Part shown: piece after piece, positions 1 to 64,000 of the stretch | Layout of the letters: each line of letters opens with the position of its first letter | How positions within the stretch are numbered: the first letter of the stretch is position 1 | Made by a program: the position numbers and the translations under genes | Notes under the pieces: generated by a model | What the model was told of the DNA's origin: nothing | Seen by the model: only the letters and a program-made list of their open reading frames with translations | The model's database searches: none | Assembly (NCBI GenBank): GCA_021234155.1 | Contig: JAJEKV010000002.1 | Coordinates: 35,196,128-35,260,127 of the forward strand | DNA length: 64,000 bases | Reading direction: 5' to 3' | From: Isoetes taiwanensis | Taxonomy: Eukaryota; Streptophyta; Lycopodiopsida; Isoetales; Isoetaceae

Positions 1-1780
1 GCGCTGGATTTATTTACATAAAATTAAACACTTTTAAGACCATAGTCCATGCCAGTCACACTTCTCTGTGTAGACCCTGATTTCTTTTTACATGATTGAT
101 AGTTAACACTTTGAATTCATAATACCTGCCTGGTGCACTTATGCCAATCTGGCATAGCCCTAGCAAAAGTTTCGTTCACAATTGAGGATATCATTGTCTT
201 TTTCTAGTGCTTCAATTTATTTACAATCATGGAACTGTAACTACTGCAGTGCATAGGCAATGTTGCCTGCAGTAAATTCTTCAACATGCTACCAAAGCTG
301 TACATGTTTCTCATTCGCATGCTCGATGACCATCTAAGATCCTTGTCATCAAACATACCATAAGGACAATGCATTTTCTTCTATAATGTCATAGCCACCT
401 CCACCTTTTTTAACAACTGAAAAGGTTCATAATTATTGGCCCTACCCAACAAATTTGCCAGAGTAAATTATTTCTCTATTATATTTACACTTCTTGAAGA
501 TGTCATCAGACTTTTGCAAGCTAAGAAAGAAATACCTCTTTTAAATTTGTCAATCAAACTATTGCATGCATGCTCTACCTTTTCTTGTACGGATGAAACA
601 ACAAATAATGCAGCAAATGAATCATTTATCCATTAGCACAACTTATATTAGCAAAAACGATATGGGACTGCTAGTGTTACTTGATACAAACCTCAAAGAG
701 AAGACCTGCTCTGCCGATGCTAAGATATTTCCTACATGTATGTGTGCTCTTCCTTTGCTTGTATCCAAAGCAACAAATCTTGCAACACAAGTCATTTATA
801 TTACTCCAATTAACCCCACTTCAATATATGCTTAATCATTTTGTTATGGGCTGGAACAAGATTCTATTTATAATAACTTGAGCATTTACCTTCAAAAATA
901 AAGTCTTCATACTCTTATTTGCACCTACTCCTCCTCAAGATCAGTACTTTGAGTAGGGGAGGCCGTTGTTCAGATCATAGATCATCGCAATTTATTGTGC
1001 CAATAGAGCCCGCGGAGAAGCCACCCTCTTATAAAAAGTACAAAATATCATCCGCTCATGATGTGGAGGATTTTAGCTAAACATTAAAGGTTCGAAAAAA
1101 GTTCTGCTTAATGAGAAATACCATAGAAAATGAGAAAACACATGCTTTACTTCCTTACGGTAGTTCATGCATGTCTACAAAAATAGCTAAAGAAGCAAAT
1201 AAGCATAAAGTAGTAGTGTCAAACAAAGAGGCACATATGTAAGCACATAAAGAAGAAATCATAGCCTAGCATGCATTTCTTTATTTATAATTGCCTTGAC
1301 AATATATTCTTCATAACTCAATCGATTTGATACATCCATCACATACAAATGGATGAACAAAATAGATGATCAGCTCCTGGTGGATGCATCTCTAGTTCTC
1401 TCCAACAAATTAAACAAAGAATGCCACTCAAAAACGAGGATCGCTATGTACGGTCCAGATCAAGGAATAAAGGGCAAATATGCCCATCCGACAGCTCTCG
1501 TTGCCCGGAGTAACCCCCCGTGTGAATATGCACCCAAACCAAAGGGGGTTTAAGGGGGATTTTAATTTAAATGTGTTAAATGCAATGGTTTGTGTTAATA
1601 ATATTAATGGTAGTTGTGTGTTGATTGTTATATTAAAAAAAAATTTGAGCCCTTCGGGCCCTAACTAAAGCAAACATAGGAAAACTTTATGGGCCTAAAT
1701 ATTAATTATTAAAAAGCATAATAACATCAAGACAAACAAATTATTTCCATTGCAAACAACTATGAGTACATTTTGTAATC
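1..1780. other. AT-rich sequence without a recognisable gene
   Basis: No reading frame here longer than about 90 codons resembles a known family. The sequence is AT-rich, with no clear terminal repeats or target-site duplications. A G-rich run near 1540-1560 and a short GC palindrome-like stretch near 1650 are the only local features. It is probably old intergenic or intronic sequence next to the kinase fragment. Confidence 0.5.
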
Positions 1781-2037
1781 TCAATTCCCTGCATCACAAT
1801 GGATCACCTTAACATCACGATGAATATGTCCATGTCGATGAAGGTAGTCCAAGGCAATAATAGTCTCCTCAAAACGATCTGGGTATACTGCCTTCATTAT
1901 GTGCAGACATGAGCCTCCAGCCATATATGGCATAACCACGCAAAGGTTACAGTGTACAACAAATGAACAATACGACTTTACAACATTTGGATGATTAATG
2001 AGGCTCATTGTTTGAGCCTCCCTTCGGATGTCATCCT
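1781..2037 (-). pseudogene. STE20/OSR1-like protein kinase exon fragment
   Basis: The minus strand encodes a kinase N-lobe to catalytic-loop segment: DIRREAQTMSLINHPNV (alpha-C Glu region), then VVMPYMAGGSCLHIMK (hinge) and YLHRHGHIHRDVK (catalytic loop HRD with Lys). This pattern is typical of the plant STE20-related family that includes BLUS1 and the OSR1/SPAK-like kinases (Ser/Thr phosphorylation, signalling). About ten residues normally lying between the FEE motif and YLH are missing, the ATP loop and activation segment are absent, and the frame ends shortly after HRDVK. A good splice acceptor (TTTGCAG) sits just before the GAT codon at 2035, so this is a genomic exon rather than a processed copy. 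No flanking kinase exon was found, so I call it a broken fragment. Confidence 0.75.
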
Positions 2038-2049
2038 GCAAATCAAGAA

Positions 2050-4086
2050 ATGACTTACATAATTATTGGCCATCAATGCATCATCCATAACAAGGTGCTG
2101 CGCACGGAGGGTTGCCCTCCATGGCCGGAGGGTGAAGTGGCTTAAGTCATAGTTGAGGACAATAGAGTACTTGAATCGAAATTGTTGTTTTAAAACATTG
2201 AGATTTTGTGAAGGTGATGGTATTAATACAATTCTCACTATTGCATCGTCCCATAGCATTATGTTGTTTCTAGTGTCTTAAGTTTCATCATAGTCATCAT
2301 GCATGTTGCTTCAAAGTGACGTTTAAAAAATAGAATAACAAATAATGAAAAGGTAGCAAAAGCCATACCAACTCTTGTCCAAGAATTTTAATTTCTCTAA
2401 GAAAGATGCATTGTGGAAATGGACAGATCATATTGGAGATGCACATTATGGAAATGATGTAAAAAAATATGGTTCAAATTATGCAATCATTACTCCCATG
2501 CATATTTGATTTCACGCATTGTTAATTTCTATAGCATTTGAATTTCATCTTGGATTGCATAGTCTAAAAAATATCTTTGTTGTTCTCTGATTTAGAATTG
2601 GTAATTAATTCATTTTTTATGCTTCCACATTGCAGGAAAACCTAGCAACAAATACTAGCATCAAAGCAACTAGAACCAAAATGACATGCAAAAGCCAATA
2701 ACCAAAGCATAGAAGACTGGCACTCAATTTGACTCTCATACAACCAAGTCGTGATTGCCACTTTGATGATTCTTCGTGCATCTGGACTGGAACGAAAACA
2801 CTGGCATACCCATGTTGCATGCAAAGAACTCTCCCAAGCCTATCATGTACTACACTTTAAGTTACATAGAAAAAACTTGATATTTATGCAAAATGACACT
2901 TGTCCATGGTACTAAATAGCAACTCCAAGGCAGGCAACGTCATGCTGAGATGGAAGAGATTTTCTATCCTTGGCAACAGTCAAAGAATTTAGGAGTGTTA
3001 TAATCAAGGAAGCAAGAACATGCCCACTTTTATGCATTGTCTCGGCACTGATATCATCCTAGATAATATCAGGCTCACTATTATGCATCTAGTATGGCAT
3101 ATCCAGCACCCTAATGTTAAGCTTACATCTTGAACGGTGCTTTTCTTCTGCTCTATAAAGAAAAGAACAAAGTAAATTAATGAAGCTTTGTATACAGGAT
3201 GATGCAGTCCATATGTAGAATCATTCCTAGGTACCGTCTATTTTCCACACAATCCATAAATCAATTTAGGGCTTATACAAACCCTATTTCCATAACATAT
3301 TATATACTGGAGTCTGCATGATCTGTTTGCTTCCCAGTCTACAAAGCACATATTAGATTGCTTAAAAGCACAGTTTCAAATTTGCCTTCTGCCGAATTTG
3401 TTGCCGTTAAGTCTTGATGGGATGATACAGCTACACAATACTTGTTGAATGCCTCGATGGGACACCACACCACACCATTGACGTTGCAAAGGCAAGGCTT
3501 ACAGGTTTCCCAAAACGTACTCAAGAACACAATTCTTACATAAGACACCAATCTTCCATTCAAATTCAGCTATCTTTATGTGTCTTGCATACCAGTGTAT
3601 CAAAATATTTGACCAGATTAAAGTTTATACCATGCCTGTGGAGATAGGCGGTCGATTGCAACTGTCTCTTGAGCAAGGTAGCTTAGATCGACTTCCTTTT
3701 TCATATGCTGCCAAAAAGCGAACAAACAGAAATGCCTTAGCATTTGTAAAGCAATGCAGGAAGAAATGCATACTTCGAGGAATGCAAAGCTTGATTCTCA
3801 GAGCCTTAAAATGCCAATAATGCAGCTTCAATCCTTTCAGACCAATGAGTGCAAAGTTGTCAAGCAAGAGATCTTACATACAGAACTGTTGAATACACAT
3901 CAGTCCCTTCCGAACGGTATGGCGAGACCCTACGAGCCCAACAAAATGCTCGCTTTGCCTCAGGATAATCCACCATTTCAAAGTAAGCTCTTCCCACCTA
4001 GCAGTTCACACCTCTGAGATTATTAAAAAGTTTACCGAGACATTTCATCCCCAATAGATAAGGCTTGCAAGAAACACAAGAAAGTA
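2050..4086. other. Region without identified genes between kinase and CDC27 fragments
   Basis: Short frames exist on both strands. One on the minus strand near 2617-2820 would encode a hydrophobic helix. One on the plus strand at 3754-4017 encodes 87 residues of non-repetitive sequence rich in Gln, Asn and Pro. None resembles a family I recognise and none has convincing splice sites. The missing C-terminal TPR exons expected for the neighbouring CDC27 fragment were looked for here on the minus strand and not found. Confidence 0.4.
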
Positions 4087-4087
4087 C

Positions 4088-5355
4088 CTGACAAAGCACC
4101 CATCCTGTTGAATATTGCTGATGTGACAGCTTGGAAAATGCTTGCAGTGCCTCCTGTCAGAGTAAGATAAATAACCAATGTGTATCACAGCACAGTTAAA
4201 TCTCTCTTCATTGATTCAATTTAGTGTGGTGCTATTGGAATTGCCTGTGCATCAAAGAAGTTGCAGACTGCCCTTTTTTTGCAGCATGTAAAAGTGGTGA
4301 AGTGCTGACAGCATGCGTCTATTTGCACATTTTTCAATCATTTTTCTGACTTTTCATGCCCTCATCTTATCGATTAGCTCCTCAACCAGTTTCCTTATGA
4401 CTCAAATCAATTTAGGCGACATAAAGCTTCCATTCATTTTCCACGAATAGAGAGATTAGATTTTAACCTGGCTTCGATACATGCATAGATTTCTAAATCC
4501 TTCGCCTATAATTCGCAACAAGGATAAGACTTCCATAGCCCCCTCCGCAAGCTTGGACCCCCGAGAAACTACATTTGCAACTGTACTACTTCGTGGATGA
4601 TTTTGAGGTTCATCATCTAGGGATTGTCGAGAGCTACAAGACACTTCTTCACTTCCTGAAAGCTCTAGTGACTCCATGATCCGTCTACCTAAAATAAGAT
4701 AAACAGAGTAATTATATATCATGACTAACATTTGCAATATCCTACAACACTGCATATCCTCGCAATTCAGAAATGCCATGTGCTATTGGCTAGTTAAGAT
4801 GCAGGAGACAGCAGAGACGAATGATAGAAAACAGATGCATCTGAATCAACAAAATTTTGATGAAAACTTGCAACGTGTTCTTTAGGGATATTGTGAAGTT
4901 GGGCAGCAAATAGATACCATCATCCACGCAATTCTCAATTCCTCCCAAAACACCGGCAAGACTTTTCCTCGTACTGAGACTGCGAGCTGTATTTGATGTT
5001 GTCAGCCTACTCGCATTGCCAGACTGCAGAACTTGCATGCTATTCCCAGTGGGTCCAGTGTTTGTGCTTCCAAAACCACCACTTCCACTTGAGGTTGGTT
5101 GTTGACCCAAGGATGGATCCCCAGAGAGCCGTGAACTTCGCCTTGGTATAGGTTCGGCAAAAAGTCTACAGGAGAATATTGACTTCAACAATCAGGAGAT
5201 CACACAGGAGAATAGATGATACCTTTCGTAATTTTCCTTCGTCTAAAAACTTTCGACGTTGAGTATGACCAGCCTTTCCCACAACTTCTCCTCCTAAAGT
5301 AGTATGAGAAGCATTCAGTGCTCCGAAAGCATTGCTTGAAAACCCTTGAATATGA
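4088..5355 (-). pseudogene. CDC27: APC3/CDC27 (HOBBIT-like) partial gene, four exons
   Basis: Four minus-strand exon segments match the middle of plant CDC27/HOBBIT, the TPR scaffold subunit of the anaphase-promoting complex (ubiquitin ligase, nucleus). Exon 5223-5355 ends RRKFLDEGKLRK. Exon 4918-5165 has LFAEPIPRRSSRLSG. Exon 4468-4688 has LLRIIGEGFRNLCMYRSQ, the start of the TPR array. Exon 4088-4153 has EALQAFSKLSHQQYSTGW. The introns after 4918 (phase 1) and after 4468 (phase 0) have GT and AG ends and keep frame. The 57 bp between 5223 and 5165 do not keep frame, and the conserved link between KLRK and RLF is disrupted. The N-terminal TPRs and most C-terminal TPRs are absent, so the copy is partial. 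Very long introns reaching beyond the window remain possible. Confidence 0.8.
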
Positions 5356-6184
5356 CTGCATAGTAATGCACCCTTGCTATAAAACCTGAGTTAAAATGGG
5401 CATAGAACGTACAAACAAGCGAGAACGAAACATAACTACAACAGCATGATGGCATAGTTGATCCCCTCAAATACTTCGATATAATGTAATGGCATTAATT
5501 TGCAGGCAATTCTAAATTAGGTTCAGAGGCCAAAAGAAGATCAATCGTCTAGAGCCCACAAAAAAACCAACTAAACGTGATGAAATTTGAGAATTAGAAA
5601 TAAAAAGAGGAGTACCGGAAAGGGAAAGCAGGGGCGGCTTCATTTGTGGAGGATGATCTGGCGACAGCTTCAAGCAAGCGGGCAATCCCTAGACAGATAT
5701 TGAAACCGGGCCCAAAGATCTGCTTACTGTTGACTTGCTCCAGAAATATCAATCGATAGACTTACAAAATGAATGCCACGGCTCTGATAGATCCTCCTGA
5801 ACTGGCATAGTTTGTCCAGAGCTACTCGCCAAACCATGAGAAGACTCAAACCCTGTTTTGCAACCTTGCCATCAACAAAGGCCCTATTAGAAAAACCTCC
5901 CTTGAGCTTCAAATCAGCACTATGTGGTCGAAGGATTGCAGCCAGAGCTTGGCTATGGCGACGGTTATCCAATAGAGGATCGGAATGGCCAACAGAGGTT
6001 TCGCCCCAGGCTGTGCTTCGTGCACACAAGTATCTGGGGCCTCCATGCATCCAAACTTCCGGTTACCCGGTATGCACAGCAGCCGCCTGGCAACAGGGAT
6101 GACCTAACATTTACAGCTTACAGCAGGTTTTTAGCAGTTTTTGGCATATTCTAGGTATATGCTAGCATATACCATGAATATGCC
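5356..6184. other. Unassigned sequence upstream of CDC27 fragment
   Basis: A minus-strand open frame (5724-6050, about 108 codons) and an overlapping plus-strand one are present. Neither is recognised. A stretch at 5630-5690 on the minus strand reads IARLLEAVARSSSTNEAAP and ends at a GT donor whose phase would join the CDC27 exon at 5355. I know no CDC27 segment like it, so it may be unrelated. Confidence 0.3.
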
Positions 6185-6276
6185 AAAAACCCACATAAAC
6201 AAGGGATTGCCCCCCTAGGGGCAACCCAACAAAAACCCACATAAACAAGGGATTGCCCCCCTAGGGGCAACCCAAA
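6185..6276. repeat. 46-bp direct tandem duplication
   Basis: Two adjacent copies of a 46-bp unit start at 6185 and 6231. Each contains CCCACATAAACAAGGG and the GC-rich short palindrome CCCCCTAGGGG. The copies look identical, so the duplication is recent or maintained. Confidence 0.85.
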
Positions 6277-6389
6277 AACTATATGCTGCACAGATTTTAG
6301 TGCCTAGTTTATAAATTAAGAAGAAAAAATCTTCCAACACCTATAAGTTACCATATATTTTAAAACAAATGTTCTTACAAACGAAATGC

Positions 6390-6910
6390 AACGAACTTGT
6401 CATACATGGGCATCCTTCTGCTGTCCATGTTGGGCAAAGGCTGTATCAGTGCATTCCATAGTACTAAGACTCGTTTTGAAAGCTTCCTAAATACTTCTTC
6501 TGCATCGCGCATGCTCCCTGCCTTGGCATACATGTCAACAATTGTACTTGCAAGAAAAACATCAATTTCATATCCAGCTTCTAAAATATCCGCATGAACT
6601 TGTCTCCCTTTTTCAAGGGCTGCCATCTGAGTACAAGCACAAATAATGGCAATAAATGTTATTTCATTTGCTTTTGCATTCATTACTTTAAAGAGATCAA
6701 ATGCTTCACAGCAATATCCTGCCTGAACATATCCTAAAATCATCGCATTCCAAGTTGCACAATCACATATATAGATTCTATTAAAAACCTCATGTGCTGC
6801 TCCTAAGCACCCGCATTTGTTAGCATGTCAACGAGAGCATTGCCAACAAAAATATCGCATCCATAACCTCAAAACATTCGCATGCACCCACTTTCCCAGT
6901 TCCTTATTTG
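6390..6910 (-). pseudogene. Pentatricopeptide repeat (PPR) protein relic
   Basis: The minus strand keeps recognisable PLS-class PPR motifs: GKWVHANVL, then CDIFVGNALVDM, KCGCLGAAHEVFNRI, WNAMILGYVQAGYCCEAFDL, and ALEKGRQVHADILEAGYEID with DVFLASTIVDMYAKAGSM, ending WNALIQ. PPR proteins bind organellar RNA and act in editing, splicing or stability. The frame changes at least three times (near 6860, 6820 and after WNALIQ at about 6445, where AFAQHGQQKDAHV continues in another frame and then stops). Only about three to four repeats remain, against ten or more in working proteins. It is a decayed fragment. Confidence 0.85.
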
Positions 6911-7440
6911 TTAAAGAACATGCTTTAACAAGGTTTAAAATGAAACGCACTTATTTAAGAAGTGCGTTTGAAAGATTCCTTTAAAAAAATTGGAAACTTG
7001 AAAAAAATAGACAAAATAGGGAGCAAAATAGATTGTTGAGCAAATAGCATTCAAAATACCCCAAAAAAAGCAACATTTTTGAAGCCTTTTCATTTTTAAA
7101 AAAGGGCAAAAAAAAAAGAAGCTTGTTTTGAGGAGAGACATTAAATTTAAAAACTCATTAAGTATTTGTTGTTGAAAATAGAAGGAAATATAGTTTGTCT
7201 TTTTGCAAGCTTAATATAAGTACTAAGAAAATCAAACATAGAAAAGAGAAAGAGTGTGAAATCATAAATCAAAAAAAGAATTGTTCTAATTAAGCATTGT
7301 TAAAGAGACAAAGTTTTCAGTTGAAAAATCGTCATCAAAATATATTAAAATTCTTAGCACATAGATTACAATGAAAGTTAATTTAAAATAACCGTCAGAT
7401 AAATTTATACGGGAGGTGGCTCTTCCCAGTCCCATCGGAC
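6911..7440. other. A/T-rich spacer without genes
   Basis: Long A and T runs and no supported coding sequence. The first GATAAATTTATAC-type site of the following repeat cluster appears at about 7398. Confidence 0.5.
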
Positions 7441-9507
7441 TCGCTCCTTAGGATCCGCTCTTTATGAGGTTTTAATAGCGTAGACGCCTTCCGATTCCAA
7501 TGGTACAGTGTATGTGTCGATTCTCCGCTGTGCACCATTGTGTTCCGTGATCGACAAACTCCACCTCCTCATCTCTTCTTCCGTAAGTGGAGGTCGGATT
7601 TCAGATATGTGCCTTTCACATCGCCAAAGACCGCTTTTTGCTCCCAGTTTCTTCGTTTTCATCGTGAAAGGATTCACAAGAGCTTATCCCGGTCCCGATG
7701 AAACTTATTTTGTCCCCGTCTATGTCGACGGAGACAACATTGCGCTCTTTGCTTATGGGCTTTAAACCGCCGTGGTGCCCGAGCCCCAAAATGCATCTAG
7801 AATCCGGGCCTCCGGGCGAAAACCAATCGAATTAAATTATTAATTAGTAGCTGGTGGTTTTCGATAATGAGATACCACAGCTCCTTGTCGCTGTGGGTCT
7901 CTCAATTTTTGTAGAACAAATGAACTCAAAGGCGCTGTGGTGGTGGAGTCTTTTCATTCTCGTGTTGAAATGAACCATGGTTTTTACGTCCGCTACCAGT
8001 GAAAAACCAATATGGAAATGTTCAAAGCACCTTACTAAGCGCTGACCACCACCATGTCCTTTGACATTTGTTTTAGCCCCGCCAAACAAAAAGCAATTAA
8101 ACATTGGCGTAAAGAAAACTAACAAAATAAGTTAGTTATGGTGTGGCTGCAGATAAATTTATACCATTATTGCCTTGTCAGATAAATTTATACCACGAGG
8201 CGACCGAGGTATAAATTTATACCGTGGTGTTAAAGTAAATAGAAAAGCAAGAAATTCAAAGCTTACCATACGCAGTTTTGGGCCCGCTGCATGCATACCC
8301 CAATGGTTTTAACACCGACATCGCCCCGCAGGTCGGAATGAAAAAATGATGACCCTCCGGGAGATGTCGTGACTTCTTTTAGGCCATCCAAGAAAGAACG
8401 GACTTGCACGTGAGTAAAAGCCTCCTCGCCAAAAGTGTTATCCTTGATTTTGAAGCCATAAGGAATATCCGCAATGCATAACGAAAGTTTTGTTTGTCTA
8501 AAAGAGTCCCCAACCCTCGCAGGCCAATACAATTGAACAACCCCTCAGACCGGACGCCCCGACCAAATGTAGTAAATCTCTCGTAAGTAGTGTCAAAGCT
8601 GCTAGTGCTGACTTGCTTTCCTTGCTCAATTGCTTTTAGTCTCTGCCTCTCCTCCTTGGCCCTACGAACCAGGTTTAAAAATCCTGTTGGTAGGCCTTTC
8701 TTCTTATTCTGCAAGAAATTTGTGAGACAAAGGCACTAAAACAAAAAGTATTTTCTCAGACAACTTACCCACCCAATCGGGTTAACAAATAAGGTTTCCT
8801 CGATAATAGTATCCAGTAGTAGAGGTTGGATATAAAGCCTTGCACTCCTCCCAAATCCTCCGTGTTAAGTTGTTTCATTAATTCGGCACCGGCAGTAACA
8901 ATGTCTTTCTGACTGCGAAGGGAAAAATGTGATCAGACAAAATTAAGAAAAAAAGAACACGACATAAAAGTGTGGCTTACGTCTTAGCTTCTTTGGCCAT
9001 TTCGTCGAGAGTAAATTCTTTTGGCCACAACTTTTTCTAGAAGTCTTACAAAAATTTCTTTTTGTTTTTCAAACCCTCAGAGTCGCTGGGCCCGTGGTAC
9101 AATGCTCATGTTTTTTTGTTTTGCCTCACCACCTTTTTTTGGTTTTTTTCCGGCAGAGCTAGATTGTTCTTTCAGCTCACCATCTTCAAACATACAAAAT
9201 ATTCTTTCTTGAAGATCCCACACCGCTGACGATCGAACACAAGTATTTTAGTTTTGAATGGCTTAACAAGCCGCTGGTTACCGTTTTACTATATTATTGC
9301 ACACGGAATACCAGCCATCGTGATAAATTTATATCAGGACCATAAGAGATAAATTTACCAGGCCCGGCAACGATAAATTTATACATGCCCCGGCAACCAG
9401 ATGACTTTATACCGGTAAGCCGGTGATCGTGATAAATTTATACCGCATCGCGGTCCGGGTCACGATAAATTTATATCGGGACTGTGCACACGTGATAAAT
9501 TTATACC
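7396..9507. repeat. Interspersed GATAAATTTATACC sites
   Basis: At least nine near-identical copies of the 14-mer GATAAATTTATACC occur at about 7398, 8151, 8181, 8210, 9321, 9348, 9371, 9431, 9463 and 9493, irregularly spaced by GC-rich sequence (CCCGGCAA, GGTCCGGG). The copy at 8209-8224 is a perfect palindrome, GGTATAAATTTATACC. They flank and interrupt the decayed ORF. Confidence 0.85.
7460..9240 (-). pseudogene. Decayed ORF with possible adenine methyltransferase-like motif
   Basis: Several minus-strand frames look like one decayed coding region. 8379-8714 is rich in Lys and Arg (MQNKKKGLPTGFLNLVRR). 8263-8532 contains LCIADIPYGFKI, which resembles the (D/N)PPY motif IV of N6-adenine methyltransferases, followed by a mixed alpha/beta pattern. 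Frames at 7844-8125 and 7462-7677 may be its C-terminal part. A frame at 9020-9230 (minus) encodes a charged linker (EDGELKEQSS). Pro in place of the first Pro-Pro pair (DIPY) and the frame shifts argue for a relic. The function is inferred from one motif only, and it could be an unrelated transposon-encoded protein. Confidence 0.3.
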
Positions 9508-9639
9508 GCGGGTCGGTCTTCCTTGGTAACGCATTTACAAAGTTTGATGTTAATATACAAACTCAGCTATGCTAAGAATACTACGCATAAATAAATTAAA
9601 GCTTTTACTTACTTGACCATCTCCTCAAAGCAAGCCGGA

Positions 9640-10510
9640 AGTAATTGTCGTGATCGCTTCACGCCCATTATGGGCTTTTATCCGAATCGTGAGAGGCAAA
9701 GACTGCGGACACAAGCTTCTCAAGTTCTTGAGCTTGTTCTTTTTGTTTTTGAAGTCCTCCCCATGCACTTGCTTGAACTCTAACGTATTCCATCTTGTCT
9801 ATAAGACTCATTTTTAGTCCAAGTCATTGTTTAGATTATGACTCACACAAGAATGACCTTTTGCTTCCTCGTCTGCGGACTCCAACGTAGATATGTGCTT
9901 CTACGCTTCTTCCAAACTTCGCTACATTCTTCTTTGAAAGTTCCTTCCTTGCTTTGTAACTATGTGTGCCTCCAAGTACAAAATATGTGTAATCCTCAAA
10001 GTTAGCCTTTTTATAATCTTTTAGTTGGTTGTAACCGACTCGCCAACCATTACAACAAGTGGCTTACACATGGGCATGAGGATTCCTTCTCATTCTTTGC
10101 TTGAGTATAGCCACATGTGCCGCAGACAGCCTTTCGTGACCAAGAACTCTGACCCCATCTTCATTTTTAGGCGGCCTCTTAATAGTGCTCAATGTCAAGG
10201 AAATTGTTTGCTTAAGCAGTTTAGTGTCATTAACCTTTTTTAGAATAGCACTTGACTTGTCCACGGGCTTCACAACAATATCTGCACCCGGAGCCTTCTG
10301 AAGAGCTTCTGCTGACTCCTCTATAGTCAATGCCTTTGTGGTTCTAGTCTTTTTTTTGGTGGGAGGCTGTGTATCTACTACCAGGGAATGCTTCCTACCT
10401 TTCCCTTTGGTATTACTATTTCCTCCTCTTCCTCTTCTTCTTCTACTTCGTCAACATTTTCTTCCTCTTCGATAGTAGTAGCCCAACCAAAAGGGGTTAT
10501 GTGTATTTTA
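9640..10510 (-). pseudogene. ParB/sulfiredoxin-fold-like ORF relic
   Basis: Minus-strand frames from about 10500 to 9840 read, in order: an acidic stretch with many Glu, a basic patch (PPTKKKTRTTKAL), VRVLGHERLSAAHVAILK, NPHAHV, then YTYFVLGGTHSYKARKEL and, after a frame change, SADEEAKG..SHN. The order (a residue-binding helix, a G-G-H-x-Y-x-A motif, then a D-E-E-A..HN segment) resembles ParB/Srx-like domains found in some plant repeat-encoded genes. A further frame at 9640-9810 (MSLIDKMEYVRVQASAWGG) may be downstream sequence. Stops and shifts show decay. It is probably one former transcription unit with the methyltransferase-like relic at 8.3-8.7 kb. Confidence 0.4.
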
Positions 10511-10599
10511 GGCTCGGCCAAAAGGCCCATTCTTTAGGAATAAGGTTTACAGACTATCAAGATGTTCGCTCGAACAAGAGCTTTGGAGGCATTTAGTCT

Positions 10600-13500
10600 G
10601 TGTATTTGGAGAGCTTATCATTAGATGGGATCAGATAAAAAGCCTTTAACCGATTTTCATATATCCCATCCATCCCTTTGAATGTATAGTCTTTGCTAGA
10701 AGAGCTTGGGCGGCTAAAGAAATGGACTGCGGCACTAGAGGTATTCACACTATTCGTGGCTTTAAGTTCTTTGTTTATGATTTAGCTTAAGCTAGGATGA
10801 ATGCCTACCTATTGAGTTCATTGCATTCTTAGCCTTCTAATTCAGACATTCTTTACAGTATGGTATCAGTTCCCATCTGAGATTTGTCGACTTGTTGCAT
10901 AGTTTTAGAAATGTGTGCTTAAGAAGAATGACATAGATGAGATACTCATCCAGAAAACCGCCAATTGTATAGCATTGCTTTTTATGAGAAAGATTATGCA
11001 ATGTACTTACTGGCCATTACATAGAGTAAACCGCAAATGAATTATATAACAACATGACTAGCATGGATAGGAATTAGACAGAAAGAAATGGGGCAGAAGC
11101 CCATAATCCTTTTCTTAAATGGAGGACATATTAAGGTGGTGATGAAGGATTTACACAACCTAGCGAGACCTTAGCTTATACCCATAAATTTGAGTCCCTA
11201 CAAACAACTATGTCAGGCTTTAATGTTTTAAAGTTTATTGTTTCTCATTCGTTCTGAGGGAGGAATGACGGCCACATCTATGATCGTGTCTATTGAGAGA
11301 TGGACACACTTATTACAGTTAATACATGCCTTCGTTCCAGACCCTAAAGCCCAGTATATGGGCACAAGTGATGCCTCAGTACAGACACTAGATACAGAAT
11401 TACAGCCACAGAAGAAATATTGTGTTGAAGCGGAAGTGCAGACATTGGAAAGGGAACATGTTGAGGTGGGCTTACATGCATTATCTCCACAATCCCAAGG
11501 GGACCGTGAATCGCAGCGTGCCGAAGCTAGCAGACAGTGAGCAGGCTGCCTCAAGATCTTCTCGCTACTAGGAGCCCGAACTTGTATTATAGGGGTTGCA
11601 GAGGCGTAAGATGATGCCCTTTCTCGATATGGATGTCGCTTTGCATTTTTCACCGATGTCATGCATGTGAAGGCCGGTGGAGTTGTTCTCCGCTATTAGG
11701 GTGGGAGCGCAAGACCCGATCGCCCTCGCCATCTTTTGGTTCTGGTTTCAAGACACTCTTAGCCGCTTACATGTTCTTCAAAGATGGAAACCATCTCAGA
11801 GGGACTAGTTTCTCAAGACAGAGGACCCTCCTCTTCAATTGTGTAACCGTGAAGGAGGAGCTCTGCAAGGTGAGGGCAGCCCACCAGCAAAAAAGAAATG
11901 GGCAAAGGCTGTGGGAGGCGCAAAGAATTATTCTAGATCAATGGCCTTCCAATCCTTGGACTGGCTATGCCTAGATAATTTTAGAAGCATAAATTTACCA
12001 CTAGCATTAGCATTATCTTATCTTATCTTATTGTTGGTAGCCTTTTAATATTTGGTTATTGTGTTTAGTGATGGGGCATAGTCCCCAGGTTTTAGATGGG
12101 TTGTTATTTTGCATGTGCCGCCCCATAACCCGTTGGGTTCCCGTGGACGTAAAAATTCATCTTATCTTATCTTATCTGATAAGATGCAGTGCAATGTAAA
12201 CAAATGTTAGTATCCTGAAATACTTGTTCATGGTCACATGAAAAGAGAGGCAGTTGAAGAAGGCAGCTTAGAGGACTTTGTTTTTGGCTCATGCATGCAC
12301 TCAAGGTTGTAGTTTTTGTATCTTAATCAAGTTAAGTCTTCAAAACATTAAATTTTTTGGGTCACATGAACTGCGCGGAATAAAATGTCATTATGTAACC
12401 TAAGTACAAGGCATTTCCAGAGCTAAATCAACTTCTATTCCACCAACATTGTTCATCCTTAGGATGATCTGTATTCCTGTTCTTGAGTAAGGTTGGTTGC
12501 TGAATATTTACACCAATGAGATTTGTGTGCATCCAAGATATGCACTTTTCATCTGTTTGCGATTTTAAACTCCATGAAGGTAGCTGCAGATACTGCAGAA
12601 ACTATCTACGGGAATGGTAAAGGAATCAATTGGTCATGCCATAAGGACCAAGCGGAGTTGATTTGAACTCAGAAGAGGATATGGCTTGCTCTGAAAATCC
12701 AATGTTCCTCTTGCCTGCATGGATTTCAACCCCCAATGTTGATCACTAGTCCATTTGGAGATTGTTCAAAACCAGCAATCAATCCTTCAATTTGCACTAG
12801 TCAACTTGAAATGCAACAATGGCAGCCTGTGGAGTTGCTATATGAGTCTTAATGCCCAATACCTTCTTGCTGCACATAGCACCATTCTTTTGTAAAGGTC
12901 TACATATAGCTTATCTAATAATGTTTCTCTTAGCGATGCTTTGCTCTTAACTTCGTGAGAATTATCACAAATCATGGATCCTCTTGAATCTAAAATCCAA
13001 ACCTTATTTTTGGGGTAGCTTATTGTACTGCTAGTGCGTTATTTCTGGTCTCTCATTGCATTCTTAAGTTATTCTAACCTTGTCAAGTCAAAAAGGTCTT
13101 CAATTGTAAGATACGACGTCGACGATCCAGCCAAGTTAGCTACAACTGAACATGGGAAATTCAATTTGGAGATTTGTAAAGTAAGCAGCTTATTTTATTT
13201 CATCTGCTATTCTTATAGAATCTAATCATGCCATTATTGTTTGGAACAGTCTGCTCCACACCTATGCCAAGTTTTTTTAGTTGCTCGATGAATAAGGAAC
13301 CCATTGTGCAAGAATTATCAAATGGTGGGGAACATTTTGAATGATGCTACATCATTGGAGTGGTATTTACTGGCTATATCATTGGTATTTTGTGGCATTT
13401 TTGTATGCCTTATTTTTAACACGAGTTATTATCGCTTCAACAAGATTCTCGATTGCGTTGTAGCTATACCAATAGGTGTGAATTTTTGTCTTCCTAGGAT

Positions 13501-13923
13501 CTTGCTTCCAACCTAACATTAGAAACATTAATGATGGTTATGTAATGACGACAATGAGCTTTCTAATGTTACCCGCAAGTTCCTCGCCATCGCATTTTGT
13601 AATCCAAATTTACTATGTTTTTTGTAATCCACTAAATCAAATGTTTACACTTCAAAAATTTGTACTCTTTTAACACTAGAGTTGTCCCTTGATGAACCCA
13701 AATGAGTTCATTCGTACACTTTTTTTGAAATTCTATGAGATAAAGAATTTGTCTACGTACTCACAATATGTTGTCCTCCATGAGTGTACATATAAGGAAA
13801 AATTTATGAAAAATATAGAAAGCTTCTATTACCAGCCATAATATGGAGCCGAATGCAAAGGGGTCAAGTTTATTCTCAAAGTCTTTAACATTTCTCACAT
13901 TATTTTGTAAATATGATTTTTCC
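10600..13923. other. Intergenic sequence, no identified gene
   Basis: Plus-strand frames at 11238-11540 (AEVQTLEREHVEVG, repeated QTL motifs) and 11633-11974 (VTVKEELCKVRAAHQQKRNG) may belong to one decayed transposon ORF, but I cannot assign it. A frame at 13034-13225 ends at a GT donor (VRYDVDDPAKLATTEHGKF), and one at 13304-13516 encodes a likely membrane helix. Nothing here resembles a family I can name. Confidence 0.35.
12010..12190. repeat. Paired (CTTAT)n short tandem arrays
   Basis: Two short pentamer arrays of CTTAT type lie at about 12012-12036 and 12157-12180, with about 120 bp between them that ends in a GTTGGGTTCCCGTGGACG block. Short tandem tails of this kind often mark the 3' end of a LINE or SINE. 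No target-site duplication was confirmed. Confidence 0.5.
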
Positions 13924-15772
13924 TGTGACGCTCCCTGAATATATACGGCACTCCGGACGTATACATAAAGGGACTTCCCCCTCCCATGGCAATCAACTCG
14001 CCATGAGCAGGACCCTCCGTCTACCTCGGACTACTCACATAGCAGATACCCGGGGGAAGGACACGGAAGTGTCATTCCGGTCCATACCTTCAATGGATCT
14101 CCTATATCGCGGAAGCGTGAATACAAAGTTAGTACACAGCATAATCATATAATAAATAACCACCACGAAGGGTAGCACATCCATCCAAATAATAGCAACA
14201 GAGAAGATACATCTAATACTAAGGAAAACAGGGCATATGCATGCTACACCCTGCCATTTTTGGAACCTGCCAAAGTACCTGCACTAGGTACTTTTGGATT
14301 GGGTACCATTTTCTTGTTCCTTTGGTCAAAACTAATTCAAAACTTCAATGTAAAATGTCAAAAGCATATCAATGTTCAAGGTTAAGATAGACATAATACT
14401 ATTGGAGGTCAAAATGAATGCATTCAATTTAACATTTGTAGTTATTGAGATATTATAAAAGTACCCAGTACCCAGTGTTGGGTACTTTTTTAGGTAGTTT
14501 TGTGGTTCCTAAATGGTACTTTTTTTTATAGGGTGTAGTATGCTTATGCCCAAATCCCAAACCCAAGGTTCTACCCCGGCTCAGACTCCAATGGGGATCG
14601 ACTGACGGCTAGGTCTCAGGAGATCAGCAGACAGAATCTTAACAGGGCATTGGCTGGCATAGAACATTGGCTAGGGTTGTCCACTCTCCTGTGCACACTT
14701 TGCAGATGAGCTGAATCAAGCTATGGCGCCATTGTAGCCTTCCGGAGACGTAGGCTCAAAGGGGTAAGCCCAGAAGCCTACCTCCTGTGCTGCATCTCCC
14801 CCTGGTCCGATGATGAGGCAGTGTGGGGAAGTGTCCCCTTCCGCAGTCGCAGTTGAATCCATGGGTGAGCTTAGAGGAAGAGATCCATCAAGACCTCCCT
14901 CCTCCCCGCACTGGACGCATTCCCCTAACTTTATCATCAAAGTATGATGCCCCCCTTCGGGTCACACCTCAGTACTCTGTGGAGTGTCAGACCCATACCC
15001 GCCCTCTACGGATCGACTATTAGGCCTAGCTCACTATAGGATTCCCCTCAGAGCCTTTATGTTCGGGCGAGACCCCCACCCCACACTTCATCACTACGGC
15101 CCCTTTATCCGGTGCTTCAATGATGCCATAGATTCCATACTATGGGATCTCAAAAGAGGCAATAATTTATCGGATCTAATAGAAGCATACTAAATAAACA
15201 TAGGATACGTGAGGTCTCTATCCCCTTAATCCCTCGCTTTTCTCCAGAGATGCTACCAAAGATACATCCATCCATCATAGTACATAATCAAGAACTAAGA
15301 GCAGTTCTAACTATCAAACAAGGGTTATTCAACAGCAAAAGATCAACAAAGAAGCCTGACAGAGGCGCTGACCCTAGAAATACCAAGTTAACCTAATTAC
15401 TAACCCAACTACGACCGAACCGCTGTCATGTGGAATCTCCATGCTTGACTAGGCCGGGAGCTCAACCGCCCTCGCATTTGGTTCGATTTGGGGCAAAATT
15501 GGGATAGGGATCCAATTTTTCCCTCAAATTAGCATCCTCATTCTGGCCAATCGAGTTTGGCCAGGTGTCTCTTAACTAATTAATTAATTAGCTTAATTAA
15601 GTTAATTAGGTAATTAACCCTTAATTAACCCCTTATTTCATTAGCATAGCTAAATTAATCCTTTATGGTTAACTCTGTAGGTTACATACCCCCATGATGG
15701 CATATTCTTCTGGCCGCTGATTTGTCGTAAGATATTTATACATACACCGTGATAAATATGTGGAACGCCACA
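13924..15772 (-). repeat. 3' LTR of element A (with MITE inside)
   Basis: Compared with the copy at 24814-26307, it has the same order of blocks throughout (for example CTCCCTGAATATATACGGC and TAATTAATTAATTAGC) with scattered substitutions and small indels. It carries an extra 321-bp insertion at 14231-14551 and about 50 bp at its right end that the other copy lacks. On the minus strand it runs TG...CA, preceded by a purine-rich AAGGGGAA tract. The many differences from its partner indicate an old insertion. Confidence 0.9.
14231..14551. mobile_element. 321-bp MITE with 22-bp terminal inverted repeats
   Basis: The ends are GGGCATATGCATGCTACACC and, on the other strand, GGGCATAAGCATACTACACC, with two mismatches over about 22 bp. 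The block is precisely absent from the partner LTR of element A. Flanks read AACA and AAAT, compatible with a 3-bp duplication carrying one change. Internal GTACC/GGTAC inverted motifs recur. Terminal GGG and a 3-bp site suggest PIF/Harbinger type, but this is tentative. No ORF is present. Confidence 0.8.
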
Positions 15773-15782
15773 TTCCCCTTGG
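15773..15782 (-). other. Polypurine tract of element A
   Basis: Read on the minus strand, CCAAGGGGAA lies directly before the LTR start TGTGGCG. This is the standard plus-strand priming site of Ty3/gypsy elements. Confidence 0.75.
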
Positions 15783-16340
15783 AATAATGATCCACATCAT
15801 TATCACATGGAAAATTCAAGGACCAGAGTCCAATAACAGACATTATGAAACCATTAGCAAGTTGATAAAAGAGAACATGAAAATACGCACGCTTTGGGCC
15901 ATCAAGAACCTTTATACATGCGCAGTCACCTACCGCCATACTAGCTCCGCATATGTCAATATCACGCAAGATTTACACATAATAATTGTTGTGGTTGAAG
16001 GACCACCCCTTCAATTAAAAATAAAAGATTAAACTAACAGGGAAACCTATCATGCCTAGGGTTCGCAATTCATAGCGCATAAGGAATGGTCATGTTCCTA
16101 TTATGGCCCTAGATGAATGCGCCTATCAACTATATGTCGCTCAACCAACCGTGGTCATGCCTACATTGACAATACACCACGCCCTAGAGAACACCAAAGT
16201 GGTCCCATCATCGGTAACTACTTTGATCTAAGATGCATCTACCCCTCGCAGTTACCGCGATGATCCCCACGCCAATCAAGCCTTCAATGCTTACCGAATT
16301 GGGGTTGATGACATCGCTGATGGTGCGGCCTTGAGATTCC
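15783..16340 (-). other. 3' untranslated region of element A
   Basis: Lies between the end of the chromodomain and the polypurine tract. A plus-strand frame (15760-16032) is present but looks like chance. No other feature was seen. Confidence 0.5.
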
Positions 16341-16344
16341 CCGC

Positions 16345-17670
16345 GATGAATTCTGGATAATGCTTTTCAAGGTCCATCTTCATTACCCATGTAGCATCCT
16401 CTCACCAAGCAAGTGTTTCCACTTGACCAAATATTGGAGCATTTGAGTCCTTTCCGTCCGCTTATAGGCCCGGACGAGAAGAGCTTCGCACTATCTCTAG
16501 TTGATCATCCGTCATTTCAAGGAGGGTGGGTGTATCCAACATCTCCTCTGGATCAGGAGTGTGTCTCTTCAGAAGACTCACATGAAAGACCTTGTGGATC
16601 TTCAAGCGGGTTGGCAAATCCAAGCGATATGCCCGCTTCCAATACGCTTAGTAATCATGAACGCCCAGCCCATCCGGTGCCAATTTCTTGAGGTTACCAA
16701 TTTTGAGCTTGGCTTGCTTTAACCTTAATCTTAAGCCAAACCAATCGCCCACTTGAAACACTCGGGGTCCTCCAGGCTTATCAGCCACACTTTTCTCGAT
16801 TTATCACGCCACGGGCCAATAAATAACCACGAACCTCCTCGACCAAAGCTTGCATTTCCAACAGGAGTTGTTGGGAAACTTCCACTTTAGAAAAAAGATT
16901 ATGCCATGTGTCTGGAGTTAGGCATTGATAGCCATAATTTATCATGAAAGGAGACATTCTAGAAGACTCCTGTTTCATGCTATTATAAGCAAACTCCACT
17001 AAATAGATATAATCAACCCATCGAAGTTTGCTTTACTTTCCACACATAGCTTCGCAATATATCTTCTATAATGCGTTGGTCCGCCTCGCTTGTCCATCCG
17101 TCTCGAGGATGATATGTTGTGCTCATCGCAAGCTTTGTCTGAATGGTGGTAAAGAAATCCTTCCAGAATGCACTTACAAACTTGGGATCCCTGTCAGATA
17201 CTATTACTCGAGGCATCCCGTGTAATCTGAAGATTTCCTTCGCGAATAACAAAGCCGCGGTCCAAGGCCGCGGTCCTGTGGTACGACATGGCAAGAAATG
17301 AGCCATCATCGACAACTTGTTTAACCACTACCATTAAAGGCCATATCCACGGAGGGTAATGGGAAGGCCCACAATAAAATCCATGGTTATTACCTCCCAT
17401 TTATGCTGGGCACATCCAACGGTTGCAACTCTCCGAACCCCTCAACCGCCGGCTTTAGTTTGTCGACGACTTGACATTGCTTTTAATGTATCCGCAATGT
17501 CTCTTCATGTTTGGCCAAAAATAGCTGGAGTTTAATCTTAAAATAGGTCTTCATGAAGCCCCAAGATGTCCAGCTGTAGGGCTATTGTGTGTATCATGAA
17601 GAATAAGCTTACTGACTCAAGTCTCTGCACACACAACTTGTCTTTGCAATAAAGCAAATTGCCCTCCTTC
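16345..17670 (-). pseudogene. Element A integrase with C-terminal chromodomain (decayed)
   Basis: Minus-strand pieces give the integrase core. The DRDPKFVSAFWKDFF block contains the second catalytic Asp (VSDRD). The block that should hold the catalytic Glu reads GWTSEADQRIIEDIL, so the usual GQTE-type Glu context is altered. Next come the GPY/F-side segment (HVSLLKRHTPDPEEM) and a chromodomain near 16345-16480 with LQYLVKWKHLLGEDATWV. Chromodomains on gypsy integrases guide integration by binding modified histone H3. The zinc-binding N-terminus is scrambled near 17550. Several frame changes separate the pieces, so the enzyme is not functional. Confidence 0.8.
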
Positions 17671-18405
17671 TTATAAGATTTTGAAAGCTTCATGCTCCTT
17701 ATATGTCCGTGCCTCCTTGGCCAAACTGTGCCACACTTCACGGAATTCTGGATCCGTGGCCAAAGTTTGCTCTATTTGCTTCCCGAACTCATTGGTGAGC
17801 GTGGAAATTGCATTACAATGGGTGCGGGTTGCTAAGGGATGGTGTGACAAAGCATCCGCAACCACATTGTGCTTACCCGGCTTATACATGATCTCAAAAT
17901 CATATTCCTCAAGAAACTCCATCCATCTTCTCTGACGGAGATTGAGATTTGGCTGGGTAGAAAGATAACGGAGACTTTGGTGATCCGTATCTAGCTGGAA
18001 TCTCCTACCAAGAAGGTAGTGTCTCCATATGCGCAGAGCCCACACTACTGCCAAGAGTTCCTGATCGTGGGTGGGGTATCGATGTTCTGTGTCATTCATG
18101 TTCTTAGAATCATACGCAATAACCCTGCCTTCCTGCATTAGAACTCCTCCAAAGAGCAATTTTATCGCATCCGCGGGCTACTATCTTATCTTTCTCCTGG
18201 GTTCCGCAATGTGAGGACTGCACCGGGTTAAGGCATCCTTAAGCTTCAAACCCCCGCCCGACTTTTTGCCTTCCAAAGTTGTTCTCGCCCAATCCTTCAC
18301 TTTCTCATGCTTTGTAAGGTCTGTCAGAGGGCCGGCAATCTTGGCAAAATCCTTGACAAATTTTCTATAATAGCCCCGCCAAGCCCAAAAGTTCCTAACC
18401 CTCAA
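17671..18405 (-). pseudogene. Element A RNase H region (decayed)
   Basis: Minus-strand sequence shows the Ty3-type RNase H: VIAYDSKNMNDTEHRYPTHD with the catalytic Glu (QELLAVVWALRIWRHYL) and FQLDTDHQSLRYL, then LRQRRWMEFLEEYDFEI and KHNVVADALSHHP, where the canonical ADALSRR is slightly altered. It degrades the RNA strand of the RNA-DNA hybrid during reverse transcription. It is separated from the reverse transcriptase by frameshifts near 18180 and 18405. Confidence 0.85.
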
Positions 18406-18496
18406 ACATTATCGGGATAGGCCAGCCCTTGATCGCTTCTTATCTTTGCCGGACTGGTGGCAATACCTTCGGCTGAAATAACATGCCCCAAGTAAT

Positions 18497-19327
18497 CTAC
18501 CTTCTGTGTGGCTTAACCCAAGACTTAGAGAATTTTGCAAAGAGCTGGTGACGCCTCAATTTCTGCAAGGCCAATCTAAGGTGTTTCTCATGCTCCTCAA
18601 GGGTTTTACTATAGATGAGAATGCCATCAAAGAAGATAATGACAAAATCATCCAAGTATTCTCGGAAGATATTATTCATCAACCGCATAAAAGTCGCGGA
18701 GCTGCTAGTTAAGCCAAAAGGCATAACCGCGGAATTCATAATGGCCGATCTCGCATTTAAAGGCGATTTATGGATGTCATCCTCTTTTATTCTTATCTGA
18801 TGATACCCTGAGCGTAAGTCAATCTTCGAGAAATATTTGGCCCCTTGCAATTGGTCCATGAGATCATCCGCTCTCGGCAAAGCATAGCGGTTCTTGATTG
18901 TATGCTTGTTGAGTTGCCTATAATCGATGCACATCCTCATGGAGCCATCCTTCTTTTTAACAAATAGGATAGGCGCGCCAAAGGGTGAAACACTAGGCCG
19001 AATGAAGCCTAGGTTCAATAACTCTTGGAGTTGCTTCTTAAGCTCAACCAACTCGGGAGGACTCATGCGGTACGACGCCTTACTGGTAGGCTTAGTACCC
19101 GGTTTCAGGGCTATTTCGCACTCCACCCCTCTGAAAGGAGGAAGTTTCTGGATCTCATCTGGGAAGAGATCCTTAAATTCTCTTAGAAGATTAGCAATCT
19201 TTTCTGGCAATGCATCCACTACCTCCTTCTGTTTAGCGTTTGACTCAATTGAGGCAAGTCTGATAACGCAAAGTACCTTATCCTTGCATATGGCCTTATC
19301 TAAGTGCTTGATAGACATGGACTGCAT
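18497..19327 (-). pseudogene. Element A reverse transcriptase (decayed)
   Basis: A 276-codon minus-strand frame covers the protease-to-RT linker and RT fingers/palm: [74 protein letters not shown]. The YxDD-box equivalent reads [11 protein letters not shown], so the second catalytic Asp is Gly. The stretch between HQIRIKEDD and MPFGLT is also garbled. Without that Asp, polymerase activity would be lost. The order PR-RT-RNaseH-IN confirms Ty3/gypsy. Confidence 0.9.
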
Positions 19328-19481
19328 GATTGGGTTCAGTGGATCACCTTTAATAGTAACTCGGGCTCAACTGCATTGAAGGTCACTTCCCGCTTCTCGC
19401 AGTCTATATTAGCTTTAGCAGATGCCAAAAATTCCATCCCGACAATAAGATCGTATTTGCCGATGTCCATTAGTTCCGCAC

Positions 19482-21100
19482 CTAAGGCAACTGGTGCACC
19501 TGGCAACTGCATATTGAGGTTAATACGACGACCATTTGTATGTCGGACATCCCACTGGCCAAGGTAACAGGTCGGGGTCTTGATCTTAAGGTCTCAAGTT
19601 TCAGAACTTGGGCCGTTCTGGGAGAAGCAAAATTATGGGGACTACCCACATCCATAAGAATAACAAAGGGCTTTTTGTCTACCTGCCCTATAGCAGAAAT
19701 AACGGCAGGCTGACTTTCAACGTTGCCGGTTTCAATAGCTGCAAAAATGTGAGACGCACCGTATATATAATCGTGGACCTCTTCGTCAGCAGGTGGAGGA
19801 GAAGCCGGATCCTCCCAATCGACTTCTGCCATTGCCAACTGAGCGGTTTGTGTCACATAGGGCCAGTTCTGCATCATGTATCCGGGGCGCATACACCTGA
19901 AACATGCCTTATCTTTACGGAGCTGTTCAAGAGCCTCTTTGGGAATAGACTGTAAGAGTTCTCGAACTGAACTACCCATGTTATTCGGCTTATCCGGCAC
20001 ATTGAAGGTAACCTTCTTATCCTGCCTATTTTGCTGAGGGGACCCAGGACTTGGGGAACGAGGCTTGTACGGTGTATAAGGGCGAGGCTGAGCATAAGGA
20101 GCGGGACGCTGATACTGATTCTTTGGAATGTCCTCCTCGAAGCTTAATGCCTTAGCCTCGGCCTCCGCAACGGACTTTGGGTCTATGGCCTTTACCATTC
20201 TTTTGATCGATGGTGCCAATCCCTCAATATATCCCTCAACTGCCCTTTTTTCATTCATTCCCGGCACATATAGCCTTAAGCGCATAAACTCGCTTTCAGA
20301 TATGCCCCAGACCGACATGGTTTTCTCCTCCAACCTATAGAAGGTTTGAATTTGTTGGCACCAGGCGCACGCCGCATGCTGTGATTTAAATGCTTTTGCA
20401 AACTTCCTGAAGTTGCACTCGCCTCCCGCCCAAATGCTTTGCCTTTGCATAACCCTTCCACCGATTCTCGGGGCGGCACTCGGTGGAGGTTAGTGGTGGC
20501 GACTTTTTCGTGTCCTTTTTGGCCATGCCATGTGACTTGCCAAATTCTTTTCATTTCATCCAACCACGACTCAGCATTAAGACCTGCCCTGAATTTACCA
20601 TCAAATTGTGCTAACTTCCCGTTCTTCCATATGCTAGCTTATAGTCGCGGTCCACGGCCTTACAAGATTCCTTATCATGTGCCGCTGTATGGCTTATTTA
20701 GATGACGCGATTTAATCTGAAGATTCCGGCAGTTGGTCCGTGAAGACGTAGCACTCTCGATAGAAGGGCTTCTACGTCTTTTGGCATGGCATTTCTTGTG
20801 TCCACGCACGGGTGCTGGTGCCGGTGGCTGCTGCGGTGGTGGGCTTGGTGGTAAGGGCGGTAACTCCGGTCCGTTCTCAGGTGTGAGCTGCGGAGGATTT
20901 GTATTCAAGACGTAGGCTTGAAGGTCGCCCAACTGTCTCTTTATCATAATGAGCTCTTGCTCAGGTGTCAACCGGCCGGCGTCCGAAGGGGTATGCCAAA
21001 AGGCATTACGTACACCGTCTATATACACATAAGAAGGTATAAGCGCCTCTAATAATATGCAAGGTGTCACAATTAAGACCATATTCCATAGTTCAATCAA
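19482..21100 (-). pseudogene. Element A gag and protease (decayed)
   Basis: From 21100 downward the minus strand encodes a gag N-terminus (GRLTPEQELIMIKRQLGDL, a Pro-rich stretch, then basic KCHAKRRRSPS). Next come a Retrotrans_gag core (FRKFAKAFKSQH and FMRLRLYVPGMNEKRAVEGY, IKRMVKAIDPKS), a zinc-knuckle remnant at about 19890 (ACFRCMRPGYMMQNW, where the usual His and last Cys are changed) and a protease motif (FVILMDVGSPHNFAS, DSG changed to DVG). Gag forms the particle and the protease matures it. Frame shifts occur near 20450 and 20660. Confidence 0.85.
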
Positions 21101-21198
21101 GCATAGAAAATAGTTTATATGATATGATGGCTCATTGAAAATGCCAATCGATAATTACATTTGCAAACAATAGAGAGATTTATAATTATCAATCATAT

Positions 21199-22609
21199 CT
21201 AAGAACTAGGTCCCGCATCTTCTTCCATAGGCATATTTGGCTGTGGTGGCGGTCGATAGCGCATTAAAGTGGCGCTGGGGCTAGCAGAGAGGGCGGCTCG
21301 AGATGCTGCATCCGGTGGTAGAAAAATTGCCAGAGGTACAGCAACAAGGAGGCGCATATTGGTCCAGCCTGCAATATCCCCTAATGCTGCAAGGGCAAGA
21401 TCGCGTCGGACTAATACGATGGTAGTTGTATGATAGTCGATTTTCTTGTGGCCAGCTAACGTGGACAATGCACGAAGTGCCCACCAGGATGCTTCAGACT
21501 GAGGCCCCATGTGCTTAGAGAAGAAGAGAACCTCGCCCTGTCAGAAGGCAGAAAGGAAGAATCATGTCAATTGATTTCCCATAGCCCTGACCCTTGGGTC
21601 TACTGAAGTTTCTGTCTCCTTCTCCAAATTCAGGGTTATCTGCTCCTGCTCCTGCTCCGCATCTTCTTTGTCATCCCTAAGACTTGCCTTGGTATCACAA
21701 AGGTCTTCTTCACCTTGATCTACATCTCCCATGGTAATCTGCAAGGGCTGACTACTAGGAGGAGGTTGCCACGGTACCAGCAAAGTGCTCTTCAGGGGGA
21801 TGAGATGGTGCATCCTGCAACATGAACTGACGTAGAGACAGGAGGGTGTCAACGGGCTCCATCTCTTCTGGCTGAAAAGTAAGCAAATCGTGGACCTGCG
21901 GTGGAGCAACAATAGGTGTCGTGAAGTCCGCAAAATCGTCCTGACAGAACTCTGCAAGTTCATAAAGGACGTCAGCCTTTCGCTTGCTACGGATGTCGGC
22001 TATAACTCGATAGGCCCACATGATGTCTTCTAGAAGAAGATACTCTTGATCATTCAAGAGAATAGTGGGTAAAAGATCTAGCCCGGCGAGCTTATGAGCT
22101 CGGTCACGGGGTGTCAGTGTCTCTATTGCTACCTGCTTCCATCGAACGAAATCATTCTCATTGACGACGTCATCATCCTCCGGGTCAGAAGGTAATGGTG
22201 TCCTAGTCTGCTCGGAGGGTGTCTGCACATCATCTATATACTGATCCATAACTATGGCCAATGCGAAACGAGCTTCATAGCAAAGCTCGCCATCTATGCT
22301 AAGAATAGGGAGATCCACTCCTCTTCTCCTAATACCCTTGAGAACATTCCGCGCATGTTCATCATCTCCCAACATTGCTATCAAAGTGTTGGAGTTGAGG
22401 TACAACTGGGAATCTGCCTCATTAAGTACACACTCAGGTACGATTTCTTCGAAGAAGAACTCAAGGAAATGGCCATAGTCAGGATGTGCCTGCATGTTGT
22501 GGATAAGATCCACTTGCTGGAGCAAGTATGGATGCAGAGTCTCAAAAGGAACCGCAGGGTCCCAGTGTTCACCGTCCAGGTACCATTGTTGGAGTGTAGG
22601 ACGATCCAT
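21199..22609 (-). pseudogene. Element A accessory ORF2 (unknown function, decayed)
   Basis: The minus-strand frame from ATG 22609 (MDRPTLQQWYLDGEHWDP) runs about 284 codons, then shifts, and continues in another frame to about 21199 (ALRALSTLAGHKKIDYH, ALGDIAGWTNMRLLV). It occupies the same position as the 509-codon ORF2 of element B and shares its plan: an N-terminal helical part with a Y..ARFALAIVMDQYIDD block (B: YFSYTAALAIFLSHRAENP), an acidic spacer, an EYLLLEDIMWA block (B: EYLLLSDIHNL), and a helical C-terminal part. I recognise no family. A retrovirus-like structural role or a partner for the histone ORF are both open. Confidence 0.6.
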
Positions 22610-22612
22610 CAC

Positions 22613-22900
22613 AGACGAAGAACAAGGGAGGAGGAGGAAAGGCGCGGAAGGAAAAGAAAAGAAGACAAAACCCTAATGGTCAAAAAGTGACCTTATAGTC
22701 ATTATGACGTCACTTTTGACACGTGTTTCCAGGAAAATAAATAATATTATTTATTTAATAATTTTACACTTTTATAAAAAAAACATTAAATACACAATGT
22801 AATTCCATATTCCAAAGGAAGAGTGTTTACATGTATATTCCATATCAACTTTATACAATATTTAAGGAAAATGTAAAAGCTCAATGCTAATGTCCTGCAA
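22613..22900 (-). promoter_or_regulatory. Spacer before ORF2 of element A with TATA box and bZIP-type site
   Basis: On the minus strand the spacer between the H3 ORF and ORF2 holds TTTATAAAAGTG at about 22768-22780. Downstream it holds CACGTGTC and a perfect TGACGTCA (22705-22712), about 100 bp before the ORF2 ATG. TGACGTCA/ACGTCA is a known bZIP target and resembles the hexamer of plant histone promoters. A separate promoter for ORF2 is inferred from these motifs only. Confidence 0.4.
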
Positions 22901-24096
22901 CTAGTTGAAGTCCCCTCGAATTCTTCGTGCCAGCTGAAGATCCTTGGGCATAATTGTCACCTGCTTCGGTGGATGGCACATAGGTTCGCATCACCCAGAA
23001 TTTCGATAAGATAGGCTTCGGCAGCCTCCTGCAAAGCAAGTAGGGCAAAGGCTTGGAACCTCATGTCCGCCTTTAAATTCTTGTGTAATCTCTGACAAGG
23101 CTACCGGAAAGGTAGCCCTACAGACGACGAGCTCAGAGTCTTCCGGTATTTTCAGATCTCATGCAAGGTTACAGTGCCTGGTCGATACCTATGGGGCTTC
23201 TTCGGCTTGGCTGACGGTCTAACTAATGGTAAAGTCTTACCAGCGGTTAAAGGGTGCTTGGCCTTCTGTACTATCCTCTCACGACGATCAGCGGCCGTGT
23301 TCTTCCCAATTTCGCATCACGCTGTAACTGGTCTTGTAATGGGTACCTCCCTTCTTGGGCTTAGTGTACTTCCTCTTATGCCTAGGCACCCGCTTCTTCC
23401 ACTTCTTGAACTATATTCTAAATCGATCCCGCCTCGCTTGGGCGCGTTTCTTCGCTCTAATAGCAGCCTCTCTCGCCAGCCTCGCCTCACGCCTCGGGCG
23501 ATCCGATTCACCCGCTTATTTCAGCATGGTAGCGGCCCGATCGAGCTTGCATATCGGCCTCAATAATGTCCATCCTATCTTGTGTAAAATCGGGTGGAAC
23601 AGTCTCGAACACAAAACTGTTGGAAGCTTCATCCCAATAAAAAGGGGGAAGATTATAATGGTCCAGATACATAAGGACATGGCCCCTCCCTAAGTAGTAG
23701 AACCGCGCGGCTCTCTCCTCTGGGGTACCACTAACAATTTGTTGCAGGTCCTCTGTTCTTGCAAGGTCCATAACCCTCTGCGCTTCTATACATGCAAGCT
23801 CCCATGGGGTCTTCATCTGGGTTCTCCGGCGGGTAGAACTTAGCGATTGCGTAGGCTTGGTCAGGCTGCTCTAGCAGAGTATAAGACTCGTTGGCCGCAT
23901 TTAATTTTATAAGGAACCGCTCCGAGAAATGGAAGATGGGATATGGAATCCTACGGTTCTCAGCAAAGTGGGTAACAAGAAGGTCTAGAACAAGGTCAAC
24001 CATATCGCTATCGTCTGCGAGATGATCTACGAGTACACTATAAAGCTGGTAAACACTCATGTTTTTCAGATCAACAGTGAGCTTGAAGCGTGGCAT
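22901..24096 (-). pseudogene. Element A histone H3-fold ORF with long N-terminal extension (decayed)
   Basis: The first ATG is at 24096 (MPRFKLTVDLKNMSVYQLY). About 200 codons of non-histone sequence follow (HLADDSDMVDLVLDLLVTHF, then in a shifted frame EERAARFYYLGRGHVLMYLD), then a Lys/Arg-rich stretch near 23330-23500. From about 23220 to 22901 the minus strand encodes a near-canonical histone H3 core: KPKKPHRYRPGTVTLHEI, then a TGA where H3 has Arg, KYRKT, a one-base shift, [38 protein letters not shown], another shift, and [18 protein letters not shown] before a TAG stop. Those blocks are the alpha-N, alpha-1/2 and alpha-3 parts of H3, the histone that forms the nucleosome core with H4. 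At least three lesions make it a pseudogene. It lies directly upstream of ORF2 and gag, inside the LTRs, on the element's own strand. Confidence 0.88.
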
Positions 24097-24800
24097 GGTA
24101 GACAAGTAGCAGTAGGCGCTATTACCAAAAAGATATGGCGCTTGGAGAAAATAAGGATGGCGCGAAACCCTATGTGGAGGCGCCAAGGTATTAAGGTGTA
24201 AACAGGGTGCGGGATAAGGTCAGCTATGGCGGCGTTGGAGCTCGGGTCCGTCGGCTATGGCGGAAAGAAGGCGTCAGAGGAAACACACTTTCAAAAAAAA
24301 AACAAGTTTAAAAACTAGACTTTAAAAAAAATATATATATATATATACGTTATTTTTTTTTATACCATGCATATTTTATACGGCGGAACTGTATAGGTGC
24401 GCTGAGGCACAAATACGCGCTTAACTTTCGATTCTAAGCACAAGAATATCAGTCAGCGCACCTTTTGTCTCCTGGCCTTGGGGTCGCCATCTTCGCCTCG
24501 GGAAACGTGCCCCCTAGGGTATTTAGGATGTGCCGAAGATGTTGGAGCAATTTTCGCCTCCATCCGAGCTATCCACTAAAAGTTACGGCCCATCTAAACT
24601 TGGGTCTTCTAATTACACCATGTCCCCACCAAATTCACCCTAAACTTTCTAAATCTCAAACAATTTATCACATAAATCTAGCATAAAGATTAAGTCACTG
24701 GAAAGTTAGGCAGTCTAGCTAAACTTAAACTCCAACGTAACTACCGAACTAACGGTTAAAAATTTGGTCAGTGCTATGATTTCGGTCAACCAAAATCACG
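24097..24800 (-). other. 5' leader of element A
   Basis: Lies between the primer-binding site and the H3 ORF. It contains an (AT)n run at about 24331-24350 and, on the minus strand, GTATAAAATATGC at about 24370, a possible TATA box. No hairpin pair like that of element B was recognised. Confidence 0.45.
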
Positions 24801-24812
24801 GCTCTGATACCA
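24801..24812 (-). other. Primer-binding site of element A (initiator tRNA-Met type)
   Basis: The minus strand reads TGGTATCAGAGC one base after the LTR end (CGTCACA). This complements the 3' end of plant initiator tRNA-Met, the usual primer for minus-strand synthesis in plant LTR elements. Confidence 0.95.
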
Positions 24813-24813
24813 C

Positions 24814-26307
24814 TGTGACGCTCCCTGAATATATACGGCACTCCGGACATATACATACAGGGACTTCCCCCTCCCATGGCAATCAACTCGCCATGAGCAG
24901 GGCCCTCCGTCTACCTCGGACTACCCACATAGCAGATACCCGGGGGAAGGACACGGAGGTGTCATTCCGGTCCATACCTTCAATGGATCTCCTATATCGC
25001 GGAAGCGTGAATACAAGGTTAGCATACAACATAATCATATAATAAATAACCACCACGAAGGGTGGCACATCCATCCAAATAATAGCAACAGAGAAGATAC
25101 ATCTAATACTAAGGAAAACATCCCAAACCCAAGGTTCTACCCCGGCTCAGACTCCAATGGAGATCGACTGACGGCTAGGTCTCAGGAGATCAGCAGACAG
25201 AATCTTAACAAGGCATTGGCTGGCATAGAACATTGGCTAGGGTTGTCCACTCCATCCGCCCCTCCTGTGCACACTTTGCAGATGAGCTGAATCAAGCTAT
25301 GGCGCCATTGTAGCCTTCCGGAGACGTAGGCTCAAAGGGGTAAGCCCGTAAGCCTACTCCAGGTTGCATCTCCCTGGTCCGATGAGGCAGGTCGGGGAAG
25401 TGTCCCCTTCCAGAGTCGCAGTGAATCCATGGGTGAGCTAGAGGAAGAGATCCATCAGCACCTCCCTCCGTACCCGACGTACTCCCCTAACTTTATCATC
25501 AAAGTACAAGATGCCCCCTTCGGGTCACACCTCTGTACCCAGGGAGTGTCAGACCCATACCCGGCCCTCTACGTGACTGACTATTAGGCCTAGCTCACTA
25601 TAGGATTCCCCGTAGCCTTTTATGCTCCGGCGAGACCCCACCCCACACTTCATCACTACGGCCCCTTATCTGGTGCTTCAATGATGCCATAGATTCCACA
25701 GCTATCTTGTGCGCAGGCCGCAATTAATGGGTATTACTGGATCTAATAGAAGCATACTAAATAAACATAGGATACAGAGGTCTCTACCTCCCTTAATCCC
25801 TGTTTTCTGGAAGAGCTAACAGAGATGCTACCAAAGATACATCCATCCATCACAGTACATAATCAAGAACTAAGAGCAGTTCTAACTATCAAACAAGGGT
25901 TATTCAACAGCAAAAGATCAACAAAGAAGCCTGACAGAGGCACTGACCCTAGAAATACCAAGTTAACCTAATTACTAAGCCGAATTACGACTGGAACCGT
26001 TGTCATGTGGAATCTACATGCTTGACTAGGCTGGGCGCTCAACTGCTCATGTTCCTTGGTTCGATTTGGGGCAAAATTGGGATAGGGATCCAATTTGCTC
26101 CCTCAAATTAGCATCCTCATTCTGGCCAATCGAGTTTGGCCAGGTGTCTCTTAACTAATTAATTAATTAGCTTAATTAAGTTAATTAGATGATTAACCCT
26201 TAATTAACCCCTGATTAATTTAGCATAGCTAAATTAATCCTTTATGGTTAACTCCGTAGGTTACATACCCCCATGATGGCATATCCTCGGCCCCGTGACG
26301 TGTCAGT
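24814..26307 (-). repeat. 5' LTR of element A, truncated
   Basis: Matches 13924-15727 in block order. The outer ~50 bp present in the other copy (down to CGCCACA) is missing, and the sequence passes straight into the LTR of element B at 26308. This is the expected picture if B inserted here. Confidence 0.88.
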
Positions 26308-27792
26308 TGTGACGTTCCAGTGCGATATACGGTCTCAAGATGTATACCGTACTGCACCGTCATGCGTACACGCCATTCCAATTGACGTGTACGCCGACGT
26401 GTAGCCAAGCAAGTGGTGCCCTAGGGGGCAACTTGCAAGGGTGCGCACACTTATTAATGTGCGCACTTTAGACCATTAACCTTTAAGAGGCATACCAAGG
26501 GTCATGGAAACCCTAACCCTAATGTAAGGCAACCAAACCCTAACTTTTCCCTTTTCATCCACAGTCATTCCGAACTCCGTTTCGCGCGTTTCAAGAGTCA
26601 ATCCCGACTCCCAAGATCTGCCTGAGCGCCCCAGCTCGTCAGACTTCCTTTCTGACCGCATCTCCAAGCAAGACAGTGACATGGACGCATTCGGATCAAG
26701 AGGAGCAAGCCAAGGACCAGGTATTTCGTCAATTCAATAGCCTAATCCGACTTCCGGGCATAGAGTTAGCATGTTTAGCCTATTGAATTGCCCATAACAG
26801 CCATATAGAACCCCAGATAGCGAGCCCTAACTAAAGAACATAACTTCTATGATGTAGATTAGATATTATTCTTTAGTTCTATAATGATGTGATGGATGGA
26901 TGATCTCTGTGGACTCATTGTATTGGGAAGGGGGGTAGAGACCTACAGCTTAGTAGTTGATGCTCCTAGTTAGTCCCTTTAGTGCATTACTAGTATTCGG
27001 CATGTGCATAAGAACCAAACCTGGTTGTGGGTGGCGGGACCAGACTGGCTTACAAGGAAGCTCATGTCTTGATTCATGAATTGTCCCTCCAGCGCACTAG
27101 ATCTAATGCACTGCCACTGCGTGCGGGCTGTTGCATGGGTTCGACACTCTTGGGGTGGTGTACACCTTCCATGGAGTTCAGTCGAGTAAGGGCAGTGGCC
27201 CTCTAGTCGCCTTGAGTCAGCATGCTAGCTTCTGGTGGGAGTAATCCCTACCTGCCCCATCGGAACTGGGTAGATGCAACCCAGGAATAGCCCCTTTGGC
27301 TATGCCTCCGGCGGGCTACAGTCCAGTCCCAAGACTTATCAACCTACTCTGCAAAGTGTGCACAGGAGGGGCGGATGGAGCGGACTACCCAACTGCCATG
27401 TTCCCTTGCCAGCCAACTCCATTGTTATTGCACTCTGTCTGCTTGACCTCTGGAGACCCAAGCTTGTCGGGCCCAACCCCGAAGTCCGGATCCGGGTAGA
27501 ACTCCCTTATGTGATGTACTGATCTTTGTCTATGCAGATTATGTGGTGAGCCACCCTTCGTGGTGGTTATATGTTATTGATGTATGTGCTACTGACGTGT
27601 ATATATATTGCGCCAAGAGCTAGGTAGGCCCCGAGGGAGACATTGTGGTAAATGACCCCTTCATTCTTCCCAATTGGAACATTCCATGGTTGTAAAGCAG
27701 TTACGGGGCCCTATATTAGCATGGAGCTGGTATGGGGATGAACTCGCTTGTATACCTGGTGGAAAACCGTGATATGAGTAGGGGACGTCACA
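26308..27792 (+). repeat. LTR1 (5' LTR) of element B
   Basis: 1485 bp, starts TGTGACGTTCCAGTGCG and ends GGGGACGTCACA, a 7-bp terminal inverted repeat. It is highly similar to 56548-59701 apart from the 1.6-kb insertion there and a ~28-bp block (CTCTGGTAGTAAGGCC...) missing here near 27090. The high similarity dates copy 1 as younger than element A. Confidence 0.95.
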
Positions 27793-27793
27793 G

Positions 27794-27805
27794 TGGTATC
27801 AGAGC
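27794..27805 (+). other. Primer-binding site of element B copy 1
   Basis: TGGTATCAGAGC, one base after LTR1, complementary to initiator tRNA-Met. Confidence 0.95.
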
Positions 27806-27995
27806 TATGTTCTTGGAGACCAAGAGCAAAGCACTGACCATGCTCCCAGTAGTACTAACTTGATAGGATCCTCAAACCTCGAAAAATGGGAAAAATTTTT
27901 CTCATTTTTGTAGTAAATGCTAAGCTAGTAATAGTTAAGAGAATCGGAACATAAAAAGATTAAAAATAGTGAGCCGAATCCTTCTAAAGCAAGAA

Positions 27996-28062
27996 GGTCT
28001 CACACGTCACGCCAGGACTAAAACCAAAACTCCAGGTTTTGACCTGGGCGCAGTGTGAGACA
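27996..28062 (+). promoter_or_regulatory. Leader hairpin 1, copy 1
   Basis: Imperfect palindrome: left arm GGTCTCACACGTCACGCCAGG, right arm CCTGGGCGCAGTGTGAGAC, with an inner AAAACC/GGTTTT stem. In RNA it would form a long rod-like hairpin. It is one of four copies in this element. Confidence 0.85.
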
Positions 28063-28208
28063 TTGGGCCAAAAACACCTTAAACATTGATGATTTTCAGA
28101 AAAGTAACATGCTAAATCGAATTTTAAGCTAAGAACTAGCCAGATTGGTATCTTACACTCCTAGAAATATGCCTAGAAATCATACAATTTAGCATCAAAA
28201 CCCACCAT

Positions 28209-28276
28209 GTCTCACACGTCGCGCCAGAGCAAAAACCAAGAGTCCAGGTCTTGCCCTGGGCGCAACGTGTGAGACC
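28209..28276 (+). promoter_or_regulatory. Leader hairpin 2, copy 1
   Basis: Same design as hairpin 1: GTCTCACACGT pairs with ACGTGTGAGAC (11 bp), continued by GCGCC/GGGCGC. It lies about 100 bp before a TATAAATAG box. Confidence 0.85.
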
Positions 28277-28376
28277 AATAGATTAGAAAGGTCTAAATTA
28301 AGCCATGTAATAGGTTAATAAGTGTCTTAGCTCATCCAAAAGGGTAGCTTGCAATTTGACCTAAAGATTGACCATC

Positions 28377-28385
28377 TATAAATAG
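28377..28385 (+). promoter_or_regulatory. TATAAATAG box before H3 ORF, copy 1
   Basis: TATAAATAG lies 108 bp upstream of the first ATG of the H3 ORF. The same box, similarly placed, precedes ORF2. An internal promoter is inferred. Confidence 0.5.
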
Positions 28386-28484
28386 ACCTAGGACCCCCTC
28401 ATTTGTACGCCCCTTCTTTAAAAAAATCGCCCCGCTGCTAAGGCGATTTTTTGGGCTCGACATCGATCGACGAGCCGGCCAAAC

Positions 28485-29709
28485 ATGGCTGATTTAAACA
28501 AACCGCTAGAGTTCCTCCCCGGGACGCAACTCCCCAGCCCCTACCCAAGAAATCCCTGGGAGCCTTCTTCACCAAGGAGGCCATCCTTCATCTAGTGAAG
28601 GGACATCGTCCGAGGAGCGTCCTGACAACCCCACCAACCAAGAAGGGGATGAGACAGAGGTCGAAGGGGAAGCACACTCTGATGCGGGGACAGAAGTCCT
28701 CGACAACGAGGAAGGAGACGTGATGCACAAGGTCTTCGAAGAAATGGAGGAGGAAAGGAGACAGAAGGAGGAGCAAGATCGGGTGGCCGAGCAAAATGAA
28801 GAACAGAGGGAGCCGACGCTCGAGCCAGCCGAAAAAGAAGAACTCGAGGCGTGGATCAAGAGACATGAAGCCAAAGAATGCCGTCGAGATAAGAGAGCAG
28901 AAAAGAAGAGGAAGAGGGAAGAGGCGGAGGCCAAGGCAGCCGAGGAGCTGAAGAAGAAGAAAGGGAAGTTCGTGGAGGTAGACAAAAGGAAACTCAAGAA
29001 AGCCCCACGAGCAACGGTAGTTATTGAGGAAACGTCGCCTCGACACCTCCTTCGCTCTGGACGGCTAATCGATGACGATCAAGATTTTAACCCTCACAAT
29101 AAGGAGGCAGGCTCTTCCAAGCCCCCAGTCGCAGACCCCGAGCCCGAAGTGCAGGCACCCCCGCCATATCCGACGTGGGATAGAAACAAAGCGCCGCGGC
29201 CAGCCCGAGAGGCGTATGTGATAGACCCCGTCAAAGTCTATCAGAGGAAGCTAAGGGAGCACAACGCCTTCATGACGAAGTGGGAGGCCTACAACTCCTA
29301 CTACCAGGAGAACAAGGTAACGTTTGTTGAAGGTGGAGTACCATCCAAGAAGAAGACGCTCAGGCCACCACTAGAGAAGCCCAAGCCTCCTAGACCACCA
29401 GCCAAAAAGAGAGCGGGCAGAAAGGAGAGCGAGAGAAAAGCACTACGGGAAATTAGGCATTTTCAGCGCAATTTCGGCTTCCTAATCCCCCGTGCACCGT
29501 TCGCCCGATTAGTTAGGGAAGTGATGCAGGAGTTTAACACCGGGATGAGGGTAACAGACGAAATGTTGCTGGCGTTACAGGAAGCGGCCGAGCAAAAGAT
29601 AGTGTAGCACTTCGAAGATTCTACAGCCTGCACAGTACATGCTAAACGAGTCACGCTAATGAAGAAAGACATGGATCTCGACAGTTATATTAAGGGAGAA
29701 TGCCAGTAA
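28485..29709 (+). pseudogene. Histone H3-fold ORF of element B, copy 1 (broken)
   Basis: This matches the ORF at 60403-61640. The first ~90 bp differ by several small indels, so the N-terminus reads MADLNKPLEF instead of the H3-like tail. From 28720 to 29604 one open frame encodes the linker: an acidic helix (EEMEEERRQKEEQDR), a Lys/Arg-rich helix (KRHEAKECRRDKRAEKKRKR), a Pro-rich part (PEVQAPPPYPTW) and PPAKKRAGRKESERKALREI leading into the H3 fold. Within alpha-2, CAG has become TAG at 29605, just after LQEAAEQKIV, and the remaining alpha-2/alpha-3 (CTVHAKRVTLMKKDMDL) follows in frame after the stop. Codons between 28770 and 28960 are undamaged here but hit by a 10-nt deletion in copy 2. 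Confidence 0.9.
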
Positions 29710-29852
29710 AATTTTGTACATGATAGGAATTTTTGTTAATACAAAGTGTTTTTGAGTAAATTACATGTGTAAATATACTTAATTGAGTTGAATTAGCGAA
29801 TAATGGCTTTTGTCTTAGTTAAATCGGACATCGTAGAGCAATTAAGGCAGAT

Positions 29853-29919
29853 GTCTCACACATCGCGCCAGGAGCAAAACCAAGACTCCAGGTTTTGAGC
29901 TGGGCGCAACGTGTGAGAC
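29853..29919 (+). promoter_or_regulatory. Hairpin 3, copy 1, before ORF2
   Basis: TGTCTCACACATCGCGCC pairs with GGGCGCAACGTGTGAGAC around an inner AAAACC/GGTTTT stem. It lies in the spacer between H3 ORF and ORF2. Confidence 0.85.
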
Positions 29920-30052
29920 CATGACCAAATTAGACCAAAACACCTCCAAATCGATCAAGTAAGGGGTCAATTCTGCCTAACTCGATGAGTCTAGCATGAT
30001 TAGACCCTTAGATCACCCAAATTAGACACGTTTTGACCAAGATAGAGCAGAT

Positions 30053-30119
30053 GTCTCACACTTCGCGCCAGGAGCAAAACCAAGACTCCAGATTTCGAGC
30101 TGGGCGCAACGTGTGAGGC
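30053..30119 (+). promoter_or_regulatory. Hairpin 4, copy 1, before ORF2
   Basis: Same design as hairpin 3 with a few changes (CACTTCGCGCC; GTGTGAGGCC). Two hairpins precede each accessory ORF. Confidence 0.85.
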
Positions 30120-30310
30120 CTCCTAGCAATTTCTCCACCATGCCATATCCAATTGACCTCCAGTTTGTTGCAATAGGTTCATTAGTAGTCCCAGTACGCT
30201 CAAACCTCCAAAGTAACCTTCAAATCCCCATTTGGACCTCCTAATAGGTCAGAATTGCCCAACCCCAATAAATTTCTAGGTCACCCAAAAATTAGGGTTT
30301 TTCCCTTGTC

Positions 30311-30319
30311 TATAAATAG
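30311..30319 (+). promoter_or_regulatory. TATAAATAG box before ORF2, copy 1
   Basis: TATAAATAG lies 122 bp upstream of the ORF2 ATG at 30433, matching the spacing before the H3 ORF. Confidence 0.5.
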
Positions 30320-30432
30320 GCCCCCATTTCTCACTTGACACCCTACAAGTTTGCTCTCGACCCTTTAGGCTTAATTCCCAGCCCCAGAGGCGCTTTTCAG
30401 ATCCGTTTGTTAGTTCCATCTTCCCTAGAGCA

Positions 30433-31964
30433 ATGGCAACTATCGACTTGAAGCGATGGTACAGCCTGCCCATGCAAACTGGAGACCAATGTCAATACCA
30501 TCTTTCAACTTTTCCAAAAGAGATTGATGTCCAAGCAACTCTACATGCAACGCCAAACATATAGGCAAGTTTTAACCGAAGTTCCAAGCTAGGGGTAGGA
30601 CAGTCCCTAGTGCGCTTCCCCTTGTAAAGCTATTTTGTCCCCCGCCCATCCCTTCAAGCAGCCTTGGGTGATGTTCAACATTGCCAAGTACTTGACCAAC
30701 AAGGCCCGTGAGGTCGCCAGATTACATGGTCCCGGACAGCTGATGTGACCAAGTATTTTTCCTACACCGCCTCTTTAGCGATCTTCCTTTCCCACCGTAT
30801 TGAAAACCCAATGGGGAAAACCTCTATCCTCCCATGGAGGTGGACCACATAGCATCCTCAAGCAGCGCATCAGCTCCTTTTACAATACCAAATAGGAGCA
30901 AGAAGGAAGAATGTAAGAAGAGGAACCGAAGATGAAGAGCACGCGGAGCTCCACCCAATGTAAGAACAAATGGCTAGTAGAAGAAGAGTTACCCAACTCG
31001 GAAAGCCGGCCAGACCCTCGAAGTCGCCTCCCCACTGGCTTGGTATCACAAGCCTAGCCCCCATCATCATTGACGACTTCCAGGAGTACCGCTCCTCGAT
31101 GACATCCATAACCTCCCCTGAATGCGTGGGAGAGAGTTTCGACTTCGAGGAGTTCTTTGCACCAATCGCATGGGCAAAAGAACTGACCTAGATGATTTCA
31201 TCGTCCGGGGAGTCTCAGATTTCCCGCTTCAAGTGAGAGAAGCCGACACCTATACAGGAGAGTCGACTTCGGACCTCCAAGCCTACAACAACATCAGGCA
31301 AATAATGGAAGCTCAGGAACTGCCATCTGAGGAGGAGTTCTATGCCATCCAAGAGCGGATGGGGATCCGTGGCAAGACCACGAGCATTTTGATGCCGAGC
31401 TCTTCGATACCAGCCCCCCATGCATGTAAGAGGAGGAATCGACATCGCGAAGTTTCATCGACAATCAGGGATTACAGAGAAATCACTGAGGTAGAGGTCG
31501 ATGAATACGCCGGAAGACATAGAGCTGGCGGCCAAGGGGGCGACGAGTCATCAACGACGCACAATGACAGGTCGCTGAGGTACTACCTTCCCATGCTGCT
31601 GGATGGAAGGATAGCGGTGATACACCGCAAATTTAGCCCCAGGGGCAAAGAAGGAGTGTTTATGCTCATCGCACTCTCTGGCTTTGGCATGCATGCTCGA
31701 CTGGCTGCAAACATCGACTATGCCGTCTTAGTCAAGAGAGCGATGGCATTGGACATCTTCGACTTCGCTGTGCCCTACCGACGGCAGGGAAGATTAGCAG
31801 TAACCGCGGCCCACACCTCCGACCGCAGAGTAGAGGAATTGGTGACAGCCTTACAGGGCGGGACGTCAACCAACATCCTCAGGAACTTGGGACGCTCGGT
31901 AGGAACGGCCCAAGTTAAGAAATTTCTCGAAGATAACCCATCCTACCGGCGATTTCAAGAATAG
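30433..31964 (+). pseudogene. Accessory ORF2 of element B, copy 1 (frameshifted)
   Basis: Corresponds to the intact 509-codon ORF at 62363-63892. The first ~690 bp carry many one- and two-base indels (for example near 30456, 30596, 30690 and 30890), so no long frame exists there. From 31122 to 31964 the C-terminal half reads openly (DLDDFIVRGVSDFPLQ, YAIQERMGIRGKTTSI, ILRNLGRSVGTAQVKKFL). The function is unknown. Confidence 0.85.
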
Positions 31965-32082
31965 TTAGATTCTTAATCCCGGTAGCATTGTAATTGAGAT
32001 ATTACATAATAAATATATTTTGTTGCCAATATTAAAATGTTTTGTTGATTGTATTTGGTTCCAAAACTATATCGGCAAATAC

Positions 32083-32649
32083 ATGAATGCAATAAAACAA
32101 ATGAATCTAACCGTAAGGCTATGGTCAACTGTGTATGCAGCTAGGGAACAAAGAACAGTCGAACAAAACAGGAGAGGCAACAGAGATGAAGAAACCCCGG
32201 ATAGGCAACCAATTGCAAGGAACCTGTTCGAAGAATACGGCCCTCTAACTCCTGAAGAAGAAATGTCGCAAATGAAATCGGAGCTTCAACAAATAAAAGC
32301 CTTACTGGCGGCGCAAGCATCAGTCGGGCTGGATAACACCACGCAAGGGCCGCAAGCAACACCTCGAAAGTCGGGGAAAGATAAGAAGAGGAGTAAGAGA
32401 AGGAGGTCTCCTAGCACAGATACCTCCGACTCGAGCAGAGTCCGAGAAAGAGGCTGAACAAGTGCAGGACCATAGAGACGGCAGGCAGAAAGACACTAAA
32501 GCCTAAGACTACCAAAAGAAGGTAGACTCAGCACTGGGAAACGTATGGAAGGCCAGGAAGCTTGAGCAATTCTCAGGCGAGAATAGGTCAGGCTTGGAAG
32601 CAGAGGCGTGGCTCGATGAGATGAGTGAGTATGGCAACGCCTATGGTAT
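32083..32649 (+). pseudogene. Gag N-terminal part of element B, copy 1
   Basis: ATG at 32083. The frame encodes LFEEYGPLTPEEEMSQMKSE, then a basic KKRSKRRRSPSTDTS stretch, a shift near 32450, and ALGNVWKARKLEQFSGEN with EAWLDEMSEYGNAYG. It stops where the CACTA element begins and resumes at 45886. Confidence 0.85.
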
Positions 32650-32659
32650 CACTACAAGA

Positions 32660-33180
32660 GAAAGGTGCCAATAACGTCTAGTATAACGTCAAAAATCTTG
32701 ACACAAATAGATCCCCTTAAACTTCAAAAGTTGTCACAGTTTTGCCACTGTAGCTGACGTGATCATTTGCCACAAAGTTGACGCTCGGGCGTCAAGTGTT
32801 ATGTCAAGGTTGTGGCACATTCAATTGTCACAACACCTGACACAGAGGGGCCTTTTTAACAAAATTGCAACATCATTGCCAAGACGTTAGTGTCAAGATA
32901 GCCAAGAAGTTAGTGTCAAGATAGCGTCAGTAGTTTTGAGGACACTATAACAAATATAGCATCAAAATATCGTCAACTATTCCAACAATATGATGACTCA
33001 ATTGCAACAATTAATTGTACATATAGGGGCAAAATGCCATCAAGGTTGTGACGAGCTAATAACCAACATGGCATATATGTTCCAACAATATTATAACTCA
33101 ATTGCAATAAAGTCGCGGACGAAGCTAATAACTGTGGTGGCATATATATTTCGTCAACTATAAATTAGCTAACATCAAAG
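32660..33180. repeat. CACTA 5' subterminal repeats
   Basis: Multiple copies of a short motif in both orientations: TTGACAC at 32697, TTGTCAC, GTGTCAAG (twice near 32890-32920), TTGTGGCAC, CTGACACAG and AACGTC-type variants. Short clustered subterminal repeats like these bind the regulatory transposase (TNPA) in known CACTA elements. Confidence 0.7.
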
Positions 33181-33960
33181 CTTGTGACTAACTTACTACA
33201 AATATTGCTTCACCTAGTGCACTTATCAGACCCCAGCAACAAAAGAATCAACAGTTTTTATGACAAGAATAGAACCATTCTACAAACCAATATGTTAATA
33301 GCATCAACCATTGCAACCCTTTTGAAATTGTATCATAATTTGTGTAACAGCAAGATTCCTTTTCGTTTCATTAATTTTGTTTTAAAATTACTCCGAGGTG
33401 TGACAAAATACACAAGTTGAATACTCTGTATTCATAAAAATAAGTCTTCTACAAATGATTTGCTCATATGCGAAAGGTCAAATACTACAAAACAACAGTA
33501 ATTTTCAGAGACTTAATAAATCAGAATAATGCTTGAACTTATCCATCGGCAACATTATCTCCATCTTGTGGATCACCAGAAGTGCCTTGAGAACCATCAT
33601 CTTTTTCTCCACTACATTCTCCCTATTAATCACATTTCACAAATATACATCAGACCGTTAAACAAATGTTAAATGCAAAAACATTAGTTCGACAAATGCC
33701 AGTTTTTCTATTTTCTTAGTAACATTTTAGAAGGGATGTTAGAGTTAATTTGCGAGGGTATGATGGCCAGCAATGTTGACACTAAATTTTCAGCACATGG
33801 TTTATGCAACGCAATATTTAATTGAAAAATACTCTAGGCTGCCATGTGCCAGAAAAAAAAAATATCTGTTAAACGAACCTGCAGCATCAGCATCAACCTG
33901 TGGTAGCCTGAACTTGTTGGAAAGATATTAGAGAGGCAGGGGAAAAGATATTAGAGAGGC
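33181..33960. other. CACTA internal sequence, no gene seen
   Basis: AT-rich sequence with only short frames. No domain was recognised. Confidence 0.4.
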
Positions 33961-34190
33961 CCTATTCAGAGGTGCAGAATGCACGCAAGTGCAAAAGGGA
34001 ATGGAATTCACTTAAAGGGAATGGAATTCCCATGTGGAAGAGAAGAGGACATTCCTAAAGAGTTAAAATCAATTGCACAACATGTGGCTATAGAATGCAA
34101 AGGTATGCCTTTAGCCCTGAAGGTGATTGGAAAAGCTATGGCAGGAAAAGAATTACGAGAATGGAATGATACACAATATTTACCTTTTCC
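33961..34190 (+). pseudogene. NB-ARC (plant NLR) gene fragment inside CACTA
   Basis: The plus strand reads DIPKELKSIAQHVAIECKG then MPLALKVIGKAMAGKELREW. This is the GLPLA-region of the NB-ARC ATPase domain of plant NLR immune receptors, with the usual helix before it. P-loop, RNBS and MHD motifs are absent, so only about 60 residues were kept. It lies within the CACTA ends and is therefore probably captured host sequence. Confidence 0.8.
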
Positions 34191-34199
34191 TTGTCCGAA

Positions 34200-35920
34200 T
34201 CGCTATCAAGGTAACATACCTCCTGCACATTATAAAAGTAGCGATGAAAAGAGTAATTAAAATAAAAAAGATCCAATATTTACATAGAAACAATACTTAC
34301 CGACTCAATTTCTTTGCCTTTTCTCGATTTCACCTTAAAGATTATGCCCGGACTTGTTCCTTTAACATAATCCATGGCCTTAAACTATATTTAAGACACA
34401 CAAAAGTTTATAATTATGAAAGATTCGAAATGGTCATCAAGAGAAATGCAACCAAATGAGAAACAAAAATCAGTGACACTGAAATGCAAATTTAATGTAC
34501 ACAGATAATCATTGTTTCGCTCCTCCATAGAGTACTATCAATTCCATTATGTCCAATTCCGCCCTGTTTTTCAACTACTCAGTCTATAATATAACAAGCG
34601 ACTACACTTAGATTACAGAAGCCTGCACTAGCAGGCTGCATATAGCAGGCTCCATATAACTGCCCAGTTAGTAATGAAGATAGGAGATGTGTACCTATAT
34701 GTTGTGTACAATGTAACAACATGGCAATTAACTAAGATGCATGATTCCTCAATTAAATCCGCAAGAGATATTGTCATGTGTATGCGTGGGAGACCAAATC
34801 TTTAATTGAATTAGCAAACATGGAAAGCCAAAAGAAGTATTCTAAAATATCAAGAAACCATATAACAAATCCCATGGAGATTAATCTATTTTGTCTCATT
34901 GTTTCATCCGGCCCATCGCTACATTATCTGCACTCTAACAATCCTCATCAACAAGAGACGAGTTTATGTATGGTTAAATAGACTGGAGGTAGTGTTGAGA
35001 TACCAAAGAACAGTTTGAGAATATCTGCATAGGAGTGATGATATTAAAGAAGTAGATCCAGAAACTTGCTAGTTGTTAAGCTATGCAACTTCATTTATTG
35101 GACTTTAAAGAAATCTTTGTCGAAGTCTTCTCAAGTTTGGAAGGCAGCCATCGCAGATACTAAAGCCTTAGCTATACCTTTGAACTAAGGAATACAATTG
35201 CTGTTTTTGTTTTTACTAATCCATCATATATAATTTCGCATTCAACCCAAACTTTCAAGTATTTCCTAGAAGCAGACTTCCTTTTAGAGTAGATTGAACT
35301 CAAAGCCATGCAACAAGTTTAATTTATTCTATCTTCTTCCAATTCAGCTTGAGTTCAAAAAAGCTCTATACTTTGCACTTGAGAATAAATAAGAAAATAG
35401 AAAAGATCGTGAAGCAATTACCTTTTTGGAGCAAAACCTTTTGCCATCATTCTCTTCTTAAAGGTCGATGATATCCACCTTTTTCCAAGATTTCTTGCAG
35501 CATATCATCTGTGGGCATTGAGCCCCAATCTTGAAACTGCCCAATCTTGAAATGTTAGGAAATTTGAGCCAAATAAACTGGGGTTCTAATCTTCGATTGC
35601 CTAGCTAAGTACTTAAACTCATGTGCGGATGATGAGCCCGATAAACGACCTTAAATTTGGGGCGATATGTGAAGTCTAGAAATGATAAAAAACGCCGAAT
35701 CTGCTTGATATCTTATATTAACGTAAGGTGTCTCACTCAACTTCAAGGCTGGGATTCACAAGAAAGTAGACTTTGCTTCTAGATACATGTTCCTAAAAGG
35801 TTATGCTTAATTCAAACGTTACGGATGGCAAACTAATTATTATTTCAAAGACCGCCTTTGATGTTAATCCCCAAGACCGCTACAATTCGCGGATGTACAA
35901 ACAAAATTGAAGATAAGATC
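34200..35920. other. CACTA internal sequence without recognised gene
   Basis: Short frames only. Some sequence may be introns or 3' part of the minus-strand Transposase_24-type gene that ends near here. Confidence 0.35.
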
Positions 35921-36600
35921 AGCAACTTACAAACTTAGTCTTGATTGATGTAAGTCCACCAGAACCAGTTCGCCTTGTTTTCCGTTTGGCAGCAGCATCC
36001 TTTTGACGTTGATAGACTTTGTCACAAGAATCCACAAACCTTTTCCATGACTCCTCATCAACTTGCATTGGCCTTGTTGCATTGCCAGCACGGACATTCC
36101 TTCGCAGGTTATCCCTGATTAACATTCACATAAAGAAAAGGTAAGTTTATTTAAATAAATAATAAGAAAAGTGTGAGGTGATTTCTAACCTCCAATGTCG
36201 CCATCTTTTCTTCAAGAACCTAATAATGTCCATCTCGCTCAATCCATCGCCAAACTGCTCGCGAACATATTTCAATGTCTTTTGAAGATGACGGGTTTTA
36301 TGTCTTTGAAATGCTTATCCACTTCCCTACAAGATAGTTTCAAAGCATCGGTCGCTTTTTCCTCAAACTCTGGCCAGCTTCATCTCTTAATAGCTCTCCT
36401 TTAAAAAAGCAAACCTGAAATTTAAAAATAAAGAGCAATGATATAAACGAGAGCATTTAAAGCAGAGCCACCCAGCTGCAACTCCTGAGAGTAAGTACTC
36501 AACTGAATCAATCTTATTGTGAACTATATCAATAACCTAGATATAAACTGGGCATTCTATGTGTGTTTCATGGCGTAATAAACATGGCGTAGTCTCCCCT

Positions 36601-36725
36601 AGGGTTTCTAAGGAGCATAAGCTTAGCCTGGTTCGTGGGATAGTCCCCGCGGAGAGCAGGGAAATTGATACAAATGCACCTTTTGAATCTGTAAGAGCTG
36701 CTATAAGTCTATTTGGTGACTGTAA
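36601..36725 (+). pseudogene. WEB-family (chloroplast movement) gene fragment inside CACTA
   Basis: The plus strand reads VRGIVPAESREIDTNAPFES then VRAAISLFGD. The E-I-D-T-x-A-P-F-x-S-V-x-A-A-x-S-L-F-G signature marks the N-terminus of plant WEB/WEL coiled-coil proteins, which act in blue-light chloroplast movement and related processes. Only this segment remains. The long coiled coil resumes in a second fragment at 37203. Confidence 0.75.
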
Positions 36726-36945
36726 GTCTATTTGCTGTAAGTCTGCAACAATGCTCCTAAGACCATTTACATTATCTGTAGCTATGACCCTCCGTAATGT
36801 GGTTGGCCAATTGCCATACACACTTTGCCCAATCGCCTCAAGTCCAACCATGCCCTCTACCATGGCCAAGAAATTAGTTCCCAAAATGGTGTCTATAAAC
36901 TCAAAGATGTACCGACCAGAACTTTCTACTCTACCATTCTAGAAA

Positions 36946-37170
36946 ATCCATTTGGGCCTCTAAGACTTATCTAGCTGGATCCAATTGCTGGATTATTATG
37001 GAAACAGATGGCAATCTTGTGCTTTTATGATGGTAACAAGCGTGTTTCTCGGGTCCAAAGAACATCAAGGTTCCGTAATAATTGTTACCTTATGATGCAG
37101 AATGATGGTAATGCAGTAGTTTATAAACCCAATAACAAACCCATTTGAGCCTCTAATACTAATGGTAAGA
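36946..37170 (+). pseudogene. Bulb-type mannose-binding lectin fragment inside CACTA
   Basis: The plus strand reads IWASKTYLAGSNCWI, METDGNLVLYDGNKRV, then NCYLMMQNDGNAVVYK and a TGA before ASNTNGK. The Q-x-D-x-N-x-V-x-Y motif occurs as QNDGNAVVY (exact) and ETDGNLVLY (near), the carbohydrate-binding signature of GNA/B-lectin domains found in lectins and receptor kinases. A stop replaces the conserved Trp (PIWAS to PI-stop-AS). It lies between the two WEB pieces, so the captured segments are mixed. Confidence 0.75.
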
Positions 37171-37202
37171 TGTTCCTTGCTACCACCTCCAATTTTCTAA
37201 AG

Positions 37203-37385
37203 CCTTTGATTCTACAACTGAACCATGTGTATTAAGCGCTGAGTTAGACAAGGTGAGGGCAGAGTTGTTAGCAACCATGGCTGCTGAAGAAAAAGCAAAA
37301 GCAACTGTGTACAGCTGCTTTACATAGAGTGACACAAGAAGCTGATGAAGCAAAACTTGTGGCAGAGAAAGCAAAGGAGAGGGCA
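37203..37385 (+). pseudogene. Coiled-coil (WEB-like) fragment inside CACTA
   Basis: The plus strand reads LSAELDKVRAELLATMAAEE, then after a frame change HRVTQEADEAKLVAEKAKER. Heptad-like Ala/Glu/Lys helix of this type is characteristic of the long WEB coiled coil. With the fragment at 36601 it probably came from one gene, although a generic coiled coil cannot be excluded. Confidence 0.55.
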
Positions 37386-37399
37386 GAATGGTAACAGTA

Positions 37400-38950
37400 A
37401 CAAGAACTAGAAAAGCACACTTATCCCGATGCTTGGATCCTATTTGTCAAGAAAAATCAAGTCTTTCCTAAAAGAATGATTATTATATCTTTCTACGTAA
37501 AAGTTCAAGGTGGTATCTTTTTCATACTCCCCGACAAGGTGAGGGTAAGAAATATGGGAGCCGTTGTCCCCGCCATTATATATAGATCCTGAATTTAATA
37601 TGGCTTTGCCCTCTATGGCCGCCTAAGAGAACAATACCGCAAACAACCTCCACAATAATGTAAACTATGAGTAGAGAATGTGAAGAACTTGTGGAGCTTG
37701 GTGAAGAACTTCGCTTTGCAACTAGGCTGATCCAAAGTTACCTTCATAATTTCCCCACACGTAATTTTACTATCTTGATCTCTCACACCATGTATAACCA
37801 TCTCCTCGATGCAATTTGAAAGGAACTCCCTTGAGGGTTTTGCATTGACCATATGTGTTATCACCCCAAAGAAATGCTTTCGTGGTTATCATCCCTAAGC
37901 CCACATGTGTGATTATCTCAATTCCACAAAATGAAACGTGCAAAGAAATATGGCATAGTAATCGAAAGCACCCGGATCTCGAGCTCCACTTCGGGTGCCA
38001 AAGACCTTTCCAGTTCCTTCCCGACCAAGACAACTTAACTTTATGCTGATCTCATGGCATGGGGGCAGTGGAAAATGTTCACAGCGACGGAATCGAGAGG
38101 GAAAGCCACTTCAAGCTGGAAGGGTGTAGCATCAAATTTAGCCAGCATTATGTTCTGAGACACCCATGGCTTACTTCTGATCATTCTATATAGGAAAGAA
38201 ATTTGAAGCTCCAGGTTCCTATGCTAAGCTGCTACCATTGATGACCTTATCATCTCCTGGTGAAAACTTCTAATGTGGTTCCTGATATCCAGATTTTGTT
38301 ACACAAGGCAACTAGCTCTAATCTAACTTCTTATATAAATCAAAATCATTCTCTGGCTTCTTTTGAAATGCCTTCCATAATTCAGCTGGCTTATTGAGAA
38401 GCTATTTGACTAGGAAAAAGGTTGTTTGGGCTTGACACCTAGCAGCTGAACCATGGCAGAAGTTTCTATGGCACTCCACATATATGTTACCTACAACTTC
38501 AGATTTAATATGTTACTTACCATGATTGAGTGGTTACTTCAGATTGACTGTCAATCTGATTGATTGGTACAGCAGGGTTTCAACTTAGACACCACAATGT
38601 ATTGCTTTCAGATTAGCAAGCTGGATCCCCATCCTAATTCAATCTCCAAGCTGGTAATCCACATACACTTCATAATTCAAGAATACATTGATGAGAGAAC
38701 AGCATAGCAGTAGATTGAGAAAAGAAGCTTGCTTCTTGGATTTGTGGTGATGTTAATAACACCAAAATATTACTGTCTATACTTTATTTTTAACAAGATT
38801 TCTTCCAGTTTATTATCCTGAGTTCGTTTACGGTGGATACAAATTCACAAATCCAAATGGAAAGGGAGGCAGAAGGAAAAACAAAGGTTTAAGTCCGAAA
38901 TCAACGATTTATATGCGTAAGGAAAAACAATGAAATAAACTACAAAACAT
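37400..38950. other. CACTA internal sequence, unassigned
   Basis: Overlapping frames at 37613-38049 on both strands look non-random (minus: EMVIHGVRDQDSKITCGEIM) but match no family I know. It may be further captured sequence. Confidence 0.3.
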
Positions 38951-39798
38951 ACCTCCAATTTGATAATCTCCCCGAATTGTACATTGTATGAAAGATCAAC
39001 TTCAAACTCTTCCTTATCGGGCTTGTTTTTTCAAGATTTGCATCGGGGAATAGGAGTCTTCATTACAGATCCATCGCCCTCCTCGAAGATGACGTAAGAA
39101 GCACTTAAAACAATGTGCTTATTTAAGACAACATTTTTTTTTAGCTCCTTCTTTTGAAGTCTCACTTCGAATGTTGCATGAATTACTTGAGCCTTTGATG
39201 CTTCAACCTAGAAAAGAAAGTAGGCAAGATATCGTAAAAGAAAGTTGCGTTTTATATGGCAAAACGAGATGGAATGGAACATCAAGTCGGGCTTCTAAGT
39301 TTTCTTTGATAAGTCCGCTGTAAGAATGGCATAAATAGGTGAAGTTGATGAAACATGAAGCAAACAATGCTAGAGTTACATAACAGAAAAAGAAACCCAA
39401 AACAAGAACCCAAAAAATGCTGGATTTACATCAAAGAAATAAAAATGCTTACCTTTCCTTTCCTTTCTTTCTCATTTCGAGGTGTTCATTCCTTCCTCTT
39501 AAATCGTCATTGCGCTTCCCAAACGACCTGGATGAGTTATTTGAATCATCATTTGCTGAATTTCTTCGAACACGTTTCTCTAATTCGCTCATTAGAGCAG
39601 TCAGAATATCTCCAGGCACATTTGCAAGGTAACTTTGAAGCCTTTCTCCACTAGAATCGTCCGTTGAGCCCTCCTTATCCTTGCCAGATCCATCACGAGA
39701 CACTGAAAGAAAAACAAAGAAGTAATAAATGTCACCGACTCAGAAACCCTAATCAGAAAATTGTTTATTTCTATTTCTAAATACTTACTGCTGGGCAT

Positions 39799-41320
39799 TT
39801 TGGCGATGGCAAACGAAGCTGGGAATGATAATCGGCGAGCTCAATGCAATCGAATACAGAGAACCAAGCTTTAAGGTAAGAAATCGCGCCATATTTTTTT
39901 TGTTACGAAGATCTTCCATATTTCGTCAGAATATTTCGTCTGTTAGCTCCCATCATTTTTTTTTTCCCTCCTCTTTTTTCTTGCCATTCCTAATCGTAAA
40001 GTAAATACATTAAATCATAGGATTAAATCATAGGATACATGGTAAATGGTTTGGAATATAAGGTCATGATTGTCTACATGGTTTATCTGCACAATACAAA
40101 TATATATATGGTACAAGGTGGCTTAGGGTCATTACACACCACTAGTTACATTAGCTTAAATGTTAAAATTTTAAGATAACCGGATTGACACTTGTTTAGA
40201 TAAAAAAATCTGTTAAAAATCAGGGGTTAATTTTTAACCCGATAGGTTATGTTAAAATTTAAGTTAATCTGCATTCACATGTGATTTTGTTACGTTAACA
40301 TTTAACAATCTGTTAAAACTTTTAACCATTCGTGTCTGAAATTTAGCCCTAGCGTTAGAGCTCATATTTCTCAATTATTAACTCAATTATTCTCATATGC
40401 CCTTTAATAAACTCAAACAATATTTCATATTCATTCTCATATTTCTAATAATGTTAATATGTTGTTTTCTAATGATATGCTCATTCTACATAATATGAAA
40501 GTTATTTTCTGTTAAATCTTGCTTGTAAATGCATTTTTTGAGAGCTAATATACTGCTGTCATTTTTTCAGAGCTTTGTTCCGTAGAAGATGATGTAGATC
40601 CTGAAATTTGGCGTTGATAGAGTTGGTGGTACAAAGTCAGACTACAACACAGGCATGTTTTGCAATTTGCTTATGAACGTCTATTAAGCATTAACTTAGT
40701 ATAGTTGTTGGGGGTTTAAATTCTTAAATATAAGATAATGTAACCAATGGTATGTAAGGGGCCTCCGGGTGGAATATAAACCCTTAGGGCATTATCTTTT
40801 TATTTTGCATATATGTCTACTTTATATCTAAGGTATAAAGATAATTGCTTGGAAGTATACTATTTATTTTCATTTACTTCATTTGATCATGTAAATTATT
40901 GAATAGGTTCAATATGTCGAAGCTCAGAAAGTAGTGGTAATGCCGTGGATAGTCGCTTGCCACGCCAAGATCTTAAGAAAATCATCATCTTCGCCATCAT
41001 TTGAAAGTCAACATCTTCAACGCCTTCATCATCTTGCGAACCTAATAGGAAACGAGCTAGAAGAGACCCAAATAAAGCTTTCTATCTCCATCGCTGGGTC
41101 TTTGTTGGTGCAACAAGTGTAAAGGCAAGACCACTCGCTCGCATCGCGATTCGGCCAAGAACATGAAGTAAAGTTTGGTCTTTGGCAAACGCCACTCAAG
41201 TCAACCCGATGAAGGACATGATCCCTAAACATGATGAAAATGATGTAAGTTGGTTCCTAAAATAATTTTTTTTGTAGAATAAAATTAAAATAAAGTAGAA
41301 TTTTCTTATTTATTGTTCTA
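39799..41320. other. CACTA divergent intergenic region
   Basis: Lies between the start of the minus-strand gene and TNP2. AT-rich, with repeated GTTAAA/TTTAAC motifs near 40150-40340 in both orientations. Plausible shared promoter region. Part of 40890-41260 may hold an upstream TNP2 exon. Confidence 0.4.
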
Positions 41321-41332
41321 TTATATTTGGTC

Positions 41333-44300
41333 TATGTAGTCCTCTCGATGAAGTTTTACCGACTCACATAATGCATTCATTGGTGAGGATGCAATTAATG
41401 ATACCATCAAAAATTTCTTTCCAACAAATGAACAAGCCAATGGTAGCGAAAACGATGATGGTGCACATGCTAGCAATGTAAATGACAACTCATATAGGGA
41501 AAAGGCAAAGATATCTCCGAGGGATGAGGCAAGCACGCCATTATTCCCAAATGCTCGTGTTTCTCGCCTTGCCACTTGTATACTAATCCTAAATCTCCAA
41601 CACAAATTTGGTTGGAGCAACAATAGCCTCTCGAACTTTTTCAGTAACGTAGGTGTAACTCATTTGAATGTTAAAGTTTATTGTATATATGCTTACTTTC
41701 GTTTTCTATAGTTTACTTGATAAAATCTTGCCAGATGGGCATTGTCTCCCAAAGTCTAGGAGGGAGGCTAGAGAGCTATTATGCTCATTTGGACTCTCGA
41801 GTATATAATGTCGTGCATGCATGTGTTAATGATTGTGTTCTATTTTCGCAATGACTATGCAAATGATCGGGCCTTGTCTAAAATGTGGGGAAGCGCGTTA
41901 TGAGGAAGGTAGAAAGACAAAGGTTCCAAGAAAGGTATTACGGCATATGCCTATAATTCCTCGCCTTCGACATATTTTTCGATCACCAACACTAGCAGAC
42001 TTCATGGATTACCATGCACGACATCGTAGCAGGGATGGAAAAATGAGAACTCCTGCAGACGGGGCCTTATGGAAACATATAGAAGAAAAGTGGCCCATTT
42101 TTGAATTGGAACCCCGCAATATAAGGCTTGGATTAGGGATTGATGGTGTTTGCCCATGGGGGACTCAGTCATCCTCACATAGTGTGTGGCCTGTAGCGGT
42201 TGTAAATTATAATATACCACCATGGATGGCTACAAAACCTAGCCATATTATGTTGACTTTGATCATTCCAGGTATGTATGTGTATCATTTCTTTATCCTT
42301 TGTATTTATTTGATCATTCCAAATATTTATTTATGTAGAGTTTCATTTATACTTTCTATTAAGCATGAAATGGCTATTACAGGAAAATATAAAGTGAAAA
42401 ACATGGATGTCTACTTAGAACCTTTAGTAGAAGAACTTGAAATTTTGTGGAAGGGAGTGCACATGTATGACATCTCTAAAACTCCACACGACTTTACATT
42501 TTATGGGATGCTATGCTTTACTCTTCATGACTATCCAGGTTTTTCTGAAGCTTCAGGTATGATATAGTAGGTATTAGTGCAAAATCTATCAAAGTTCAAT
42601 CATTATTCTAATAGTTTATCGTTATTCTCATTGCAGGTCTACAAACAAGCGGTGCATGTGGATGCCCATCTTGTGGGACTAGCTTAACCTCTTACAGGTC
42701 AAAACATCTGAAAAAGCAAATATATTTGGGGTATAAAAAGTACTTGGCTGATGGCCATTCTGCGCGTGGCTCTGACGACACGCCGAAGCCAAAGAGATGG
42801 ACACCCAAGGATTGGTTGGATGCTTGGCAGGAGAAAAATCCCAATGTGGATTACTTGACTGGGTATAGAGATGTCAATGCAAATCTTCCCCCTGGAATGA
42901 AGAGGTTATCTATTTTTTATAGGTTGGAGTATTGGACTGACTTGGAGTTGGTCCATTTACTTGATCCTATGCACATTTTCAAGAATGTTGCTCATTCCCT
43001 TTGGCAGCATTTAACGGGTGAATGGGAAACATTGGCTGCTAGATTGGATCTGAAAGAGCACAACATAAAAAGAAAATATTGGCCCATTGCGAGAAAAGGC
43101 AAGAAGACTCTAATATGGAAACAAGGTGCATGGGTTCTAGGAAAGAAAGAACAAGTTGAAGTGAATAAGAGGATAGCAAAAGTGTGGACACCAACTGGAT
43201 ATGGGGCTTCTTTGAGAAAGGCGTTTACAAAAAAAGGCAGTCTCACTGGGTTGAAGACGCATGATTGGCACAAGTTTCTTCAGGTACACTTTGATTATTG
43301 TACTCTTATTCCTTGCAATAGATTATTTTGCAACATATGCAATGATATTATATGTACTTTTTAAAAGATATACTTCCTTGTGTGATAGGGGACTTCTTGA
43401 CCCCACAAGTAAGGAGCATTATATTTCGATTAGGAAAATTTGCAAGGTGGGTCTCTTCTAAAGAGATCGATGTGGCCGAAATATCAAAAGTGGAGGAGGA
43501 AGTGATTATACTGCTTTGTGACATTGAAAAGGAGTTTCCCACCGCTTTTTTTGACCTACGTGTACTACTAAACAAATTCTATGCAATTATATTATTTTGT
43601 TTTTAGCAAATATACTATAAGTACAATAAACAATGTACTTAATAAACAGGTACATCTGTTGATACATATTCCAAATGAGATAAGGTTGGCAGGACCTGCC
43701 CCTAGTAGATGGATGTTTTTTCTAGAGCGCTACATGAAGGTGCTTAAAAGTTTTGTTCGTCAAATGGCAAAACCAGAGGGTTGCATGGCTGAAGGCCATC
43801 TTGTACAAGAAACGCTACTTTATCTTAATGATATCACTACCTCGTGCCATCCAGATGGTCCTAAGTTGTGGGAGAAAGAAGAACTCAAGGAGATTACATC
43901 AGAAGTATTACAGGGTAATGGTGTAGAACTAAGTCCGAAAGTGATGACATGCATCTTAGCGGTAAGCACGCGTTTGTTCTTAATAATACCGCAAGTTTAC
44001 AACCATGGAGAGACTTGTATGAAATTGCTAAGGAGGATGCACGTAGAAGGCCAACAGATTTATCAATGGGACAACTGTTCCCATGTCATGGATAATACGT
44101 GGTTGTTGGCTCGTATGGACCGAAGCTAAAGATTGTGGTCAAGTTATTCCGTGATGATGATTACGAGCTTGCTCTTGGTTGCATTAGAAAGGTATTATAA
44201 ATCTTTGACCCAAAGTTTCATTTTCTTTATACTATATTACTCATCATTACTATCAATTTGTTTTAGGCACGATTTTATACTTCAATGTGGGCATACGGGC

Positions 44301-44680
44301 AGCATTTTCGCATCAACAGTGTTGATAAGTGTAGGGTTACATTTGATTCAGGAATCAGCTCTGAATTTGAACAAAAAAGTCAATCTAGCAACAGGGATCA
44401 CAACCTTCTGGAGAGTAGCCTAAATTACATGGGAATCTTGACTGACATTATTGAGTTGGATTATCGTAGCTTTCATGTAAATGTTTTGAAGGCACGATGG
44501 TTCAAAGTGGTATGCGAGGTCGTGGCAAGACGGTTAGAACTCATCCATCGATTTCCCAAGTGGATTCTTGAAGGTATTACCGAAATGAAAGAACCTTTTG
44601 TTTTTCCAAGTCGTTGAGCGATATTTATCCACGAGAACCCTAATGATACAAAGTGGTGGATTGTCGCACATTGTCAACCA
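41333..44680 (+). pseudogene. CACTA TNP2-type transposase, multi-exon, decayed
   Basis: Plus-strand exons in order: PRDEASTPLFPNARVSRLAT (about 41510); GHCLPKSRREARELLCSFGL (41735); KVLRHMPIIPRLRHIFRS to NIRLGLGIDGVCPWG and WPVAVVNYNIPPWM (41833-42272, donor GTATGT); MDVYLEPLVEELEILWKG (42384-42540); then CGCPSCGTSLTSYRSKHLKK (42640) and LLDPMHIFKNVAHSLWQHL (42726-43283), where DPMHI matches the catalytic DVMHIEKN box. DUF4218-like parts follow at 43391-43960 (RWMFFLERYMKVLKSFVRQM). A DUF4216-like segment ends the gene at about 44280-44640 (MGILTDIIELDYRSFHVNVL). TNP2 cuts and joins the CACTA ends. Frame breaks near 41800-41870, 44130 and 44620 make it a pseudogene, unless unusual splicing avoids them. 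Confidence 0.85.
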
Positions 44681-45275
44681 AGGGCTCGACGGTAATTGCT
44701 TTTCCCGTAGCTGAAAAAATAATATGGATGAGCTCTCTCGTGGACGTTCATGATGATGATGATTTTGATGATGGTGGTGGTAGTGGTGGTGGTGACGTTC
44801 ATGTTGATGTTGCTAATGATTTTGATGATGGTGGTAGTGGTGGTGGAGGTGGTGACAGTGGTGTTCGTCGGGAGAGTGTTCTAGATATATCTAATGATGT
44901 TGATGACCCATTGTTGCATGACGCAGAAGAAGGAGAACTGGAAGATATTGCCATCAACACCTAAGAGGAAGGTGCGATTTGGGAGATGGTTTGCTTGAGG
45001 ATGATACTAATGAACACGTTCCTTTAGAATCACCATTGGGACTTTCAGAACGAGAGGAGGTTGATAAAGAAACAACTTATGTGCTCCGATCCCCATTTAG
45101 TTCGCCAATCCACATTCATGATCATGATGAGGATTATATTGAAGATGAAGGATCGTTGGACATGTACATGATCATTCTGAAGCAATTAGGGGTTTGGCTC
45201 TTTGTTTATATCTAGATGATGATGAGATAGAGGATATTGAGCATGACCTAATTGAACAAACTGACGTGTTCATGT
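44653..45275 (+). pseudogene. Acidic, Gly-rich C-terminal tail of TNP2 region
   Basis: Two frames (44653-44964 and 44979-45215) encode Asp/Gly repeats (DDDDFDDGGGSGGGDVHVDV) and acidic sequence after the DUF4216 part. Short GGTGGTGG/GATGATGAT runs explain the composition. It may be the transposase C-terminus read through a frame break. Confidence 0.45.
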
Positions 45276-45499
45276 GATTAATCAGCATTTAAGCTTATTA
45301 CTATCACTAAAATGGTACATGTTTTTTATTTGTCTTACCTTCCCAAACACTTTGCTATCTTTTTCATATTCTCAGGTACACCCTTCACCATTACTTATTC
45401 CCCTTCATCTGACTAGTTCTTAGGTATCCAATCCATTGTTGGATTATCTCAAGTAATAGCCCTTGCTACAATAACATATATTTAATGATGTATAAAAGC

Positions 45500-45885
45500 A
45501 TTAAGCAACTCTTGTAGTGACTTAGTTAGAATATAGCTTACAAACTGTTGCAACAACCCATTTAAATTGCGATATAAAGTTGACAAATGCTCCTCAAAAT
45601 CTTGTTGAATATTAGATAAAATTTTGGATAACATTTTGTTATAAGTTTATCGTAACTTAGCTATAATTTTGTTCAAAAGTTGTCGCAATAACCTAATCAA
45701 GTTGCGCTAAAAGGTTGACAAAAGGGGGTCATTGCTTTGATGAAATATTTGACGCTATGCACTAGACACAATTTTGACACAACATAAGCACTTTGTGTCA
45801 AGTTAGTAGCATTTGACACAAAATTGACACTAGATCTACGACTTGTCACAAGGGTTGACACTATATCCCCCATCCTCTTGTAGTG
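45500..45885. repeat. CACTA 3' subterminal repeats
   Basis: Repeated GTTGACA, TTGACACAA, TTTGTGTCAA and TTGTCACAA motifs, mirrored from the 5' end, densest at 45765-45865. The outer end has TIR CTCTTGTAGTG. Confidence 0.75.
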
Positions 45886-46990
45886 TATGAAGGACAAGGA
45901 CAAAGGCAGGGTGGCAACAGCCAACCTTAAAGGAGCATCACGCATCTGGTGGAAGGGTTATGCCAAGGCCCATGGCTTAAGCAGAGACGGGTGCAGATTC
46001 AAAAAGTTTGCTAAAGCTTTCAAGCGCCATTACATCCCAAGGGAACACAAGTCCAACATGATGCAGCAGTTCTACAGGTTGCAGCAAGGGTACAAAACAA
46101 TCCAGAAATACACCGAGGAATTCATGAGACTAAGGCTTTATGTGCCGAAGTTGAGGGAAAAGCACGCAGTGGAGAGCTATATTGAAGGATTGAACGAAGA
46201 GATCCGTAAGCTTGTAAGGGCAATAGACCCCAAGACGGTATCAGAAGCAGAATACAAGGCAATAAGCTTGTAAGGAACGGGGCCTCAGAACAGCGGGCAG
46301 AAGCAGCAATATTACCAGGATAGAGGCAAGGCAACAGGGAGTTATAGCCCGAGAGCACCGAGTCCAATTTTAAATCCCCATATAGTGGCAAACTGGGGAA
46401 GCAAGCAGAGAGGAAGCGGTGTGTCCTTCAAGGACAAGCAGAAGGGTCGAACTACTAAAAGCAAAGACGGCCTTTTTTACGTGCAATACCTAAAAAAAAG
46501 AGGCAGGAGTGCATCGAAAAGCAACTCTGATTCGGATGCTTCCAACCGGGCCATAGGACAGCAAACTGCCCGTTCGTCATGAACGCGGCGTCAGCAGAAT
46601 GGGTGGATGGGAGACTCCCTCGACGACGACTCGGGCAGGGAGGCCCACGACTTCATACGGTGGTGAGTGCCACATCTTTGCCGCAATAGATACGTAACAG
46701 CCGAGAAGCAAGATCAAGTAATATCCACAGTAGGAAAGGCCAACTCCAAGTCATTTGTAATCCTGATAGACTCTGGAAGTAGCCACAATTTTGCGTCCCC
46801 AAAGATGGTCGAAATATTGTAGTTGAAACCATTGAAGTCAAAGCCGAGACCTGAGGGCTGGCAAACAGGGGAATAAGGCACACAGCCGGCAAGAGGATAA
46901 AATTCGACATTGACTTGCCGGGAATCAACATCCCCATGGGAGCCGAGGTGATGAACATTGGAAAGTACGACTTAATTATCTAAGATGGAG
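45886..46990 (+). pseudogene. Gag C-terminal part, zinc knuckle and protease of element B, copy 1
   Basis: Continues gag after the CACTA insertion: GRVATANLKGASRIWWKGYA, FMRLRLYVPKLREKHAVESY, IRKLVRAIDPKTVSEAE, then TAA at 46271. A zinc-knuckle remnant near 46540 (GCFQPGHRTANC) and an aspartic protease motif near 46730 (SFVILIDSGSSHNFAS, DSG intact) follow in other frames. Gag packages the RNA and the protease matures Gag-Pol. Confidence 0.85.
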
Positions 46991-47165
46991 TACCTCTACC
47001 AAAGAGAGGGAGCCATCATTGATTGTGGAAAGCGGAAGGTGACCCTCACGGCACCCAATGGAAAGATCATAGAAATCATGTGTAAGGAAGTCGTGCCTAT
47101 TATGCAATGTATGTCTAGTGGCGCCGCTCAAGAGCATAAGGAGCTTAACAGTAGCCTATATCTTC

Positions 47166-48640
47166 AAGCTACAGTTGGAGGAGCCTGAGTTAGAAGAAAG
47201 TGTGGAAGATAAGGTGCTCAACAAGCTACCCGAACAGATAGCTAAGTTGGTAAAAGAGTTCCATGATCTCTTTCCGGATGAGATCAAAAAGCTTCCTCCT
47301 TACAGGGGAGTCGAGTGTGAGATAGCACTCGAACCAGGGACGAAACCAACAAGCAAAGCGCCGTACAAGATGACGACGCAAGAACTAATAGAGCTGAAGA
47401 AGCAATTGCAGGAGTTGCTTGACCTAGGCTTCATCAAACCTAGTGTCTCACCATTTGGAGCACCTATCTTGTTCGTAAAGAAGAAAGATGGTAGCTTGAG
47501 GATGTGCATAGATTACAGGCAGTTAAACAAGCACACCATCAAGAACAAGTATGCGCTCCCAAGATCGGACGATCTGATGGATCAACTCCAAGGTGCAAAG
47601 GTATTCTCCAAGATCGACCTGAGGTCAGGATACCATCAAATCAGGATCAAAGAAGAAGACGTCCACAAGACTGCATTTAGAACCCAATATGGGCATTACG
47701 AGTTCACCGTGATGTCGTTCGGATTGTCGAATGCCCCAGCAACGTTCATGAGACTCATGGACGACATCTTCAGGGAGTTCATAGATGCATTCATCATAGT
47801 ATTCTTTGACGACATCTTAGTATACAGTAAAACCCTAGAAGAACATGTACAACACCTAAGAAAAGTGCTGGAGAAGCTCAGAAGGCACAAGTTGTACGCG
47901 AAGTTGTCAAAGTGTCACTTCGCCACGGAGAGGGTAGACTACCTGGGGCATGTGATCTCAGCGGAGGGGATTTCGACAGACCCTGCCAAGATCAAAGCAG
48001 TGATACAATGGCCGGCACCAAAGAACGTCCATGAGGTCAGAAGCTTTCTCGGCCTAGCAGGGTACTATAGGAAGTTCGTAAAGAACTTTGCAAAGATAGC
48101 AGCCCCGCTAACAGATTTGACAAGGGCAGAGAAGGTGAAAGATTGGGCAGAGCACTGGCGGAAGAAAGCCCAAGCGGGATTCGACTTGTTGAAAGAAGCG
48201 TTGACAACCGCCCCCGTCTTAACCTTGCCAGACCCCGAGAAAGATAAGCTCGTAGCAACAGATGCAAGCAAAATTGCTACAAGTGCAGTGTTGATGCAGG
48301 AAGAGCGAGTGGTAGCATATGATTCGCGAAAGATGAACGACGCCGAAACACGCTACCCGACCCATGACCAGGAGCTACTTGCAGTTGTCAGGGCGCTACA
48401 CTGATTTGGAGGCACTATCTGTTAGGAAGGAAGTTCCAACTTGACACAGATCATCAGAGTCTCCAATACGTCTTCACGCAACCACACCTCAACCTGAGGC
48501 AAAGAAGGTGGATGGAGTTCCTCGAGGAATATGACTTCGACATAGTCTATAAACTGGGGAAGCTCAATGTGGTAGCAGATGCACTTTCAAGGCACCTCCT
48601 GACAACAAGAGTCCATTGCAACGCAATATCCACGCTCACC
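47166..48640 (+). pseudogene. Reverse transcriptase and RNase H of element B, copy 1
   Basis: A 428-codon frame holds the whole [97 protein letters not shown] and the catalytic [12 protein letters not shown], intact here. RNase H begins [18 protein letters not shown] and runs through [11 protein letters not shown] shift at 48403 breaks it, and HQSLQYVFTQPHLNLRQRR with LNVVADALSRHLL continues in another frame. It is the best-preserved enzyme of this copy. Confidence 0.92.
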
Positions 48641-48779
48641 AGCGACTTCGGAAGAAAGATTGAGGAAATCTTGCCATCAGATATAGATTTCAAGGAAGTA
48701 TGGGCGAAGCGGTGTAAAGGAGCAAGGATGATAAGGAGAGGGAAACCTTCAAGAACTTCAAGAAAGAAGGTAACCTCTT

Positions 48780-49800
48780 ATACCACAAGAATAAGTTGTG
48801 TGTGCCGGAGTCATCAGAAGTGAGGAAATTGATTATGCATGATACCCACAACAGCCCAATAGCTGGCCATGCAGGATTCATGAAGACTTACTTCAAAATC
48901 CGAAGCAATTATTATTGGCCAGGCATGAAGAAGCAGATTGCTCGATACATCAAGGAGTGCCAGTTATGTCAACAAACATAGGCAGAGCAACTTCGAGTTC
49001 CAGGAGCATTAGAACCATTAGCGGTGCCAAACGCTAAGTGGGCGGTCATCAGCATGGACTTCATAACAGGGCTTCCAAGGACAGTCAGAGGGAAGGATGC
49101 CTTGTCGAAGATGACACACTTTGTACCATGCAAGACCACAAACACAGCTCTGGATACAGCAAAGCTCTTCACCAAAGAGATCTACAGAGACCCGAAGTTT
49201 ATGAGTGCCTTTTGGCAAGATCTATTCACGACAATAATTCATTTAAGGCCGTTTATGAGCATCGCCTATCATCCGTAGACGGATGGGCAAACGGAACGGA
49301 CCAACGAATTTTGGAAGACATGCTACTAAACTATGTCCGGAACAAGGTGGTATGTGGGAAGAGTTTATTCACTTGGTGGAGTTAAGATAAAGCACCAAGC
49401 GGGGAATCATCCCAAATGTCGCCGCTCATGATCAACTACGGCTACCAATGCCTAACCCGCACACTTGGCACAATCCAAGATCAAAAGTAGAGGTTTCGCA
49501 AAGACATGTTGTCCGACATGCAAAAGCTGGTAGAAGAGGTTCGAGGATATCTTTCGCAAAGAAGGAGTCGATTAAAAGAGCATCGCTGACAAGCAATCAA
49601 CAAAGGAGAGTTTGAAGTCGACGACAACATTTGGCTAAAGATCAAGGTAAAGCAGGCAAAGCTTCGCATCGGAAATTGCAAGAAACTTGCTCCAAGGTGG
49701 GCGGGTCCCTTCAGAATAGACAAGAGAGTAGGTAATCAATCCTACAAGTTGGATCTACCAGCACACCTAAAGATTCATAAAGTCTTCCACGTGAGTCTGT
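48780..49800 (+). pseudogene. Integrase of element B, copy 1 (deleted core)
   Basis: Zinc-binding domain: IMHDTHNSPIAGHAGF, YYWPGMKKQIARYIKECQLC, then a TAG at 48979. The core starts VISMDFITGLPRTVRGKDAL (first catalytic Asp). The normal segment holding the second catalytic Asp is gone: KEIYR joins directly to DPKFMSAFWQDLF, a deletion of about a dozen codons. The YHP block then shows a stop (TAG, 49277), and the GQTERTNQ block reads altered. More frames continue to about 49800 (LDLPAHLKIHKVFHVSLL). Integration activity is lost. Confidence 0.85.
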
Positions 49801-49855
49801 TAAAGAAGCATACTCCAAACCCCGAAGAAGTCTTGGTACACCAACCTTGTTATAA

Positions 49856-50068
49856 ATGATAGAAGAGCAGCTAGAGATAGTCCCAGACTTGATCCTTGAT
49901 AAAGCAATCAAGAAAACAAGGAAGTCAGAGTTTCTCCAATACTTGGTCAAGTGGACACACTTGCCAGTGGAAGACGCGACGTGGGTACTTAAGCACGACC
50001 TCATAAGGCAGTACCCAGAATTCATGAAGCAATGGGACGGCAAGATCATCTCCGAAGAAATCGACTAA
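49856..50068 (+). pseudogene. Chromodomain of element B, copy 1
   Basis: A 70-codon frame at the end of pol reads EEQLEIVPDLILDKAI, then SEFLQYLVKWTHLPVEDATW and VLKHDLIRQYPEFM. L-V-K-W and A-T-W-V are the beta-strand and aromatic-cage region of a chromodomain, as in chromovirus integrases that bind methylated H3. The frame is intact, but it is severed from integrase by upstream breaks. Confidence 0.85.
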
Positions 50069-50168
50069 GGCATGTCGTTCGATGTGTAGATTAATTGAAG
50101 TTTTAAATAAGATTAATCTACGCATGCAACCTATGCTAGGTATGGGTTGCATGCGTTGTTACAGATGA

Positions 50169-50778
50169 TGAAAAGAATCTATAGAGGTGAGTACTCTAAT
50201 TCTAATGGAGATGAATCAACAATTTGATTCTAAACTACAAAGACAAGTTTATTTGTGATGCACACACATAATTTTCTTTGTTCAATCAATGCTTCTCAAT
50301 ATTGTATATTAAACCATTGGACAAAATATCTTAAGCTTTGTGCATTGTCTCCGAGAACCCAAGCTCCTTGCACATAGATAAACTCGTCTTCACCTTCAAT
50401 CCGCACCCCAGCTCAACCAACACAATGGCATTACACCTCTTTTATATCCATTCCGTCGGTGCAGGTCAGAGTAGCAGGTCGGCAAGGCGTGATCTTCGGC
50501 CCTTCTATTTTTTCTCACCGTCAAGCAATTATCCCACATTCATATCTGCAGTTTCGTGACCAACCAAACAATATCCCACATTCACTTTGACATTTAAAAG
50601 CTCACGAACCATTGAAGGTAATATTTGAGCATATAATTTGTGCTCCTACTTGACCATTGAAGAACTTGCAATTACCCCTTAAGGATAACCTTCAATCTGC
50701 ATCTCTAGTTCATGTGGATCAAATCTAACTAACCCCTGGAACCAGTTTCATCATACAGTATAACATGTAACATTTACA
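50169..50778 (-). repeat. 3' LTR of the copia element
   Basis: 610 bp, nearly identical to 55119-55735. Differences include a 3-nt and a 4-nt gap and about five substitutions seen by eye. Confidence 0.95.
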
Positions 50779-50829
50779 TTCCCCCTTCATGTTATATCTG
50801 TATGTTGAACTAATCTTCTGAGTTCTGCA

Positions 50830-51500
50830 AATCTTCCTTCAGCTTAGCACTTTCGTTAGTATATCTGCAAGTTGCATTCTAGTGTTCACATAGGTCAATT
50901 TTGCTAGACCTTTACTGACTGCTTCTCTTATAAAATGCAGTTCTAACTCAATGTGCTTGGATCTCTCGTGCAAAACTGGATCCTTAGACATTGCTATGCA
51001 GCTTGTACTGTCACAGTACAATACAGTAGCTTCAGGCTGTGGAAAACCAAATTCTGTTAGCAATCTTCTCTCCCAAATTAACTCTCTTACACACAAAGTG
51101 GCAGCTGCATATTCTGCTTCAACACTTGATAGAGCAATTGAACTTTGCTTTTTACACTTCCATGCAATTGGTCCACCACCTAGAATCATTAAATAACCAG
51201 ATGTGGACTTCCTAGTGTCCATGCAACCTCCCCAATCTGCATTACAATATGAACTTAGGATCATGTCATTTGTGCAGTAAGTTATTCCTACATCCATGGT
51301 GCCCTTGAGATATCCGAGTACCCTCTTTGCTGCACTCCAATGACCTCGTCCTGGATCATTATTATACCTGCTTAAAATGTTAACAATGTGTGATATGTCT
51401 GGCCTTGTACAGTTGGCAACATAAGACAGACATCCTATCAATGATCTGTAAGGTGTGTCAATCATTTCTTCTCTTTCAATGTCATCCTTAGGACACATAT
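50830..51500 (-). pseudogene. Copia RNase H domain (out of frame with pol)
   Basis: A minus-strand frame gives MCPKDDIEREEMIDTPYRSL, SYVANCTRPDISHIVNILSR, YCNADWGGCMDTRKSTSGYL, ALSSVEAEYAAATLCVRELI and SKHIELELHFIREAVSKGL, the standard copia RNase H. A frame change in 51500-51540 detaches it from RT. Confidence 0.92.
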
Positions 51501-51535
51501 GCTCTGAGATTTTATACCACGTACAAAGAAAGGTT

Positions 51536-54484
51536 TTACAAACTGTTGCATTGCTCCATCTTAAATTTCTTTAACATGCTCTCAATTTGACCCCTTTGAG
51601 TAAGCACTATAGTTTTATTTGCTCGATTCCTTTTCACTTCAACACCTAAGAATTTCTGCAATTCTCCAAGATCTGTCATTTTAAATCTTCTATTCAGAAT
51701 GTTCTTGCACTGATCTAAACATTGTTTTCCTTTTGCTATCATAATGTTGTCATCAACATAAAGTGCAATAATGCACCATTCACTTCCTGCCACAAGTTTA
51801 TAGATGTTTCCATCATTTTTGAATTTACTAAACCCTTGCTCAATCAGATAAGAGTCCATGCATTTATACCACTCTCGAGGGGATTGCTTGAGCCCATAAA
51901 CTGCTCTTTTTAATTTCCATACTTTATCTTTCCCTTCTTCAAAACCAGGAGGCTGTCTCATATATATTTCTTCTTCAAGTTTAGCATTCAAAAAAGCAGT
52001 ATTAACATCCATGTGATGTATCTCAAGGTCACAAGCATTAGCTATGGACAACAACATTCTAATACTGTTCATTTTGACAAGTGGTGAGAAAGTCTCCTCA
52101 TAATCCTGACCCTTCTTTTGTGAAAAACCTTGAGCAACCAACCTGGCCTTATATTTTGGAGTTTTTCCATCGGGGCAGTTTTCAAGTTTAAATAGCCACT
52201 TGTTCCCCACTATGTTTTGCCCTTCTGATATATCTACTAATTCAAAAGTCTCTGTTCTTTTGAATGATGCTAACTCATCATTCATTGCTTTTAGCCACTC
52301 AGCCTTGTCAGCTTTAGTCAGAGCCTCATTATAGGTCTTGGGTACATTAGTATCCAAATGCATTAAGATTTCAAACAAATCATGAATCTCACCTTCATTC
52401 TCGTGAAGTCTTTTACTCCTCCCAAGTTCATCTCGTCCATAATGAGTTGTATCTATCTGCAAGCCTCCCTGCAACTTTTGAACTTCAGTTTGTCTCTTTT
52501 TCCTTGTAGGCTTGGTACTTATAACCTCCTCATCTTGAACTGACATAGCATTATCCTTACCTGCATCATTATCCAGGTTAGCAATATTTTTAAATTGCAT
52601 GTCTTCTTCTGCTTCAGATTCTGTGTCAGAATCAAAATATTTAGCCTGCTCCTGCTCCTTCTCTTGAATAATCTTGGCTTCATCACTAGCTTTTTCTGCT
52701 GTAACCTCAGATGATTTGCATTCCAGATCTGCATCTTGTACATTCACCTTTGGTATAACCTTATAGAATTGGTCTTCATCAAATATAACATCTCGACTTA
52801 TTACTATTCTCCTTTTTTGTGGATCATACAGCCTATAAGCCTTTGATTGATTATCATAACCAACCATGTAAGTTATTAGTGACTTGTCATCAAGTTTTTT
52901 TCTGAGTTCATCAGGTATGTGCACAAAAGTTAAGCATCCATATGCCTTCAGATTTTCATACTGAGGTATCTTTCCAGACCACAGCATTTCTGGGATTGTT
53001 CCTTGTGAGGCTAATGATGGCAACATATTTTGAACATGAACAGCAGCTCTAACAGCTTCATCCCAAAGAAAATTGGGTAATCCTGAAAATTTTAGCATAC
53101 TTCTGACTGCATTTAAGATTGTTCTATTCTTTCTTTCTGCAATTCCATTTTGTTGAGGAGAGTACCTGCATGTAAGTTGCCTTTTGATTCCTCTCTTCCT
53201 ACAATAGAGTTTGAATTCATCTGATATGAACTCTCCCCCTCTATTTGACCTCAAACACTTGATTTTTCTCCCTGTTTCAGTTTCAACTTCATTAACAAAC
53301 TGTTTGAAGATTTCCAGAGCTGCATCTTTTGTCTTAATACAATAGACAAATGTCTTCCTGCTGAAATCATCAATAAGTGTCATGAAATATCGTTTACCTG
53401 ATAAGCTTGTCACATTAAGTGGCCCACATAGATCTGTGTGGATCAGATCTAATAGTCCTTTGGCTCTTTTGAGAGATTTTTTAAAAGGTAGTCTGCAATG
53501 CTTTCCCAATATGCACCCTGCACATTTTAGTTCTTCAGCCTCTTTGCTAACATTAATCATTCCCTTTTTTTTCAACAGTTCAATGGCTCTGGAATTCACA
53601 TGACACATTCTATGATGCCATTTTTTAAAGGTTGGATGTCTAACAAAATTAATGCTGGCCAGAATGTGACCATTGCATAAACCAAATAAATTGCCAACAC
53701 GTTTTCCCAAGAACATTACTTTATTATTGAGCAAAACTTTACAATGTAACTTCTCAAATAAGACCTTATATCCAAGATCCACTAATTGAGAGACAGAAAT
53801 TAAATTTCTCACTAAGCCAGGCACACAAAGCACATTCTCCAACTGCAACTTTTTCCCTTCTAAGTCAAACAACTCTAACACTCCTACATCTTCAATTTCT
53901 TGAAGCTCTCCATTTCCTAATTGAACATGTCCTCCTTTTCTTCCTCTGCAACTTTTAAGCATATTTGGATTTGCAGCTACTGTTTTTTCAGCTCCAGAAT
54001 CTATTATCATAACATCATTATCAATGTTATTTCTAACAATAGAATGCATTTCAGGGAGACTTACCTCTGCATCTTCATCAAGCTCATCTTCTTCACTTTG
54101 TTTGTCTTCAGTAAGATTAATCGTGGGGTTCTTCCTTGGTGCTCCTCTCCTGCTGTCATATCCCTTTTTAAAACCAGAACTTTTATCCTTGCCTTTGCCT
54201 TTTGTATTTTTCGGGCTTGGGCAGCTTGAAGCCATATGGCCCTTGCCTTCACAATTGTAACATATTATCTCTCTTCCAGTCCTTGGGCAGTCAGCCTTAA
54301 GATGGCCATAACTATCACAATTATAGCATGGCCCTATCTTCCTTTTTTCTTTGTTCTTCTTATATTTTCCAGTGTACAATACCTCTGCATTCTCATCATC
54401 ATCCTCATGAAATTTACTCTGCTCAAATTCAGTTCTTACCATCCTAATTGCATGCTCCTTCGATTTTGCGACATTCCTTAACAA
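51536..54484 (-). pseudogene. Copia Gag C-terminus, protease, integrase, reverse transcriptase
   Basis: One open minus-strand frame of 982 codons. It has two zinc knuckles (CYNCDSYGHLKADC and CYNCEGKGHMASSC), a protease (DVMIIDSGAEKTV), integrase zinc motif (HHRMCHVNS ... CAGCILGKH) and core (LIHTDLCGPLNV, KCLRSNRGGEFISDE, NGIAERKNRTI). The RT follows (YKARLVAQGFSQKKGQDYEE, MDVNTAFLNAKLEEEIY, LYVDDNIMIAKG). The second integrase Asp is Asn (RSNRGGEF in place of RSDxGGE), which should abolish strand transfer. RT catalytic YVDD is intact. A stop follows MEQCNSL. Confidence 0.95.
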
Positions 54485-55091
54485 GGTAGCAAGATGAGTG
54501 TTGTGTGATATTGCTCGAGATATGGCCAGTAATTGATATTCTTCATTGAGAATAACTCCAGCACCTTCTAAGTCTGCTATAATGGAATCAAACTTCTCAA
54601 AAAACTCAGTTACATTATCTTTTTCATGCAGTTTTCACCTTCTCAACTGCTTCTCCAACACATCTATCTGAGAGGATGTTTTGGCCTCATATTCTTTAAT
54701 TAAATACATCCACTTCCCTTGGAGTCATACCCCTCAACTTCAATTTAATCACAGATCCTACCTTGCAACTGATGATTGCTTGTGCTTCCATGATTTTCAG
54801 CTTTTCCTCCTCTCCACTTGCTGTTACAATGGAGGGACGAGCAGGTGCACTTTCAGCAGTTGCCCTTAGAGTAGAGCCTTCAGCACTTGAGCTGGCACTA
54901 GTTCCCCCTTGACTAGTTGTCCCTGCACTCACAGTTATAGGAGGGCTTCCAGAAGCATTAGGATCAACTAAATACCACAGTTTTTCAAATTCCAATACTT
55001 CTCTGATACTTTGCTTCCAGATTTGAAAGCCACCATCTCCTTTGAATACCTCTATAGAATTCAGCAGATTTGCACCAAATCTGGTAGCCAT
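54485..55091 (-). pseudogene. Copia Gag N-terminal part (two breaks)
   Basis: Starts at ATG 55091 (MATRFGANLLNSIEVFKGDG, FQIWKQSIREVLEFEKLWYL), has a Ser/Thr/Ala-rich insert, then LKLRGMTPREVDVFN and a TAA from a shift near 54700. The frame continues with IKEYEAKTSSQIDVLEKQL, a TGA near 54635, and KLHEKDNVTEFFEKFD before the pol frame. Matches the UBN2-type copia gag. Confidence 0.9.
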
Positions 55092-55105
55092 TGTACTTCA
55101 ACCTG

Positions 55106-55117
55106 GCTCTGATACCA
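55106..55117 (-). other. Primer-binding site of the copia element
   Basis: TGGTATCAGAGC on the minus strand, one base from the LTR end, initiator tRNA-Met type. Confidence 0.95.
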
Positions 55118-55118
55118 A

Positions 55119-55735
55119 TGAAAAGAATCTATAGAGGTGAGTACTCTAATTCTAATGGAGATGAATCAACAATTTGATTCTAAACTACAAAGACAAGTTT
55201 ATTTGTGATGCACACACATAATTTTCTTTGTTCAATCAATGCTTCTCAATATTGTATATTAAACCATTGGACAAAATATCTTAAGCTTTGTGCATTGTCT
55301 CCGAGAACCCAAGCTCCTTGCACATAGATAAACTCGTCTTCACCTTCAATCCGGCACCCAGCTCAACCAACACAATGGCATTACACCTCTTTTATATCCA
55401 TTCCGTCGGTGCAGGTCAGAGTAGCAGGTCGGCAAGGCGTGATCTTCGGCCCTTCTATTTTTTCTCACCGTCAAGCAATTATCCCACATTCATATCTGCA
55501 GTTTCGTGACCAACCAAACAATATCCCACATTCACTTTGACATTTGAAAGCTCACGAACCATTGAAGGTAATATTTGAGCATATAATTTGTGCTCCTACT
55601 TGACCATTGAAGAACTTGCAATTACCCCCTAAGGATAACCTTCAATCTGCATCTCTAGTTCATGTGAAGGATCAAATCTAACTAACCCCTGGAACCAGTT
55701 TCAGCATACAGTATAACATGACCTTAACATTTACA
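55119..55735 (-). repeat. 5' LTR of the copia element
   Basis: 617 bp partner of 50169-50778. Confidence 0.95.
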
Positions 55736-55740
55736 GATGA

Positions 55741-56547
55741 TGGGACCACTACGGTAATCTCTAGGACGTGGTGTAATGTCATTGTAGGCATGACCGCGGT
55801 TCTGCTTGAATTAGTTGTAAAGTAGATTAAAAGGTCTACTTCCATCTCACGGAAGTAGATGACCTCGAGAGAAAAGAGGTCATTCAGGAATGCATGGATA
55901 GGGAAGCACCTCTAGCCAATGCCTACGGGGAGGACCCCATCCTTCACGCCCCAATTACGGGAAGGACTCTATCCTCCACGTCTGGGCAACTAAAGGTGTA
56001 GGCACAAGCGGCATGTAGGCATTATAGGGCGCTGTCTCCACGGCCACGATGGAAGAAGCATCCTCTTCCTACGCCGGGAGATTAGTCATGCATTCATTTA
56101 GTTAATTAAATGGGTGGTCCTCTTATAACCAAAATTATAAATAATTAAAATGGTACTAACGAAGTGTCGACCTGCAGGCCAATAGAGTGCTCCGGAGGGC
56201 AAGGAGGTCGAGCTACGAAGACTTGCAACACAAATTTTGTTGGAATGTGTTGCAAGGAATGAAGAGTACCTCGAAAGATAATTGTATATATTAAAATTTT
56301 GATGAACTAAAATATTGTGATAAGTGAAACTAATGAGTAACTTGTTGTAATGACGTACGAATTGATAAGTTATTTGATAAAGTAATGGTGTAATAATGTC
56401 TAAAAATATTACCTTAAGGTAATCCTAATAAATGTGTAAGTATGATAGTAGTATATTGTATGCATCAAGTTGATTGCAGGTTAGGAAGATCCCAAGGTGG
56501 GGAGACCCACGATGCTGCGGACAGCATCATTTTTAAGGTGGGGAGAA
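55741..56547 (+). other. 3' untranslated region and polypurine tract of element B, copy 1
   Basis: Region between the copia insertion and LTR2, without a gene. It ends in the purine tract AAGGTGGGGAGAA (56535-56547) directly before TGTGACG, the plus-strand primer site. Confidence 0.85.
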
Positions 56548-59500
56548 TGTGACGTTCCAGTGCGATATACGGTCTCAAGACGTATACCGTACTGCACCGT
56601 CACGCGTACACGCCATTCCAATTGACGACGTGTAGCCAAGCAAGTGGCGCCCTAGGGGGCAACTTGCAAGGGTGCGCACACTTATTAATGTGCGCACTTT
56701 AGACCATTAACCTTTAAGAGGCATACCAAGGGTCGTGGAAACCCTAACCCTAACTGATAGCCTATGTAAGGCAACCAAACCCTAACTTTTCCCTTTTCGT
56801 CCACAGTCATTCCGAACTCCGTTTCGCGCGTTTCAAGAGTCAATCCCGACTGCCAAGATCTGCCTGAGCGCCCCAGCTCGTCAGACTTCCTTTCCGACCG
56901 CATCTCCAAGCAAGACAGTGACATGGACGCATTCGGATCAAGAGGAGCAAGCCAAGGACCAGGTATTTCGTCAATTCAATAGCCTAATCCGCCTTCCGGG
57001 CATAGAATTAGCATGTTTAGCCTATTGAATTGCCCATAACAGCCACATAGAACCCCAGATAGCGAGCCCTGACTAAAGAACATAACTTCTATGATGTAGA
57101 TTAGATATTATTCTTTAGTTCTATAATGATGTGATGGATGGATGATCTCTGTGGACTTATTGTATTGGGAAGGGGGGTAGAGACCTACAGCTTAGTAGTT
57201 GATGCTCCTAGTTAGTCCCTTTAGTGCATTACTAGTATTCGGCCTGTGCATAAGAACCAAACCTGGTTGTGGGTGGCGGGACCAGACTGGCTTACAAGGA
57301 AGCTCATGTCCTGATTCATGAACTGTCCCTCTGGTAGTAAGGCCTATCGGGGACTTCAGCGCACTAGATCTAATGCACTGCCACTGCGTGCGGGCTGTTG
57401 CATGGGTTCGACACTCTTGGGGTGGTGTACACCTTCCATGGAGTTCAGTCGAGTAAGGGCAGTGGCCCTCTAGTCGCCTTGAGTCAGCATGCTAGCTTCT
57501 GGTGGGAGTACTCCCTACCTGCCCCATCGGAACTGGGGAGATGCAACCCAGGAATAGCCCCTTTGGCTATGCCTCCGGCGGGCTACAATCCAGTCCCAAG
57601 ACTTATCAACCTACTCTGCAAAGTGTGCAAACCATCATTCAATTAAATTGGGATTATGTCTGGTCCAAAGTCGCGCCGAATAGGCTTATTATAGGCCATT
57701 TTAGCTATATAACCATGTGTTGAATTTGATGAAACTTGTAAAATACGATGGAATTTAACCTAAAAATTTTATGTTTTGGCAACATAAAAACCTAAAAAAT
57801 TGCATATTTTAAACACAATTATCCGCAACCGCGAAATTTGTAGAGTAAAATAACAAGTATATTTGAATAACTAACTGCAAGCAAGTCCTTATTTTCGAAA
57901 TGAAAATCGCGCCTGGCGTGATTTTGTGGACATAAACATACTACATTTATGCAGATTCAACTCAAATATTTATACAAACAATAAAATTTATGTCCTACAA
58001 AATGGTCAAAACAGACGATTTTACAAACGTGAAGAGTCTTTATAATGCTCCCCGATGCGATTTTATCCCCGCCCAAAATACTTAAAATGTCCTACAAAAT
58101 AGTTAAAAAAAACAGTTTTTAGAGAAAAAATAATAACAAAAACATCCTACAAAACAGTTAAAAGAACAACTTTTATGGAAAAAGTAAATACAAAATCTGG
58201 CTGGCGATTTAACAAGGACAATCACTCTTAAATGTCCTTAAAAATGTCCAAAAATGACAAAAATAAGGAATAGGCTAACCTCAAATCGCGCCAGGCGCGT
58301 TTTCATTTTCACTTTTTTTTTGATTTTTTTTATTTTTTTATTTTTTTTTTTTTTTTCCAGTCTGGCACTCACCTCAAATCGCGCCAAGCGCGATTTCAAC
58401 TATGGGCTCTTCACAAAACCCTGCAACATCACGAAATTGAGCAAATTTTAATCCGCAACATCACGAAATTGAGCAAATTTCCGCTTTGATCTTGAAATTA
58501 GCGGTTTGTAACACTTCAAAGTAGGTCGGATTTGACAGGTTAGATCATGCCCAATCCCAAAGCCCCTTCAATAATTGTGATTTTGAGCATTTTTGGGCTG
58601 ATTCAACATCAGAATTTGTATTGCGACAAGCAACCGTGGAATCAAGTCAAAATTACAAGGGCTTCTCTCAAACAATCACGGACTATTACCATCCTACCGA
58701 GTCTACCTAGCAATAATGTGAGTAATATCTAGAAGAGATAGATATTGGTAGTATACCTAGCAGTATCCAGAAGAGATAACGGGCTGTGCTCCAAGTGCTT
58801 CATCCACCAGTGTTCCATCCGCCAGTGCTCCAAGCGCTCCACCTGTTACAGTTCGATTTGGAAAAGCTCGATGGAAAACCCTGTGGAAAAGATCGATGTG
58901 GAAAGCCTGTGGAAAACCTACCCGATATGGTAAAAGAGGCGTGGACCTCTTTGTTGAGAAACGAAGAAACACAAAATAAAAAACTGAAGGCGGAGCAACT
59001 AAAAGCGAAGAGGGAGTAAAAGAAAAGGGACGGGCGGGAATTTAGAGGAGGGAAAAAAATAAGGAGAGGGAGCAAAAGAATAGGAGACGAAAAAAAGGGG
59101 GGAAAACGGACGGGCGGGAATCTGAAATTTGAAAATTGAAAACGAAAACAAGAAAGGCGGATGGAGAGAAAAAACAAAAAAAAAGGCGGACGGGGAATAA
59201 AAAACAAAAAAAACGCGGACGGAAAAAAGTACCAAAATTAAGACATATTCTCAATTTTTTTGAATGATGGTTTGCACAGGAGGGGCGGATGGAGCGGACT
59301 ACCCAACTGTCATGTTCCCTTGCCAGCCAACTCCACTGTTATTGCACTCTGTCTGCTTGACCTCTGGAGACCCAAGCTTGTCAGTCCAACCCTGAGTCTG
59401 ATCCGGGGTAGAACTCCCTTATGTGATGTACTGATCTTTGTCTATGCAGATTATGTAGTGAGCCACCCTTCGTGGTGGTTATATGTTATTGATGTATGTG

Positions 59501-59701
59501 CTACTGACGTGTATATATTGCGCTTCCGCAGCTAGGTAGGCCCTGAGGGAGACAGGGTAAATGACCCCTTCATTCTTCCCACTGGAACATTCCATGGTTG
59601 CAGTGTTACGTGGAGGGCCCTATATTAGCATGGAGCTGGTATGGGGGATGAACTCCTGTTTGTATACGGTGGTGCACCGTATATGAGTAGGGGACGTCAC
59701 A
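56548..59701 (+). repeat. LTR2 of element B: 3' LTR of copy 1 and 5' LTR of copy 2
   Basis: TGTGACGTTCCAG ... GGGGACGTCACA, preceded by a polypurine tract and followed by a primer-binding site, so a single LTR serves two adjacent internal regions. About 1.5 kb once the 1643-bp insertion at 57630-59272 is removed. Confidence 0.95.
57630..59272. mobile_element. 1.6-kb non-autonomous TIR element inside LTR2
   Basis: The ends are AACCATCATTCAA and TTGAATGATGGTT (13 bp perfect, similarity extending to about 30 bp with gaps of mismatch). TGCA is present on both sides (57626-57629 and 59273-59276), and LTR1 has a single TGCA at that place. It has no transposase. Inside are several ATCGCGCC(A/T)GGCGCG-type palindromes, long T runs near 58311-58357 and a purine-rich tract 58980-59220. 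The superfamily is uncertain. Confidence 0.85.
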
Positions 59702-59702
59702 G

Positions 59703-59714
59703 TGGTATCAGAGC
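59703..59714 (+). other. Primer-binding site of element B copy 2
   Basis: TGGTATCAGAGC after LTR2. Confidence 0.95.
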
Positions 59715-59904
59715 TATGTTCTTGGAGACCAAGAGCAAAGCACTGACCATGCTCCCAGTAGTACTAACTTGATAGGATCCTCAAACCTCGAAAAATGGGA
59801 AAAAATTTTCTCATTTTTGTAGTAAATGCTAAGCTAGTAATAGTTAAGAGAATCGGAACATAAAAAGATTAAAAATAGTGAGCCGAATCCTTCTAAAGCA
59901 AGAA

Positions 59905-60186
59905 GGTCTCACACGTCACGCCAGGACTAAAACCAAAACTTCAGGTTTTGACCTGGGCGCAATGTGTGAGACATTGGGCCAAAAACACCTTAAAAATTGA
60001 TGATTTTCAGAAAAGTAACATGCTAAATCGAATTTTAAGCTAAGAACTAGCCAGATTGGTATCTTACACTCCTAGAAATATGCCTAGAAATCATACAATT
60101 TAGCATCAAAACCCACCATGTCTCACACGTCGCGCCAGGGCAAAAACCAAGAGTCCAGGTCTTGCCCTGGGCGCAACGTGTGAGAC
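59905..60186 (+). promoter_or_regulatory. Leader hairpins 1 and 2, copy 2
   Basis: Two inverted-repeat units at 59905-59972 and 60120-60186, the same as in copy 1. Unit 2 pairs GTCTCACACGT with ACGTGTGAGAC, then GCGCC with GGGCGC and GGGCAA with TTGCCC, nearly 25 bp of stem. Confidence 0.85.
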
Positions 60187-60287
60187 CAATAGATTAGAAA
60201 GGTCTAAATTAAGCCATGTAATAGGTTAATAAGTGTCTTAGCTCATCCAAAAGGGTAGCTTGCAATTTGACCTAAAAATTGACCATC

Positions 60288-60296
60288 TATAAATAG
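60288..60296 (+). promoter_or_regulatory. TATAAATAG box before H3 ORF, copy 2
   Basis: Lies 115 bp upstream of the ATG at 60403. A C-run just downstream (60304-60314) is longer than in copy 1. Confidence 0.5.
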
Positions 60297-60402
60297 ACCT
60301 AGGACCCCCCCCCCCTCATTTGTACGTCCCTCTTTAGAAAAATCGCTCCCGTTGCTAAGGCGATTTTTGGGCGCCCGACATCGGATCGACGAGCCGTCAA
60401 AC

Positions 60403-61640
60403 ATGGCCAGGACGAAACAAACTGCTAGAGTTCCTCCTGGGGACGCAACTCCCAGCGCCCTACTCCAAGAAATGCTCGGGGAGCGCCTTCTTCACCAAGG
60501 AGGCCATCCTTCATCTAGTGAAGGGACATCGTCCGAGGAGCGTCCCGACAACCCCACCAACCAAGAAGGGGATGAGACAGAGGTCGAAGGGGAAGCACAC
60601 TCCGATGCGGGGACAGAAGTCCTCGACAACAAGGAAGGAGACGTGATGCACAAGGTCTTCGAAGAAATGGAGGAGGAAAGGAGACAGAAGGAGGAGCAAG
60701 ATCGGGTGGCCGAGCAAAATGAAGAACAGAGGGAGCCGACGCTCGAGCCAGTCGAAAAAGAAGAACTCGCAAGAGACATGAAGCCAAAGAACGCCGTCGA
60801 GATAAGAGAGCAGAAAAGAAGAGGAAGAGGGAAGAGGCGGAGGCCAAGGCAGCCGAGGAGCTGAAGAAGAAGAAAGGGAAGTTCGTGGAGGTAGACAAAA
60901 GGAAACTCAAGAAAGCCCCACGAGCAACGGTAGTTATTGAGGAACGGCCGCCCGACAGACCTCCTTCGTCGGACGAATCGGATGACGAAGATTTTAACCC
61001 TCACAATAAGGAGGCAGGCTCTTCCAAGCCCCCAGTCGCAGACCCCGAGCCCGAAGTGCAGGCACCCCCGCCATATCCGACGTGGGATAGAAGAAGAAGA
61101 AGAAGAAGAGATTTTAACGTCACGCCGCGGCCAGCCCGAGAGGCGTATGTGATAGACCCCGTCAAAGTCTATCAGAGGAAGCTAAGGGAGCACAACGCCT
61201 TCATGACGAAGTGGGAGGCCTACAACTCCTACTACCAAGAGAACAAGGTAACGTTTGTTGAAGGTGGAGTACCATCCAAGAAGAAGACGCTCAGGCCACC
61301 ACTAGAGAAGCCCAAGCCTCCTAGACCACCAGCCAAAAAGAGAGCGGGCAGAAAGGAGAGCGAGAGAAAAGCACTACGGGAAATTAGGCATTTTCAGCGC
61401 AATTTCGGCTTCCTAATCCCCCGTGCACCGTTCGCCCGATTAGTTAGGGAAGTGATGCAGGAGTTTAACACCGGGATGAGGGTAACAGACGAAATGTTGC
61501 TGGCGTTACAGGAAGCGGCCGAGCAAAAGATAGTGCAGCACTTCGAAGATTCTACAGCCTGCACAGTACATGCTAAACGAGTCACGCTAATGAAGAAAGA
61601 CATGGATCTCGCCAGTTATATTAAGGGAGAATGCCAGTAA
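60403..61640 (+). pseudogene. Retrotransposon histone H3 ORF: H3 tail mimic, charged linker, H3 fold (one frameshift)
   Basis: The first ATG of this region is 60403. The product begins MARTKQTARVPPGDATPS: residues 1-9 equal histone H3, then Lys9 becomes Val. A Ser/Glu-rich acidic part follows (GTSSEERPDNPTNQEGDETE), then a coiled-coil-like helix (EEMEEERRQKEEQDRVAEQ) and, near 60768, a 10-nt deletion relative to copy 1 that shifts the frame. The downstream frame resumes with KRKLKKAPRATVVIEE, SSDESDDEDF, a Pro-rich segment and a basic PPAKKRAGRKESERKALREI. The last ~90 codons (61365-61637) are an H3 histone fold: [72 protein letters not shown]. By hand about half of the residues match plant H3, including the Cys/His/Arg/Asp/Leu set of the H3-H3 interface, with no loop-1 insertion of the CENH3 kind. 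The product would be nuclear. Chromatin incorporation is inferred. Confidence 0.92.
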
Positions 61641-61783
61641 AATTTTGTACATGATAGGAATTTTTGTTAATACAAAGTGTTTTTGAGTAAATTACATGTG
61701 TAAATATACTTAATTGAGTTGAATTAGCGAATAATGGCTTTTGTCTTAGTTAAATCGGACATCGTAGAGCAATTAAGGCAGAT

Positions 61784-62050
61784 GTCTCACACATCGCGCC
61801 AGGAGCAAAACCAAGACTCCAGGTTTTGAGCTGGGCGCAACGTGTGCGACCATGACCAAATTAGACCAAAACACCTCCAAATCGATCAAGTAAGGGGTCA
61901 ATTCTGCCTAACTCGATGAGTCTAGCATGATTAGACCCTTAGATAACCCAAATTAGACACGTTTTGACCAAGATAGAGAAGATGTCTCACACTTCGCGCC
62001 AGGAGCAAAACCAAGACTCCAGATTTCGAGCTGGGCGCAACGTGTGAGGC
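61784..62050 (+). promoter_or_regulatory. Hairpins 3 and 4, copy 2, before ORF2
   Basis: Units at 61784-61850 (one arm change, GTGTGCGACC) and 61984-62050, the same design and positions as in copy 1. Confidence 0.85.
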
Positions 62051-62241
62051 CTCCTAGCAATTTCTCCACCATGCCATATCCAATTGACCTCCAGTTTGTT
62101 GCAATAGGTTCATTAGTAGTCCCAGTACGCTCAAACCTCCAAAGTAACCTTCAAATCCCCAGTTGGACCTCCTAATAGGTCAGAATTGCCCAACCCCAAT
62201 AAATTTCTAGGTCACCCAAAAATTAGGGTTTTTCCCTTGTC

Positions 62242-62250
62242 TATAAATAG
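62242..62250 (+). promoter_or_regulatory. TATAAATAG box before ORF2, copy 2
   Basis: Lies 121 bp upstream of the ORF2 ATG. Confidence 0.5.
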
Positions 62251-62362
62251 GCCCCCATTTCTCACTTGACACCCTACAAGTTTGCTCTCGACCCTTTAGG
62301 CGAATTCCTAGCTCCCAGAGGCGCTTCTCCATCCGTTTGTTAGTTCCATCTTCCCTAGAGCA

Positions 62363-63892
62363 ATGGCAACTACTGACTTCAGGCGATGGTACAGCGCCAG
62401 TGCCCATGCAGCTGAGACCAATGTCAATACCATCTTTCAACTTTTCCAAAAAGAGATTGATGTCCAAGCAACTCTACATGCAACGCCAGCATATAGGCAA
62501 GTTTTAACTGAGTTCCAAGCTAGGGTAGGACAGTCCCTAGTGCAGCTTCCCCCTTGTACAGGCTATTTTGTCCCCTGCCCATCCCTTCAAGCAGCCTTGG
62601 GTGATGTTCCGAACATTGCCAAGTACTTGACCAACAAGGCCCAGAGGCTGCCAGATTACATGGTCCTGACAGTTGACAGGACCAAGTATTTTTCCTACAC
62701 CGCCGCCTTAGCGATCTTCCTTTCCCACCGTGCTGAAAACCCAATGGGGGAAACCTCTATCCCTCCCATGGAGGTGGACCACATAGCATCCTCAGCAGCA
62801 GACCAGCTCCTTTTACAATACCAGCAGGAGCAGGAAGGAAGAACAGAAGAAGAGGAACCGGAAGATGAAGAGTACGTGGAGCTCGACCCAACAGAAGAAC
62901 AGCGGCTAGTGGAAGAAGAGTTACCCAACTTCGAGCGAAGCCGGCAGACCCTCAGAGTCGCTCCCCCACTCGGGCTTGGTATCACAAGCCTAGCCCCCAT
63001 CATCATTGACGACGAGGAGTACCTGCTCCTCAGTGACATCCATAACCTCCCTGAATGCAGGGAGAGAGAGTTTCGACTCGAGGAGTTGCTGCACCAACTG
63101 CGGCAGCAACCAGACCTAGATGATTTCATCGTCCGGGGAGTCTCAGATTTCCCGCTTCAAGTGAGAGAAGCCGACACCTATACAGGAGAGTCGACTTCGG
63201 ACCTCCAAGCCTACAACAACATCAGGCAAATAATGGAAGCTCGGGAACTGCCATCTGAGGAGGAGTTCTATGCCATCCAAGAACGGATGGGGATCCGTGG
63301 CAAGACCACGAGCATTTTGATGCCGAGCTCTTCGATACCAGCTCCCACAGACAGAAGAGGAGGAATCGACATCAGGCGAGTTTCATCGACAATCAGGGAT
63401 TACAGAGAAATCACTGAGGTAGAGGTCGATGAATACGCCGGAAGACATAGAGCTGGCAGCCGAGGGGGCGACGAGTCATCAACGACGCACAATGACAGGT
63501 CGCTGAGGTACTATCTTCCCCTGCTGCTGGATGGGAGAATAGCGGTAATACACCGCAAATTCAGCCCCAGGGGCGAAGAAAGAGTGTTTATGCTCATCGC
63601 ACTCTCTGGCTTTGGCATGCATGCTCGACTGGCTGCAAACATCGACTATGCCGTCTTAGTCAAGAGAGCGATGGCATTGGACATCTTCGACTTCGCTGTG
63701 CCCTACCGACGGCAGGGAAGATTAGCAGTAACCACGGCCCACACCTCCAACCACAGAGTAGAGGAATTGGTGATAGCCTTACAGGGCGGGACATCAACCA
63801 ACATCCTCAGGAACTTGGGACGCTCGGTAGGAACGGCTCAAGTTAAGAAATTTCTCAAAGATAACCCATCCTACCGGCGATTTCAAGAATAG
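62363..63892 (+). CDS. Accessory ORF2 of element B, intact, unknown function
   Basis: 509 codons from ATG 62363 to TAG. N-terminal helical part (RRWYSASAHAAETNVNTIFQ, AQRLPDYMVLTVDRTKYFSY), acidic middle (EEEEPEDEEYVELDPTEEQR), a second ordered part (GITSLAPIIIDDEEYLLLSD, DLDDFIVRGVSDFPLQ, YAIQERMGIRGKTTSI), a basic/acidic linker (EVEVDEYAGRHRAGSRGG) and a helical C-terminus (FMLIALSGFGMHARLAANID, ILRNLGRSVGTAQVKKFL). No signal peptide or membrane helix. It is not a gag core or a pol enzyme, and gag begins downstream. A related ORF is in element A at the same place, so it is a conserved component. I do not recognise a family. Given its neighbour, a histone-binding or particle role are possibilities, not claims. 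Confidence 0.8.
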   Translation: MATTDFRRWYSASAHAAETNVNTIFQLFQKEIDVQATLHATPAYRQVLTEFQARVGQSLVQLPPCTGYFVPCPSLQAALGDVPNIAKYLTNKAQRLPDYMVLTVDRTKYFSYTAALAIFLSHRAENPMGETSIPPMEVDHIASSAADQLLLQYQQEQEGRTEEEEPEDEEYVELDPTEEQRLVEEELPNFERSRQTLRVAPPLGLGITSLAPIIIDDEEYLLLSDIHNLPECREREFRLEELLHQLRQQPDLDDFIVRGVSDFPLQVREADTYTGESTSDLQAYNNIRQIMEARELPSEEEFYAIQERMGIRGKTTSILMPSSSIPAPTDRRGGIDIRRVSSTIRDYREITEVEVDEYAGRHRAGSRGGDESSTTHNDRSLRYYLPLLLDGRIAVIHRKFSPRGEERVFMLIALSGFGMHARLAANIDYAVLVKRAMALDIFDFAVPYRRQGRLAVTTAHTSNHRVEELVIALQGGTSTNILRNLGRSVGTAQVKKFLKDNPSYRRFQE

Positions 63893-64000
63893 TTAGATTC
63901 TTAATCCCGGTAGCATTGTAATTGAGATATTACATAATAAATATATTTTGTTGCCAATATTAAAATGTTTTGTTGATTGTATTTGGTTCCAAAACTATAT
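63893..64000 (+). other. Spacer between ORF2 and gag, copy 2
   Basis: Contains ACATAATAAATATATTTTG, a possible polyadenylation-type context shared with copy 1 (near 32000), then the window ends. Confidence 0.4.

Follow-up and report, generated by a model that had tools for sequence, protein, structure and literature searches.

Can an LTR retrotransposon carry a histone of its own and, if so, what would the histone do for the element? The question arose from a sequence-only reading of a 64,000-nucleotide stretch of the Isoetes taiwanensis genome (the whole stretch analysed, called here the window), in which the end of an open reading frame lying between a primer-binding site (PBS) and ORF2/gag was read as a histone H3 fold. 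The forward strand of the window holds two copies of the element in question, which we call the A type, with the following features.

26308-27792, forward strand: 5′ LTR of A-type copy 1, with ends TGTGACG...CGTCACA
27794-27805, forward strand: PBS TGGTATCAGAGC of copy 1
28567-29706, forward strand: ORF1 (H3) of copy 1, by tblastn 78% identical to the ORF1 of genomic copy L009
30433-31961, forward strand: ORF2 of copy 1, in broken frames, located by tblastn with the ORF2 of copy 2
45887-50065, forward strand: gag, RT, RNase H, INT and chromodomain region of copy 1, located by tblastn
56548-59701, forward strand: LTR common to copies 1 and 2, holding an insert of about 1.6 kb
59703-59714, forward strand: PBS TGGTATCAGAGC of copy 2
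60403-61640, forward strand: ORF1 of copy 2, in two frames, with H3 tip, long charged insert and H3 fold
60403-60429, forward strand: H3 N-terminal tip M-ARTKQTAR of copy 2 ORF1
61371-61637, forward strand: H3 histone fold of copy 2, alpha-N to alpha-3, placed by Pfam, PDB sequences, a predicted model and Foldseek
62363-63892, forward strand: ORF2 of copy 2, 509 aa, without a Pfam match

These features form a tandem array (26308-64000) of the order LTR-internal-LTR-internal, in which one LTR serves both copies. In self-BLAST comparisons, 26308-27362 matched 56548-57629 at 94.2% identity. The shared LTR, marked by self-BLAST blocks at 56548-57629 and 59270-64000, has a polypurine tract on its 5′ side and a PBS on its 3′ side. 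The TG...CA ends of the LTR, the PBS and the polypurine tract are thus all present, as in an LTR retrotransposon. We take TGGTATCAGAGC to be the initiator-tRNA-Met PBS of plant LTR elements. The LTR and PBS are succeeded on one strand by ORF1, ORF2, gag, PR, RT, RNase H and INT, in this order (from gag on, as seen in genomic copy L021). With the PBS at 59703 and ORF2 downstream at 62363-63892, ORF1 lies where the sequence-only reading had put it, and on the element's strand.

In copy 1, tblastn matched gag at 45887-46527, RT at 47175-48978, INT at 49024-49523 and the chromodomain end at 49728-50065; the start of its gag (32594-32665) is cut off from the rest by an insertion. Within that insertion, ORFs at 41833-44129 resemble a transposase, presumably of the CACTA type. 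A young-looking copia-like element occupies 50168-55735 on the reverse strand (ORFs of 982 aa and 219 aa; direct repeats 98% identical), and ORFs similar to its own follow the A-type pol in L021. By eye, hairpin-like, near-identical units (CTCACACGTCGCGCCAGG...CTGGGCGCAACGTGTGAGAC) flank ORF1 at 59880-60260 and 61755-62060. ORF2 (62363-63892) appears to be a conserved ORF of these elements. A Pfam search with it gave no match, a protein search in which 8000 candidates were scored gave one relative (P0052, 47% identical over 99%), and its predicted model (mean pLDDT 36.6) was too poor for a structure search.

The H3 likeness of the end of ORF1, first read from the order and spacing of its residues, was borne out by profile search. 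Pfam PF00125 (Histone) matched window positions 60885-61637 with an E value of 1.7e-26 (93.3 bits; cut-off 26.4), and the top PDB sequence match of the copy 2 fold was histone H3.3 (E 1.7e-24). An AlphaFold model of ORF1 predicts helices where H3 has alpha-N, 1, 2 and 3, its pLDDT being 66 overall and up to 93 in blocks of the fold. The top Foldseek matches of this model were nucleosome H3 chains (best E 1.5e-6). The local match is clear, but the chain as a whole superposes poorly (rmsd about 12-22 Å, TM by target about 0.5-0.6), and the weight therefore rests on the sequence matches. A chance match as the source of the H3 likeness is ruled out by the profile, sequence and codon evidence.

The other end of ORF1 is also that of an H3: copy 2 ORF1 begins at 60403 with the exact H3 N-terminus, MARTKQTAR, which the sequence-only reading did not contain. 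That reading had taken 60403-61640 as one ORF, whereas a frame break splits it into frames 60403-60864 and 60723-61640. In copies L009 and L011, elsewhere in the genome, ORF1 is open from tip to fold over 416 residues. Since it starts like H3 and ends in an H3 fold, ORF1 is, to judge by its sequence, an H3 with roughly 310 residues inserted between tip and fold. The H3 gene had also been said to recur in copy 1. The gene is indeed there, but with a TAG within the fold and a degraded tip (the best tip match has 4 mismatches). The inference that an H3-like protein is encoded by the element itself is thus upheld.

What kind of element is it? Pfam searches on pieces of copies L021, L023 and L024 found Retrotrans_gag, RVP_2, RVT_1, RT_RNaseH and Integrase_H2C2; the integrase core, rve, was matched in L024 only and below the cut-off (26.6 vs. 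32.6 bits). Gag is followed by PR-RT-RNase H-INT, the order of Ty3/gypsy elements. A chromodomain (PF00385) was found in L024, a copy of the B type described below (E 1.5e-8), and the A-type C-terminal region is homologous to the B-type chromodomain end by tblastn and reading. By gag-pol order and chromodomain, the H3-bearing elements are Ty3/gypsy chromoviruses, as had been proposed. By reading, the INT chromodomain lacks the first and third of the cage aromatics by which chromodomain types are defined in the passages of PMC3350952 and PMC6317226 drawn on here. Plant Ty3/gypsy chromoviruses (Galadriel, Tekay, CRM, Reina and Tcn1) likewise have LTR, PBS, gag, PR, RT, RNase H and INT, and share with the H3-bearing elements a chromodomain of the cage-less type. 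The H3-bearing elements differ from them in two additional ORFs 5′ of gag, the first with the histone H3 domain. The parts of three papers on chromoviruses that we drew on (PMC6317226, PMC3350952 and PMC2864245) make no mention of an H3-type gene.

The reverse strand of the window holds, at 13923-26284, a second H3-bearing chromovirus type, B, in a broken copy that the sequence-only reading did not mention.

24813-26284, reverse strand: 5′ LTR of the B-type element, the other LTR lying at 13923-15705
22907-24096, reverse strand: B-type ORF1, broken, with an MPRFKL-type N-terminal domain, an H3 tail piece and an H3 fold
16150-22612, reverse strand: B-type ORF2, gag, pol and chromodomain region, located by tblastn and ORFs

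The B-type LTRs match in self-BLAST blocks at 97% and 89% identity, and a PBS on the reverse strand runs from 24812. Its ORF1 (24096-22907), found by tblastn with the ORF1 of L050, matches host H3 at 48% over 97 residues (E 1.2e-25). Elsewhere in the genome, type B (L048-L050) combines an unrelated N-terminal domain, a Q-rich linker, a tail piece (for example QRTKHPSTGGK...KPHRYRPGTVALREI) and a near-canonical fold, and another H3-bearing element is present in L024. The N-terminus of type C (L051) looks by eye akin to that of type B, and type D is defined by a third tail pattern (L068, L070 and L071). From type to type the N-terminus changes but the H3 part is retained. None of the B-D copies read has a free ARTK terminus, their H3 tail piece being internal. 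The B-D folds are identical to host H3 at 75-81 of 91 residues (82-89%) in 24 chosen copies, an identity biased upward by drawing the copies from ranks 16-149 of the best histone matches. The pol regions of types A and B (L021 vs. L024) are 78% identical across 594 residues, whereas their ORF2 products show a weak likeness (23%, E 9e-8).

How common is the arrangement? In the genome as searched (1,658,258,908 bases in 1110 contigs), a degenerate pattern for HAKRVT-x-M, which lies at the end of H3 alpha-2 and in loop 2, had 3532 exact matches (its reversed control had none), a count that includes host H3 genes and in which individual matches are unverified. For MARTKQTAR with V as the next residue, the pattern search gave 307 exact matches genome-wide and none in its control. 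Judged by score, canonical-looking H3 genes made up 15 of the best 150 histone matches of 8705 candidates; one, L047, was read. We fetched 40 A copies, namely the 20 best of 151 matches (7 with stops) and 20 picked from those free of stops. The PBS was found 5′ of ORF1 in 29 of the 40, within the stretch examined, and the tip MARTKQTAR was present with up to 3 mismatches in 33 and exactly in 20; ORF2 lay 3′ of ORF1 in 18 of the 20 A copies fetched with longer downstream sequence. A host H3 gene beside or inside an element is ruled out by position and recurrence. The H3 gene is, by the PBS and ORF2 counts, a conserved part of the element family and no one-off insertion, the case that had been named with the sequence-only reading as one that would refute it.

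In the 40 A copies, the fold has a pooled pS of 0.63 and pN of 0.055 (dN/dS about 0.04), and the insert a dN/dS of 0.19; the folds of the 24 B-D copies have a pS of 0.62 and pN of 0.058 (dN/dS 0.046). These ratios are rough because synonymous sites are near saturation, the pairs compared are not independent, and the choice of copies among the best matches, mostly with open frames, pushes dN/dS down and identity up. The contrast between parts of ORF1 within the same copies is less exposed to this sampling bias. In 33 A copies, the tip codons A1-R8 have a pN of 0.064 and pS of 0.647, the seven codons after the tip a pN of 0.352 and pS of 0.476, and the 30 bases 5′ of the ATG, read as codons, a pN of 0.230 and pS of 0.286. 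In the copies sampled, both the H3 tip and the H3 fold are under purifying selection.

Which features of H3 have been kept, and which lost? Residue 9 of the 33 A tips is V in 29 and L, K, R or S once each, so that L038 is the one tip among them to keep K9. None of the 40 A segments (insert and fold, from the frame break onward) contains an ARKS motif, nor does either of two complete open A proteins that were searched for it. The motif occurs in two of the 24 B-D copies, 53 and 60 residues before RPGT, as against 33 and 15 in host H3. The type D copies L068 and L071 have an ARKSG motif further out, while L064 has PRKS and L049 KRKS. In the stretches read of A and B-D copies, ARKS was never found at the spacing of K9 or K27.

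The fold of the A type presents another picture. R69, H113, K115, R116 and M120 are fixed in all 40 copies, R83 and C110 are kept in 39, and R49 and D123 in 38. Changes affect R63, F84 and Q85 (near DNA) as well as L103, and a stable octamer is for this reason not assured in the A type; K56 and K79 are replaced. We assign residues to the DNA-facing, H4-facing and H3-H3′ bundle classes by lists that we assume to hold here. So classed, the A-type contact residues seem mostly kept. With most contacts kept and K9 and K27 gone, the protein looks built for entering nucleosomes yet not for taking the silencing methylations. Leu90, plus His87 in type C, we take to be H3.3-like.

Whether the elements acquired H3 once or twice bears on the history of the family. 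In fold trees of 34 and 31 rows, the B and C folds lie close to host H3 and the A fold on a long branch. A single clade of A and B/C is rejected (p-AU 0.0086 with 30 rows and 0.0035 with 31 rows, two of the four CenH3 rows of the latter being provisional). The A fold comes out on the plant CenH3 side (89/71 with 30 rows, 92/85 with 31), a placement on a long branch that is not firm. It shares with a grass CenH3 (P0019) such stretches as LIPxAPFARLVRE and HAKRVTLM. In contrast, plant CenH3 has a longer loop 1 than H3, whereas the aligned A-type fold has no loop-1 insertion, and the A-type tip is the canonical ARTKQTAR, unlike that of plant CenH3. Among the best 150 of 6497 candidates obtained with a grass CenH3 fragment, a host CenH3 was not found, the matches being swamped by H3 and element folds. 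H3 may have been captured twice, the A fold separately from the B/C folds. Counter to two captures are the same position in the element, the weakly homologous ORF2 and the fact that A and B ORF1 align (46% over 125 residues) starting some 35 residues ahead of the fold.

Searches beyond Isoetes gave a few leads. A protein search with ORF1 (8000 candidates scored) returned at least 48 proteins, each spanning 12-29% of the query; one with the B-type ORF1 N-terminal part returned no relatives; and IMG/VR scans with P0004 and with ORF2 gave no matches. P0004, P0025 and P0026 show an H3 tip or acidic extension, a long insert and the fold, and in P0004 and P0025 the tip-insert-fold plan is that of ORF1; we note them as leads. 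They could be additional H3s carried by elements, or else variant H3s belonging to other organisms.

Among the literature covered, the nearest precedent appears to be that of orchid Ty3/gypsy elements with an ORF for an AlkB m6A demethylase. In the sections of PMC9289625 drawn on here, a host-like domain has become fixed in a gypsy lineage, is kept through replication and likely regulates the element. AlkB, however, is an enzyme acting on RNA, whereas the H3-bearing elements encode a structural histone. Parallels also come from viruses, as far as the passages of PMC9145170 used here go. The bracovirus H4 with its extended N-terminal tail and the single H3s of giant viruses are cases of one core histone per selfish genome, with a near-host fold and likely entry into host nucleosomes, as we propose for ORF1; their carriers are DNA viruses or virus-derived particles, not retroelements. 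Marseillevirus and Medusavirus are mobile genomes whose own histones form viral nucleosomes, but they encode doublets or all four histones, whereas H3 alone was found in the H3-bearing elements.

DNA viruses are known to carry core histones. In the open-licence PMC literature, preprints excluded, we found no report of a histone-encoding retrotransposon, which agrees with the earlier statement that no such element had been described. Neither "retrotransposon" nor "retrovir" occurs in the main text of the review on viral histones (PMC9145170), and "histone" is absent from the main texts of a review on extra ORFs in plant LTR elements (PMC7264820), the I. sinensis genome paper (PMC10541799) and a study of captured ORFs in rotifer LTR elements (PMC5408684). 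According to the portion of the I. taiwanensis genome paper used here, the repeat library was filtered against plant proteins (PMC8566536), and this may be the reason why the H3 elements went unseen.

What would such an H3 do? The reading that we consider best, and put just short of an even chance, is that the element encodes an H3 variant which becomes part of nucleosomes and is refractory to silencing marks. The ORF1 protein would pair with host H4 and be deposited into host nucleosomes; Leu90 and, in the C type, His87 offer the one hint that deposition might be independent of replication. Because the K9 and K27 lysines are missing, nucleosomes containing ORF1 would be unable to take H3K9 or H3K27 methylation, and because the K4 module ARTKQTAR is kept, an A-type nucleosome could still bear an active mark. 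In flowering plants, H3K9me2 and DNA methylation form a silencing loop. The element's own or newly integrated copies might thereby be kept outside this loop in the host. The long element-specific N-terminal part may serve to localise the protein. A fuller version, in which the lineage would be writing its own chromatin, with K4 (in the A type) and the nucleosome faces kept, K9 and K27 shed, and the protein deposited over element DNA to make it silencing-resistant, we hold more tentatively. The missing K9 and K27 could instead reflect relaxed constraint on disused tails. Open copies, L009 included, sit among dead ones, and the two A copies and one B copy of the window are broken.

The functions first suggested for the protein were packaging of the element's DNA, marking of the integration site and blocking of silencing. 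We favour silencing resistance over the other two because K9 and K27 are gone while the K4 tip (in A) and most contacts are kept. A role in targeting or tethering is nevertheless conceivable, if rather unlikely: ORF1 would attach by its N-terminal part to gag or the integration complex, and its H3 domain, within nucleosomes or mimicking them, would direct integration or retention to particular chromatin, with the ARTKQTAR tip acting as bait for H3K4 readers. The tip is under purifying selection of its own while adjoining residues are free to vary, the H3 part persists across types whose N-termini differ, and a further targeting part would be useful because the INT chromodomain has no aromatic cage. 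Yet the B-D copies read have an internal tail piece without a free ARTK terminus, and contact of ORF1 with INT or gag is purely hypothetical. The kept H4 face and tip would also suit a decoy, a protein that stays out of nucleosomes and impairs host silencing in trans by titrating H4, histone chaperones or H3-modifying enzymes. A decoy would have no need of the H3-H3′ bundle and the DNA contacts, which are kept, and we think it improbable.

Packaging, in which ORF1 would coat the element cDNA before integration as an H3-H4-like nucleoprotein, is to us more improbable still. ORF1 comes first among the element's genes and several DNA-facing arginines are kept; against this, H3 stands alone, Pfam having found no other histone in ORF2 or the gag/pol pieces tested, and the H3-H3′ and H4 faces are kept as well, suggesting complete nucleosomes within the nucleus. 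Finally, host H3 might have been captured once and carried unused, or a host gene might have been hit by elements. The window's copies are broken, and capture of host genes by retroelements is known, as described in the parts of PMC7264820 drawn on here. Such a relic is already contradicted in the sample by the dN/dS of 0.04 in the fold, the scarcity of amino-acid changes beside abundant silent ones in the tip, the recurrence of PBS (29/40) and ORF2 (18/20) and the 3532 motif matches, and we regard it as very improbable.

In sum, a large family carrying an H3 under selection suggests that the element manipulates the chromatin of its host. The family would also seem to mark an annotation blind spot in the I. 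taiwanensis repeat library. If entry into nucleosomes is true, the protein would be a naturally occurring H3 that lacks K9 and K27 and is maintained by selection, and a direct tool for asking how far H3K9 methylation is needed in the silencing of plant transposons. It would also exemplify histone mimicry, practised by an element residing permanently in the chromatin it would alter.
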